From contig CM034547.1 of NCBI GenBank assembly GCA_020055645.1, forward strand, positions 6,138,001 through 6,202,000: a stretch of DNA of 64,000 nucleotides. Reading direction: 5' to 3'. Position 1 is the first letter of the stretch. Each line of letters starts with the position of its first letter. Origin of the DNA: Tomocerus qinae (lineage: Eukaryota; Arthropoda; Collembola; Entomobryomorpha; Tomoceridae). Under the pieces are notes generated by a model that did no database searches, was not told the DNA's origin, and was given only the letters and a program-made list of their open reading frames with translations. The position numbers and the translations under genes were made by a program. Shown here in pieces: positions 1-64,000 of the stretch.

Positions 1-107
1 GATCTGGGAATGCCGTCACATCACTAATAGATCAGAAAACTGTCGGAGAATTGGAGAAAGAATTCGTTTTCGTTTTCTCTAAGAATGCTCTTGCCATGAA
101 GCAATAG
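1..107 (+). CDS. C-terminal end of an unidentified protein (partial)
   Basis: The frame starting at base 3 is open from the window edge to a TAG at 105-107 and gives about 34 residues ending in FSKNALAMKQ. The composition is protein-like (mixed charged and hydrophobic residues, GELEKEFVFVF) and the other two forward frames stop sooner or look random. It is followed by about 2.2 kb of AT-rich sequence without genes, as expected after a gene's last exon. I do not recognise the family, and the fragment could be a chance open frame. Confidence 0.3.
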   Translation, partial: SGNAVTSLIDQKTVGELEKEFVFVFSKNALAMKQ

Positions 108-2314
108 ACTATTGTCTCTGTAGTGCATGGCCAACTCTATAATATGCGACTGAATTCGTAGATTTTAACAGCTTCATTTTATTGCCTCTTGTATGTACTG
201 ATCATTTACAATTTGGAAAACCTATATAAGATTATAGGTAGGTACTTATATGCATAGTTAAAGGTATAATCTACGAAATATTATTTATATAAACATAATA
301 AGGCCAATTTTAGGAAGACTTGTCACAGAGACAACGAATGTAAAGTGATATCATTGTTGTATATAGAATGTAGTAGTAATATAGATTTATTATTATGTTT
401 ATCAAGTAATCATCACCATAAACAATATTGTATTTAAGATCTAAATTCAAAAAGAGTTAAGTAGAACCTGTACAGATATTAATACACATGTATAAAATAT
501 TTATATATAAAGTTAAGAAAGTGTTGCTAATACACATTAGTCAGTAACAATAATAATTTAGATTCTAAAGAAAGAATTCTAAAGCCAGTGACTCAAAATA
601 CTCATTAATATAATACTCAATGTCACTAATATTAAATTGGTGTAGGTAGATAGTGTCTGCATTAGAATGACATTAGAATCAAGCACACATATAGACAGTG
701 TTAGTCAATAGAAATAGATAGCAGATGTATGTATGGATTTTATGAATATTGCAAGATTTAATTTTTAAATGTCGTCTCATCAATTCAATTCATTATATAA
801 TCATAATTATCACTTTCGGTAAGTTGTAATCATCCAAAGCATTATTCAGATCAGTAAAGACGCATTTCCCTTTAACTGTATTTAATTGTAAACCATTCAA
901 ATATAAATAAAAGTAAATACAGTAGTAAAAGTAATAACAATAATTTGCATTGACCAATTAGCATTTTCCTCCATTCTCTATATTTTTAGGTGTAAATGTA
1001 ACATTTAATGTAGTAAGACATCTGAAATGGTATTATATGCCTAGGTATATTTTGGCACATTTCAATTGGCCTCACCTCAAGATATGTTGACCTTATATGC
1101 ATATATTGTAAGTATTTAAATTAAAACTGAATATTTTATTGGTATTTAATTTCCTGGAACTGTCGAACGGACTCTCTACAATATACGGAAACTTATATCC
1201 GCATTTATTACTTTTATTACGCATTTTGCTACTTTATACAAGTACATAGAAAAAGTAGACAATATAGTTTTACCATATAGAGTTAATATACAGGGAATAT
1301 AATGTTAGTTTGAGTTCACTAAAAATCCGTCCTAGTTTCGTTAAGGTTAACGGAAATTATTATATCTTACAAACTACGCTGGTTTTAGTTCTTAATTCCT
1401 AGCCAAACAGAGAAATTGCAGAGTATAAGTCAAACATTTTGCAACTATTATATTGGATATTGGTTTAAACATTTTTATGGCTACTCTCAGGTGGATAATG
1501 TATACTCTGTATAATATTTGCAAAAATGTGGAAAAGACATATCTGTGGTAGACTCGAATTCCTTGTTATTATTCCTTGTGTAGCTACATTATAATATTGT
1601 TTAGTGATGTATGTATTTTTTATGCTGTTATTTCGTTTACTTTTGCTGCTTTCTAAATATTATTGCCTTATGTAAAGGATATGCTAGAAAACTGTCTTCG
1701 GATTTTATAGGAGTTTTATTCTACCTATTCGGCATATTATTCTAAGCAGCAACGCTAAATATTTGATGATCTGGGTTTAACATTCGATGAATAGGTCAAA
1801 AGAATATATAATACGTATTCTATATAATTATATTGCAAGATGTAGTAGACGAAGTATATAAACTATAAACCTTATATATTTTTATAAATCGTGTAATATT
1901 ATATTATAGTCTTTTGTTCAATGTCATCGTATATTTTATATGCAAATTACACTTGGAAGAATTCCTTAGTCCCTCCCTTCCATTAATTCCAAATGTAGTC
2001 CATCCCCTCTACATTTACATGACTTTTTAAAAACCTTTTGCTTCATTCCGTCAACAAGATTGGGAAATAATAGCATTTAGTAATAAAAGCTTTGCAATTT
2101 GTTTAGGACTTTTATTGTGTAAAGGAAATAAGAATTTAGACCGTGATTTAAATAGTGTTTATTTAGTTTAGATGTTATTTTCTAACCCAAACGCTACTCT
2201 CCCGAATTCTGAATAAATAGAGTTTAATGTAATTATTATTTCCGCAATTCCAAAAGCAAAATCTTGGTGATGCGGAACAGATGTTGAGAAACTGTTCCAA
2301 GAAAATCCACGAAA
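108..2314. other. Long AT-rich intergenic region
   Basis: No open frame with protein-like composition, no tandem array and no terminal inverted repeat was seen. It probably holds the 3' UTR of the gene ending at 107 and the upstream region of the CD36-like gene. No clear TATA element was identified. Confidence 0.6.
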
Positions 2315-5158
2315 ATGCAAGATAATAAGCACAAAGGTTTGGATGGAGTGCAGAAGCTGCTGATTTTCGGAGGCTTTGTGTGTTTTCTAGGATCTCTTAT
2401 CGCAGCCTTCGGAGGAGTCGACTTCTTTTTGGAGACCTGTGTCAGATTCGTAATTAAACTTCTTAAATTGGTCATTTGTTTTCACAGTATTGGTGCAGAC
2501 TAGCCAGTTCCCAACAAAACCTCCAGAAAATATTATGGTCTTGTAATACCACGGATATAAGTAGTCATTTTATTTGTTATTAACGAAGGGCTTTATATTT
2601 TTAGTCCGAATAGTTGCTAATACTAAATATAATTAAAACCCTTGTTAAATTGTAAAGTCTAGTAAAATTAAGCTTGAAAGAAAAGAAAGAAAGATATCTT
2701 TATGTCAGATTAATTTTTATCAAGATAAATACACAGCACACGTTTTATGGTGTTTTCTAGCTTATTCGATTGTCGAAAGATAACATGCTGTGGAATGTGT
2801 GGAAGGTAACAATTTGCAATTAGTATTACAATTTACAATCTATCGTATCTTACTTTACTCTTTGTCTTCTCATTTGAATAGGAAATCCCGATTCCGATAT
2901 ATTACAATTTTTACATCTTCAATATCACAAACGCGGATAAAATTGGCATGGGCGAGAAACCCAAACTCAACGAAATGGGACCCTACACATATTTGTAAGC
3001 TAGGGTATTTTTTCCAAAGGATTCTTAATCTATTTTTGCCAAATATTTTTCTTGTATATCACAGATTAAAGCTGAAGAAGAAGGATATTACCGTCAACGC
3101 AAAAGCTGACACGATACGATATCGCCAAACCAAACGTCTATTTTTTCAACCTGGAATGTCTTCAGGAAAGGAATCAGACAAAATAACTTACATCAATATG
3201 ATATACGTTGTAAGTTTTTCGTTTTTCATAATATCTCGCAGAAAATTGCAAAATTTAAAAAATAATACATTATTTGGATAATAGGCGGTATCTCATATGG
3301 CTCATGAAATAACGGATATACCAGCGGTGATGGAAATGTTGGACGGGATGTTGGCGGATGCTGGAGAAAAGTTGACAATCACAAGCACCGTGAAACAATT
3401 TCTTTTCACTGGAGTGTCCATTCAAGCTTATGTTGATTTAGTCAACGATCCAATTGTCCAGACTGCTGGAGAAGTCAAACTACCTGATCAATTTGCAGAT
3501 GGAAAGTTTGCAGTTTTCAAAGACGTAAGATAATCAATCAACAACTTCTAAGTAGCATGAAAGAAAATAATTTTGTGAAAACCATTTTAGAAAGATGGAG
3601 CTGATGACGGTTGGTGGGTCGTCAAGTCAGGGATAAGAAATTCAAACGATCTCGCGCGAATCGTGTCTATCGATGGCAAAAAGAAAATGAGTTACTGGAA
3701 ACACAATTTCTGTAATATGCTGAATGGAACTGACGGAATGCTCAACCAGCCGTTCATAATTCCAGGAGTCACTAAAATTCAGGCTTACACATTGGAACTC
3801 TGCCGATCCATCACTTGGGAATTTATCAATAACACAATCTCCAGAGGAGTTTTCGTTGGTAGGTACTCTCTCCCGGACTTTAAAACTCCAGAGGCAGATC
3901 CGGACAAATGGTGTTTCTGTCCAGCAGAAGATCCCAAGGATTGCAATATCATGGGAATGGCCAGTCTTAAACCATGCTATGGAGGTATGCGTTTCAATTA
4001 TTAGGTACGAGTGGTACGACAGGACCAGGCACGTATCCAGAAATTTGGTCAAGGGGGGCAACCATGAATTATGTCAGAAATTAAACAATCGCGCGAAAGG
4101 ATTTTTGGTCTTTTTCGGGAAAATTTTTCTCTTCTTCTCAGATTTAAGGGGAGCTGTGCCCCTGCCGCCCCCTACTGGATACGTGCTTGAACAGGACTTA
4201 TTATAGCTACATGAGAATTTTATTTTGACGTAAAATTACTTTTTATGAATTGGAGAATAATTGTTATTTTTATAGAATAAATTAAATCAAAAGTTTAGAT
4301 TCCGAAAATTAAACTCTAAAACTACATTTAGGGTAATTTTCAGAAATACAAGAAAGATGAAATGTATTATAAAAATTAAATAGTTTCTGCGTTTGGGCTT
4401 ATTTGCTAATAAAAATGCAAAAAACTTGTCATTTCACACCACTGATTGAATTACATGATGCTCCTCAGTTTCTTTTATAAGTTAATTAAAGTTATCTTTG
4501 TTTTAGGAGCTCCTTTAATGGTCTCCAAGCCCCATTTTTATAACGTTGATCCAAAAATTGCAAAAACTGTTGACGGTCTTTCTCCGAGCAAAGAAAAACA
4601 CGAATCCGTTTTGGACATTCACTCCGTAATCTAATAATCTAATTATTAATTTATCACAGATTATTAAATTCATTGTCTGAAGAAGATTCTTGGCATAGTT
4701 TACAGGGACAACGCTGCAAGCCTCTGTTCGAATTCAGCTTTCGATCGAACTGATGAACTGGGAAGACATGCCAACCTTCGCTAATGCGTCAAGAGCAATG
4801 GTTCCTTTTGCTTGGATTGAACAAGTAAATCAGAGAGATTTAAATTCAGAGAGACTCTCAATTATTTAAGTTAAAAAAATGATTTTCTATGCAGAAAGCA
4901 GAACTGGATTGGTTGAAAACTGCTGGAATTCGAATTTTGGAGACTTTTCGTCGAGCTTGGCCAACTCTTCGTTTCATTATCGTCCTCATGTGTCTTGGGA
5001 TTGTCGTAGGTGGCTTCGCTTTGGTTTACAAGAGTCGGACGTCAAACGATTACGATGAAGACGAACTCATCGCGAAAACAAATATTCAAGTGTTGGCCAG
5101 AGACTTTGCTGCGGGATTCGGGGACAAATATGCAACCGAGTACAGTGACACTCACTAA
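2315..5158 (+). CDS. CD36/SCARB family scavenger receptor
   Basis: Two-pass membrane glycoprotein of the CD36 class, which binds and moves lipids or lipoproteins at the cell or lysosomal membrane. Coding exons deduced from GT-AG sites and phase: 2315-2449, 2761-2805, 2882-2994, 3065-3209, 3285-3524, 3591-3984, 4507-4625, 4699-4824, 4895-5158, giving 526 aa, the normal family length. Seen: an N-terminal membrane helix (KLLIFGGFVCFLG); the hallmark IPIYYNFYIFNITN and GEKPKLNEMGPYTY; the ectodomain segment SYWKHNFCNMLNGTDG; the Cys-rich WCFCPAEDPKDC region; the FTGTTLQ block; and a C-terminal helix (IIVLMCLGIVVGGFALVY) with a cytoplasmic tail of about 50 residues. N-glycosylation sequons are present (NIT, NGT, NNT). 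Intron 6 (3985-4506) is the longest and holds a MITE. An AATAAA lies at 5488-5493. Which SCARB subgroup it belongs to is unresolved. Confidence 0.93.
4026..4189. mobile_element. Non-autonomous hAT-type MITE in a CD36 intron
   Basis: A 164-bp element. The left end CAGGCACGTATCCAG (4026-4040) and right end CTGGATACGTGCTTG (4175-4189) are inverted repeats matching at 14 of 15 positions. They are flanked by 8-bp near-duplications, gacaggac (4018-4025) and aacaggac (4190-4197), 7 of 8 identical. An 8-bp target duplication and termini starting CAG are features of the hAT superfamily. The interior has no transposase. It is unusually G/C-rich for this intron (runs of G and C at 4050-4060 and 4146-4172). 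Confidence 0.8.
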
Positions 5159-6025
5159 TTAGTCGCAATCCTTTGGCATTCAAAGGAGTCGATATGTAAA
5201 TATAAATATCAGCAGGCAGTCTTAATAAGCTTCGCTATAAAATATTCTCATGTATAAAGGCATTATGCACAAGGTAAACCATTACAGTTCTATTTTTAGT
5301 TCACTCTGTTCTGTTTACTAGTTTCATTTACTCAATACGTATTTTAATGCCTTCACCTGTATTAAACTCTTATTAAAATAATTTAAACGTGTTATATGTA
5401 GCAGTTTGTTAAATCTGTCACAGTTATGTTATGTTGAATACCGAAATAATATATGGCCAAATTGTGCTGTGATCATTGCTTGAAACCAATAAATTAAACA
5501 TACAAAAATAATAGATGACATAATTTATTCACTTACAGTGCAAAAAAATCATCCTCTTTATTTTTGAGATTCGCTACGGCTTAGTCAACATTCCATACAG
5601 ACAGACGATAAACAGCATAATAATATTATAGTGATCTTATATAACGAATACATAATAATTATATAACACTTAAACGCAGACTTGAGGATATTGAGTATGA
5701 CATTGATAGCATATAATATTACATCATCAAAAGATGGGCATTTAATCAAATAACCTTAAGCAAAGTTCAAGGCTTTGCGTATCATGTTGCTGATAATTCC
5801 TATCCACAGTAATAAAGTATAGTGTAAAATCCTTGTTTGATATGTACACAGACAAGGTTCCACTTCAAGTTTGTTTAGTGTCACTGAAGTTAGTACTCCA
5901 CTCCAGTCATTTGTTGTACTCATATACTGTCTGGGGTGAAATAATAATTTCTGTAAGCTTGAACATTTTATGTTGTAAACTGTTTATTTTTTTAACTGCT
6001 GCGATACTTCACTAAATTACAAAAT
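5159..6025. other. Intergenic region with CD36 3' end
   Basis: AT-rich sequence with a polyadenylation-type AATAAA at 5488-5493, about 330 bp after the CD36 stop. No further gene or repeat was seen up to the PhzF start. Confidence 0.6.
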
Positions 6026-7053
6026 ATGCCTTTTCCAATTTCAATCGTGGATGCTTTTACCACTGGGGAGAACAACCCATACACAGGGAATCCAGCAGCT
6101 GTGTGCCTTCTGGAATATGACGTAAGAATATCCACCAACAAAAATGCACCATTTTTAGGGAATAAGCTAAGGAAATATTTTATTAAATGTCTAACCCTAA
6201 TTATTTACTGCAGAATGATATTTCGGACGAAGAAAAGCAGAAAATTGCATCGGAGATGAATCTGAGTGAAACCGCTTTCGTTTCTGAAGGTTGGATTCGG
6301 GGTGAGAAGAAATTAGTGCCCTCGTCTGACTCTAAAATCAAAAGGACATTGAGATGGTTTACTCCAGCCATGGAAGTTCCGCTTTGTGGACACGCCACAG
6401 TTGCATCAGCCAAATGCATTTTCGAAAATGTTGACAATGTCAACGAAATAGAATTCGAATCAAAATTCAGAGGACTCCTTGGAGCAACAGTGAATAGGGT
6501 CACTTCACTGATCACGTTGAATTTCCCTGCAAATCCAACTGAGACATTGGAAACAGAAAATAATAAATGGATCGAGAGTATCATCCAAACGACATTAGGA
6601 TCTAAACTGAGCAAAGAAGCAGTGAAAGATTTGCAATATTCAAAGACGACTAATATTCTACTGATCCGACTGAAAGACGAATTGACAGAAACAGGCCTGG
6701 CCACTGTTTCTCCGAATTTCCAAAAGTTATTGGACATTGACACTGGGAAAGTTGTAAACGATATAATTGTAACAGTGAAAGGAGGTGGCGGGGGTAAACA
6801 TGATTTCTTTTCAAGATTCTTCGCTCCTTGGGATGGAATCAACGAAGATCCAGTCACAGGATTAGCTCATACAGTGCTCACTCCTTACTGGACACAGGAG
6901 TATGCCAAGGAGCAGGCTCTTCCCGTTGGAACTCTTCTTGCAAGACAACATTCCTCCCGCGGGGGAGATGTCCACTGTCTTTTGCAAGGAGATCGGGTTC
7001 GATTGTCGGGCAAAGCAAAAAGCACTGTCAAAGGAGAATTGTTAACTGCCTGA
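6026..7053 (+). CDS. PhzF-family isomerase/epimerase (copy 1)
   Basis: Phenazine-biosynthesis-like (PhzF/DAP-epimerase fold) protein. Animal members are cytosolic enzymes of poorly known substrate. Exons 6026-6121 and 6214-7053 (intron GTAAGA...GCAG, 92 bp), 311 aa. Seen: N-terminal VDAFTTGENNPYTGNPAAVCLLE; NLSETAFV, with the Glu that acts as general acid/base in PhzF; PLCGHATVASAKCIF; the glycine run KGGGGGKHDFFSRFFAPWDG followed by NEDPVTGLAH; and SSRGGDVHCLL near the C-terminus. All family landmarks are intact. The start is the first ATG upstream of the conserved N-terminus. AATAAA occurs at 7141-7146. It is a tandem duplicate of the next gene, with the intron at the same codon. Confidence 0.92.
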
Positions 7054-7672
7054 AGTAATACATCAATGAAAGTTGCTTATAGCAAATATATATTTAATTG
7101 TACTTGGAGGTTGCCAATCATAAAATTAAATGCAAAGTCTAATAAATATCCCCAGAGTTTAAATTAAAGCAAGAATTTGTTTTGTTATTATTTAATACAC
7201 AGTAACGAAATGTTATTCCTTGATTAATATTATTTAGATAAGACATTGCATTTAGTGCTGGATACAAATAGAAAAGATAAACGGAGAGCACCAACATGTT
7301 ATATAAAGTCAATGTCAAGTATCAAAGGCTTAGAATGTACGTTGTTAGCATAGTACACTGCAACTCCTACATGGCAAGTCTATCATAGCAATCCCTAGTT
7401 ATTTAATCATTCTAGTATCACATTCTGAAGGTGATCTGATATAGATCGTGTTGTATCTTCTTACTTATACCTTAAAGAATCGTCTGCCGTATAAGTCTTA
7501 CGACCAAGTATTGTATGACTCATTTCTATTCAAAACTTGCTCGAACACTTTTTAAACAGCATCAATAAATTGGCAGACTGGGCAATTGATTTGTTGGGGA
7601 AGGTATCTGTACTTAACTTTCTTGTACACAACCAATGATATTATTATTAAGTGTCACCTCAAAAAAATCAGT
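7054..7672. other. Spacer between the PhzF pair
   Basis: Contains the AATAAA of copy 1 (7141-7146) and presumably the promoter of copy 2. No other gene or repeat was recognised. Confidence 0.6.
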
Positions 7673-8825
7673 ATGAAATTTCCAATTTTCATTGTGGATG
7701 CTTTTATTACTGGAGAGAAGAATCGATACACGGGAAATCCTGCGGCTGTGTGCATCTTGGAATATGACGTAAGTGAACAAGTGAACTTTAATTGCTTAAC
7801 GAAATGTGAATGCAAATATGAATTTCCATATTTTAGTGGACGAAATTACACTAAGTTTATTGGCCAGTCTAGAATACAAACGAAAAGGGCGTTGCACCGA
7901 GAATACTGATAATTATTAATATAAATAATAATAATAAATTAATAAATTAATAAACTATAACCTGTTTCACTTCCAGAATGATGTTTCTGACGAGGAGAAA
8001 CAGAAAATAGCAATGGAGATGAATCTGAGTGAAACTGCATTCGTTTCTGAAGGTTGGCTTCGGGGTGAGAAAAAGTTGGAGTCCTTATGTGACTCCAAAA
8101 TCATTAAAAGGACACTGAGATGGTTCACGCCTGTAAATGAAGTTCCTCTCTGTGGACACGCTACTCTTGCGTCGTCCAACTGTATTTTCGAAAGCAATAA
8201 TAAAGTCAATCAAATAGAATTCCATTCTAAATTCAAAGGGATGCTAGGCGCAGAGATAGACAAGGTCACTTCATTGATCACGTTAAATTTCCCTGCAAAT
8301 GCACCTGAGATATTGGAAACAGAAAATAATAAATGGATCGAGAGTATTATTCAAACGACATTAGGCCCTAACTTGACCAAAGAAGCCGTGGAAGATTTGC
8401 AATATTCAAAAACGACTAAAATTCTACTCATCCGACTGAAAGATGGATTAACAGAAGTCGACTTAGCGAGCGTGTCTCCAAATTTCCAAAATCTGTTAGA
8501 GATAGATACTGGAAATGTTGTTTATTATATCACGGTGACAGTTAAAGGTGGTGGAGGCGGGAAACCGGACTTTTATTCAAGATTTTTTGACCCGTGGGAT
8601 GGGCTCAATGAAGATCCTGTCACAGGCTTAGCTCATACTGTGCTCACACCGTACTGGACACAGAAGTACTCTAAAGACTCTCAAGGCTCTTTTGTCAAAG
8701 TTGGGTCATTGTTCGCAAGACAACTTTCATCTCGCGGAGGAGATGTTTACTGTCTTTTACAAGGAGAACGGGTTCGATTGTCAGGCCGAGCAATTATAAC
8801 TGTCAGAGGAGAATTCATCGTCTAA
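7673..8825 (+). CDS. PhzF-family isomerase/epimerase (copy 2)
   Basis: Tandem paralogue of the gene at 6026. Exons 7673-7768 and 7977-8825, 314 aa. The same landmarks are present: VDAFITGEKNRYTGNPAAVC, NLSETAFV with the catalytic-type Glu, PLCGHATLASSNCIF, the KGGGGGKPDFYSRFFDPWDG segment, NEDPVTGLAH and SSRGGDVYCLL. The intron is at the same codon and phase as copy 1 but is longer (208 against 92 bp). A three-residue insertion (SQG/FVK region near 8680-8700) and A-to-D in FFxPWDG distinguish it. Both copies look functional. The start codon aligns with that of copy 1; the open frame extends further upstream to 7586, but those residues are not family-like. Confidence 0.92.
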
Positions 8826-10080
8826 ATTACCCGAATTGTCTATTACATTAAAACAACCATGAATTTTAATAATGATTATTTGTCATCGTATAAAACGGAA
8901 TTATTGACAGGGACTATGATAATGACATATTGCTCTACTTTAGCAGCGTATTATTGTTTACATCTCCTGACACAAAGTCATTGTGAATATTTTATCAGAC
9001 ATTTCCATAACATTTAGGTCAAGCAATTTCAATTAATTTGGTATGTAATTATATACCACTTGTATTGTATTACTGCCTGACTCCTTACCAAGCCAAGATA
9101 TCCTCCTTTCAATGTAAAATAGGTATTATTTAGTTGCGCAGGCAAGAAAACTACCACAAAACTGCAAGAATGAGATTTTAATAAACGCACAAGGTCTGCT
9201 CGCCCTTTCCATTTGTCAAACAAGTGCAAGTGAACTAAACAGGTTTGTAGTAACTAACAATGTAATAGTAACATTACAAATAAATATCTTTCTTTGCTCA
9301 TCTGATGCACATTCCCAGTACCGTATTTACAATCAGTTCCGAGGGGGGACGATGTGACAAATGTATCTATGATAATATTCGAACCGCCATTTTTGATGTC
9401 ATTCAGTAAAAGAAATTTTAATTGGATTAAGGGGGAACGGCACCCAATGACCCCATAATCACCTGAGCTTTGGTATTATGCTCATTTTAGTGCGCTTAGG
9501 TATCCCGAGACAAGATTCTACATATTTCTGCGAATTACATAACGAACAAGTTCTAGTTCGTGGCTGCTCGTTGAAATGAAGAAGACTACCTTGCTCTTGC
9601 TAAGTATTGCTAATTATGAATCAAAAAATTATTGCTCTTCAAGTTTTTAAGCATCTGGCATTTCTTTATTGACGCATGCAGGCACTCACCTTCTGGTGTA
9701 CACAGTAAATGAAATGATCCGGTTTATTTAAGTTACTTGCTACACTGGAAAGTTGAAATGACGTCTAATTTATAGACCTGATAAGTATAAATACTCCAAA
9801 AGTTTTGGCCTTTTGGCCATTTGATCAGGTTGGATTTGGTTATCATGAACACCTGTTCCTTTTGAAGTGTTCATCAATTTTATCAAAAAGACGACAGAAA
9901 AATTCAGACGTTTGATAGCTTTTTTTGAAAACGAAGTTAGTTACAGACTCGTTCATGTACTCTGCTACCATTTGATTTTTTAATGACTACAGACAAGTAT
10001 ATCGATTGTATTGTAAATCACAAAGTTCTAATAAGTGGTAATAGCCACAAAAATAACGTTTAAATCAACGATTAATCAAT
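8826..10080. other. Intergenic region upstream of the desaturase
   Basis: No gene recognised. Short G/C-rich patches interrupt the AT-rich sequence near 9340-9360 and 9430-9470 (a run of G, then several C runs) and could be scraps of a decayed element, but I found no terminal repeats. Confidence 0.5.
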
Positions 10081-11853
10081 ATGGCCCCAAAAGAACAGCA
10101 ACTTTTCCCTAGTGTAGCAAAATATCCACGAACCCAGGAAATACCAATAAGAAATCCTTTCGACTGGGTAACAGGTAAATAAATTAGTAAAATTATAAAC
10201 GTTTCTAAATATCTTAGTACACAGTTAGTCATACTATTAAGCTATAATAATATTTTACTTCTACTTGTAATGGTTATATTTATTAATAATTAATTTAATT
10301 TTTCTTAGACAAGCGGACAGTGGACGATGTTGGAGGCCTGTGGAGAGTACACAACAAATTGTATGATTTGACAGATTTTGTTGTCAACCACCCGGGCGGC
10401 TCTGATTGGATCTCCATGTCCCAAGGCATGGATATTACTGAGGCCTTTGAAACACATCATGCCAGAAATACACACATTGTCAAGAAAATCCTTGATCAGT
10501 ACTACGTACGTCAAATCAGCACTCCAAGAAAATCTCCTTATACGTTTGAAGAGACAGGATTTTTTAAAACACTCAAAAGAAGGACGGAACCAGTTTTTCA
10601 GGTATATTTTGGGAAATACGAAAAATTTAAAATTTCTGGGGTTTTAAGAGCTAGAAAATAATTATTATTTCGGAATATTTTCAGAAAGTGGGAACAGGTC
10701 CCAGTTTTGAGCTTACTTCTTTTGTTGACTCACTTTGCCTACTTTTCCTCGTGACATTTGTCATCTCCATTTATTTGGACTCTAACCTATTGCAAATTCT
10801 TTGTGGATACATTTTGGCCAAATGGAATCTTGGGACGCATAACTTTTTCCACTTCCGAGATTCATTCAGAAAATACTACTATGACTTCAGTTTCAATTCT
10901 TCGTTTGAGCATCGAATTGCTCATGTCTTCAGCCATCACATGTATCCTAATACTCAAATGGTACTTTTTCCTTTTATTCTATTATTTATGATTAATATTT
11001 ACAATTTTACATTAATCTTACATGCAAAAATTGTACCTATACTAGAGTCATAAAGTAAATAGACGAAAAAAAGTCCTATCTCCTCTCGCTCCATGTTGAA
11101 CTAAGTAAAATTGAGGCCTTGGATTTTTTTAATCCAAGTTTAAAAAATTTATCTGTAATTTGATTTTACAGGATCTTCAATTTGCAACGATCTCTGAATC
11201 TAGAACAAAATTGAAAATGATGGTACCATTTCTTCTTCCTTACAAAATGCTAAGAAGAATATATCAAATTCTAAGGGGAGTTCAAAGTTTTCGATGGGAA
11301 AATTTAATTGTTTATTTGCAACTAGCCGCCTCCATTTATTTTGCACCTTCTGTCTTGGTAAGAACTTTTATTTTCTATGTTTATTAGAAAAATCCAAATA
11401 GGACTTTTAACACATTTACAATTTTACAGATGGGAATAAAATCTTGGATACTGATTCATGTCTCTATGTCTACTTTCTATTACCTTATCGCTCTTGTCGG
11501 AGATACTCATGACAAAAGTGTAACATTCAATATTGAAGATTCTTCATACACAGGCGATTTCGGGTAAAACATAATAAAATACTTAATAAGTATACAATTC
11601 GTTATCCTTTTATATAAAATTACGATATTTCTATTGCAGGATTTTACAAGTTGCTTCCGTTTTAGAATCGCCGTTTGCCAAATCAGAGAAACATGATATT
11701 GAAGTCCTCACTTCCTTTGGGAATCATGCATTGCATCATTTGTTCCCTGCTGTTTGTCATTCAAAATTGAATTTAATTAAGGATATTTTCAGGGAAACAT
11801 TAGTGGACTTTCACTATGAAAAACGGGTACAAAATAACAATAAGACTCAATAA
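10081..11853 (+). CDS. Cytochrome b5-fatty acid desaturase-like fusion (Cyt-b5-related)
   Basis: Membrane-bound di-iron desaturase-like enzyme with its own electron-donor cytochrome b5 domain, like the arthropod cytochrome b5-related proteins; expected in the ER. Exons 10081-10174, 10309-10601, 10685-10960, 11172-11357, 11430-11563, 11640-11853, 398 aa. The b5 domain occupies about residues 40-105 with the heme loop VVNHPGGSDW and the second heme ligand in FETHHARNTH. Histidine boxes of the desaturase domain: HNFFH (HxxxH), HVFSHH (HxxxHH) and, near the C-terminus, HALHH (HxxHH) in NHALHHLFPAVCH. Hydrophobic membrane segments lie around LLFLVTFVISIYL and in the exon at 11430. The substrate is unknown. 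A repeat shared with the second oxidase gene lies in the intron at 10961-11171. Confidence 0.9.
11041..11147 (+). repeat. Dispersed short repeat, copy 1 (desaturase intron)
   Basis: About 107 bp that match, in opposite orientation, the segment at 35761-35869 with roughly 80-85% identity by eye. Shared blocks include gacgaaaaaaagtc, atgttgaact and aaaattgaggccttgga. It contains a small hairpin (ttggatttttttaatccaa). No clear terminal inverted repeats. Probably a MITE- or SINE-like fragment; family unknown. Confidence 0.65.
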
Positions 11854-12268
11854 AAACAAATTAAAAATACTAAAAAACACTGGGACATATAATTTACTTT
11901 CAAGCGAGAAAAAGGAATATATTTTCTATAGATATTCATTTACTACCTTTAATTAAACAACAGTTTTTAAATTGTCTGACCAATGCATAATATATTTCAA
12001 TAATAAATAACTTATAAGACCTCAGTTCAAAATACAACCTTACATATAAATACATTACAGAGAATAATAATGGACTAAATGCATGGGCGGACGTTTGAAC
12101 CATAACACTGAAATGGAGATGAGATGACAATACGTATATTTTGCACAATATTTGCACTTGGCATATTTTATAAATCAATAAGCAAATCAAGTATCTTGAC
12201 AAACCTAAATTGGAAATCAGGTTACACCAATAATTAGGTTAATGCCTACATAAGCTTAAGTGCATTAA

Positions 12269-12358
12269 TTATAATACCGCTGCTAACAGGACGACAGCCG
12301 ACAGAGTCGTAGCCGCAACCAGCAACTGGCGAACATTGCACAGCGTCGTTTCCTGTTT
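12269..12358 (-). other. Exon-like fragment encoding a hydrophobic C-terminal tail
   Basis: On the minus strand, a TTTTTTAG acceptor-type site (12359-12366) is followed by a 90-nt in-phase open stretch ending in TAA: KQETTLCNVRQLLVAATTLS, then a run of hydrophobic residues (AVVLLAAVL). It is distinctly more GC-rich than its surroundings and looks like the last exon of a GPI-anchored or tail-anchored protein. No upstream exons were found on the minus strand, where the plus-strand receptor gene begins only 270 bp away. It may be an orphan exon, a pseudogene scrap or chance. Confidence 0.3.
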
Positions 12359-12414
12359 CTAAAAAACCATCAAGGGAAGAATTGTGTTTCATTTAGTCTT
12401 TTTTGTTCATTGAT

Positions 12415-12440
12415 TTAAGGGGGGCGAACACCCCCCTTAA
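12415..12440. repeat. Perfect 10-bp G/C hairpin flanked by TTAA
   Basis: TTAAGGGGGG (12415-12424), loop CGAACA, CCCCCCTTAA (12431-12440): a perfect palindromic stem in AT-rich DNA. Possibly the remnant or end of a TTAA-associated element. Confidence 0.7.
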
Positions 12441-12626
12441 AACCTGTCGTGGGTTCTGAATGTGTTTAATTTCCCCGTATTATATCCTTCTTTTCATTAT
12501 TATGATTGATCTAATTATGGGGATTAACTAAGTTTACATAAGATACTAAATAGAAAGTTGAATGTTAACTTGCAGTCAGTTGCATGCAGTAGGCATCGCT
12601 AACACAATATCACAATTAATCTAATA

Positions 12627-14702
12627 ATGCCCCAATCTATTACAAAATATTTCATTATGAATATCACCATTTTTGCAATTGTTTTTGTTCTCTTTCGCCC
12701 TTTGACTAATTCAAATTCCGTCCAAGCAATGAAAATACAAGAAATAATTAGCGAAATAGTGGAACAATTTTCACAATGTGACTTGTATTTAATAGACACT
12801 GGCGATCTTAATGAAAATTCAAAAATAACAACATCCCCAATTCTTGAGACTATTGTTGTGGAAAACAGACGAGATATTTTTTATTTTAACCTGAATCTTC
12901 TTAATTCGTCCTTTCAACCCAAAACTGTAAAACAAAGAAAAGGTACACAAAATCATTGTGCCTTAATTATCGCCCATTTTTCTACTTTAGGTGAACATAT
13001 TTATCAGTTGTTTTCCAATACTTTGACACGCCATCTGAATTCTTACACAAAGAAAAATGAAGATTTCTACATCTTTATCACAAATTCATCACTTTCCAAA
13101 AATCTGTTGCTATCTAATTTCTCTATGGATTTGAGATACAAAATTCTACTAGAAGAAACTGGAACTGATAACAGCAGCAGCCCTATGCTACCAATTAAAG
13201 GATTCACCGTTTGCTTCTACTGTAACAATGGCAAAGAAGAGATCGTGGAAATTCAACTAAAGAAAACAGAACAAATCCTAATAACGGACCTGTTTCCAGA
13301 TTTTACCAAAAATGGGCATGGAAAAATAATTAGAATTTCAACTTCCATGAAGCTCCATTTTTTAATAGAATTGAAAAAGAAAAATGGAGAATGGATTGCA
13401 AGACGGGGGCAAGTAAAGTCATTTGTGGAAGAAATGGTTTCTCGATTCAATTATACTTACATCGTTTTTCCTTCGATGGGTGGATCTGGAGTTGTACTTC
13501 CGAATGGTACTTGGATCGGATCTGTAGCAGATGTGTTAGAAGACAGGGCAGATTATGGTGTGGCTACAGCGAATTTCCCGCGTTTTTCAGTGGTAGAACC
13601 ATCAGCTGCTTTTGGGGAAGTGAGCATTCAGTTTGTAACAGGACAACCAAAGAAAAGCTACCCTTGGAATTCAATATACAAACCATTTCATTGGAAATTG
13701 TGGTGCTCCTTATGTTTCTCCATTTTTCTGACCTATTTTACATTCAAACTAATCCAAAAATACAGAATATCATTCTACAAATATCAACAGCCAGAACTTT
13801 TTGAAAAACATTTATTTACCAAACTTCTGTTTAATTTAGTTGAAATAAGTGTTGACAAATGTCCATTGAATTTTTCCGGAAGGATACTCTATGCTTCTTG
13901 GTTACTTTCTATCCTGATTATCGTGACCTTGTACAGATCGAAACTAGCATCACTCAGGACATTTACTACAGTAGAAAAAATGCCGACAACATTTGAAGAA
14001 CTGTCTAATTCTCAAGATTTTCAATGGGGTTTGGAAGCAGGACTTTTGGGAGGTGTTACCATCCCTTACTTCAAAAATGGTGGAAAAACTCTCAGAGCCT
14101 TGTATCATAAAATGAGTTTTGGTAGAGAGGATAAATGTTTTCTCCGAGCGGAAAATTCAAACTTTGCTTGCTTTTCTTTGTCTGGTCAAATTGAATATAT
14201 TATGGGGTCAAATTACGGTCTTTCAGACAAAATTCCAATAGTCGTCTCCAAAGAATCTACAGCGCAAATGATTTCCAGCTGCTGCACCAAACCAAGGGCT
14301 ATTTGGAAACCGAACTTTGACCAAGTAATAACCAGAGCTTATGTTTCAGGGCTGATTTACAAATGGAAAATGCTAGATCTAGTGTCTCAACGACAAAAAT
14401 ACTTCGAATTGAACAAAGCAAACATTAGCATTAAAGAGGCTAGTGCCACAGGACCATCGAGGCTTATTATACCCCATCTGAAAGCCCCCATTTACATATT
14501 TGTTTTAGGGATTTTCATTGCTTCCGTCTGTTTTTTAATTGAAATATTGCAGAAAAATCCGTTCTACCACAATCCATCGATTGTAAAATTTCCACAATTT
14601 CCAGCACATATAATATTCAGATATTTAGACAACAAAAATCCATTTGGACACAACAACCACAATACTGCAGTGACCCCAAAATTAAAAGCAATTATAATTT
14701 AA
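12627..14702 (+). CDS. Ionotropic receptor-like channel 1 (IR/iGluR family)
   Basis: Divergent ionotropic receptor of the type used by protostomes for smell, taste and related senses; a ligand-gated cation channel of the plasma membrane. Single exon, 691 aa. Order: hydrophobic start (about 10-30, signal-like); N-terminal domain with ENxxCxxxI-type segment (NHCALIIAHF); ligand-binding S1 lobe from about 255 (RGQVKSFVEEMVSRFNYTYI, then GTWIGSVADVLEDRADYGVA); M1 about 357-377; the TM segment after the pore about 419-443 ending in TLYRSKLASL, at the place of the iGluR SYTANLA motif; S2 lobe (GLEAGLLGGVTIPYFKNGGK); last TM about 618-640. The canonical iGluR glutamate-binding signature is not evident, as usual in IRs. 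First of three tandem paralogues in the same orientation. The start gives the best signal peptide. Confidence 0.9.
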   Translation: MPQSITKYFIMNITIFAIVFVLFRPLTNSNSVQAMKIQEIISEIVEQFSQCDLYLIDTGDLNENSKITTSPILETIVVENRRDIFYFNLNLLNSSFQPKTVKQRKGTQNHCALIIAHFSTLGEHIYQLFSNTLTRHLNSYTKKNEDFYIFITNSSLSKNLLLSNFSMDLRYKILLEETGTDNSSSPMLPIKGFTVCFYCNNGKEEIVEIQLKKTEQILITDLFPDFTKNGHGKIIRISTSMKLHFLIELKKKNGEWIARRGQVKSFVEEMVSRFNYTYIVFPSMGGSGVVLPNGTWIGSVADVLEDRADYGVATANFPRFSVVEPSAAFGEVSIQFVTGQPKKSYPWNSIYKPFHWKLWCSLCFSIFLTYFTFKLIQKYRISFYKYQQPELFEKHLFTKLLFNLVEISVDKCPLNFSGRILYASWLLSILIIVTLYRSKLASLRTFTTVEKMPTTFEELSNSQDFQWGLEAGLLGGVTIPYFKNGGKTLRALYHKMSFGREDKCFLRAENSNFACFSLSGQIEYIMGSNYGLSDKIPIVVSKESTAQMISSCCTKPRAIWKPNFDQVITRAYVSGLIYKWKMLDLVSQRQKYFELNKANISIKEASATGPSRLIIPHLKAPIYIFVLGIFIASVCFLIEILQKNPFYHNPSIVKFPQFPAHIIFRYLDNKNPFGHNNHNTAVTPKLKAIII

Positions 14703-16226
14703 TTTATAATTCCTACAATTAACAGAGATGTAACTTTGTCAAATGACTGATCAGTTCTGCATTTTTCATCATACTAGCTTGCATGCATACTGTGAACATA
14801 GTACAATTTGAATTAATTCTAATATTCTAAAGCTAGAGAAAAATTTGGTTACTTTTATGTACAATTGGAACTAATCCTTCGATCCTTCCAACATGATTGG
14901 ATATGGCCATCAACCTTATTTTGAAAACGCATTTTAGCTGTTCGACACTTCCCATGGACGCTGGGATTGGCAATTTGAATTTGGCATTATCTGTAATCTG
15001 TAGACAGTTTGTCATTTTTGCAAATGTACTAAATAAAATATTAGGCATCTATCGTGAATGCGGATCCTACGAATGGGACACGCTTTTAACGAAATTGCAT
15101 CGATAAAATCATATGTTTGATTACCTACTATACTTTCTACATAAGCCAAATCAGTCTAGTAGATTCAATGCCATTTATTTTTGGCGCATATTACAGAAAG
15201 GTTTAAGAAACTTGTTGAAAACAGTTGAGGACAGCAGAAATTTAATGTTCAAGGCAGCCGACAGTTTCCCATGTAGTAAAATTGTTGGAATCCAATAATT
15301 GAAGTACTCCAAAAAAGCATTTTCTTAAGTATATATGAATTGTAAAATAAATGTTATGAATTATTTGACGTATACTCAAGTTTTAGCTATCGAAATTTGT
15401 TAAGATTCGTCGATAATGCTTATGGGTCCTCCTAATGTTCCCCCCATTCACTCATGTGCTCTCGCAGTTTACTCTAATTTTACTCTAATCACATTCATTT
15501 ATAGATCCTCCAAAAGTACATTTATAGTCCTCCAGAATTGTTGAAGGATCCTTCAATCTTTATGGGAAATTGTGTTCATAATTCTTTTTACATGCGATGT
15601 ATTCATCATTGAGTTCGAAATATTGCCCTGTTGCATGTGGAACTCTATCGACTGCCTTTCCTTGAGAATTCTTCGGTTCTCCATCATTTGGAAAGAAACT
15701 TACCTAGTAGGTAGTCTAAGTCCTAGGTAGGTGTTATAATATCTTTAATTGCTAGATGCTTTTATTACAATGATTCTAATAGTGGTCAGCTCGCGCTGGT
15801 GTCTAGAAAAATAGCTACACTCATTAATTTTTACTGCATTATCGTAGCTGACTGACTGTTTGTAAGGACAATGACCAATGTCTGTCAAGTGTAATGCAAG
15901 GTACCTTTTCTCAAATTATTTATTTTCTGCAATTAATCTAATTAAAATAAATGCAATTGTAAATGAGTACAGATAGGTTTTAAGTAGATTACTTGACACA
16001 AGTATCTGTAGCAAGTGATTGTTTTAATTTAATACTCGATTCCTATTCTTCCCATGAACGGGCACGACGGGCAGAGCTATTAACATTCTCACAAAGCACC
16101 CCTTATTGAGAGAGAAAATTATTTGGAAATGGAGAAGTTCGATAATAATACCAATTCTACTAATGGGATTTACAGTAACGAAGCATGTTCGTATCGTAAC
16201 TTAGACAGTCGCAATCTCATCTCACG
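14703..16226. other. Intergenic region between receptors 1 and 2
   Basis: Two short adjacent forward open frames (14897-15106, 69 codons; 15113-15298, 61 codons) show no family I know and no hydrophobic or motif signature, so they are not called as genes. The rest is AT-rich with no recognised repeat. Confidence 0.5.
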
Positions 16227-18203
16227 ATGGAACTTTCTTGGGCATTGACGGTGTACTCTATTTTGTTGATAGTCTGCATTTCCAGAATAGTATGTAGTAA
16301 CAGCGTAGAAATGAAAACGTCTGTAATATTTGCGACCAAAATAATAACCGAAAAATTCAACCACTGTGATTTATTTATTCTCGGAGATGCAGATAATGAT
16401 AATAAACACAACTTACACATTGCAATGACTAATTTGATCACAAATTCTGCGAGGGAATTTTATAACATAAATATTGGCAAGAAAAACATTCCATCTAAAA
16501 AGCTATTGAATTCCAAAAGAAAAATTGGAACTCGAGAAAACTGTGCGATAGTTGTTTCGATTTTCCTCGGCTCAATGAACAATTTGCTCATGGAAAAGTT
16601 TTTCAGCTTACTGAGTGAGCATTTGAATAGTGTCACAAAGATAAATGAAGATTACTACATATTTTTAACTACTCCGGAAAAATCCTCTGGAATTTTGCAT
16701 TCGGATTTAGGGTCGAAAATAAAATATAAAATTGTCTTGAGTGACTTATCTAATGAGAGATTTGAAGGGAAAGCTATTTGCTTTTACTGTGATCACGGAG
16801 AACCCGAAAGTGTTAGTGTGGAAATAGAGTTCAAGAAAAAGCAACTAAATTTGAATTCTATTTTTCCTGACTTCACAAAAAATGGAAATGGACACGCTCT
16901 AGTTTTTTCTAGTGGTACGAAGATACAGTTTTTGGTTCAAATATCCCGCTTAGATAGCGTATGGCAAATAGACGGAGGTCAAGCAAAATATGTAATCGAC
17001 GAATTGATGAAAACGTTTAATTTCACTTACAAGGTGATACCTTCTGCAGGGGGAGGGACTGGAGTGACTTTAGAAAATGGAACATGGATTGGATCTGTGG
17101 GGGATGTTCTTTATGAACGGGCTGATTTAGGAATTGGCACAAGTATGAATCTTCCAAGATTTTCTGCAGTGGAAATGACCACTTCGTTCTCACATTTGAG
17201 TATTGACTTTGTCACTGGTCAGCCGCATCAAAGCTATTCATGGAATTCTGTTTATAAACCATTCCTCCCTCAGCTGTGGCTGGGAATATTTATCTCTGTA
17301 GTCTTGATTGTGACAACATTCAAAATAATTGAAAAGTTAGAAATTATTCCGTCCTCTAATTTTCACTCCCATAGATTTATGTTTATTTTATTTGCCCTAA
17401 CTGAAAGTTGGATTGTTTTTCCTCGAAGTATTCCTGGAAGAATTCTTTGTGGCACCTGGCTCTTATCCTGTGTTGTTTTTTGTACATTGTATCGCTCGAA
17501 ATTAGTGGGCATAATGACGTTCCCGATATTGGAGAATATCCCATCTACTTTTGACGAAGTGGCAAAATCAACGACGTTTGAATTGGGGTTGGAATCTGGT
17601 ATTATTGGAGGTGTGACAATATCACTTTTCAAAAATGGCGGCAAAACAATGAAGACCATTTATTCGAAATTGTCAACAGGGTGGGAAGATAAATGCTTTC
17701 ATAGAGCGATAACCAACAATTTTATCTGCATTTCGCTATCGGGAAAAACTGAATTATTGCTCCGCACCAATTTTAGTACCTCGGAGAAAATCCCATTAAG
17801 GCTTTCGAAGGACTCTGTAGCCTATTATCAACCTGCATTTGCAGTGAAGCCAAAAAGAATTTGGAAGACCAATTTTGATCGAGTTATCAAAGCTTCTACT
17901 GCTACTGGATTGATATATAAATGGAAAACTCTGGATCTAAGTTTGCAAAGGAAACAACACATTCAGTGGGAAAAGTTAAATAATATTACAAAACATTCAA
18001 ACAGCGATGTTAGCCAAGGTCCTTCTAAATTAACAACTAGGCATCTTAAAGCTTCTTGGATTTTGTATTTTATTGGTATGGCTTTTTCAGTTTTGTATTT
18101 TACAGGCGAACTGATAATGAATTTTAGAAAAAGTTCAAAAGCAGCTAAACAAAAATTATTTTCGTTTGTAAATAGAGATATAATTAATCGTGGTTGTCCC
18201 TGA
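16227..18203 (+). CDS. Ionotropic receptor-like channel 2 (IR/iGluR family)
   Basis: Tandem paralogue of the receptor at 12627; single exon, 658 aa. A clear signal peptide (LTVYSILLIVCISRIVCSN) precedes the N-terminal domain. The S1 lobe starts near 245 (GGQAKYVIDELMKTFNFTY, then VTLENGTWIGSVGDVLYERA); FVTGQPHQSYSWNSVYKPF leads into M1 (350-369); the second TM is at about 405-430 and ends TLYRSKLVGIMTF; S2 contains GLESGIIGGVTISLFKNGGK and RIWKTNFDRVIKAS; the last TM is at 611-630. Conservation of the S1/S2 and TM blocks with neighbours 1 and 3, together with an uninterrupted frame, argues for a functional gene. Ligand unknown. Confidence 0.92.
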   Translation: MELSWALTVYSILLIVCISRIVCSNSVEMKTSVIFATKIITEKFNHCDLFILGDADNDNKHNLHIAMTNLITNSAREFYNINIGKKNIPSKKLLNSKRKIGTRENCAIVVSIFLGSMNNLLMEKFFSLLSEHLNSVTKINEDYYIFLTTPEKSSGILHSDLGSKIKYKIVLSDLSNERFEGKAICFYCDHGEPESVSVEIEFKKKQLNLNSIFPDFTKNGNGHALVFSSGTKIQFLVQISRLDSVWQIDGGQAKYVIDELMKTFNFTYKVIPSAGGGTGVTLENGTWIGSVGDVLYERADLGIGTSMNLPRFSAVEMTTSFSHLSIDFVTGQPHQSYSWNSVYKPFLPQLWLGIFISVVLIVTTFKIIEKLEIIPSSNFHSHRFMFILFALTESWIVFPRSIPGRILCGTWLLSCVVFCTLYRSKLVGIMTFPILENIPSTFDEVAKSTTFELGLESGIIGGVTISLFKNGGKTMKTIYSKLSTGWEDKCFHRAITNNFICISLSGKTELLLRTNFSTSEKIPLRLSKDSVAYYQPAFAVKPKRIWKTNFDRVIKASTATGLIYKWKTLDLSLQRKQHIQWEKLNNITKHSNSDVSQGPSKLTTRHLKASWILYFIGMAFSVLYFTGELIMNFRKSSKAAKQKLFSFVNRDIINRGCP

Positions 18204-20161
18204 AAAATCATAAAGAAAAACGTAGAAATGCTAACTAAAGTTAAAAACAGCTCTGTTACACATCTACGTATTCAATATTTCATTCTCAATATCGCACAGA
18301 AAATTATTTGTAAAAAATATCATTAATAAAAGATGAAAGACAGATATTTCGGCCCAACCATGTCACCAATTGCCACATTTGTATCCACACTATCCCCTGA
18401 AAAATAGACTATTTAATTGGTCGAAAGAACTTGAAAGAAGAATGATATTCCAGTAACTTCTAATAATATCTGTATGCACATTGCACAAGTATAATCCACA
18501 CGGCAAAAGTAACCTAATTAATATTTGATTACTAATCACATTTCATCGAATCGAAAAATATGTATTTAGAGGAAAATATCTCTTCCTTAATTTGTTTTGC
18601 ATTACTTATATCATGATTGTCTATAATTATTACAATGCTCAAGAATCCCAATCCATAACGTTAATTCAACTCTACTATTTACGATCGCATGTTCATACCA
18701 CACTCTTATTATGAGGTCAATAAAATATGATGGTGTCAATCTCCATTACAGAGAATTTTGATTCAAACCACAATAATTCAATCAATACTTCTTGGTTAAC
18801 AGTATACAGTGTGCATAAAACGATTAGTATTAACCTTTAGAGTGGTACTATTATCTGTATTAAGTGTATTATGACAGATTCCAGCTCCAGAAAATCGGGT
18901 TCTAAATACCCTACCACCAATACAAATTGTACATTGTCATTTCATGACTGAAAACTTTGATGGTCAGAGACAACATATTATGTTTTGGAAAGTCTATATA
19001 AAAGCAGAACATTTTAAAGTATTACCGCCCATACAAAACTGCAACGAAAATTTCATCTTTAATCTCTTTATCTCTGTAATGCTATTTTCTGAAAGTTTAA
19101 TGAAAAATGTGGAATTAAAGTCTTTCAAATGATTTTTAGAAAACTAATAAAAAACTGTATTTTCGTTTCGTTATCCATTCTATCGTGTAACGAAAGTTTT
19201 TAAAAACACAACCGTAACCCCATACTAACTAATTTGTACATACAAATCTAACAAATCACCATTGAACAAATCTCTAGTTAGCAGATTATTATTTCTATCT
19301 GTATAATGTAAGCTTATGTTATCTACCACTATTCCTTCTTCTAATAGATAAAACACATCTCTACAATATTATTTCCGCGACAAGGGACGCTTGACAGTGA
19401 CACTTGACAATAATTCCAGTGTCAACTTTGTGTACATAGAGAACATGTCGAGACGATAAATTGATGCAGTCAACAATTTCAGACGATTTTTAATATGGGA
19501 ATAAAGTTTTGATTTTACAACCATGATGCTGGTTTCTCTTTCATTTATTAATTTCCATAAGAAAAGAAAGCTGTCTTTGCCTCGCTTTTGAAATTGAGCA
19601 AGCGACAAGCGAATAGATCAGTTGGATTTGACTGATTTATAAATGATAAAAAATGAATATTTGATCAATTATTGATCTTGAATGACTATTTTGTTCCTGA
19701 TCGACTGACAGTCAAGGTCTAAGGTCTAGCTATTTAGCCAATATATTTTACCAAACTTTAAAAATTGGTTGGTAAATATTATGATGATTGCAGAAGAGTT
19801 TGATTAAGCACCTACGCTGATTATGTTACCTCCGATTTGCATATAAAAAGGATATTTATTCTCCACAGAGAAAGCACGGCTGGAATTTGGTGTTTGGCAT
19901 TGGGGAGACTTAATTGTTAGGTCGACTATTTTCCCAGTTTACATAAGTAGGTACCTTACCCATTTGTACACATCACAAATCACAAAACAATTCATAAATC
20001 ACATCTGTTTGTTGTTTTTATAAGTACCATAAAAACGCCGAATCAGAAAATGAGAATCATAAATTGCTGCAGGTGAAAAGTCATTGAACAATTCGTGGTG
20101 AGGATAGTTAGACGTTTGTCTGAAGCTTTGGGGAATTGCAAAGATTAATTCTATTTAAAAA
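18204..20161. other. Intergenic region between receptors 2 and 3
   Basis: About 2 kb of AT-rich DNA. Short open frames on both strands have no protein-like features. No repeat was recognised. Confidence 0.55.
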
Positions 20162-22120
20162 ATGTATTTGAATAAATTGTTTGTGATTTCGATTCTAATT
20201 TCTTTAAGTTCATCTGCCGACATTAAAAGTCTCAGCTCTGTATCATCGGAAATAATTTCAACGCATTTTAATTCCTGTGATGTATTTTTTATTCATGACG
20301 GAAACAAAGAATTCGTTTCAGAAGTGCAATCAAGTCTAAAACAATTGTTTTCTCAAATACGCAGAGATCTCTTTAGTGTAAATATATACGAAGTAAAGCC
20401 AACGAATTATTTCAATCCCTTCCAATCCAGTAGGAAAATTGGGTTCCGAGACCAATGTGCAGCAATAGTTTTATTTCTCTCCGAATTAAATGAAGGCCTT
20501 GAGGAGAGGCTGGATGACATTTTATTTCCTCACCTAGGATCAATTGCTCGGCAAGATGAAGATCATTTTATTTTTGTGACACAATACGAAACAGCAGAGA
20601 GCTTGCTATTTTCAAAATTGGGAAGTAAAATCAAATACAAAATAGCCTTGTACACTGACGACAATTTCTTTGTTCGAGGAGAAACAATTTGCTTTTATTG
20701 TAACAACGGTCTACCTGTAAAAGTAAGTATCGACCTGAAAAACTTCATGAAGGAAAATTCAAAACAGGTGGAAACGTTGTTTCCAGAATTTACAAAAAAT
20801 GGGAATGGCCACACAATTCGTTTATCAAGTACAACAATAGTAAAGTTTAAAATTGAATTAGAGGAGCAGAATGGGAATTGGAAAATCAAAAGAGGATGTA
20901 CAAAACCTGTTATGGAAGAAATGACGTCGAGGTTGAACTACACATACATCGTATTTCCGTCGACTGGAAACGGGACTGGAGTACGACGAAATGGCACCTG
21001 GACTGGTTCTATTGGCGACGTTTTAAAAGGAAAAGCAGATTTGAGTGCAGCAACAAGTATAAATTTGCCGCGATTTCTTGCAGTGGTTATGACTGCTTCT
21101 TTTATGGACCAAGAGATTTCTTTCGTCACCCGCCGACCGAAATTAAGTTACTCATGGACAGCTATCTATCAACCGTTTGCCATACCACTCTGGGGATGTA
21201 TCCTGCTGGTCAGTGCTTTCGTTTTTGCCGTATTCCAACTGATTGACAAATTCGGATCGGAACCGGAAAGTGGAAAAGGATTTCAAAGGCACCCACTATT
21301 GTTTTTGACAAGTACACTGCTCGAACAAGAAATTGAATCTCCGCGCTCGGTTTCTGCCAGAGTTCTTTGTATCATCTGGTTGTTTTCAGTTCTCATTTTT
21401 GCGACACTGTATCGATCCAAGTTAGTTGGGATTATGACCTTTCCACTTTTTGAGCAAGCCCCGAAAAATTTTGAACAGTTGAGCAAGTCTACTGAATATA
21501 ATTGGGGTCTGGAAGCAGGATTAATTGGTGGAGCCTCTATCCCCTATTTCAGAGATGGTCGGGCCACCATGCGTTCTATTTACAGTAAACTTAGCAAAGG
21601 TTACGAGTCAACTTGTTTCGTAAAGGCTATGACTGACAAATTTGCGTGCATTTCGTGGAGCGGAGAGGCACGCTTTTTCCTCAGGAAGAATTTTAGCGCT
21701 TCTGAACAGCTACCTTTAGTTTTCGCTGACGATTCAGCAGCTCCGGGACAACCGGCATTCTCTATGAAAGGAAAACGCATTTGGAGAACCAATTTTGACA
21801 CAGTGATAAAATCTGCAAAGGCCTCTGGATTGGTGATGAAGTGGACAACAATGGACTTGGATGAGGAAAGACGAAAACATGTCATTTGGGAACAACTTCA
21901 TTCAACCACAAAAATCATACCAGAAGAAGGACCTTCAAAACTTCAAATCGTTAATCTTAAAGGACCCTTCTATTTATTGATTTGTGGCTGCTCTGCAAGT
22001 TTTCTTGCCTTTATTTACGAGATTTTTATTGGTTTATTCAAACGAATTCGAATTTTAAAGTTAGCCAAGATATTTTTCTCTACATGCAGATGTCGATTGC
22101 CCTCAAAACAAAGATTATGA
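20162..22120 (+). CDS. Ionotropic receptor-like channel 3 (IR/iGluR family)
   Basis: Third tandem receptor; single exon, 652 aa. Signal peptide LFVISILISLSSSADI. S1 lobe from about 240 (GCTKPVMEEMTSRLNYTYIV, then RRNGTWTGSIGDVLKGKADL); FVTRRPKLSYSWTAIYQPF before M1 (343-362); second TM about 400-424 with ATLYRSKLVGIMTF; S2 lobe with GLEAGLIGGASIPYFRDG and RIWRTNFDTVIKSAKASG; last TM 603-623 followed by a short basic cytoplasmic tail. It resembles receptors 1 and 2 over its whole length, which dates the duplications to after the single-exon state arose. Ligand unknown. Confidence 0.92.
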   Translation: MYLNKLFVISILISLSSSADIKSLSSVSSEIISTHFNSCDVFFIHDGNKEFVSEVQSSLKQLFSQIRRDLFSVNIYEVKPTNYFNPFQSSRKIGFRDQCAAIVLFLSELNEGLEERLDDILFPHLGSIARQDEDHFIFVTQYETAESLLFSKLGSKIKYKIALYTDDNFFVRGETICFYCNNGLPVKVSIDLKNFMKENSKQVETLFPEFTKNGNGHTIRLSSTTIVKFKIELEEQNGNWKIKRGCTKPVMEEMTSRLNYTYIVFPSTGNGTGVRRNGTWTGSIGDVLKGKADLSAATSINLPRFLAVVMTASFMDQEISFVTRRPKLSYSWTAIYQPFAIPLWGCILLVSAFVFAVFQLIDKFGSEPESGKGFQRHPLLFLTSTLLEQEIESPRSVSARVLCIIWLFSVLIFATLYRSKLVGIMTFPLFEQAPKNFEQLSKSTEYNWGLEAGLIGGASIPYFRDGRATMRSIYSKLSKGYESTCFVKAMTDKFACISWSGEARFFLRKNFSASEQLPLVFADDSAAPGQPAFSMKGKRIWRTNFDTVIKSAKASGLVMKWTTMDLDEERRKHVIWEQLHSTTKIIPEEGPSKLQIVNLKGPFYLLICGCSASFLAFIYEIFIGLFKRIRILKLAKIFFSTCRCRLPSKQRL

Positions 22121-24618
22121 TGATTGGCATACTCGGATGAGATGAAACTATAAATTGATAGTTTGCACCAATATTGATATTTTCACCTCAACAATTTTTT
22201 CATGCTGACTCCTTGCCTTTCTCTATCAATATACATCCAATGTAAAGGCAATCTGATTTTACGCTTTACATTTCATATTATGCACTCACCAAGTGACTGC
22301 TAACCAATAAAGTGAAAAAGCTATGCAGCTTGATTCTTGCACTAACAGATAAATGACATGTAGTGTTATGTCTCTAAAGAAGTGTCTCACAAAGAAAAGA
22401 ACTTGTCTTTGAAAAATTTCTGTGAAATAGGCAAATAGTTGTATTGTAGATCAACATTTAGGTTAAAATTAGTCGATAAATTGTTTTTTGGTTATATTTA
22501 GGTACTGGAGTAGTTGTAATTAGTAAATAAAATCAGATGTACCTTCTACTAACCCTGCTTTTATTATTGTAGACTTATACAATAATACCGAGTACAGACA
22601 AATACCTGCAGTAGTTGCGAATAGAAATTTAATACTTTCCCATTGTTTAGAGGTCAGACCAGATATCCAGATCAGATAAAAATACATGAGACAATACAAA
22701 GCATTCTTCAATAATATTATTTACATCTAAGTGTAGTGTGTACCTAGTACTGTTACTATATTTATTTACTGTGAATACATAGTAGTACTTTCATACTAGT
22801 TACTTTATGACAACGATGTTAAACATACAGCTTTACAACATCTATTATCTTATAGACCATTGTTATTGTGATTGTTGCCCACTCTTGCACTCTCCTACGT
22901 CCTACAAGATGATGTTTATGTTCAGCTGTCCTTCAGATGTATGTTAAGTTGTTAGTTACTCCAGAACTTCTCACTCATGTTCATTGTTCTCAAGATACAA
23001 TACAGCTATACCTAAGATGTGCACAATACATGCCACTAACGGTATTTGTCGATGTACCCGGCCCGTATAATGCACAACCTGTGGCAATTGAGATGGCGAC
23101 GATATGAGGTGGTTGCCCCATTTATTTAATGTTACCCAAGATGTGACCGACCAGTTTGTAATAGAACGAGACAAGTCTTAACAGCAAGATTACATTATCC
23201 ACCAACTAGAAGATTAAACATCTGTACAGCTGCAAGTGAGAGGTGGATATCTGCGGATGACTGCGTGGAGGACGAGCTGTCTGTTGAGGCTACAGCAAAA
23301 TCAGTTTTCAAAATTTAAATATTGCGGTATTAGAAGGTGCGGACTGAAACCGCATTACTGAATAAACTGTGATCAACCTCGACCCGAAAACCTTTTCATT
23401 GGATAATCAGAGCGAAAGGTCACCACAAGAAAATTTTTTCCTGATGAAGATGAAACGGTTAAACCAGTCGCTAACTTTAATTCCATTATTGCGTAAGCTT
23501 TTTTATTATTTTTTGATAAATAAATATAATTTACTTTATTTCAACTCATTATTTTGATATATCTGAGGCTCGTGGCCTACGTCTTATGCTAAGATTAAAT
23601 ATGAAATTTGAATTTGGTTAGATTATAACATGAGTAGCCCTCAGATCAGAACTTAAGACGAGGTTACGAGCTTGAGACAATGAAACTCACACAAATACAA
23701 TCAGTCAATTACAAAATAGAAAATAGATGCAGTTTTTAATATCTCACAAGAGTCCCTGTTTGTGTTTTTCCATAACATTTTTACTATCCGTTGATGATCG
23801 ATCGAACTAAGAAACGACTTACAATAATTATTTAAGTCATGATAGTCAATATTTGCTATCAGTATTCATTAACTTTGTGAATTTGAGTTGACATTGAATC
23901 AATTAACTACATTTATGCACTGCAATTTTGCTGTATGCAATGCGACCCCTGTGACAATGCAAATATCACTTCACAGTTGACAATATATAAAATATAAATT
24001 GCTAGATATTGAAGGTGCAGCTATCATTAACTGCCCAATCCACCGGTGAATGTTAAATTAAGATATTATCGTGCTGTCAAACTGTAAAGGTCTAATTTAA
24101 ATGTCAGAAATAATTCGCTCAGAGACCCATAGACGCTTTTTAATTATCTATGCTTCAAGTGACAAAAATGTCTCGCGAAATGATGAAGATCATTATAAAG
24201 TAGGAGACATGGGATTCAGAAACGCGATTAAATAAATTGAAATTGAAACTTGCTGCAACAACAACAAAGTAAGTAATATCTTTGTAGACATTATTTCTGA
24301 TATTAATTTGCGGTACATTGAACTCTTCCCGAAATCAACTGGCTGGTACAATACAATATATAATGCACTACGGAAATAATGCGCATATTAAAAAAGTCCC
24401 ATTTCAATTTTAATTTCTGTCCAATTTCTAAAATCTATTCCTCCTGGTCACTACTTATTTTCATATTGCAGCCTTTCTTAGAACTCCTTTAAATAAAATT
24501 CCAGTTTTCATGAAAATCAAACAAAACTTTTCAATATTTTTGTTTGTAAACTGAAAACATGTAAAAATCTGTAAAACCAGAAACGAAAACTCTAATATTT
24601 CAGTCGTTTGATTTTCAG
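22121..24618. other. Gene-poor region upstream of oxidase A
   Basis: No gene was identified. A GC-richer stretch at about 22860-23330 has short open frames on both strands without recognisable family features. A strong donor-like site (AAAGTAAGT) at 24267 could end a 5' untranslated exon of the following oxidase gene, whose first coding exon was not located with confidence. Confidence 0.5.
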
Positions 24619-26715
24619 TTCCATTGCTAGCAGTTTCTACTAGTCTCAAATTCCCTCAAGAAGCCCGGGGAAACGATTATGGCAATGATGATTTGGGAAA
24701 AACTGAGAACCCGACAGTGAATGATAACGACAATTTGGTGTGCGTTGACGATTATGAAAAGGCTGCAGCTAAAGTCCTGAACCAAAATGCTCTAGTTTAT
24801 TTCAGAAGTGGCGGAGATGATGAGATTACTTTGAGAGATAGTTCGTCAGCTTTTAAAAAGTACGTTTTTATCAATTAGTCGGCCCAATCTCAAACTTTTG
24901 TTTTTCTTATGCAAAAGGGTACCATATTAATGTAATTACTTATTCTGTAGAATAATAATGCGTCCACGATTTCTAGTGGATGTGACACATCGAACAACAT
25001 CAACGATGATTTTAAACAAGCCTGTTTCTTTCCCTCTTGGAATTTCCCCAACTGCGATGCAAAAATTAGCAACGCCTGAAGGAGAAATGGCTAATGCTCG
25101 AGGTTTTATAAATTATACTCTGATATTATTGCTTCCAGGTTTTATTTTATTTTATTTGTCTTGCAATGATTTAAAGCTGCCGCTGCTGCTGGTACAATTT
25201 ATATTCTATCGACTTTGTCGACGACTAGTTTAGAAGATGTAATGGCTGCCGCTCCAGGAGGAAGAAAATGGTTTCAACTCTATGTTTACAAAAATAGGTT
25301 AGTGCTTATCTTTACTCTACATAAACGCAAAGTGGGACATGCGCATGGAATTCTTTCACTATCTTGAATAAATGTTTGTATATATGTCCGTAATATTTTT
25401 TAATTAATGAGCAAGGACTTGACTAAGTAATGAGTCCAATCAACGGTCTATGAAATTCGGGCCAATGGGCAGTCGCTAGAAATTAACTGATTTCAACATT
25501 TTCTAGCACACTTTATGTGCTAGGATTCAACTAGTATCTTCATAAATCTGTCCTACGCAAATTAATTTATCCATCGAATTAATAAGAATTTTTCAAACAG
25601 AACTTTATCGGAGAGTTTAGTGCGACGAGCTGAAGCTGCAGGCTACGAGGCTATTGTGGTCACTGTCGACGCACCTCTTTTTGGCAAACGAAGGGACAAT
25701 CTTCGTTATAAATTTTATTTACCTTCCCATTTGAGGTTTGTATATATTTTGTTAATTATTTTATTTATAAGTTGTACTAATTTTAATAAATATTATTATA
25801 TCTGTACTTGAAAAGCCTAGCGAATTTCGATTCTCGAATTGGCTCCGTTGTAGGAAATTCAGATGGAGGTTCCGGACTAGACCAACTTAATAAGCTAATC
25901 GACCCGAGTCTCAACTGGGACTCTATCACATGGTTGAAAAGGTTGATTGTTATTTGAAAACTAAATATGTTTAAAAGTTCTGATATAATTAATGACTTGC
26001 TTTGATTTATATTGGATAGAGTTACACGTTTGCCTATCTACCTAAAAGGGATATTAACCCCCGAAGATGCAGACCTTGCCATAAAATATGGTGCTGATGG
26101 TATTATCGTTTCTAACCATGGAGGTCGTCAACTAGACACCGTTTTAGCTCCCGTAAGAAAGTTTATTGAAAACTATTAATAAATTCTGGATGTGAACTTA
26201 AATGAAAATGTTTGATAAATTCTATGCCAAATTGGACTATTTTGTTTGTATTTTTAAAGATTGATGCTCTTCCAGATATAGTCCGCAGGGTCGCTGGCAG
26301 ATGTGATGTCTTCCTTGATGGCGGAATAAGAACGGGCTCGGACATTTTTAAAGCTGTGGCTTATGGAGCGAAAATGGTTTGTGACATTCCATTTTAAGGT
26401 TTTAATTTAATGTACAATCTTTAAAATGTTAAATATTGAAATAAAATTTTGAAAAGGCTTTCACGGGTCGTCCACTTCTATGGGGATTAGCTGTTGAGGG
26501 GGAAGAAGGAGCCAAAAAAGTTCTTGACATTTTGAAGGATGAGTTTAACTTGACAATGGCACTTTCAGGTATGGAAAAACACATGATCAGTGCACATTTA
26601 TTTTATTAAAAAAATTGAAAATTCTTGTTGTTGGTGTATAGGTGTCCAAAGAGTTTCTGACATTACAGAACAGTTCGTAACAAGGAGGCCTTCCCAGATG
26701 ACATTGCTCTACTAA
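24619..26715 (+). CDS. FMN-dependent 2-hydroxyacid oxidase A (first coding exon not located)
   Basis: Glycolate/lactate oxidase family (HAO-like): oxidises 2-hydroxy acids to 2-oxo acids with O2, giving H2O2, using FMN in a TIM barrel. Exons found: 24619-24859, 24951-25102, 25177-25297, 25601-25735, 25816-25941, 26020-26152, 26260-26376, 26457-26568, 26642-26715; all phases agree. Motifs in order: [92 protein letters not shown]; the catalytic His/Arg motif [45 protein letters not shown]. The first exon listed opens in phase 1 right after an acceptor, so an upstream coding exon must supply the start. The C-terminus (MTLLY) lacks an SKL-type peroxisomal signal. Confidence 0.88.
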
Positions 26716-27155
26716 AATAGTTAATATTCAAGATTCATGACGTCATTTTTAAATATTTTTTATCGATTTTAATTTTGTTATGCAAGTCAATGACTTTTAC
26801 TAATCAATGAGTGTAGAAGATTAATTCGCCGATTTATTTATCGTCATTGGTGTGATTACTCCTAGAACATGAAGTTTAAATGTTACTGTATGAAAATAAA
26901 AATTAAATTAAGAAACTAAAATATAATACAATTTAATGCCTACTCAGATGTGTTCAATATTATTTATTTATTTTTTCTTTGTATCATTTATTTGACAATT
27001 TTTTCCAACCATGGACCATAATACTACTTGCACGTGTGTGCAAACTAGAAAATACACTTAAGTACAATTAGGTGAGTATATAACGGGATTGAGTTCCATC
27101 ATAGCATTTTTAGATAAATGAAGTAGCCATGAAATAATTAGTATTTAGAAATACA
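26716..27155. other. Spacer between oxidase A and the NHL cassette
   Basis: AT-rich, including probable 3' UTR of oxidase A (AATAAA-like sequence near 26896). No gene was seen. Ends where the left inverted repeat begins. Confidence 0.55.
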
Positions 27156-27339
27156 AGTTTCCTAATCCCTTTTAATCCTCCAGTGAGTGAAGAAACGCCC
27201 TTTCAACTAATTAGGTACACTGGACGGAGAAAGAAGGGGAGTTTCTGGAAGTGAAAGGCTGCGTGGGCCCTGAGCAGACGTGCAGTCTCTCGCAGTCCAC
27301 TAATCCAGCTTACCCTGGAATATCTAATTCTGGAACTGC
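27156..27339 (+). repeat. Left arm of inverted repeat flanking the NHL gene
   Basis: About 184 bp whose reverse complement recurs at 29623-29800 with roughly 80% identity by eye, including identical blocks such as agtttcctaatccctt, gaaggggagtttctgga, gcagacgtgcagtctctc and ggaatatctaattctgga. It lies directly upstream of the promoter of the filamin-NHL gene. No target-site duplication was evident at the outer ends. Confidence 0.85.
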
Positions 27340-27440
27340 CATGCAGCTTGGAACTGGAATGCTACAGACGGAGAGGGGGCGTTTTCCTGAATACAAACAA
27401 ACAGTACTTTCTGAGTGTAGACAGAGGCCCTTCGCTTCCA

Positions 27441-27472
27441 TATAAAAGGGCCTCCAGTCCCTTCAGTCTTCA
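27441..27472 (+). promoter_or_regulatory. Probable TATA box and initiator of the NHL gene
   Basis: TATAAAAG at 27441-27448 in a locally GC-richer region is followed by TCAGTC (27463-27468) and TCATAG about 30 bp downstream of the TATA start, which fit an arthropod initiator. A 5' untranslated exon would run from here to a donor (TTCGGTAAGC, near 27580) and splice to the acceptor TTTACAG just before the ATG at 27692. Confidence 0.6.
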
Positions 27473-27691
27473 TAGCAATTTTTGCTCTTCCTCAAACCAC
27501 ATCTCTCCTCCAAACTCTGAACCTTCATCTAAAACCCTTAATTAACTTCTACTTTTGTCCGAGACTTGCCTAGAATATTTCGGTAAGCTAATTTCAAATT
27601 TTTATGAAGTTGATTTAAATTATTTATTTTACAGGTATTTATTTTATTTATTTCATTTATTTATGATTTTTTTTCTATTGTTTATTTACAG

Positions 27692-29219
27692 ATGGAGACA
27701 ATTGTTGAGCGACCCAACAGTTTGGAAGGCGAGATGAGTTTCTTTGCGCTACCATCGGATCTTTTTGAAGATGGACTGGATAGTGTTGGATACTCGACGG
27801 CTTTAGCCGAGGAGGAGGAAGGGACTTGCCCTGCGGATCTTCTGCCGATGTTCGCCTTCAGTGAAGAGGAGGTCTGTCTGGAGCTGAAGAGCGGGGATCT
27901 GGAGCATTTCAAGGACCAGCCCTGCGAATTCTGGATGGATGGAACGGACTTGGAGAAGCTTGACCTGAAGACCTTGGACTGCTACGTAATCAGCCCTTCA
28001 AGTTTCCGGTATCCTGTCCAGCTGGAACTGAGGAACGACTTGTCTCGGGTTTCCTGTGTCTATCGACCTCTGGAGTGCGGACCCCACACGGCTTTCCTCG
28101 TCATTGGGGACCGAATCCAGTCTTCGCTGTCCTTCGACGTATCCAGAAACTACTCGGTTCTTCTGCCTGTCGTCTCTCTGGATGTTGAAGTCGACGAATC
28201 CACTGGGCAACTCATTAAGCGTAAACCCTGGGGAATCGCCACCAACAGCAAAACCGAACAGGTAAAACTTAATCTTTATTTAATTTATTGAAACTAGTTA
28301 GAATATTTATTTTGGCATTGTTTAAGTATTTCAAAGAAAGGAATTAATATTTGATTTTTTTGTTGATCACAGTTGGGGATCTGCGACCGAGAGAAGCACG
28401 AGGTTCTAATCTTCCGTCCAGATGGAGATTTCGATTTCCGGTTTGGTTCGCATGGAGCTGATGATGGCGAGTTCAACCGACCGATCGCGATGGCCTTTGA
28501 CTGTGTTGGAGATCGTATTCTGGTGGCGGACAAGGACAACCATCGAATTCAGATATTCACTTCCACCGGAGAATTCCTTTCTTCGTTCGGGAGTCGGGGA
28601 AGTCGTGTGGGGCAATTCAGATTCCCGTGGGGTGTCGCCGTGTCTAAGGATGGAGAGCTGATCGCGGTGGCCGACTCCAGAAACGCTAGGGTCCAGTTCT
28701 TCGACTCGACCGGCCGATTCATCTGTCAACACCGCGGAGAGTTCAAGTACCCGAGAGGAGTCGCCTTCGACAACACAGGTAACTAGTTTTGGTTTCGTAT
28801 TTTTATATTTTTGATAGTATTTTTGTATTTTTAGTGATAGTATTTTTTTACCTTTTCCTTTTTTGTCATTGAATTGCATAAATCTAATCGATGTAAATAT
28901 TTTAGGAAGCAATTTATTCGTGACGGACTTCAACCTGCACTGCATCTTCAAGATAGACGTGAGAACGGGGAGAACGGCGCTCCTGGTGGACAACACTCTT
29001 CTTCGGCGCCCATCGGGACTCGACGTGGATATTTGCGGAAACGTTATCGTCTGCGACTCAAGGAACAACTCGGTCAAGGTCTTCAACCCGTCTTCTGGAA
29101 AACTTCTTCACGTCATCCACTCTGTTGGCAGCCTTGTCGACCTCCCTTTGGATATTTCCGTCATGCGTGCTGGATATCTCGCCCTTCTCGACCTCAACGG
29201 ACGTGTCAAGATCTTCTAG
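27692..29219 (+). CDS. Filamin-NHL repeat protein (TRIM71/LIN-41/Wech-like, without RING)
   Basis: Three coding exons: 27692-28261, 28373-28778, 28906-29219, 429 aa. The N-terminal 65 residues are acidic and low in complexity. Residues about 75-175 resemble the filamin/ABP280 Ig domain that precedes NHL repeats in LIN-41-type proteins (ELRNDLSRVSCVYRPLECGP, then HTAFLVIGDRIQ). From about 185 a chain of NHL blades follows: KPWGIATN, FRFGSHGADDGEFNRPIAMA, DKDNHRIQIFTSTGEF, VGQFRFPWGVAVSKDGE, ADSRNARVQFFDSTGRF, YPRGVAFDNTGSNLFVTDFN, RRPSGLDVDICGNVIVCDSR, NNSVKVFNPSSGKLL. These propellers usually bind RNA in post-transcriptional repressors. RING, B-box and coiled coil are absent, so ubiquitin-ligase activity is unlikely. 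The coding sequence is markedly GC-richer than its surroundings. AATAAA at 29362-29367. Confidence 0.85.
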
Positions 29220-29622
29220 CCCACACTCCCTTCCATCTCGATGCCCACATATAGTTGTTCCCTTTTTCTTGTCTACTTTTATTATGTGTTTGACTTTTTT
29301 GTGAATACCATTTTGCATTTTTTTTGTACATTTTGTATGTAATAGTTTTGCCAACGTTGTAAATAAATGACAATTCTGTTTTTCAAGAAATCGACCTTTT
29401 ATAAACTCTTTGCTTATTTATTCATATTATTAATATATTTTCAGGCTTATAGACAGTCGTTTTAAAATTATTACATTTTTAGGCATCGTGCATCTTTCTT
29501 AGAGAGTTCACAGACTTCATCATTTTTCAATTGCATCATAACATACCAGCAATATAAACAGCTTGGTATCTAGAAAAACACTAGAAAAACTCTGTACCAA
29601 TTCATTTAAATTTCTAAGCTCT
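29220..29622. other. 3' UTR and spacer of the NHL gene
   Basis: T-rich 3' UTR with AATAAA at 29362-29367; no other feature before the right inverted repeat. Confidence 0.6.
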
Positions 29623-29800
29623 GCAGTTCCAGAATTAGATATTCCAGGTTACGCTAGATTTGTGGACTGTGAGAGACTGCACGTCTGCATATGGCTCATT
29701 CAGCCTTTCACTTCCAGAAACTCCCCTTCTTTTTTATCCAATGCAACCCCTGGAAAAGGGCGTTTCTTGCCACTGAAGGATTAGAAGGGATTAGGAAACT
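29623..29800 (-). repeat. Right arm of inverted repeat flanking the NHL gene
   Basis: Reverse-complement partner of 27156-27339 (see there). The arms enclose about 2.3 kb that contain the whole NHL gene including its promoter and polyadenylation signal. Confidence 0.85.
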
Positions 29801-30897
29801 AAACATTGTACAAAATTGCAATACGATATTTATTTTATCTATCTTATATGTAAGTAAACATAATTTTATGTAGACCAAAGCAAAAGAATCCGTTCAGTTT
29901 GACATAATTAAAATCATATCATATTAGAAGCAACGGAGTAAATTACACATTTATCATAATTGAGTATTTTCTAAATTTTCTTGCCTTGATTGATGTTACG
30001 GATTGCGCAATTACTACATTACTTGTGTTATAATTGGGCTTATGAGTTCGTTGCGTTGAGTGAACTGTCTGTCAATGGAGTATAATAAAATGTGTGCATC
30101 AAAATAATTTCTATATACGCTGTACAGAATTATGCAATATTATGTACATCCTTGCTTTGCTATTCCATGCATATAACTCTGAAATAAGAAATTAACTCTT
30201 TATTATTACACTATACGATTGTCTGCTACTGCTAATTTATTATTGTCACTTTTCATACCTGCTGGTATGCAAATCAGCAATGAATGCAAATTGCGACGTG
30301 GCAAGGAGGCTAGCAGTGAGCAGTGATCCAAAACATAATTATCGTAGACCAGTGCGTATATTTTTTTCTGATGGCTTTTGGGAATGCATAATTTCAAGAC
30401 TATTCATATTATTGGTGGTGGTCTAGATAAATGTCAAACAATATAGCGTCAGGGTCATATCAATAACAATTTTCATTGAACTTTTTTATTTTTTTGGAAC
30501 ACCGCATTATTGCACACCATGTACACCAATTATCCAACACAACATAATCATAATATGATAATAAATTATGATACATTATTATTATTGGACTCAACTCAAC
30601 GCCAAACTCCAAACTCAATTTCTCTCCAACAGTTATCTTCATTTCCAGTTAAAAGTGAAGTCAACATTGTCGGCTTTCCACTGTTGGATCTTGGATGTGT
30701 TGTGTAGTCGCATAGTCGCATCTGAGATATTATTATGTAAAAAGCAGAAAATTTGTAATATATCATTCAGAATCATAAGAAAAACGAAAAGTTATTCACT
30801 TTAAAAATTACAAAGTCTAATTTTTCTGTTTTCGTCTCAAGTTTTTTCAAAACATTTTGGTTTCATTTCTGAACGAAAGATTTCAGAAAACGGAAAT
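29801..30897. other. Intergenic region upstream of oxidase B
   Basis: AT-rich; only short, uncharacteristic open frames. No repeat or RNA gene was recognised. Confidence 0.55.
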
Positions 30898-33800
30898 ATG
30901 CAGAAGCTGTTGACGATACTGACGGTCATTGCAACTTGTAAGTTTTCTTTCATAGGGACATCGTCATTTTTTAAAAGAACCACTTTAGACGTGTCGGTAC
31001 TCGCACGGTCACCTTCAATTCAAGGTGCCATTTATCTACAATTTGAATCTGAATTATTATTAGGGTGGGGCGCCGGCCGCCCGCCCCACCCCTCCCTATT
31101 TTCAAGGTCGGGGTTTTTGAAAATAATGTAAAACATAAACGTAAATGTGATGTATTTTTTAATAAATGGAGGATTGTAAAGAATGATGAAAATATCTTCC
31201 AAGTTCATAGCCTATGCTATTTATTTAGGGATGCCGTTGGACGCTTCTCTGTGGGGCCGTGTAACAACAACGATGAGCACCACCACAATGTCAACACCGC
31301 AAAATGACGGTGTAAATAAAAGTGCACTAGTGTGTCTGGATGATTATGAGATAGCAGCATCTAGGATTCTTGATGCTAATGCTTGGGGATACTACAGCAG
31401 TGCAGCTGATGAAGAAATCACCTTGAGGGACAACAAACTGGGATACAAAAGGTGTCAAGCCACTGAAATCCTTCAAATGTACCGATAATTTAATTCTTCC
31501 TATTCTTTTTTAGAATTACCATACTTCCCCGAATGCTGGTTGATGTATCTCAGCGGGATTTATCTACAACCATTTTAGGAAAGACCGTACAATTTCCTAT
31601 TGGTGTATCACCGACAGCTTATCAAAAATTAGCCACTCCCGAAGGAGAAATGGCCAATGCTCGAGGTAAAACTGTTTTGGCACTAAACATTACATATTAT
31701 AAGTATAAATACTTCAATCCGCCTATTTCAAAATTTTTTCTTTAACCCTTTAGGCTGGCTCGGGTACTTTAGTTCCCAGCAAAATTGATTGCTATGAAAC
31801 GGACTGGGAAGTATAGTTCCCAGAAAAGGTCATATCGTTATGACGGCCTGGGGACTATACTTCCCAGAATAATATTTTCGTTACTATGGGTTGGGAACTT
31901 TAATACCCATCACTGGCAGCATCCTTACTACGGACTGGGAACTATAGTTCCCAGTCAAAGATAAAATTAGAATTTCGTGGTAAAAAATCATTATCTGTCC
32001 AATTAACTTTTAATTATCACCAAATAAATTTCGAAAATGTCCCAGCAAAGACAAAGAAAACGACGCGACGGATCGGGTTTGTTTGATGACTCAGTCAGAA
32101 AGGTCAAGCTCAAAATAAATCAGTGGTCAATCTACAAAGACTAAAAATGCAGAATCTATTAGATAAGTGCATGGATGTGTTTATCGAATTTATACTGCTT
32201 GTAAAATATACGAAGGCGAGGAATTATTAAAAGAGCTTGTCCCTAAAAATTTGGGTACGGTGGTGCCATTGTTATAGAATTAAGAGTCCAGTTCCTTTAC
32301 ATTTGGAAATCTCTGATGACTATCAAAATACATGTAAAAATTGTTTTACAACTCTTGGAATTCTGTCGAAAGTTCTTACCCGATTTTCTTGTGTGGCACA
32401 TTTTTGGAATCCTGAATATATTGTGAACCACCCCATTGTACAAAATATACGATATTTAAATTTTCTAGCAGATTTTGTCGCTTACAAAATTATAATCGCA
32501 TAAGATATATTAATGAGTAAACATATCGTATATTTTGTACAATGAGGGGGTGTACAATATATCCAGGATTCCAAAAATGTGCCACACAAGAAAATCGGGT
32601 AAGAACTTTAGACAGAATTCCAAGAGTTGTAAAACAATTTTTACATGTATTTTGATAGTCATCAGAGATTTCCAAATGTAAAGGAACTGGACTCTTAACT
32701 GAAAAATATTTTATGAATAACCATACGGTTTACACTGACAATTTTTTCAATCCCCTAAACCTTGAATTGGCTTGCAGCAAAACGCTGGAACTTTATAATC
32801 GAACTAGAAAAAGCCAGTCCTACGGACGGGAAATTATCAACACTACCCACTCCTAAAAGTACCAAATCCAATCATTTTACCAAAAAGTGAAATCTTTTCT
32901 AAGGTTGCTATTTAAAGTCCTTTTATCATCCGCGCAGCATTTGGTTTAATTTCGAAATATTGTAATTATTCTTGCGCCTGCGTACTTACACGAAGTTCAT
33001 CTTTTACATTAAAACATTATCACGGAGATTTTTCATTGCGCAGCTCCACTTTAAGATTATCTTAGGGGTATGATAGGAAAAATCCCCCCACGAAACTCGA
33101 GAAAAATTACAATGTGGAGGTGTCCACCCTTTTACGAGCCATACGAGCAACGGGGTAGTCATCGATGGAAAGATAAAAAGGTCGTGACCATCTCTACTAG
33201 AGAAGAGCACGCTCGGAATGACCGAAACTTTACCTTACCAAAGAACGGAGCAATAAATAAAACCTTTAGACTAGAACACAACGATAAAGCTCGAGGAATT
33301 GATTTAGCTGACATGCAAATGCATGATTAATTATTATGAAATCATTTGAAAGACAATAAGTTTGGTTTTCAGTATTCAATTCTTTTGTAATTCGTCGGTC
33401 AATTCGAGGAAAGATTGATCTCCTCTCTCAATTTTCTGTCATAATATCCTTAGCTAAATGTGAATTGCATTAATGTACTGTATTAATATAATATTGTTCA
33501 TGATCAATAGAATTTTAAATGTTACAATACTAAAATATTAAATTGTTATTGAGAGCTGACATTTGACAACTAAGATTAGATTATAATATCCAGGAAAAAC
33601 CGCCCGCTTTGGGAAACCTAGTATTTAAATATGTCATACGGTTTGGGTAGAGATCGTTTGTGTTAGTTGCCCATTATAAGTTCCAATAACTTATTAAAGA
33701 TACCCATAGTAACGTTAAAAAAATTAAATTCCCTGCCCAGCTGAAAGGGTTAATATCAGGAAGATATGTTAAACTATCATGAATTATCGGTGACAGGATA

Positions 33801-36415
33801 AGTGAGAACAGTAATATAGTCCGAGTATTCCTCAAAATGAATTTACTATACTAGTTGAACCCAGCTAAGGGGCGAACCTGGCACTCAAGAGAAATTGAGC
33901 AGGCAACCCATCACGGTAATAAAAACAATTCCGGTTCAAATGGGGAATAATAAAACATTATTTTTATTAATCACCCCAGAATGTTCCCCTTTAAAATCAG
34001 AAAAATTAGATTCCGGGATTTTGGAAAACGAATTGCCTTCTTTAGCTAATTATTTCCATTCAATCACCAATAATCATCTTATGTGAATTCGTATTATTGT
34101 TCTGATGTTATAATAATATGAAACAACTCAATTCGTTGGTTTAGAGGGAGGGGCATGCGCATTTTACTTTTGTGCTTTCAAGGAACGTGCATATATTACG
34201 TTGATAGTTAATGGGAGGAAGCGATGCCCAAAAGAGTCACAGCTAGCACTTGCGCTACACTTGAGAAAGGGGATTTTACGTTACGTAATGTATGCAGGTT
34301 TCCTAGGCGGTCGTACCAAGACATAGATAGTCAGGTATTAGTGCGATTATATTATAGAATACTATATAGTCATGTGAAATTAAATATTTTAATCATTTTG
34401 AATTATTTTTTCAGCTGCTGCTGCTGCCGGGACCATTTTCATTTTGTCAACTCTTTCCACTTCAACCATCGAAGATGTTGCAAAATATGCCCCTGGGGGC
34501 AGGAAATGGTTCCAACTCTACATATTTAAAAACAGGTAAATTGTTAAACTCTTTAATTTGAACATTGCATAGAAGGAAAAATTGTTTGTCGAAGTTGGCG
34601 ACCAAGACCATAACGATACCATTGTTGAAAGATTTGCTGCATTCCGGGAGTTTCGCGCTTCGTGGAGCTTCACTCTTCTGGAGATAAAAAAGATAGCTAA
34701 GAAAACGGCTTCAAAAGCGTAAAAATTCTTCTCGTCCAATTAGGTCCAGTTCAGTCCAATTCAGTTCAATTCAGTCAGTCCAATTATTCATTCGTCGTCC
34801 TCTAACGTCCTCTTAACTCAAATAATCCATTGCTTTTTAAAAATCTATAAAAAATTCTGCAAATTTTATTTCTCCATGTAGGTATAAGATTATAGAATTG
34901 AAATTAATATGATATACAAAGGTGTACATGACCTGGGTCCTGGTCCTGTCCTGTTACAGGCTAGACAGTAATAAAATTATTGAACATAAATTTATTTTTA
35001 CAGAACGCTGACTCAACATTTAGTGCAAAGAGCTGAATCTTCGGGTTTTGAAGCATTGGCCGTAACGGTGGATACTCCTCTTTTTGGCAAACGTAGAGCA
35101 GATCGACGTAACAAATTCCATTTGCCACCAAACTTGAGGTAATGAATTCGATATTTAGAAATAAATATGAGAGAAACCCCAACAGCAACACATTGAAATA
35201 CATAAAAAATCAAATAGCTAGTGACTATTATCTTTAGATTTTAAATATAGATTACCCAAATTATAGAGACGATGAGAAACGATTTGTTTAGTTCTACAGC
35301 AAATGATAGGGATAATGGAATAGCACTGATTAAAATTTGTGGGGATAGTTTGGCTAACTTTGAAGGAAATACAGTTCAACCAGTTTCTGGTGATCCTGGC
35401 GATACAACTGGTTTAGAACAACTAAATTATTATCTGGACGCTAGTCTTACCTGGAAGGATATCACGTGGTTGAGAAGGTAGTTAATTATTATCATTACGT
35501 TTTCGGTACACATTCAAATGCAACTTATTTGAAATTTTCACAGAATGCTTAATTTAATAGCATAACTCGGCTGCCGATATATTTAAAAGGAATATTAACC
35601 CCGGAGGATGCAGAGATGGCCGTTCAGTATGGAGTACAAGGTGTTTATGTTTCAAATCATGGAGCACGCAATTTGGATACTGCACCAGCCACGGTGAGCA
35701 TTTTTAACAACTGTAATTAACTAATTTGGAGATAGCAGACTGAAAACAATCTACACATCAATTTTTTAAAACTTGGACAAAAAAATCCAAGGCCTCAATT
35801 TTGCTCAGTTCAACATTGAGCGTTAGGCGATGGGACTTTTTTTCGTCCATTTATTTTATAACGCTAGTGTACATCAACATTATAATAGTAATTAATATCT
35901 TATTTTACAGATTGACGCTCTTCCAAAAATAGTGAAAGTCGTTGCAGGTCGTTGTGATGTTGTTGTAGATGGAGGAATACGAGTGGGGACAGATGTTTTC
36001 AAAGCTTTGGCATATGGCGCTAAAATGGTAAATAAATTGAAATATTTGTAATTAGCAGAAATATGTTAAAATATATGTGCAAGTTCCAATGGAAAGAAAT
36101 GATATATACGGGAAAAACTGTTAGGTCTTTATTGGGCGCCCACTGTTGTGGGGACTTGCAGTTAATGGGGAAGAAGGCGCAAAGGACGTACTAAAAATTA
36201 TAAAAGAGGAATTTAACATTACTCTTGCACTTGCTGGTAAATATTTATTTTTTACATAAATCGAATTTCACCCACTCATTCTTTGATGCCCCATTAACGA
36301 TACTTTTCTGTCATCTGTCTTTCTAGGAGTTCAAAGGGTTAATCAAATAAGCCTAAAATATGTTGAGAGAAGGACAACTGCGCCACCATATCCTAATGTT
36401 ACATCTTTTATGTGA
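30898..36415 (+). CDS. FMN-dependent 2-hydroxyacid oxidase B with signal-like N-terminus
   Basis: Paralogue of oxidase A. Exons: 30898-30937, 31229-31451, 31514-31665, 34415-34535, 35004-35138, 35349-35477, 35561-35693, 35911-36027, 36125-36236, 36327-36415. Exons 3-5 and 7-9 match the lengths in gene A exactly. Exon 1 plus the start of exon 2 encode a hydrophobic, signal-peptide-like start ([14 protein letters not shown]) and then a Thr/Ser-rich linker before [11 protein letters not shown]. Family motifs: [87 protein letters not shown], catalytic [11 protein letters not shown] (His and Arg kept, the usual Gln after Arg is Asn), [33 protein letters not shown]. The C-terminus (VTSFM) is not peroxisomal. 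Intron 3 is inflated to 2.7 kb by a transposon. Secretion is inferred, not shown. Confidence 0.9.
31065..31097. repeat. G/C-rich hairpin in oxidase B intron 1
   Basis: GGTGGGGCG ... CGCCCCACC with a GC loop (about 31073-31090) forms a strong stem inside an otherwise AT-rich intron. No element boundaries were seen. Confidence 0.6.
31760..31960. repeat. Subterminal palindrome cluster in the piggyBac left end
   Basis: About five imperfect copies of the palindrome CTGGGAACTATAGTTCCCAG or its halves occur within about 200 bp (near 31770, 31815, 31855, 31890 and 31938). Clustered subterminal repeats of this sort commonly serve as transposase-binding sites. The right end carries only a weaker counterpart. 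Confidence 0.7.
32284..32694. mobile_element. Fold-back element nested in the piggyBac transposase
   Basis: Arms of about 178 bp (left to 32458, right from 32518) are inverted copies about 95% identical, separated by a loop of about 60 bp. TTAA flanks both ends (32280-32283 and 32695-32698). Taking out the element and one TTAA joins GAATTAACTG, which reads E-L-T in frame between GYGGAIVI and [16 protein letters not shown], so this is a precise insertion at a TTAA within older transposase sequence. No coding capacity. Ends start GAGTCCAGTTCC. Confidence 0.85.
33750..34414. other. Remainder of oxidase B intron 3
   Basis: Unclassified intron sequence. A 63-codon open frame (33895-34086) has no recognisable family. 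It may contain further decayed repeat material, but no boundaries were seen. Confidence 0.4.
34739..34795. repeat. Low-complexity CAGTCCAATTCAGT-type repeat
   Basis: Short degenerate tandem units (gtccagttcagtccaattcag) inside an oxidase B intron. A similar stretch (ttccaattccgttcaattcgg) occurs at about 56759-56790. Confidence 0.55.
35761..35869 (-). repeat. Dispersed short repeat, copy 2 (oxidase B intron)
   Basis: Inverted match to 11041-11147 (see there), inside the intron between oxidase B exons 7 and 8. Both copies sit in introns of genes transcribed on the plus strand but in opposite orientations. Confidence 0.65.
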
Positions 36416-38718
36416 TTATGCTGAAAGCTGAAACAAGAAAAATTAAACTTATTTGATTTATTGCTTTTCATGTAATGCTCTTAACGGTTAAGCCACGGTC
36501 TAGGGTACAATTTTTATACCTTCATAACACAAATGCATTTAAAACTTACAGTTAAAATAATTTTTTAATTACGTATTTACAAGCATTTACAAAAATTAAG
36601 TTAAAAAACTTCTGTGCAGTAAATCCTGTGATTACAATAAGCTGTTAACTCGTTTATAATACTAGACACTGTCATACAAAGGTATAAACAATACCTTGGA
36701 ACGACAAAGGAAGACAATTAAGAAGATTCGTGCGTTGAGAGACGGATTTTAGGTCATGTGAGTGAACTTTGTTTGCTCAGCTCTTTAGCTTCAATTCAAA
36801 TAGAAATCGATAGACTTAAAAAAGAAATCGATATGCTTAAAATAGAAATTGATTTGCATAAACTACTGTCATTGTGTACACGAACATCCATACTCTATGC
36901 AATTATTATTTTTCTGAAACGGGCTACGTCACGTGACACTCTACAAAGTGTATTATGGTTTATTAGGTATCTATATGATTATGATACAAAATGCGATAGA
37001 ATTACTTACAACTTCCTAAAATTTACTGTACATACATTTTAATTAGGTATTTTCTCATTTGGGCGGAAATTTTAAAAATCATTTTCATAACTAAGTTTAA
37101 AAAATTAATTTTGACTAGTTAATTGCACGCATTTATCTGCTTCAAGAAAAAGATTACACTTTTTATGGTTTATCACCTTCTGAATGATCGCACGTGCATG
37201 CAGATAATAATAATGGAAAATAGCCTTGCGTCACTGCAAACAATTTAATAATGGGTATCGTCAATGTCAATGAAAAGTTTTGAGTTTTAGGAGAAAAGAA
37301 ATAAAATATTAATGTGAAATTGCCAGGTAATTACATTGTTTAGGTAGAATTAATAAATGAGTCCAGGACTAACAAGTCAATTGAGAGCGAATGGAAAAAA
37401 AGCTTATTAGCTATTCTTTTTGTGAGAAAAGGGAATGCCAATGGATATACGTATGGACTGTGTCCACAATACAAAAGAACAATCGCCGAGAGTGATAATA
37501 ATTAAGTCATCTTCACCTTTCTATGTCTTATTGCGTCACGTTCATTCATACTTAGGATAAAAAAAGCCCTGATTACGTAGATTATTAATAAGATGTAGGA
37601 AAGCCAAGTATTATAGTTCTGTCATAGAAGTGCTTATTGTAGTCTTATGAGTATCATCCTTACTGACCCAATGATAACACACTCTAAATAAGAGACAATC
37701 ATGACTTGTCATTAAATATTATTATTCACAATTTGTTCTTTAAGTGGCCATAAGTAGTGCCAACAGGGTTTTGTGTTTGCATAAAAATATAGTTTTTTTG
37801 AGATTAAATGCGACGTATTCCTAAATTAGCATATTTAATTATTACAGGTAGAAATTGATTACCTGTGTAAATAGTTCTTTCGGTAATAAATTATATTTTA
37901 TAATCGATATTGGATGTTTATGAACTATTTTATGATGAAATTCAGCGTGAAATCAGGACAGAATTATATTTTGACCAATTAGATGCTATACTCTATAGCT
38001 AAGATATTATTTCCCATTATTTTACATATTATTGCATTTTGATATTAATAGTACCCTATATAGTAGTGAACAATAGACTTCTCACCTTTCGCTTTAAAAA
38101 TAAAAATTTATGCATACTTGCACATCTGCAACTGTGAAATTCGTGTAAGGGTATAGCCATAGCACTAAAACATAGATTTTAGTTTTGGCAGTTGTCATTA
38201 GGTGTTAAGTGGCAAGAGTGCAAGACAAATACATTCCACTACTACTTGCTCGTCGAAATGAAACGAGTGCAGTATAATCTCCGCCACCATCACAATACAC
38301 TTATACATAAGGAAATGGCATTCGTCGTTGTGATGAGACTTGGAAGAATAAGAATTGTTTGCCATCATCGCTCTGTTTAATTAATGAGCTAATGGCTGGG
38401 TAATGACTGGTTACGACAAACATTTACTTTGCATAAGTACACATTTTCCTTGATCCTCGTAATATATTATAATTGTACATCAAAGACCAACTACGATTGC
38501 CCATTGTCTTAAATCTGCGTCTGAAAACTCTTTTCCATATTCCTCCACACCATTTCAAATCATAAAACAAAGATACAATATTGTCCACTCCGCATTTATG
38601 CTTCATTGAGCCACACTCCACCAACCTCCTTAATTCAGACTCTTCAGGAACGTCACAAATCATTATTTTACACAAATATCTACAATTTATTTAAACTGCG
38701 AATTGTTTTTTTGGCAAA
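36416..38718. other. Intergenic region with a short heptad-type tandem repeat
   Basis: About 2.3 kb. At about 36783-36845, three 21-bp units (atagaaatcgatagacttaaa and variants) encode three heptads EIDRLKK/EIDMLKI/EIDLHKL in one forward frame, a coiled-coil-like pattern, but no start or gene context supports a real protein. The remainder is AT-rich with no recognised feature. Confidence 0.5.
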
Positions 38719-39532
38719 ATGACCGGTAAAATAAATTTATTTATTTATAAATAAATTAAATGTTATATTTGTAAATTAAATGTTTATCATTAATCTGAAT
38801 TTATTTGCCGTAGGAAATAAAAAAGACCGTTGGGCATGGGTGACTGTCGCAGTGGACAAGGGAAGTGCCCTACAGGCCATTATCTTGGCTAAATCCCTGG
38901 CCCAAGTATTTACTGTTGCCGACTTGGTCATATTTATTGACGTGGAACTTCCGGATTCTGTCATGTAACTGTCGCTTTAAAACATTTGGAAGTTCTACTG
39001 ATTTAAATGCAATTTTTGGAATTTTTGAATTCAATAGGGATTTGGTGGCCGACGTATTTGACGTCGTTTTTCCAATCAACCTCGGGAAAACTGAAAACCA
39101 CTTCACTACTTCTGATTTTGCTACTATATTTTCATGGAATTTGTGCATGTACGAAAAGTGTATCGTCATCAAGCCCGATCAAATGGTAAGCCCATTATTA
39201 CTATTTTTTTAAAAAAAATATTTTTATCAAGCATTTAAGCGAAAAAGTGGAAGGAGGATTTTAGTTTAGTTTTTGTACTGAGTTTTTGGTAAAAACTTTG
39301 ATTTTTAGTAATTCTAAAAAATTGGGGCTAATTTAATTGACTCTATTTGTTTTAAATGTAGGTTTTAAAGAACTGTGACGAATATTTTGAGCTTCCGGGA
39401 ACGACTGCTGACACTATTTGGAATGAGAACAGCAAAGATAGACTCTTGAGTATTTTTGGAATGACGCCGTGCTACAAAGCTTACAAACAACTACAGAAAC
39501 TTGCTGGAACCGAAAAATACAAAAACTGTTAG
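38719..39532 (+). CDS. Short glycogenin-like GT8 protein lacking the DxD motif
   Basis: Exons 38719-38725 (MTG start, 7 nt), 38814-38964, 39038-39185, 39362-39532; all phases fit; 158 aa. It resembles the N-terminal part of the glycogenin/GT8 glycosyltransferase domain: WAWVTVAVDKGSALQAIILA, KSLAQVFTVADLVIFID, DLVADVFDVVFPINL, SWNLCMYEKCIVIKPDQMVL. In active GT8 enzymes the last segment carries D-x-D for Mn and UDP-sugar (DADTLVL); here it reads K-P-D, and the C-terminal half of the domain (about 150 residues) is absent. The stop at 39530 follows a short unrelated tail (TPCYKAYKQLQ). Likely a non-catalytic or decayed paralogue. It ends about 320 bp before the PKS gene on the same strand. The 7-nt first exon is plausible but unproven. 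Confidence 0.65.
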
Positions 39533-39854
39533 AAGCTTTTAGTAAATTTTTAAAACGTTTATTCGCTTTCAAATGTAAAATACTTGAATTTGAAGGATGA
39601 AATAATTATTATTGTTATTATTCGTTAGTTGCTGAACTTGTGAGTTCCTTCTTTAGCGGGGAAGATTCGACGAAATATTGGTTCTGTCCGATTCAAGAGT
39701 ACAACAGTGGAGCAATCCCAAAAACAAAATCGTAAATAATTTTCAACCTCCATAATAACATTTATTAATAAATGCATAACAAAGACTCTCATGACTTTTA
39801 TACATGAACTAAAATTGAAATTTCAGATTCGTTTTTCAAAAAATTGTTAGCACC
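39533..39854. other. Spacer between glycogenin-like gene and PKS
   Basis: Probable promoter and 5' UTR of the PKS. An acceptor-like TTCTTTAG (about 39655) followed by a donor-like GTAAAT (about 39731) could bound a 5' untranslated exon; not certain. Confidence 0.4.
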
Positions 39855-42800
39855 ATGAGCTTTACATCTGCATCTGGTTTCAAAACAAATGGATCATTCA
39901 AAGTGGCGACAAATGGAACTGCAAACAATCAAGTATGTAACTGGCAATGTGACAATAGCTATTAACTTTAGCTAATTTCTGAAAATATTTTACGGAATGG
40001 TGAAAAATAAAAGATTCGATTTAGGAATTTAAAATTAGTTATAACAAAAGTATGATTGGCAATGTCCATCAATGACAAAATTGTGTTATCCTTTGATTAA
40101 GATTCCTTTAAAAATTCAAAAATATCAATTTCTCCCATAAGTCTGCAGAATAGGAAAACGACATAATTGCGTATTCTTTAATTTAGATAGATAAACATTT
40201 CCTAGGTCAGGTACTTACCTTCATTTGGTATGTAATTAAAATAAAACAATGCAGCTACAAAACTTTTAATCGGTGAAACGGTAGACTTTGCCTTTAAGAT
40301 AATTAAAATAAATTGAATTAGGTGTTTATTAATCATTGGTATTCGAGGATCTCAAGTTAATTCGATTTAATTATTGCTAATTACGGCAAAGATTATGTAG
40401 ACAATAATACTTCAAGCTATATTTATTTGATTTTATTACATGATATTTTGCATTTGACCAATGCATTTAATTAAATAACTTAAGCATTCGGATTGTTTTC
40501 CATTTTCAGTTGATTTACAAAATCTGGAAACCCATCTACGATAGTCTATGCAACCAGCTAACAGCAGAAATGGTGAGCAAAGAAGAATTTGGACCAACAA
40601 ATAAAAACACTTATAACATGATTCCCAACAATTGATTATTTTTCCCATGCAGACTTCTTTTTAAAAAATCTTAAAAAATATTAACCCTATTGTAGATTAA
40701 TTAATTCCAAAATTTGGAAATCAATTGTTTTTTGCAGGTTTCTGCTTTTGGCATCGAAAATGCAGTACGTTTGGATGGACATCGCATTAATGGTACACCT
40801 TCAACTGCCGCCAATCATAAAATCCAAAATGGCTGCCATCACAATTCCATCGCAATTGTTGGCTACAGCTGCCGATTTCCAGGAGCAAACAATAGTGACG
40901 AATTTTGGTCGCTTTTGGCGGAAGGCGGTGATGGAATTAGTCAAGTACCACCGGAGAGACTTTTTGACCATCAAATGGACGACCCAAGGTTTACAGAATC
41001 TAAAGCTGGATTTTTAAAATGTCCCATTGACGAATTCGACGCCAAGTTTTTCGGGATAAGTCCCCGAGAGGCAGCTTACATGGATCCCCAGCAAAGACTT
41101 TTGGTAGAAGTGGCTTGGGAAGCTCTGGAAAATGCGGCCATAGACCCACACTCGTTGAAAGGGAGCAACACGGGAGTATTTTCTGGAGTTTGGACCCACG
41201 ATTACGAACGGCTGATCAACGACAACACTTCAGGCCAGGATTTTCACCACGTAGTGCTAGGAAATGCCTTCAGTGCTACATCAGCTCGGGTATCTTATTT
41301 CTTGGGCCTCAACGGTCCAAATATCGCTACTGAATCCGGTTGCTCCTCTTCAATGGTTGGCCTACATTTAGCGTGCGAAAGTTTAAAGCGGAAGGAGACA
41401 GACCTTGCCTTGGCCTTAGGGGCAAATGTAATGATAATGCAATTTCCGTTTTCGGAAATTCCTATTTTGGCAAAAGATGGGCACTGTAAAACTTTTGACG
41501 AAAGCGCGGATGGATTTGGCAGGGCAGAGGGCGTTGCCGTAGTTGTTCTTAAAAGGTTTTCGGATGCTATTCGGGATGGTGACCGTATCGTAGGCCTCAT
41601 TCGAGGCTCTGCGCTGAGTAATGAAGGAACAACTTCAAGTTTTGGCACACCTAGCAAACTCTGCCAAGAAATTGCGGTAAAAGAAGCTTTAAAAAGCGCA
41701 AGTTTAGAGCCAAATCTTGTTGATTATATCGAGGCACATGGGACGGGAACTCCTATTGGAGACCCAATTGAATTCGCTGCTTTGTCAGCAGGTTACGCAA
41801 CTGCGAATAGAGATAAACCCATGATTATCGGTTCTGTGAAGACCAATATTGGTCACACAGAATCAGCTGCTGGATTAGCGGGTTTAATTAAGGTTCTACT
41901 TTCAATGAAACACGAGGTGATACCTCGACACAGAAACTTTTCCAATTTAAACCCCAATATCAATTTAGATGCACTTCCAGCAATTATTCCTTCAGAAGCT
42001 CAGCCGTGGACTAAAAATGCTAACAGAGTAAGAATTGCTGGAGTGAGTTCATTTGGTATCAGTGGGACAAATGTACATTGTATAGTGCAAGAGCCACCGG
42101 AAAATATTTCCGGAAAACAGATGGAAAAGGGCAAAGAAAGGAGCTACCACATTCTCACAGTTTCTGCAAAAACTGATAACGCCTTAAAGGATTTGGTAGA
42201 CAAGTATATCAGATTTTTTGATAGCAACCAAACTCTCAATATTGGAGATGTTACATTTACGGCAAACGCTGGTAGAGCACATATGAAACACAGATTATTC
42301 GCTATCGCCAAAAATATTGACGATTTGAAGCTTCAATTGACCAATGTTAATAGCATTTCAATGGTTTCCAATAATGTTCCAAAAAACAAATCAAAAATTG
42401 CATTTTTATTTACCGGCCAGGGTTCTCAATATACAGGAATGGCTAAAACCCTTTACGAAACTAATATAATATTTCAAAATGAGTTTGACAAAGTTTCGCG
42501 ATTAGTCAAAAAGCAAATTGGCGTTTCTCTGACCGAGGTTTTGTGGAGCGAATCTTTCAGTACGAAGTTAGATCAGTCAATCTACAGTCAACCATCGATT
42601 TTTGCAGTAGAATATTCTCTACTAAAACTATGGGAATCATTAGGGGTAGCCCCTGATTATGTTCTGGGTCACAGTGTTGGCGAATTTGCGGCAGCAACAG
42701 CTGCAGGGATCATAAACCTAAAAGATGCGATTACCTTAGTTTGCCAGAGAAGCAAACTTGTTCAAAGCCTGCCACCTGGTGGTATGTTGGCTGTTCGCTC

Positions 42801-45800
42801 TTCTGTAGAAAATGTTTCAAAGCTATTGACAACTTTCCTTGAAGAGAAAAATGACGTCTGGTTAGATATTGCAGTCATAAATTCTTCGGAAGAAGTAGTA
42901 GTAGCAGGTGATAAAGATGTTTTGCAAATATTTCAGAATTTCTGTTTGGAAAATGGAGTAAAAGGGCAATTTCTTGCAGCAACTCACGCATTTCACTCTC
43001 GATCTATGAATGGAATTTTGGCAGAATTCAATAGTATTGCCAGTAAAATTGAATACAAACTGCCAAAATGTCAATATATTTCAGGAACAACTGGTGATTT
43101 AGAGGAGAATCTAATGGACAGTTTTTACTGGGAGAGACATGCTAGGCAATCAGTGAATTTTGCCGCTGGTATTAAAACGCTTGCAGAATGTGGCTGTCAG
43201 ACTTTTATTGAGATTGGCGCGCACCCCGTTCTGTTAGCTCTCGGGTTAACTAATTTGGGATCACTGGAGAACACTTTATGGGTGCCGTCTCTTCGAAGAA
43301 ATGAGGACAACTGGAAAACTTTGCTTGATAGCTTAGGAAAATTGTATGTTGCTGGGCATACCATTAAATGGGCGGCAATTGACTCGTCGTTCTCAAGACA
43401 AAAGTTGGAATTGCCAACGTATCCATTTCAGCGACAAAAATATTGGATAAATTGTCGTTCTGAGAAATACAACAAAATTATTCATCCACTTTTAGGGAGA
43501 AATATCTCCATTGCTGGTGGACATGATGAAGTGTACGAACACATGTGGAACTTGAAAGATATTTCTTATCTGCGAGATCATCAGGTGGCTAATATTACCA
43601 TTCTTCCCGGAGCTGGTTTTCTAGAACTTATTTTAGCCGCTGGTAAACATTTCTTTAGAAAAAAGAGTCATTCCAAATTAAGGGCACTAACAGTAGACAA
43701 TTTTATTGTCGAGTGCCCTCTTGAGTTGCAGGAAGAGAAGCTCCAGACAATCCAAACAGTGGTTAGCCCAGTGGAAGACTCTGACAATTTCTCTGTTAAG
43801 GTTTACGGATTTCAAAATCTAAACGGGTACAACAATGAGAAGGGTTGGAAACAATATGCAAGTGCAAATATATTTTTTGACAACGAAATAAGTTCAAACA
43901 AATTGAAAACTAATTTCATTTCCGATACCAAAATTCGTTGTCCAGTTGAGGTACTTACAGAAGAATTTTACAAGATTGCTCCAGAAATTGGAATATATTT
44001 TGGAGCGACCTTCCAAAGCATAGAAAAAGTTTGGAAAGGCTTTAACGAGGCCTTGGCTGGAATTCCGATTCCTTGTGGTGCAGGAAATATTAAAGATTAT
44101 ATTTACCATCCGATTGTACTCGACGCCATGATTCAAACTGTAGGTTTAAGTATTGCTGAAGTTCAAACTGACCTCTTCTTGCCCGTTGGGATTGAAAAAT
44201 TCAAAGTAATAAACGACTCCGGTGCAAAATACTTTTACGCCCACGCCATCTGGGAACAAGGAAAAACGAATGGAACGGTAAGTCTTTACAATGAGGAAAA
44301 TGTACTCTTGGCTGTAATGGAAGGGATTCGTTTAGTAAAAACATCTGTCAGCTCATTTCTCAATGTCATTAACGGACAAAAGTATATGCTACCTGATTTG
44401 TACCATGACATTTGGCGCCCAAGGGCAAGTGAAAGTCCCCTTCACTCTCGTGTAGACTTGACGGGTATTAAAAATGTTGACGAATATTTGAAAGGTGTAT
44501 TTAAAGAGGTAGAAATGGAAGGTGCGGCCAAAAATTTAGAGAACATTTGGCAATATTCACATTTATGTGAACAAATAACCGTATGTTTAATCTTGAAAAC
44601 TCTCCTTGGAATCGGATGGAAACCCGAACTGGGTTGCAGCTACGATATCAATTACGTGATTAATAGCTGTCAAGTTTTAGATAATCACATAAATTTAATA
44701 GCCAGATTTTTTGAAATTCTACAAGAACAAGGCTATCTTTCAAAATGGGTCAATAAAGATATATTCCAAATTGAATGGAAAATTGTTAAGCAATTTCCCA
44801 CATTAGAGGAAATTGATGCTGAAGAAAATGATTTAACGAACAGTATCAACCTATTGGCCAAGAAATATGGAGATCATACAATAACTAATATTACGATATT
44901 ATGCTCAAAATATATTGTTGAAGTGCTGAAAGGTAATTTGTCCGCCGTGTCAGTTCTTTTCGGCACGGAAGACAAAGACTTAAACGCGCTATCAGTGTAC
45001 ACAGAAGGTGTCGAGGTCATTTGTGCAAATATAAGCATAGCTAAATATCTTACAAGTGCATTCACAGATTTGAAAGCGGGAGGTTTAAAGGAAGGTTCGA
45101 TTTTACGAATAGTAGAAGTAGGAGCTGGAAGTGGGGCAACTTCTAAGGAAATTATAAAAGGTCTTCAGTCAGCTGGAATTTCTTTCCAGTACACGTTCAC
45201 AGATATTTCTCCCCACTTTTTAGAAAGAGCCAAAATTGAATTCTCCGAAATTGAAAGCATTGAGTACAAGTTATTAAATATTGAGAACGACCCCTCTTTA
45301 CAAGGATTTACGCCATTTCATTACGACGTAGTTGTAGCAGCCAACGTTATACATGCTACCAAAAACCTAGAAGAATCCGTGTCAAATATTCGAAAACTTC
45401 TCACTCCTTTGGGGATTTTTGTATTGCAAGAAATTTTAGGACCTAAAAAGCAAATTGATTTTATATTTGGAATTCTAGATGGTTACTGGAGATTTAAAGA
45501 TTATAATTTACGAACGTCACATCCTTGTGTTACTCAAGATGTTTGGGATAAGGTCTTAGTCGACTGCAATTTTACTCAGTCTGTATTACTGTCTCAGCCT
45601 TATGAATTGACCTCGGTCATTGTTTCTCGAACAATGCCATACACATCTGTAAAACCGTTGTACAATCTAGAAAAGAGAGTTTCTTGGGTACTTGTATGCG
45701 ACGATCATGGTTTGTACGAACAATTAAAAACAAAACTTGAACTTGTTGGCCATCACGTACAGCTGATTAAACATAAATCAAATAAATCCCAAGAATCGAG

Positions 45801-48800
45801 TTGTGCAAATGCAGTTCAATTAGATTTGTGCAACTACGGAGTGGTAGAACAGTATTTTGAGAATTATTATTGCACATTCGATATAGAAGGAGTTGTTTAC
45901 TTGTCTGGGTTAAACAAAGTAGATGGTAATGACACTCAAGAAGATTGGTTGTCTCCAGCCCTGAATATATGTAAATACATCGTGGGCAACACCCGTGTTA
46001 AAACTCGTTGTTACTTTGTCACAAGAGGGGTTCACTATATTGGTGACCAAGGGTCTGGTGACCCTTCTAAGGCTACTATGTGGGCAATAGCTAAATGCAT
46101 GGGAAATGAGCTACCAGAATTGACAAGCATTTGTATTGATCTCGATCCTGACGAAATCAATCTCGAAGATGAGAGCACCCAAATTTTTTTCGAATTGTTC
46201 AGTGGTAATGAAACTCAGGTTTGTTATCGAAATAAGAAAAAACATGTCAATCGTATTACCACTTTTCCGACACCTTTGATCCCAATAACATTGCCCAAAG
46301 GACGCTACAAGATTGCCATTCCCACAACAAAGAAAATTAATGATGTAACTTTCAGAGCTGTGGGAAACGAGTCTCTGGCATCTGCAGAGGTTGAAGTAAT
46401 GGTTAAAGCTACAGCTCTGAATTTCAGAGACATTTTTGTTATCCTTAAACCTCCTATGTTTAAATCTCTTTTCGACGCTGTGGGCACGGATTTTGCTGGT
46501 ATAGTCTCCAATGTGGGATCAGCTGTTACAAATTATAAAGTAGGAGATGAAGTATTTGGTATCTCACAGGCTAGCAGCGCTGCCAGCCATGTCGTTGTGA
46601 ATTCTGCAATGATTTTACCAAAACCTTCGACTTTTTCTTTCGCAGATGCAAGTACCCTTCCTTCTGTATTTTTAACTGCTTATTACTGCTTAGTCACCAC
46701 AGCCAATCTGAAACCCAAGGAGACCATTTTAATTCATGTAGCATCAGGTGGGGTAGGACTGATAGCGATTCAAATAGCCCAGCACATAGGGGCAAACATT
46801 ATTGCTACGGCAGGGAGCAGGAGGAAAAGGGCCTATTTGAGGTCAATAGGGGTTGACCATGTTTTCCATTCTAGAGATCTTAGTTTTGGTGAGGAAATTG
46901 ACAGAGTTACAGAAGGTCGAGGGGTGGACATGGTTCTCAACTCATTGACTGGTGTAGGATTTAAAGAAACAACCCTGAAAATTTGTGCTCAGAATGCTCG
47001 TTTTGTTGAGATGGGAAAAGTAAACATTTGGCAACCAGAGGATGTTAAAAATTTGCGGCCAGATGTTCTGTACACAATTGTTGATCTGGAAAAGGTTCAC
47101 CCTGAAGAAATGCGAGATCTTGTTAGCACTATGGGAAGCATGTTTGCCTCTGGAACATTTTTGCCTCTACCCTACTCGAGATTTGAAATTGTACACATTA
47201 AGGAAGCATTAAATTATTTTCTTAAAGCTCAGCACATTGGTAAAGTTGTGGTGGCCATGCCTGAAATCCGTGAAACAAACGGAATACAATTTACGAATGA
47301 ACTAATTTTCAACAATGTGAGTACTTATCTTATCACAGGAGGTTTGGGTGGAATTGGGCTGGAAGTTGCTAAATGGATGGCTGACTGTGGGGCGAAAAAT
47401 CTTGTTCTAGTAGGCCGAACCCCTCCAAATGATAAAGTTCTTAGCGTTTTGAATAATTTACGAAGCAGAGGATGCAGAATTTTGGTGAAACAGGTTGATG
47501 TGGGCGATATCAGTCAGTGCAGAACACTTTTTGAAACAATCAAATCACAATTACCTCCTCTAAGGGGAGTTATTCATTCCGCGGGTGCACTCTCTGATGG
47601 CGTTTTGGTAAACCAAACTTGGGAGAAATTTCAAACAGTGTTCAACGCTAAAGTTCAGGGAGGATGGAACCTACACAATATGACCAAGCACATGCCGCTG
47701 GAACATTTCGTTATGTTTTCTTCAATGGCAGCTATATTTGCACCAATGGGACAGAGTAACCATGCAGCGGCAAATATGTTTTTAGATTCGCTGACCCACT
47801 ATCGCCATTCTTTGGGTCTTCCCGCTCAAACGATAAATTGGGGTGCGTGGTCAGAAGTTGGCGCGGCTACAAATACAGTGTACGGAAACGAAGGTATGTA
47901 TGGTGTGAAGCCTTTTGCCCCTACACAAGGTATTGCGACTCTGAAATATGTAATGACTCATCCGAACGTAAATCAAATCGGTGTAATTCATTTGGATGTA
48001 TTGACTTTTAAAACGTATTTTAGTCATCTCGGCCAGTTTTTAATTGAATTATGTGAAAATAAATCTACTACGCATGCAGACACACAAAATTTAGTCCAAT
48101 CAGAAGCGTTTTGGGCAGAAATCAGCACTTTGTCATTAGACGACCGTATTTTACATTTTAGAAATCTTTTGAAGTCAATAATTCGCCAAACACTGAAAAT
48201 CCCAGAGTCTGAGCCTTTAGACGAATACCAAAGTTTCAATGAAATGGGTCTTGACTCACTGATGGCGGTTGAAATGCGAAACAAGCTTCAGTTTATCGTT
48301 GGGAAGAAGTTGACTCTCAGTGGTAGTTCTTTGCTGGATCATCCCACGATAAATAGTTTAAGTAAGCATTTGGCGGAGTTGACAATATCTTTGGATTCCT
48401 CCTGCAAAGGAAATCTAAATAATAACAACAATATTCCATTATCCAACAATATCTCTGAAATTGAATCATTGATAAGACATGACACAAACTTGCCACCCGA
48501 ATTAGATAGCAATATCCTCACGAACTCTGTAAAACCTTCGGAAATCAGAAATGTACTACTAACAGGATCAACAGGTCATTTTGGTGCTTATATTCTGAAG
48601 GATTTATTAGCAAAGATCTCTCAACCGGTAAATGTTTTTTGTCTGGTCAGAGGAAAATCCCTCGGAAGTGCAAAGAAAAGGCTGGAAAATAATTGTAAAA
48701 AGTTTAATTTGATTAACGACATGGATTTTTCTCGGGTAACTATTATTTTAGGCGATATCACAGATTCTCATCTTGGGCTATCAGATTCTGATTATGAAAC

Positions 48801-49713
48801 CCTGTCTAAAGATATCGATGCCATTTTCCATTTGGCGGTCAAAGCCAATCACGTGGAAAAGTACAAAGTATCAAAATCCAATGTCGATATTAGATCAGTT
48901 AATGTTCTCGGCACAATGAACGTATTAAAATTCGCCGCGAATTTCAAAACAAAGAGAATCTTTTACACGACTTCTTATACAACGGCCAATAAGCTATCAC
49001 ATGATGGTTACATCTCAGAAGAGCTTCCTTCAGATGATAACTTTGGTGATGGTATACCCTTTGGCTATGCTCTAACAAAATTTGCTAGTGAAAAGATATT
49101 GAAACGTGCTAATGACAAAGGCATTCCTTGCGTGGCAATAAGATACCCCACTTTCGCAGGCCACAGCCAAACGGGACATTTTACCGTAGATACGAATTTT
49201 ATGATCAATTTATTTTTCATTTCCTGCCGTATGGGAGTATTTCTAGACTTGCCTTTCGGCTATTATGCTATTCCTATTGACGTCGCTTCCAAACTGACTC
49301 TAGAATTGTGTTTCAATGATAATACCGAAACAGGGTTGTATAATATAGTTCAACCTGTGCCACTGCACTCTAGAGATTTTGTTGAAGTGGCTGAGAAAAG
49401 AGGAATAGAGTTAAGAGTGTCAGATGGAAGGGAATTTTACAGTCGTCTAACCGAAGAAAGCAGACATGATTCTTTTCTCCAATTTTTTATTGATGCGTAC
49501 GGAGAAAATTTAGAGTCAAAGGCAAACTTCTCATGTCCTGCAAAAACTAATGGGACAGATGAAAAAGTTATGTATAAAATTAGTGACAAGTTATTAAAAA
49601 TAATTCCCGATTTCACAAACACAGTTCCTCCCACAAACACCCTTCTTGATCTCTACATGGAATATGCTGACAAGGCTGGCATTTTAAATAATTTTGGCAT
49701 AAAATTCAAATAA
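39855..49713 (+). CDS. Highly reducing type I polyketide synthase with terminal reductase (KS-AT-DH-MT-ER-KR-ACP-R)
   Basis: Megasynthase that condenses malonyl units and reduces, dehydrates and C-methylates the chain. Exons: 39855-39932 (ATG, 26 codons), probable in-phase cassette 40510-40572, and one giant exon 40738-49713; 3017 aa without or 3038 with the cassette. Domains with motif positions: KS, Cys in ESGCSSS (41341), His in EAHGTGT and NIGHTESA (41854); AT, GHSVGE (42673), HAFHS type (malonyl); DH, His in DHQVANITILPGA (43579), DAMIQ (44122); C-methyltransferase, EVGAGSGATS (about 45118); ER, HVASGGVGLIAIQ (about 46735); KR, GGLGGIG (about 47340), with GQSNHAAAN (His at 47761) where Tyr is usual; ACP, GLDSLMAVEM (Ser at 48256); thioester reductase, TGSTGHFGAYIL (about 48562) and YALTK (49066). 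R-domain release predicts an aldehyde or alcohol. AATAAA at 49871. The huge exon is unlike the neighbouring split genes; retroposition or transfer from an intron-poor source is possible. Confidence 0.95.
40510..40572 (+). CDS. Probable optional 63-nt exon of the PKS
   Basis: Within the PKS intron, TTTTCCATTTTCAG precedes a 21-codon open stretch (LIYKIWKPIYDSLCNQLTAEM) followed by the donor GTGAGC. It starts and ends in phase 0, like the flanking exons, so inclusion or skipping keeps the frame. It would lengthen the linker before the KS domain and contains no known motif. Confidence 0.5.
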
Positions 49714-51086
49714 ATTATTAATCTCGTAAAGTTGATTTAATTTAAATTATTCTTTGAGATCATAGATAACTTATTCTTCTTCTACCTGTATAATGATTCA
49801 GGAATCTGTCGATTTGTATGCATTTTGTTAAAAATGATGTCTTATTTATAATTGGTAAGTATTAATTATTAATAAATGATGCAAAACATTATCCTTGCCA
49901 CATTAAAATTAAAAGACAATAAAATATTATAGAATTTTGTGTTGAGATCACTTTTATCTCATTTAACATTTATTTTCCTCCTGCCCTATATACCCTAATA
50001 ATGCCGATCTTCTCAAATCATTTCCTAAAGGCTTAATTTTATTCCAGTTTTATAAATACAAAAGAATGCATCCAATCCGTTCTCCAGTTGAATTACATCA
50101 TTCAATTACGAATGATTTAGTACAAAAGCGACACCCACGCTTCATTGTATCTTTCCAGCACCAGACAGGCACCTGCTCAATATTTGCATTTGGTAGATAC
50201 TACACTCCATACACTCATTCTTGTTTTTATGATTTTCGAAACATGTACACATAGAGTACATCTATAGCCATAGGATGACAATTTCTGTTATAGCAATGTC
50301 TACTCTTATTAATTCACAATGTTCTAATGTCAGTCAGTCACAACTCCATGAAACATGGGATAGAATAATGGAAGCTCACGTGGAGTGATTTAGGTTAAAT
50401 ACATCAATTGTCTACTTACATATCAATTATAGCAAGTCATAGGAGATACCAACAGCATAAATTATTGATTTTATTTTCTAATTCTTCTATTTGTTTTCCG
50501 CTGGCTGTGTCAACGATTTCACTTACAAATACTTTATATGCCTATAATTAAAGAAATAATAATAATTCAAATATTGTCATTATACCATAGTATTTGTCTA
50601 ATTTACACAACGTCATCATAAGTGACAAGAATCCATAGATGGGCAATATATAGACTAATTGATTTAGGGAGAAAATACGTTGGGATATGATTTGAATGCT
50701 ATTTTTTGTTACACAAAATTTTTACAACTGCCTGTTTTGCTTTTTTTAAATCTTTAAAAAGAAACCAAATATTACCTTAGTAGAATTTTATGTTTATGGC
50801 ATAAACATACGCTGAATAAGACGATGGCGATAAAACGGTTATAATTTTGCTATATTATTCACAGTATTCCATTTTTCTGTCCATCTATGTTTTCATGAAC
50901 CTATATAATGCCTATAATAATTTGCGGTGCATATAAATATAGTCTTTAATTGAGCGATGCATATATATCCAAAAATGCTTTTAAGCAATTTATGTAGTTT
51001 ATCAAATAAACATGCCATATCCGCATGTTCCCTACAAGTGCATCTAGCAACAATTTTTTGTTTTCAGGCCATCAGCTATAATATTA
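49714..51086. other. PKS 3' region and intergenic DNA
   Basis: AATAAA signals at 49871-49876 and 49918-49923. The remainder is AT-rich with no gene recognised. An unlocated signal-peptide exon of the next receptor may lie near its end: an acceptor TTTTCAG at about 51067 leads into the frame used at 51087. Confidence 0.5.
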
Positions 51087-53872
51087 ATGAAGAATGAGGA
51101 TTGTGGGAGACAGGCGAGAGCCTCAATCCCAGTTGTAAATATCATTGTTCAATGTTCACTAATTTGTCTCCTAAAAAAATTCGCTTCACAAAATCTTAAA
51201 AATATTTGCTACTTTAAAGTTAAAAGTAGAAAATTAATAATAAAAAATTTAATAAATACTTCACATTCTTAATTTTATATGTTAAAATTCAAACAGCTAA
51301 TTTTACATCGTTATTTTCATTTCTGCCCTAAAATATTACAAATGTGGAATAGTTTGGATTTTATATTTCTATTGAGTAATCTGCCTCCCAAAATAGGTAA
51401 TAATTAATTTAAATTATCTTGGAAAATATTTAAGAAGCTGTTTTATTGATATTTAAAATATATCATTGAATTATCTACTTTCACGATTGGACAGGCCTTT
51501 ATGCTCAAAATGGAGTCCAATTAGCTTGGATGTTGAATTCCAAAGACATTTTGAATCAGCTAATGGACAATCAATTCGGTAGCAGTTCATCAACCTCGAC
51601 TACAAATATTTTCGTAGACAACATTGAAGGATTCATAAAGGTCAGCGGTTTTAATCAATTACTAAGTTTAATTAGCCAATCATTGTTCGAAATGAAGGCA
51701 AGAATTTTAACGAAATATTCGGCTAATGAATTTTGTAGTACAACTTGTCCCTTGTTATGCAGGATGATCTTGATGCATGGGGTTGGACTTGGAATACATT
51801 CTTTTTCTTTCAAGGGAAGCCAGATCTACTTTTGCTGAAGCCAACAAATTTCCTGTCTTTGACAAGTCATGTATTCACTATCATCAACCAGTCAGTTTTC
51901 GAAATATATTTCATCAAAGATTATCCTATTATGCAATTTGTGAAGGATTATCCATTGGAGGATCAGAATATTTCCTTTCAGTACAAATTACGGCAGGATA
52001 TTTCAAGGAGAAGAAATCTACGGAAGCAGGCAGTCGTTGCAACTGCAGCTGTAAATAGAAAATGCAACACAAAAAAATCCTTTATAAAAATTAAGCTATT
52101 AAATTTTAAAGCAATATATCAGCTGTGCAGTGACTGATCATCTAATAATTTATTGGATTGACAGAAATTCGATTTCAATGATGCTGCCCCCAAGTTTTCT
52201 TTTAATGGAGAAAATCTACAGTTTCAACCGGGACCATCTGTTGATTTTTTCCATGATTTGAGAGAGTATCTCAATTTCTCGTAAGTCTATGATAGCTGTA
52301 TGTTTCTGCCCTTGATCCAAAATTCTTGAAACGGAAATTTCTGAATCAAACTCTAGCAAGCATTCGTAATTTCAATTAATACTATTACAGAGAAACTGCA
52401 ATGAATGGCACCGGAACAGTTGACTTTTTTATATCATCATCGGCAGATATATCTCTAAACCAACAAACGATGTATGACTACAAAACCCTAAATGTCACCT
52501 TTCTACAAACAATTCATACAGCAAGGTATAATTAACGCTAATTAATTATTTTTTCTTTACAATTAACTTTCAAATTCAGTTGATAAAATAATATTAAAAT
52601 GTAATTGATTTTTTCTGGTAGGGCTTTTGCGTATTTTAGTCAGCCGTCTGTAGGATCACTAAGGAATATCTTAATTTCACCATTCAAGGCATCTGTTTGG
52701 GCCTTCATGTGGCTTACATGGGTCTTTATCTTAATCTCTTTGAAATCAGTATTAATTGTAAGAAAACATTGTGAAAGTTTGAACATCACTGACACAGAAA
52801 TAGAATTGGATGACCATATTGGATTTTGGGCTTTTCAAACTGGAAGCTTGCACGGTTTATTGATAAAACTTCTCCTTAATCTAAATAACTTTATAGTGTA
52901 GTATTTCCTAATTAACTACAATAAATGGACAAATTTTTAATCGTGTTTAATTGGAATATTTTTCCAAAGGGTGGCACAAAATCCTGACCAATTTGTCCGA
53001 TTCAATCAAAATCATATTTTTTATTTCATCCTTGATGTCAATTGTGATTTACAATTCCTACTCTGCAAATTTCTTTTCTCGGTTGTCCACAGAAAAGCCA
53101 CCAATTTCAACATTTGTCCAAATACTGAATAACGCCTTCACTCTTGCTATTCATGAGAAAAGCAATACAATGTTGAAACTCGTCAATGTAGGCGTAATTC
53201 ATTTTTTATATTTGTTTTAAGTTTATCAGTCATTGCAATTTAATGATTTTAGTTGTTTATCCATTTCAGAATTTAATGAGTGATCACAATTTAAAATTTG
53301 TGTCGACGGAAGAGGAAATTCAAATTTTGGAGAATAATCCAATCGCTTTGCTTTCCTTTCCTGATAATTTTTATGCCGCAGCCAAAGAGCGTAATTATTC
53401 TTCCCAGTGGTTATGCAGCATGTTGGATTTTGTGAAAGTTAACATGGTACCTTTTAAAAGTGGACTTGTTGTACAAAAAGGCAGCCAATTCAAAGAGTTG
53501 TTCAACAATAGGTAAAATATTTCCTATTTATGTTTATTTCCATCAATATTTTATTGTATTTGAAATAAATAACATAAACAAATATTCGGAATACGGTACA
53601 ATTACTTATAAAACTACAGGATTGTACAATATATGGAAACCGGGAGAAATTCGAGAAACAGTTTGTACTACAAAAAGAGCACTGAAGTAATTTGCCTGAA
53701 ATCGGACAATGTTAATTTCAAAGCATTGAACTACCAGGATATCTTCACGGCAGTCGTCCTTGTCTTTTTTGGAATAGGGGCTTCCCTTTTTATTTTGACG
53801 ATGGAAAGTGCTTACAAACCTTTAGCTGATTTTCTACTTGTAATGAAAATAAGATATTTGTGGGATGACTGA
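51087..53872 (+). CDS. Ionotropic receptor-like channel 4 (multi-exon, 5' end uncertain)
   Basis: Divergent IR/iGluR-type protein in nine exons: 51087-51225 (start uncertain), 51495-51640, 51763-52050, 52165-52280, 52391-52525, 52622-52854, 52970-53187, 53270-53511, 53620-53872; about 589 aa; all junction phases agree with those of its paralogue at 57885. S1-like block FQPGPSVDFFHDLREYLNFS; segment FSQPSVGSLRNILISPFKAS leads into M1 (VWAFMWLTWVFILISLKSVL); GFWAFQTGSLHG at the pore; TM IIFFISSLMSIVIYNSYSANF, whose end replaces SYTANLA, then FSRLSTEKPP; S2 with LKFVSTEEEIQIL and QFKELFNNR; last TM DIFTAVVLVFFGIGASLFIL. No signal peptide is encoded at the ATG used, so an upstream exon may exist (the frame is open back to an acceptor at about 51067). 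Confidence 0.8.
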
Positions 53873-54033
53873 TTTTCAATAAATTAAAGTATCTAGCATT
53901 AAATGTCAGTAGATGACAGTTATCTGAATTTTCCATAACAAGCGTCACTGTAATCGTGATTTTCCCGTAAATATAAAAAAACATTTTAAATAAAACGACA
54001 TTTGATCATTTCTGTAATTTAATATTGCATGAT

Positions 54034-55608
54034 TTAATTTATGTCGGGGGCCAACATGTTGTAAAATTTCTGTTTTTCAATAGCTATTCCTTGTTGGTTG
54101 GTAAACAAATAATACGAACTTTTGGTGTTGACAATGGAGGACAATGGGGAATTTTGGAAGTACTCAGAGAATCTATTCAGCCCTTTGTAAACAGAATCCT
54201 CATCATCTTTCCAGTAAATAGGCCCAACAGCTAAAAATGGGATCAAAGGATTTTGGGCTAAAGAAATTATTTGATCTGTTGTAATAGACACCGAATTGAT
54301 ATTCACTACGAGATGATGTGGTTGGAATTTGCGGAGCAACACGGAATTTAAATGATCCCAATTACAGTCACTAACAACGAAGGTATGGGGTTGGTGGGTA
54401 ACATCACCAACCCACTCGAGTTTGCAATGGTAATCTTGAAGGACTTTGATCCATTCTACTTTAGCGGGCAAATGACTCAAATCAAAATGGCAGGGTCCAT
54501 CATTATCAGGAGCCAATGTCAAATGCGTCAAATTAGGAGATTGGTGGAAATGGATTATAGAGAACATGTTGCCCATCAAAGTCAAGCTCCTGAGGGAATT
54601 GAAGGAAGTCGGTCGACTACAAATTGTTTGTGTATTTGGCCCCAGATTAAGCATCACGATTGTGTTTGGAAGAGCAGAAAGATCCAATGACGAACAACGG
54701 ATCGTCAATTCTCTGATGTTGCAAAAATAATTTGCAAAATCTGTTTTGTTGATGTGCAACTGATCAATAGGCCAATTTGGATTCATAATATTTGCATGGC
54801 ACAAATCCAAAGTAGCATCAGCAGTTTCCAACGATCGGTCATTGATAGAAAACATTACTTTATTTGACAAATCTTGAAAAGTAAATTTCCTCGCTCGAGA
54901 GAAATTGACGAATTCGCTCAATAGAGCGTCTCGGGTAAATGTAACAAGATCTAATGACATTTCTTGCGCGGAAATAATATTAGGTTTATCCCCGAGAATA
55001 ACGGTACACCTGTACAAATTAAGGTTTTGGATGGAAACCAGTTTTTCTGCTGAAACCATAAAATGGGTGTATCCATTTGAATTATTTACAACGCAGAATT
55101 TCTCCAGAGTTTGCGGGATCAAGTGACTAATATCAAAGCTAGAAACAGCGACACTATTTTCATCAATTAGCAAAATGTTTCGTAATGCTATATCGGTGAT
55201 AAAACTTTTTCTTTCCGTAAGAATATCTTCAAACTGTCGAAGAGAAATCGTCCCTTGCAATTTCAATCTGATTGTTGTAAATGGTCTACAGAATTTCGGG
55301 AACGTTTGGTTGAATTTCTCCAAGTACTCTTTGGTTGGAGTATCTTTGTTATTAAAAACAATCGTAGATCGTTTTCTCAAACTGGATTCTGAAACTTCCT
55401 TCCACAATTTACACACAGAACGGCAGCATTTCAGGCTCTCCACATCTAGGAAGTCAAACGTAGAAATCAGAACCTGTAAAACAATTTCAAAGATAATTGG
55501 GTTATCTAAGCACGAAAATTTAACGAAATAACTGCAAATACATACCAAATCTATCAACAGTGGATTTCTGTTGGCTTCGTTGTAAAATATTTCATATTCC
55601 TCGTCCAT
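54034..55608 (-). CDS. F-box protein with leucine-rich C-terminal region
   Basis: Substrate adaptor of SCF-type ubiquitin ligases (family knowledge). Read on the minus strand, exon 1 is 55608-55546 and exon 2 is 55473-54034, 500 aa. Splicing out the 72-nt intron (GTATGT...TTTTACAG) joins NPLLIDL to VLISTFDFLDVESLKCCRSV, then CKLWKEV, recreating a textbook F-box at residues about 15-55. The intron length is a multiple of three and has no in-frame stop, so the unspliced frame is also open (524 aa) but would split the F-box. The rest contains irregular leucine-rich segments (LETADATLDLCHA, ELTIRCSSLDLSALP, SLRSLTLMGNMF, LTHLTLAP), suggesting an LRR-like substrate-binding region. It lies convergent to receptor 4 (160 bp apart) and between two receptor paralogues. 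Confidence 0.85.
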   Translation of the reverse strand: MDEEYEIFYNEANRNPLLIDLVCICSYFVKFSCLDNPIIFEIVLQVLISTFDFLDVESLKCCRSVCKLWKEVSESSLRKRSTIVFNNKDTPTKEYLEKFNQTFPKFCRPFTTIRLKLQGTISLRQFEDILTERKSFITDIALRNILLIDENSVAVSSFDISHLIPQTLEKFCVVNNSNGYTHFMVSAEKLVSIQNLNLYRCTVILGDKPNIISAQEMSLDLVTFTRDALLSEFVNFSRARKFTFQDLSNKVMFSINDRSLETADATLDLCHANIMNPNWPIDQLHINKTDFANYFCNIRELTIRCSSLDLSALPNTIVMLNLGPNTQTICSRPTSFNSLRSLTLMGNMFSIIHFHQSPNLTHLTLAPDNDGPCHFDLSHLPAKVEWIKVLQDYHCKLEWVGDVTHQPHTFVVSDCNWDHLNSVLLRKFQPHHLVVNINSVSITTDQIISLAQNPLIPFLAVGPIYWKDDEDSVYKGLNRFSEYFQNSPLSSIVNTKSSYYLFTNQQGIAIEKQKFYNMLAPDIN

Positions 55609-57884
55609 TTTTGTGATTTTTAGATCTTTAATTTCTTGATACTCGAAAAAAAAATTTCTCCCATTAAAATTTTGGAACAGCGCCAGAATATTTCACATGG
55701 ATGAGATGTATTGATATTAAATCATTGGAAACGCAATAAATCAGCCAGAAAGTGAAGAACAAATAGTACCTATATACTTTTTAAAGCGAAATGGCTATAA
55801 TATATCAAATGCTGATCTGATACTGATAATAATATGTAATGAAAAATAAAGGAAATGAAAATGACGACGTAACAAAGTTGTCAAAGTTAAGTAAACATAG
55901 GGTTCAAAACAAAGCAATCGGTCAATTCAAGTTTATTCGAATACGTAGTAAGTATTATTATATAATTACAAACAAAATTATCTGCATTAAAATACGCCCC
56001 CGCACAATTTTACTCACAGAATGAATAATCGATCAGATTTTGTATATTCTTTATAATTTTGAATAAGATGAGTTGGGATTGGGAGTTTTTGCTTGTAGGT
56101 ACCTACTTAACCGACTGACTGTAAAATTCACCTACCTGCTTTTATTGTTAGTTTGGATTTGATTTTTGATATGGTATATACTAGACTACTATATAAACAT
56201 ACATCATTTTCAGTAAAATCGACATCTGTTTATAATTCTTCGCTAAAAATTGTACATAGGTACTGATAATAAAAGCTGCCTTTTTCAGGCGAGCTAAAAA
56301 CAACTAATTTTACTTAGAATCCTTCATACGTTTAGTATTTACCGTATTCGATCCCATTTACCTTACAAATAAAAGCCACCGCCCCCGCCATGTCAACTGT
56401 CCATTTATTTACTTATTTATAAAGCTTTAATCATACAGGATTTATTACTAGCTTAGTTATTCAAGTTGCGACGTGTGACATGATAGCCACTCAGTAAATT
56501 CGCATATCTACATCTGCACTATACAATAAGAGTGCCCTTTTATATCTATTCACAACACACTTATGTACACATCTAATGTTGTTCTATACTTTCGTGTTTC
56601 GAATTCTTTTAACAGCATACGTAATGGAAAAAAATGTTTTGTAAATATTAGATTTTATTTACATTTGATAATTTGATGTTTGATAGTTTACTGATTATTG
56701 ATAAGATATTACACACATCCAAAACAAGCAGGCAAATCTCTATATTATAATCGTAGTCTTCCAATTCCGTTCAATTCGGTCCAATTCTTGATAAAACAAA
56801 ACAATTATTATACCTCTATAAATATGTTGGTAGGGAGAGTTAAAAAAGCAATCTTGGCTGCGTAAAAAGTCTTCATTGCTATGTGGGGAGTTGCAATTTT
56901 TGTTTTTACATCTTTTTCATTGCAATTAGCACATCCCAATTTTTTTTCTGTTTTGATGTATCCAATACTTCCAGGGCATTTTTACCACTGTGATGGTAAA
57001 AACGCCTAAAAACGGGTAAATTTTGTACACTGATCATTATGTAGTTCTAAATTGCTTAATTCATGGACATGGACAAATTGGCATTGACAATCCTCATGTC
57101 CAAATTTCGCTGTGGAAGTAACTTTACATAGTGGTAAAACGTACCTTACAGAACACAATACAGAGTACAGATCGTACGATAGATACAGTACTGAGTACTG
57201 ACTACCAACCAGAAGATTGTTTATTGTTTTTAAAATGCTTTCTTGGAAAGCATGCAGGAAACTTATGTTAGCCATTAGCATCATGCGTAGTCTTATGCAT
57301 ACAATTATGAAAATAGGCCAGCAGATACTATAATTTTACCCAACAAGCTTTGGAAATATTTACAAATTAATTACTTCAAGAACCATTGTAATCAAATAAG
57401 AAAAATGATGTCATTGGTACATACATTTACTAGAAAGGAATCTTAGAAATAAGTCTACTAATTGGACATGAATAAATAAGATTCAGGGCGACGAAAATTT
57501 TATTCTACCACTCCTTTGCCAGTTTATAACTACTTTTTTTACCTTTATTTGTCAAGGCAAGCGTCCAATTAGTGAATGGCTATAGTTGAGACTATAATAT
57601 TGATTTTTAAACAATTTTTAGATTGAAGAGACAAAGAAATGTCGAGTACGATTTGAAAGCTTTGTGACTCAATTTAAAAACCATAAATTCACGATGATTT
57701 ACAAATGAACTACAAATAATAGGCAGCTCCAATAAAATAATTCTACGATAAAAACAGTAAACGACTTTATTATTTTCTAACCTTCCCAATTCAACCGCCG
57801 CGGTACGGATAAAGTAAATTGTTAGTTTAGAATCAAACGAAGCAAATTATCTAATTAATTATAGTAGTAAGCAGTAATTTTGGA
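55609..57884. other. Intergenic region between F-box gene and receptor 5
   Basis: No gene recognised on either strand. A short degenerate CCAATTC-type stretch at about 56759-56790 resembles that at 34739. A small palindrome (tttttaccactgtgatggtaaaaa) lies at about 56979-57002. Confidence 0.55.
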
Positions 57885-60800
57885 ATGGTTAATGTAATTA
57901 ATCGTAAGATTATTCTTCGTCGAATAACAAATATCTTAATTATTGAACTTGCAATTCTACTTCAAAACAGCATACAATTGGCTGAAAGGAAATCGCCAAT
58001 TGGTATTTTTAATGCTTTGGTTCATTACACAATATCACAAAATGCAGAATTCCTTCTCATTCTCGAAAATTCGTCAGAAATTGGTACAATTCTAAATACA
58101 AAAATCTATTTTAAATGTAATTAAAGTTAAAATGTCAAAATATTAAAATGCTGCTCATAAATTGGAAAAAAGTCAGGAATATTCATTACTGTTATTATTA
58201 ATTTTTGTGATTTATCGAACTATTCAAGATTCCTTACAATGTTTTTAAAAATGCATATTAAAACAATAGAATTATAATTAAAACCAACAAAGCACACAAC
58301 GGGAAAAATGAGCCCAAACAAAAAAAAATTAAAGCAATCTCGTTCCCAGTTATTAAAAAAATTCAAGATAATATTATTTTCTTGTAGAATACTACGTTTC
58401 CTTTGGTCATCCTTTGGCTTGGTGCTGGCTTTACGAGTTTAATCTTGAAAATTATCAAGGCCAATTGATTTTTAATGACAACAGTAGTTTCACTGTTAAT
58501 TTAATAGCGGAGCTCAATAATTCAACCAACTTTGTAAGTTCCACTGTAATTAATCTAGTATTTGGTGTCACTCACAAGCTAGTCATTACCAAAACGTTTT
58601 TATAGATATTTTCTAATATTAATAGTGTATTTTTATCTAAAGTTGAACCCATTCGCCAAAGAAAATTCATCGTCCCTAAAGAATTCAAAAACCTTCCACA
58701 TGCCATGGCACATGCATTTGTTTATTTGCCTACCTTCGAAAAATCTTTTTAAAAACATTTCAAAGTCTGCTCTGTCGTCATTATCACTGACTCTGACATC
58801 TCACGTGTTCGCAGTTGTTGACGAAGCAATTTTCGAACTTTATGCTATCAAAAATGAAATTTTGGTAACCCAGTTTGTTCAGGATGTTAAATATTCAACT
58901 GAAGATGGTGCCATTAAATTTTTATACACTCTAAAGCAAGATTCTGTGCGACGAAGAAATCTCCGGGGACAGACAATCGTAGGAATGGCTCTTGTAAGTT
59001 TACAAATTCAGAATCAAAAAATTCTGTGCTAGTCAAATAAAATGTCATGTCTATGCATACTGTAGGATGAAAAATATAATTCAGCAGCTGCCAAGCTTAA
59101 CAAAGATGGGAATCGTTTTGAACCAGGACCTTCAGTACACTTTTTCCACGATATGAGAGATTATCTTAATTTCACGTAATAATTAAAAAATATTTCACAA
59201 ACCAAAATCTGCATAATCAAAACTTATTAATTTTTTTTGAAAATAGCGAATCAAGCATGCTTGTTAATAGCTCATCCCTTAAGCTGACTAGTAGAAACAA
59301 CTCTGTAGATTATTCATTAAGGCAAGTAATCGTTTCAGAAAAAAACTTTGGCACAGAAACTTTTCTTCAGACAACAGCAGCACATCAGAGGTAATAACTA
59401 ATTAATTTACCATTTCAGAATATCTCATTAGTACAATATCTTTCTCAAGGGCACATTCTAGAAATTGTATATAGGGGTACTAATTTCTAAAAATGAGTAA
59501 CGCATAAATAAAACAAAGCCCTTACCTTAATACTAATTTATTTGATTCAATTTATGATAAGCATAGGTACTAAGTGTTATTCGAATTATTTCGAATTATT
59601 TCGAATTTATTCGAATTATTTCGAATTTATTCGAATTATTTCGAATTTATTCGAATTATTTCGAATTTATTCGAATTATTTCGAATTTATTCGAATTATT
59701 TCGAATTTATTCGAATTATTTCGAATTTATTCGAATTATTTCGAATTTATTCGAATTATTTCGAATTTATTCGAATTATTTCGAATTATTTCGAATTTAT
59801 TCGAATTATTTCGAATTTGTTCGACTTATTTCGAATTTGTTCGACTTATTTCAATAACCCCGTTACACCTTTTACATTGAATTGAGTGCATCGTGCAGGT
59901 ATTATGAATTATGAATAATAATTCTACATTCAGGGCAATGATCTATTTTGAACAACCTCCCTACGGATCAATAAGGAATGTGTTGATTTCTCCATTTAGT
60001 AAACGTATTTGGTTGTGCCTTTTTCTTACTTGGATCGTTATCTTTATAACTCTCAAATTCTCTTTGCGAATATATAAATTCTCAGAAGGGGCTACTACGG
60101 ATACTAGAAGACAAGTGACAGAATTTGAAAAAGAACTTGGATTCTGCATTCTTCATACTGGATGCCTTCATGGTACTGAAATGAACGTATGGGATTTTAT
60201 TTAAAAGTCAATTCCTTAATTAAAATAGACTCTACTTTAGGGTGGTCAGGATTTGTAATGATGGAATCAAATTATTTGAAAGTAATATTTTTCGTGTCAT
60301 CTATGATGAGTATTGTTATCTACAATTCCTACTCTGCCACTTTTGTCTCTCGCTTAACTACAGAAAAACCTCCCATTCAATTCTTTCAGCAAATCTTGCA
60401 AAATGACTTTACTCTGGCAATTCACAAACAATCTCAAAATTTGCAGAATATGATACAGGTATAGGTAAACCAATCTAGGTAAAAAGTCCTTTGTGGGGTT
60501 GAAATAATTTGTAATCAAAATTTGAATGATAAACGTAGAATATGAATATTACATCGAAAATACAACTCGTGTCCACAGAAGAAGAAATTCAGATTCTCAA
60601 GAACAAAAGAATAGCCCTGGTTTCTTATCCCGACAAATTCAAGTCTGCAATTAGCGAACTATCCTATTCTGAAAGTTACTTATGTACACATTTTCAATCC
60701 CTGCCTGTGGACTCAGTTATCCCATCAAAAATTGCGAATTTCATCAGGAAAGGCAGTGAATTCAAGGAACTTTTTAATGTTAGGTAAAATGGCGGAAAAT

Positions 60801-61117
60801 AATGTGGCCCCTTCCTCGAAATCTTATTATAATCATTATGGTATAATAATTTAATATGAAATTTATATTTATTCTTTAGGATAGTCCACAATATGGAAAT
60901 AGGAACTACTTTAAGAAATCGTCGAGTTTATAGAATGCATTCAGAAATTCGATGCTTTGGCGCCACAACGATGGAGTCTGAAACAGTTAGTTTCAAACCA
61001 TTAAGCTATAATGATATATTTACTGCATTGACTCTATTTTTCTGTGGATTATGTTTTGCTCTATTAAATTTAATTTGCGAATTTGCACGATTTCACTGCA
61101 GATTTAGTACTGCCTAA
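57885..61117 (+). CDS. Ionotropic receptor-like channel 5 (multi-exon)
   Basis: Paralogue of receptor 4. Exons: 57885-58083, 58388-58533, 58643-58993 (acceptor least certain), 59066-59175, 59247-59390, 59934-60172, 60241-60458, 60539-60783, 60880-61117; 629 aa; junction phases match gene 4 throughout. Hydrophobic start ITNILIIELAILLQNSIQLA is signal-like. Blocks: FEPGPSVHFFHDMRDYLNFT; FEQPPYGSIRNVLISPFSKR; M1 IWLCLFLTWIVIFITLKFSL; FCILHTGCLHG; TM VIFFVSSMMSIVIYNSYSAT then FVSRLTTEKPP; VSTEEEIQILKNKRIALVSY; SEFKELFNVR; last TM DIFTALTLFFCGLCFALLNL. An intact frame across nine exons argues for a working channel. The intron at 59391-59933 holds a remarkable 10-bp-phased repeat. Ligand unknown. 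Confidence 0.86.
59581..59850. repeat. 27-unit, exactly 10-bp tandem array with phased TTCGAA/AATT
   Basis: Twenty-seven consecutive 10-bp units, mostly alternating tcgaattatt and tcgaatttat (20-bp higher-order period), with the last few units variant (tcgacttatt, tcgaatttgt). Every unit restarts exactly 10 bp after the previous one, with no length change. It lies wholly within an intron of receptor 5. It is not a CRISPR: there are no spacers. Confidence 0.95.
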
Positions 61118-61345
61118 TAATTTTTACAAAACTGCGCTTGTTGTCCCATGATGATGAACTTTATGTGTCATAATTAAGCCAATTTCAATTTCCAAATTAA
61201 ACGAAACAGTATGCAATAGGTGAATAACGATATTTATTAACAAGTAACTAAAATTTGTGAATAAAATAAATAATGTTGAAATAAAGATACCAACAATTTA
61301 TGAAAGTCTGTAACTGCAACGACGACAGACGTTTCTCTTCCTTAA

Positions 61346-61693
61346 GGGTGGTTAATAGCGGGGTGACTTGAGCATAAACTTTGTGTGTATTACTTAGGAT
61401 TAGAGTATAGCCCATATAAAATTTCCAAAAAGTGGCGAACCTCAAACTTGTGGCTCCGAAATATTAAAAAATCGAATAATAGCGTTGGCGGGAAAACATG
61501 ATTTCCCGCCAACGCTATAATTCAAAACTTATTAGGAATTTCAAAATTTTCTGAGCCACAAGTCTGAACTATTCACCTTCCGCCACTTTTTTGAACTTTT
61601 GAAGACTTTTGGTAAATAAATACGGACTATACTCTAATCCTAAGTAATACACACAAAATATATATTCAAGTTAAGCCCCGCTATTAACCACCC
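61346..61693. mobile_element. Fold-back MITE with TTAA target sites
   Basis: A 348-bp element almost entirely made of two inverted arms of about 165 bp. Ends GGGTGGTTAATAGCGGGG and CCCCGCTATTAACCACCC are perfect inverted repeats over 18 bp; the centre is a perfect stem around gcgttggcgggaaa/tttcccgccaacgc. TTAA lies on both sides (61342-61345 and 61694-61697). The arms have diverged by small changes (e.g. tgtgtgtattacttaggatta against taatcctaagtaatacacac, nearly identical). No coding capacity. It sits just downstream of the E2 gene's stop, probably in its 3' UTR or flank. Confidence 0.88.
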
Positions 61694-61728
61694 TTAAAGT
61701 CCATTTACTTTGAATAGTCTCCGATTTA

Positions 61729-62340
61729 TTAGTTTTCATCAATTTTCATTTCGTCTTCGTCGTCATCAGTGTCATCGTTGTCGTATGTTTCGATTTCATC
61801 GTCAGAAATGGTCTGCTGGTTGTCAAAACTCTGTTTTTCTTTACGTTCGGACAGTTCGGAGGGATAATATAGCCAAGTCTTTGTAGCCTTCAGTTTGTAA
61901 TGATTTTCTGCCTCTTCATAGGATTTCGAGGCCAAAATTTGGTAAGTAATTGGATCGTTGATTAACGTATGAGCAGCTTCCAAATTAATTGGATTGTTTA
62001 CATTAGGATCTTCGAGAATACATCGCACGCTGAGTAGCAAAGACCAAACCGAATGGGCCGGGCTCCAGTCGTCTTTAAGAATGCAAACTCGTCCTTGAGA
62101 ATCAATGTTCGGATGATAAATTAATGTAGAGAACTTCATTACAGGTGGCTCTAATGGATAACGTTCACCGAATCGGAGAGTCGCTTCTATGGGATTCCCT
62201 GACGGAGAGAAAATTGTGATGTGCCACAAACAGATGTTCTCTTTTGATGGAAACCCCGAAATTCCTGTCAGAGTTTCTCTACAAAACTCCTTCCAGTCAT
62301 TTAGCAAACGCTTGACTAACCAATTGCTTCGTCTATCCAT
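61729..62340 (-). CDS. RAD6-like ubiquitin-conjugating enzyme E2 with acidic tail
   Basis: E2 enzyme that carries ubiquitin as a thioester and passes it to substrates with an E3. Single exon on the minus strand, 203 aa. Seen: LVKRLLNDWKEF helix; NICLWHITIFSPSGNPIEA; RYPLEPPVMKF; the HPN motif at 76-78 (YHPNIDSQG); catalytic Cys86 in GRVCILKDDWSP; SLLLSVRCILEDPNVNNPIN. Compared with RAD6/UBE2A, the loop between the catalytic Cys and WSP is two residues shorter. The C-terminus (about 150-203) adds a strongly acidic tail (DDDTDDDEDEMK type), as in yeast Rad6 and CDC34. Could be an intronless retrocopy or a lineage-specific E2. All catalytic landmarks are intact. Confidence 0.88.
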   Translation of the reverse strand: MDRRSNWLVKRLLNDWKEFCRETLTGISGFPSKENICLWHITIFSPSGNPIEATLRFGERYPLEPPVMKFSTLIYHPNIDSQGRVCILKDDWSPAHSVWSLLLSVRCILEDPNVNNPINLEAAHTLINDPITYQILASKSYEEAENHYKLKATKTWLYYPSELSERKEKQSFDNQQTISDDEIETYDNDDTDDDEDEMKIDEN

Positions 62341-63498
62341 AATAAATTTTTATTACGAATCCCTGTTTCTGTATCTTGTATGTTTCTATCCTTTGTTCAG
62401 CTGATTCTCTCAGAGGATTTGCTGAAAATAATTAAAAAAAAAATTATTGGAACCCTTTGGGCTTTAATGTAGAAGAAAAAAATGTATGTGCTGGAAAACA
62501 AACTTATATTTTTGTCAAAGTTGTATTGTCTTTTTAAATCAAAGCAAAAAATGCTTTTCCTGGAGATTAGAATACCTTAAAATGCCTTCGGCTTAATAGT
62601 TGTTGATTGCAATATATATTCAAAAATATTATTGAAATTTAGCCAATTTAGACTGGTTTAAAGTTACAGTATTCAGAATGTTTAAGTTTATATTTCATTT
62701 GCGGATTCAACCGCAGTCAGAGTCACTAAATCAGTGTTATTATATTCAGATCGTAGACCTCAATCAATCTACGTAAAGTTTCTTCTACGAAAATGCTAAT
62801 GGTCATCTGCTTATATAGGTTTATACAGCTCTGTTCTTTAGGTCTCTGTGTCTAACCACTTACTATCACATTTCGATTTTTTAATTCATTCGTATTTCTC
62901 TGTAGAGAAAAGATCTCGTTCTTACCGAGTAGTGGCAATGCGTCACGTATTCCAAGTAAAGCATTAAGCTTTGCATTTTGGCATAACAGTAACTGTAGTC
63001 AGTAAGGACTGGAGATAAGGAGAAGCTACGTCCTTCGTGGAAGAGGGGTGAACAGTTAATAACGAAATGTAAGCACTTCTCTTACTTACGCGATGTATGT
63101 TATCAATGTCAAATGTGTTATTGTACATTAGGTTATAAAAATAAAACATTTTTTTTACTTCTTGTCTTATACATTAAGCATATTCACTTCCCTCCGAGTA
63201 TTCAGTTGCTGACAAATGTCAATAATTGCATATCAATGTATAATATTACAAGAGACTTGTGCCACAGTTTCACACGAATATGATTCTTACTTGAGAATGA
63301 TAAGAATTTTTTATTAATTATTTTGAAGATTAGGGACTAGCGGACTTGATTACTGGGTATTCAGTATTGTGGCAACTGCGATAAAATAAATCTCACAAAT
63401 ACATCAATCAGAATCAAAATATTGTAGAACTGAATGGGTACATTACTTGGGTGTAAAAAAGAAGCATTTTTAATTACAATGAAATTATCATAGTTTAA
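62341..63498. other. Region upstream of the E2 gene
   Basis: Presumed promoter side of the E2 gene; otherwise AT-rich with no gene or repeat recognised. A somewhat GC-richer stretch at about 62920-63060 has no coherent frame. Confidence 0.5.
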
Positions 63499-63732
63499 GC
63501 CTAGTTTATAGTCTAGGTTTCATGCAGTTATCGTGGGAGCGTTAAATGAAGGTGAAAATTGCCACCCTTGGATCATTGAAGCATTTCAATAACTCGGAAA
63601 GTGAAGAACTTCATTTTAACGTCAAAATAACTTGGTAAAATCCAAATTGTAAATTTTGAAAGTGAAAATTTTCACTGTAACTTCACAACATTCACGATAT
63701 AACTTAGTGAAACCTGTACTATAAACTAGGCA
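63499..63732. mobile_element. Probable MITE with TTAA target sites
   Basis: A 234-bp segment beginning gcctagtttatag and ending ctataaactaggca, with the inverted similarity continuing about 60 bp inward at roughly 75% identity (caggtttca, ttatcgtg and gtgaaaatt blocks). TTAA occurs at both edges (63495-63498 and 63733-63736). No coding capacity. Confidence 0.7.
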
Positions 63733-64000
63733 TTAATGACCAAAGCAGAATATAATCGAGTCGAACGAAAGAAGTGCATCTATGAGTATAAAATCTTATT
63801 TACTACACTGATTTTCTTGTGTCTAATAAAAAGACCTGCGCTTAACTCTTGTAACGTTAGTATTATGAAAGGAATTGCAATTAAAAAATGTTATTATGCA
63901 CTTGCAGTTAGCAAATTACTATTTATTTATTTAAGTGTGGTCAGTAGAGTGATTTGAAATATCGTTCCGCGTGATGCGACTTAGCTATTTATCTCATAGC
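63733..64000. other. Terminal stretch of the window
   Basis: A 73-codon forward open frame (63736-63957) starts in the MITE flank and has no family signature; nothing else is recognisable. Confidence 0.4.

What the first reader, a model, noticed from the sequence alone, without database searches (positions are those of the whole stretch)
39855..49713. Animal-genome highly reducing PKS that ends in a thioester reductase
A complete eight-domain megasynthase (KS-AT-DH-MT-ER-KR-ACP-R) lies between ordinary animal genes and close to split host-type exons. Most known animal PKS/FAS-like enzymes end in a thioesterase or lack a release domain. A C-terminal NAD(P)H-dependent R domain with TGSTGHFG and YxxxK predicts release of a methyl-branched reduced chain as aldehyde or alcohol. 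With a malonyl-type AT, C-MT and ER it could make a methyl-branched lipid-like defence or signal compound by itself. The product and biology appear open.
Basis: partly seen in the sequence, partly recalled or inferred. Interest (0 to 1): 0.88.

Follow-up and report, generated by a model that had tools for sequence, protein, structure and literature searches.

The report
Bacterial-type polyketide synthase in arthropod genome
An arthropod, probably a springtail, carries an intact giant enzyme of bacterial type that should build a methyl-branched, saturated chain and release it as an aldehyde or alcohol, which makes it a candidate, not yet tested, for the maker of the branched wax alcohols that some springtails wear.

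Summary
Window 39855-49713 encodes an intact 3017-aa, eight-domain synthase, KS-AT-DH-MT-ER-KR-ACP-R, with one host-type intron (39933-40737). It sits among split animal genes and shares their base composition, so contamination is unlikely. Catalytic motifs are present; a ketoreductase oddity (Tyr to His) recurs in related bacterial modules that carry a methyltransferase.

By similarity it is not an animal FAS or AFPK. The closest proteins found are bacterial C-methylating modules (33-37% identity; KS up to 51%). The R domain resembles bacterial thioester reductases (MxaA fold), nearest among cyanobacteria to a heterocyst-glycolipid-type ACP-reductase. Horizontal acquisition is likely; the donor is unresolved, and eukaryotic genomes could not be searched.

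Acquired type I PKSs in springtails, and R-ended KS enzymes in arthropods, are in print: a new member of a known kind. New is a testable link: the architecture predicts 2,4,6-polymethyl alcohols, the skeleton of cuticular lipids of two springtails (Anurida maritima ester, Xenylla maritima methyl ether). My searches showed no gene for them. That the host is a springtail is inferred; expression and product are untested.

The parts
39855..39932 (+). exon 1 of the PKS gene (26 codons, start codon)
   Evidence: ATG...CAA followed by GTATGT; phase 0 into exon 2
39933..40737 (+). intron, GT-AG, phase 0
40510..40572 (+). possible cassette exon (21 codons, phase 0 on both sides; TTTTCAG before, GTGAGC after)
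   Evidence: sequence only, no transcript
40738..49713 (+). exon 2 of the PKS gene, 2991 codons and stop
40843..41940 (+). KS (ketosynthase); Cys, His, His motifs present
42403..43356 (+). AT (acyltransferase); GHSVGEF, HAFH (malonyl-type, meaning recalled)
43483..44346 (+). DH (dehydratase); His (HxxxNxxxxP) and Asp (HPIVLDA) present
44839..45621 (+). C-MT (C-methyltransferase), nearest solved structure CurJ C-MT
46384..47253 (+). ER (enoylreductase), GGVG nucleotide site
47320..47856 (+). KR (ketoreductase), TGGLGGIG; catalytic Tyr replaced by His as in bacterial C-MT modules
48166..48372 (+). ACP, GLDSL phosphopantetheine site
48550..49620 (+). R (thioester reductase), TGSTGHFG, YALTK
49871..49876 (+). 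AATAAA signal downstream of the stop

Best explanation
This is an intact, host-integrated, iterative highly reducing polyketide synthase of bacterial type in an arthropod genome, most likely a springtail, most likely acquired horizontally. Inferred mechanism: the AT loads malonyl units; the KS extends an acyl starter; in some or all cycles the C-MT adds a methyl from SAM to the alpha carbon; KR, DH and ER reduce the beta carbon fully; and the C-terminal R domain uses NAD(P)H to release the chain from the ACP as an aldehyde or primary alcohol. The predicted product is a saturated chain with methyls at positions 2, 4, 6 and so on, and a C1 aldehyde or alcohol. Shown: gene structure (from sequence), domain order, motifs, linkage to animal genes, bacterial-type relatives. 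Inferred: activity, iteration, starter, chain length, methylation pattern, biological role, host identity.
For: Domain order and motifs (NCBIfam thioester-reductase model 173 bits, below its 213-bit cut-off). 5' intron and single open frame. Animal genes on both sides; PKS GC 0.393 and GC3 0.343 against 0.350-0.420 and 0.321-0.412 in six neighbouring gene sets. Solved structures: whole protein Mas 871 bits, CurL 721, LovB 523, FAS 478, EcPKS1 417; KS alone CurL 399, LovB 273, and no entry named animal FAS or EcPKS among the best 60 of 85. Collinear bacterial modules running through DH, MT, ER and KR (L009, L010, L011; L044 = L009 by Pfam). C-MT nearest CurJ. R nearest MxaA R in sequence and fold; nearest cyanobacterial R proteins are ACP-R proteins in a cluster with PfaA-, PfaB- and PfaD-like genes in the one locus scanned, the domain layout of HglB, needed for glycolipid aglycones (PMC8064123, passages). 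KR His shared with bacterial C-MT modules.
Against: KR Tyr to His and DH Gly to Asn leave some doubt about full reduction. No transcript, expression or product data. The R domain is distant from every bacterial R seen (33-35% at best), so its own history may differ. Of the six bacterial PKS proteins scanned with Pfam (L001, two L002 pieces; L042, L043, L044) none had both MT and R. The KS sits on a long branch (1.25) with no trustworthy sister. No fungal or other eukaryotic genome collection could be searched, so a fungal, amoebal or other protist donor is not excluded.
Confidence: 0.82

Rival explanations
1. Same enzyme class (so not exclusive of the best explanation), but the product is a short or medium methyl-branched polyketide aldehyde or alcohol used in defence or signalling, not a wax lipid.
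For: Springtails are known for defence compounds such as sigillins and pyridopyrazines (named in PMC10825826, passages). R domains can release aldehydes. The gene alone cannot fix chain length.
Against: No tailoring gene was recognised beside it, though only some of the flanking ORFs were scanned. The nearest cyanobacterial R relatives look like HglB, which serves glycolipid aglycones.
Confidence: 0.35
2. It is a fungal-type highly reducing PKS acquired from a fungus or another eukaryote such as an amoeba, with a reductase end.
For: LovB, a fungal highly reducing PKS, is among the hits for the whole protein and the MT. Fungal PKSs ending in NAD_binding_4 exist: PKS-NRPS hybrids and one non-reducing PKS in Verticillium (PMC9495618, passages). 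Springtails are reported to carry fungal genes (PMC5490193, passages). PKS16 (Dictyostelium, organism recalled) is among the KS hits.
Against: KS similarity is higher to bacterial than to fungal enzymes (CurL 399 bits, LovB 273, psoA 267). C-MT is closer to CurJ (155 bits) than to citrinin synthase (100) or LovB (90). Both are similarity, not trees.
Confidence: 0.15
3. [quoted passage not shown]
For: A few R-ended arthropod KS enzymes were reported in the AFPK survey (PMC10764717, passages).
Against: FAS and EcPKS1 score far below bacterial PKSs. The C-MT has a SAM-binding motif. Nearly all of the coding region is one exon.
Confidence: 0.03
4. It is an assembly contaminant or an unexpressed relic.
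For: No expression data. A very long single exon is unusual for an animal gene.
Against: 5' intron with consensus-like splice sites, host-like GC, animal genes on both sides within one window, and no stop or frameshift in 3017 codons.
Confidence: 0.04

Closest known systems
Bacterial C-methylating fully reducing PKS modules (e.g. L044/L009, a cyanobacterial 2511-aa protein)
   Same: KS-AT-DH-MT-ER-KR-ACP in the same order, 34-36% identity over KS to ACP; KR His shared
   Different: No R domain in L044; bacterial gene without intron
Cyanobacterial KS-AT-DH-ER-KR-ACP-R protein (L042, 2588 aa)
   Same: single module ending in R
   Different: no C-methyltransferase; KR has Tyr
HglB/HetM-type ACP-thioester reductase of the heterocyst glycolipid cluster (name and role from PMC8064123, passages; assigned here by domains and gene order)
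   Same: ACP followed by R; nearest R among 292 cyanobacterial genomes, 33-35%
   Different: stand-alone 505-544 aa protein beside PfaA/PfaB/PfaD-like genes
Mycocerosic acid synthase (Mas)
   Same: best whole-protein hit in the PDB (871 bits); makes 2,4,6-polymethyl chains (product recalled)
   Different: no C-MT and no R domain; methyls come from methylmalonyl-CoA (recalled)
Springtail horizontally acquired PKSs (Folsomia candida, 30 type I clusters; OXA62418.1)
   Same: type I PKS in a springtail, acquired by transfer (PMC5490193, PMC10764717, passages)
   Different: sequence and domain order of those proteins were not available here, so orthology is untested
CpFAS1 of Cryptosporidium
   Same: eukaryotic type I synthase ending in an R domain; its R reduces C20-C26 acyl-CoA (PMC2995488, abstract)
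   Different: 25-kb gene with an acyl-ACP ligase loader and three elongation modules; not an animal

Membership tests
Type I highly reducing, C-methylating PKS | KS-AT-DH-MT-ER-KR-ACP on one chain with catalytic motifs | tested here: met
   KR Tyr is His, as in 5 of 5 related KRs with a detected C-MT upstream; activity itself untested
Type I highly reducing, C-methylating PKS | iterative use of the module | not testable with these tools
   inferred from the stand-alone single module
PKS/NRPS terminal thioester reductase (R) domain | extended SDR fold with TGxxGxxG and YxxxK | tested here: met
   PF07993 153 bits, over its cut-off; TIGR01746 173 bits, below its 213-bit cut-off; Tyr188 and Lys192 invariant in 15 aligned R domains; MxaA R best sequence and fold match
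Animal FAS / AFPK | KS closest to animal FAS | tested here: not met
   no entry named animal FAS or EcPKS among the best 60 of 85 KS hits; whole-protein FAS 478 and EcPKS1 417 bits against Mas 871; by similarity, not by tree
Animal FAS / AFPK | FAS-like domain layout ending in TE | tested here: not met
   ends in R; no thioesterase among the 25 Pfam families shown of 27
Fungal highly reducing PKS | KS in the fungal reducing clade | tested here: inconclusive
   LovB 273 and psoA 267 bits against CurL 399; no fungal collection to build a tree
HglB/HetM ACP-reductase | stand-alone ACP-R protein in the hgl cluster | tested here: not met
   fused to a PKS in an animal genome; only similarity of 33-35% in the R domain
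Springtail horizontally acquired PKS | host is a springtail | tested here: inconclusive
   arthropod-like context (tandem single-exon genes with ligand-gated-channel domains); no genome or name given

The most novel reading that the evidence does not exclude
The enzyme is the missing polymethyl wax alcohol synthase of springtails. It extends a fatty acyl starter by three to six malonyl units, methylates each from SAM, reduces fully, and releases the 2,4,6(,8,10,12)-polymethyl alcohol through its R domain. This would be a bacterial-type PKS domesticated to waterproof an arthropod cuticle, with methyls from SAM and not from methylmalonyl-CoA as in insects (the insect route is recalled).
Probability: 0.3. 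Interest if true: 0.8.

Novelty: new member of a known kind. Interest (0 to 1): 0.5.

Why it matters
Springtail cuticles carry a 2,4,6-trimethylhexadecyl ester and a 1-methoxy-2,4,6,8,10,12-hexamethyl alkane, which the discoverers assigned to the fatty acid pathway (PMC11321324, passages read); the passages I read name no gene for them. An enzyme whose domains predict that skeleton and that C1 oxidation state makes the question directly testable by expression in yeast or a Streptomyces host, or by RNAi. It would show that a bacterial-type megasynthase was recruited for a structural animal lipid, and that the methyl source differs from the insect route (recalled).

Tried and rejected
AFPK/FAS origin: rejected on similarity, not by a tree.

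Degenerate KR: considered because of NHAAAN. Not favoured, because 5 of 5 KRs with a C-MT detected upstream carry His while 24 of 26 without one carry Tyr; the other two His cases lie on 446- and 487-aa pieces at locus edges where upstream domains cannot be seen, as do five of the 24 Tyr cases.

Specific donor: the KS tree (40 rows with the window; 19 of 37 inner branches starred) gave a long window branch (1.25) and a sister, a Streptomyces plasmid PKS, at 89/82 only, also long-branched.

Biosynthetic gene cluster around the PKS: none recognised among the ORFs scanned; FMN-dependent dehydrogenase x2, NHL-repeat protein, PhzF-like x2, F-box-like, E2 and ligand-gated-channel genes are ordinary host genes.

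Reading the gene upstream (38.8-39.5 kb) as glycogenin-like and the gene downstream (51.5-53.9 kb) as an ionotropic receptor: by eye only; Pfam gave no support.

Viral relatives: one scan with six peptide patterns, none. Plasmids: 3547 records matched the whole protein; I fetched three of them and saw no module with both MT and R there (L048: R and no MT motif upstream of its KR).

Host identity could not be settled: no genome is held and no eukaryotic collection is available.
Full report
WHAT WAS CHECKED. The reported gene is real and complete. Exon 1 (39855-39932) joins exon 2 (40738-49713) across a GT-AG phase-0 intron of 805 bases, giving 3017 residues. The mechanical ORF start at 40714 lies inside that intron. 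The open stretch of 2991 codons is far beyond chance, log10 P about -98. A further possible exon, 40510-40572, is phase 0 on both sides and would add 21 residues; only a transcript can decide.

DOMAINS. Pfam gives KS, AT, DH, MT, ER, KR, ACP and NAD_binding_4 (R) in this order. NCBIfam gives a thioester-reductase hit of 173 bits, below that model's 213-bit cut-off. Motifs by alignment to bacterial relatives: KS ESGCSSSM, EAHGTGT, KTNIGH; AT GHSVGEF and HAFH, the malonyl-type signature (meaning recalled); DH HxxxNxxxxP and HPIVLDA; MT VEVGAGSG and AANVIHAT; ER GGVG; KR TGGLGGIG; ACP GLDSL; R TGSTGHFG and YALTK. Two departures from textbook: DH Gly to Asn, and KR Tyr to His (NHAAAN). PKS C-MTs are said to use a His-Glu pair (PMC9821293, passages); I did not establish which residues these are here.

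THE KR HISTIDINE. Among 31 distinct KR motifs that a pattern found in the 50 loci then held, 7 have His and 24 Tyr. His occurs in 5 of 5 with a C-MT detected upstream in the same frame. Of 26 without one, 24 have Tyr; the two His cases lie on 446- and 487-aa pieces at locus edges where upstream domains cannot be seen, and so do five of the 24 Tyr cases. The His is therefore more likely a mark of this module type than decay, and it ties KR and MT to one lineage. The pattern may have missed other KRs, and the loci are not independent samples.

RELATIVES. Against solved structures the whole protein scores Mas 871 bits, CurL 721, LovB 523, FAS 478, EcPKS1 417. With the KS alone: CurL 399, PKS16 302 (Dictyostelium, recalled), LovB 273, psoA 267, and no entry named animal FAS or EcPKS in the best 60 of 85; the first-listed row, 7zma at 581 bits, has two matched stretches. 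The C-MT is nearest CurJ (155 bits) against citrinin synthase 100 and LovB 90. In 292 cyanobacterial genomes, 60 had a match at E of 1e-100 or better; only the best two candidates per genome were scored. The three best run collinear from KS to KR or ACP (L009, L010, L011) at 35-37% in that call and 33-35% by BLASTP; KS identities reach 51%. L044 (the same gene as L009) is KS-AT-DH-MT-ER-KR-ACP without R; L042 is KS-AT-DH-ER-KR-ACP-R without MT. A KS tree of 40 rows places the window on a long branch (1.25) among bacterial sequences; its sister L048 is long-branched too and joins at 89/82, and the tool warns that such places are unsure. No eukaryotic sequence could be added, so origin by transfer is favoured by similarity and by the literature, not proven by a tree.

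THE R DOMAIN. By sequence its nearest solved relative is the MxaA R domain (120 bits); a fatty acyl-CoA reductase comes last of 11. Tyr188 and Lys192 of the stretch are invariant, and Ser156 at least 90% conserved, in 15 aligned R domains. A model (mean pLDDT 76.6, pTM 0.81, with weak stretches at 114-130, 160-187 and 341-355) matches MxaA R first (TM 0.76 and 0.78). In the same 292 genomes, 42 had a match at E of 1e-30 or better; the ten best come from open frames of 505-544 aa, 33-35% identical, and align from the ACP into the R domain. In four fetched loci this protein lies next to a KS protein (cut by the edge in one), a 1106-1114-aa KS protein and a 559-592-aa protein. For L061, the only one scanned, these are PfaA-like KS (below that model's cut-off), PfaB-family and PfaD-family, with a short-chain dehydrogenase after the ACP-R protein. 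HglB, also called HetM, is described as ACP plus thioester reductase, required for the glycolipid aglycones (PMC8064123, passages); that the product is a long-chain alcohol is recalled. An R domain ending a eukaryotic synthase, CpFAS1-R, reduces C20-C26 acyl-CoA (PMC2995488, abstract).

HOST. Upstream are three tandem single-exon genes with ligand-gated-channel domains (two of them 38 and 42% identical to the third), two PhzF-like genes (75% identical), two split FMN-dependent dehydrogenase genes and an NHL-repeat gene. Downstream are an F-box-like gene (Pfam score below cut-off) and a ubiquitin-conjugating enzyme. Two further split genes directly beside the PKS have no Pfam match. GC in 2-kb windows runs from 0.28 to 0.42, and the PKS windows (0.35-0.42) lie in that range, at its upper end; PKS coding GC (0.393) and GC3 (0.343) lie within 0.350-0.420 and 0.321-0.412 of six neighbouring gene sets. 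This is an arthropod-like genome. A springtail is inferred because horizontally acquired type I PKSs are reported there (PMC5490193, PMC10764717, passages) and PKSs are said to be very few in arthropods (PMC10764717). Diplurans also have large intronless receptor families (PMC6938034, passages). My estimate for springtail is about 0.75.

MECHANISM AND PRODUCT. The domain set predicts loading of malonyl units, alpha-methylation from SAM, full beta-reduction and reductive release. A chain so made has methyls at C2, C4, C6 and an aldehyde or alcohol at C1. Springtail cuticles contain 2,4,6-trimethylhexadecyl 2,4,6-trimethylhexadecanoate (Anurida maritima; all S) and 1-methoxy-2,4,6,8,10,12-hexamethylnonacosane (Xenylla maritima). 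The authors assign these to the fatty acid pathway and assume that the alcohol is a reduction product of the acid (PMC11321324, passages). Three methylated extensions of a C10 starter would give the first alcohol exactly (my arithmetic). No enzyme for them turned up in the listings and passages of my searches. This is the boldest reading that the evidence allows; I give it 0.3, because chain length, starter, host and expression are unknown.

AGAINST. KR and DH departures; no expression evidence; R only distantly related to any R seen. The Anurida ester needs both an acid and an alcohol, so a second release route or an oxidase would be required. The Xenylla chain would need a 17-carbon starter, or unmethylated cycles on an odd-numbered primer. 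In the survey of 23 species the polymethyl ester was found in one species only, and the ether is told of one, as far as the passages read tell.

PRIOR ART. Folsomia candida: 36 biosynthetic clusters, 30 of them type I PKS, most cluster genes called transferred (PMC5490193, passages). Arthropods: very few PKSs, one named from Folsomia, and a few sequences with R termini in the AFPK survey (PMC10764717, passages). Bdelloid rotifers also deploy acquired NRPS/PKS genes (PMC11258130, passages). I saw no description of this exact architecture in an animal in the listings or the passages opened, but supplementary domain tables could not be read.

VERDICT. A sound observation; the frame moves from animal PKS/FAS to a bacterial-type PKS domesticated in an arthropod. 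A new member of a known kind, worth following because it makes an open question of springtail wax chemistry testable.

Noticed in passing
window 40510-40572: Possible 21-codon cassette exon in the PKS first intron, phase 0 on both sides with plausible splice signals.
   Followed up: partly
window 32280-32455 and 32523-32698: Near-perfect inverted repeat, arms of 176 nt 97% complementary with 67 nt between, between exons of the second FMN-dependent dehydrogenase gene; looks like a foldback or MITE-type element.
   Followed up: partly
window 27230-27339 and 29623-29732: A 110-nt repeat in inverted orientation, 90% complementary, on both sides of the NHL-repeat gene.
   Followed up: no
window 6187-7053 and 8013-8825: Tandem pair of PhzF-like genes, 75% identical.
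   Followed up: no
window 12627-22120: Three tandem single-exon genes with ligand-gated-channel domains; the first two are 38 and 42% identical to the third.
   Followed up: no
window 59580-59852: 20-bp tandem repeat, 14 copies.
   Followed up: no
L009, L010, L011, L012, L017 (C-MT seen upstream); L014, L021 (edge pieces): Bacterial KR domains in C-methylating modules carry His instead of the catalytic Tyr (5 of 5 with detected C-MT, 2 of 26 without); this may be a general mark of such modules.
   Followed up: partly
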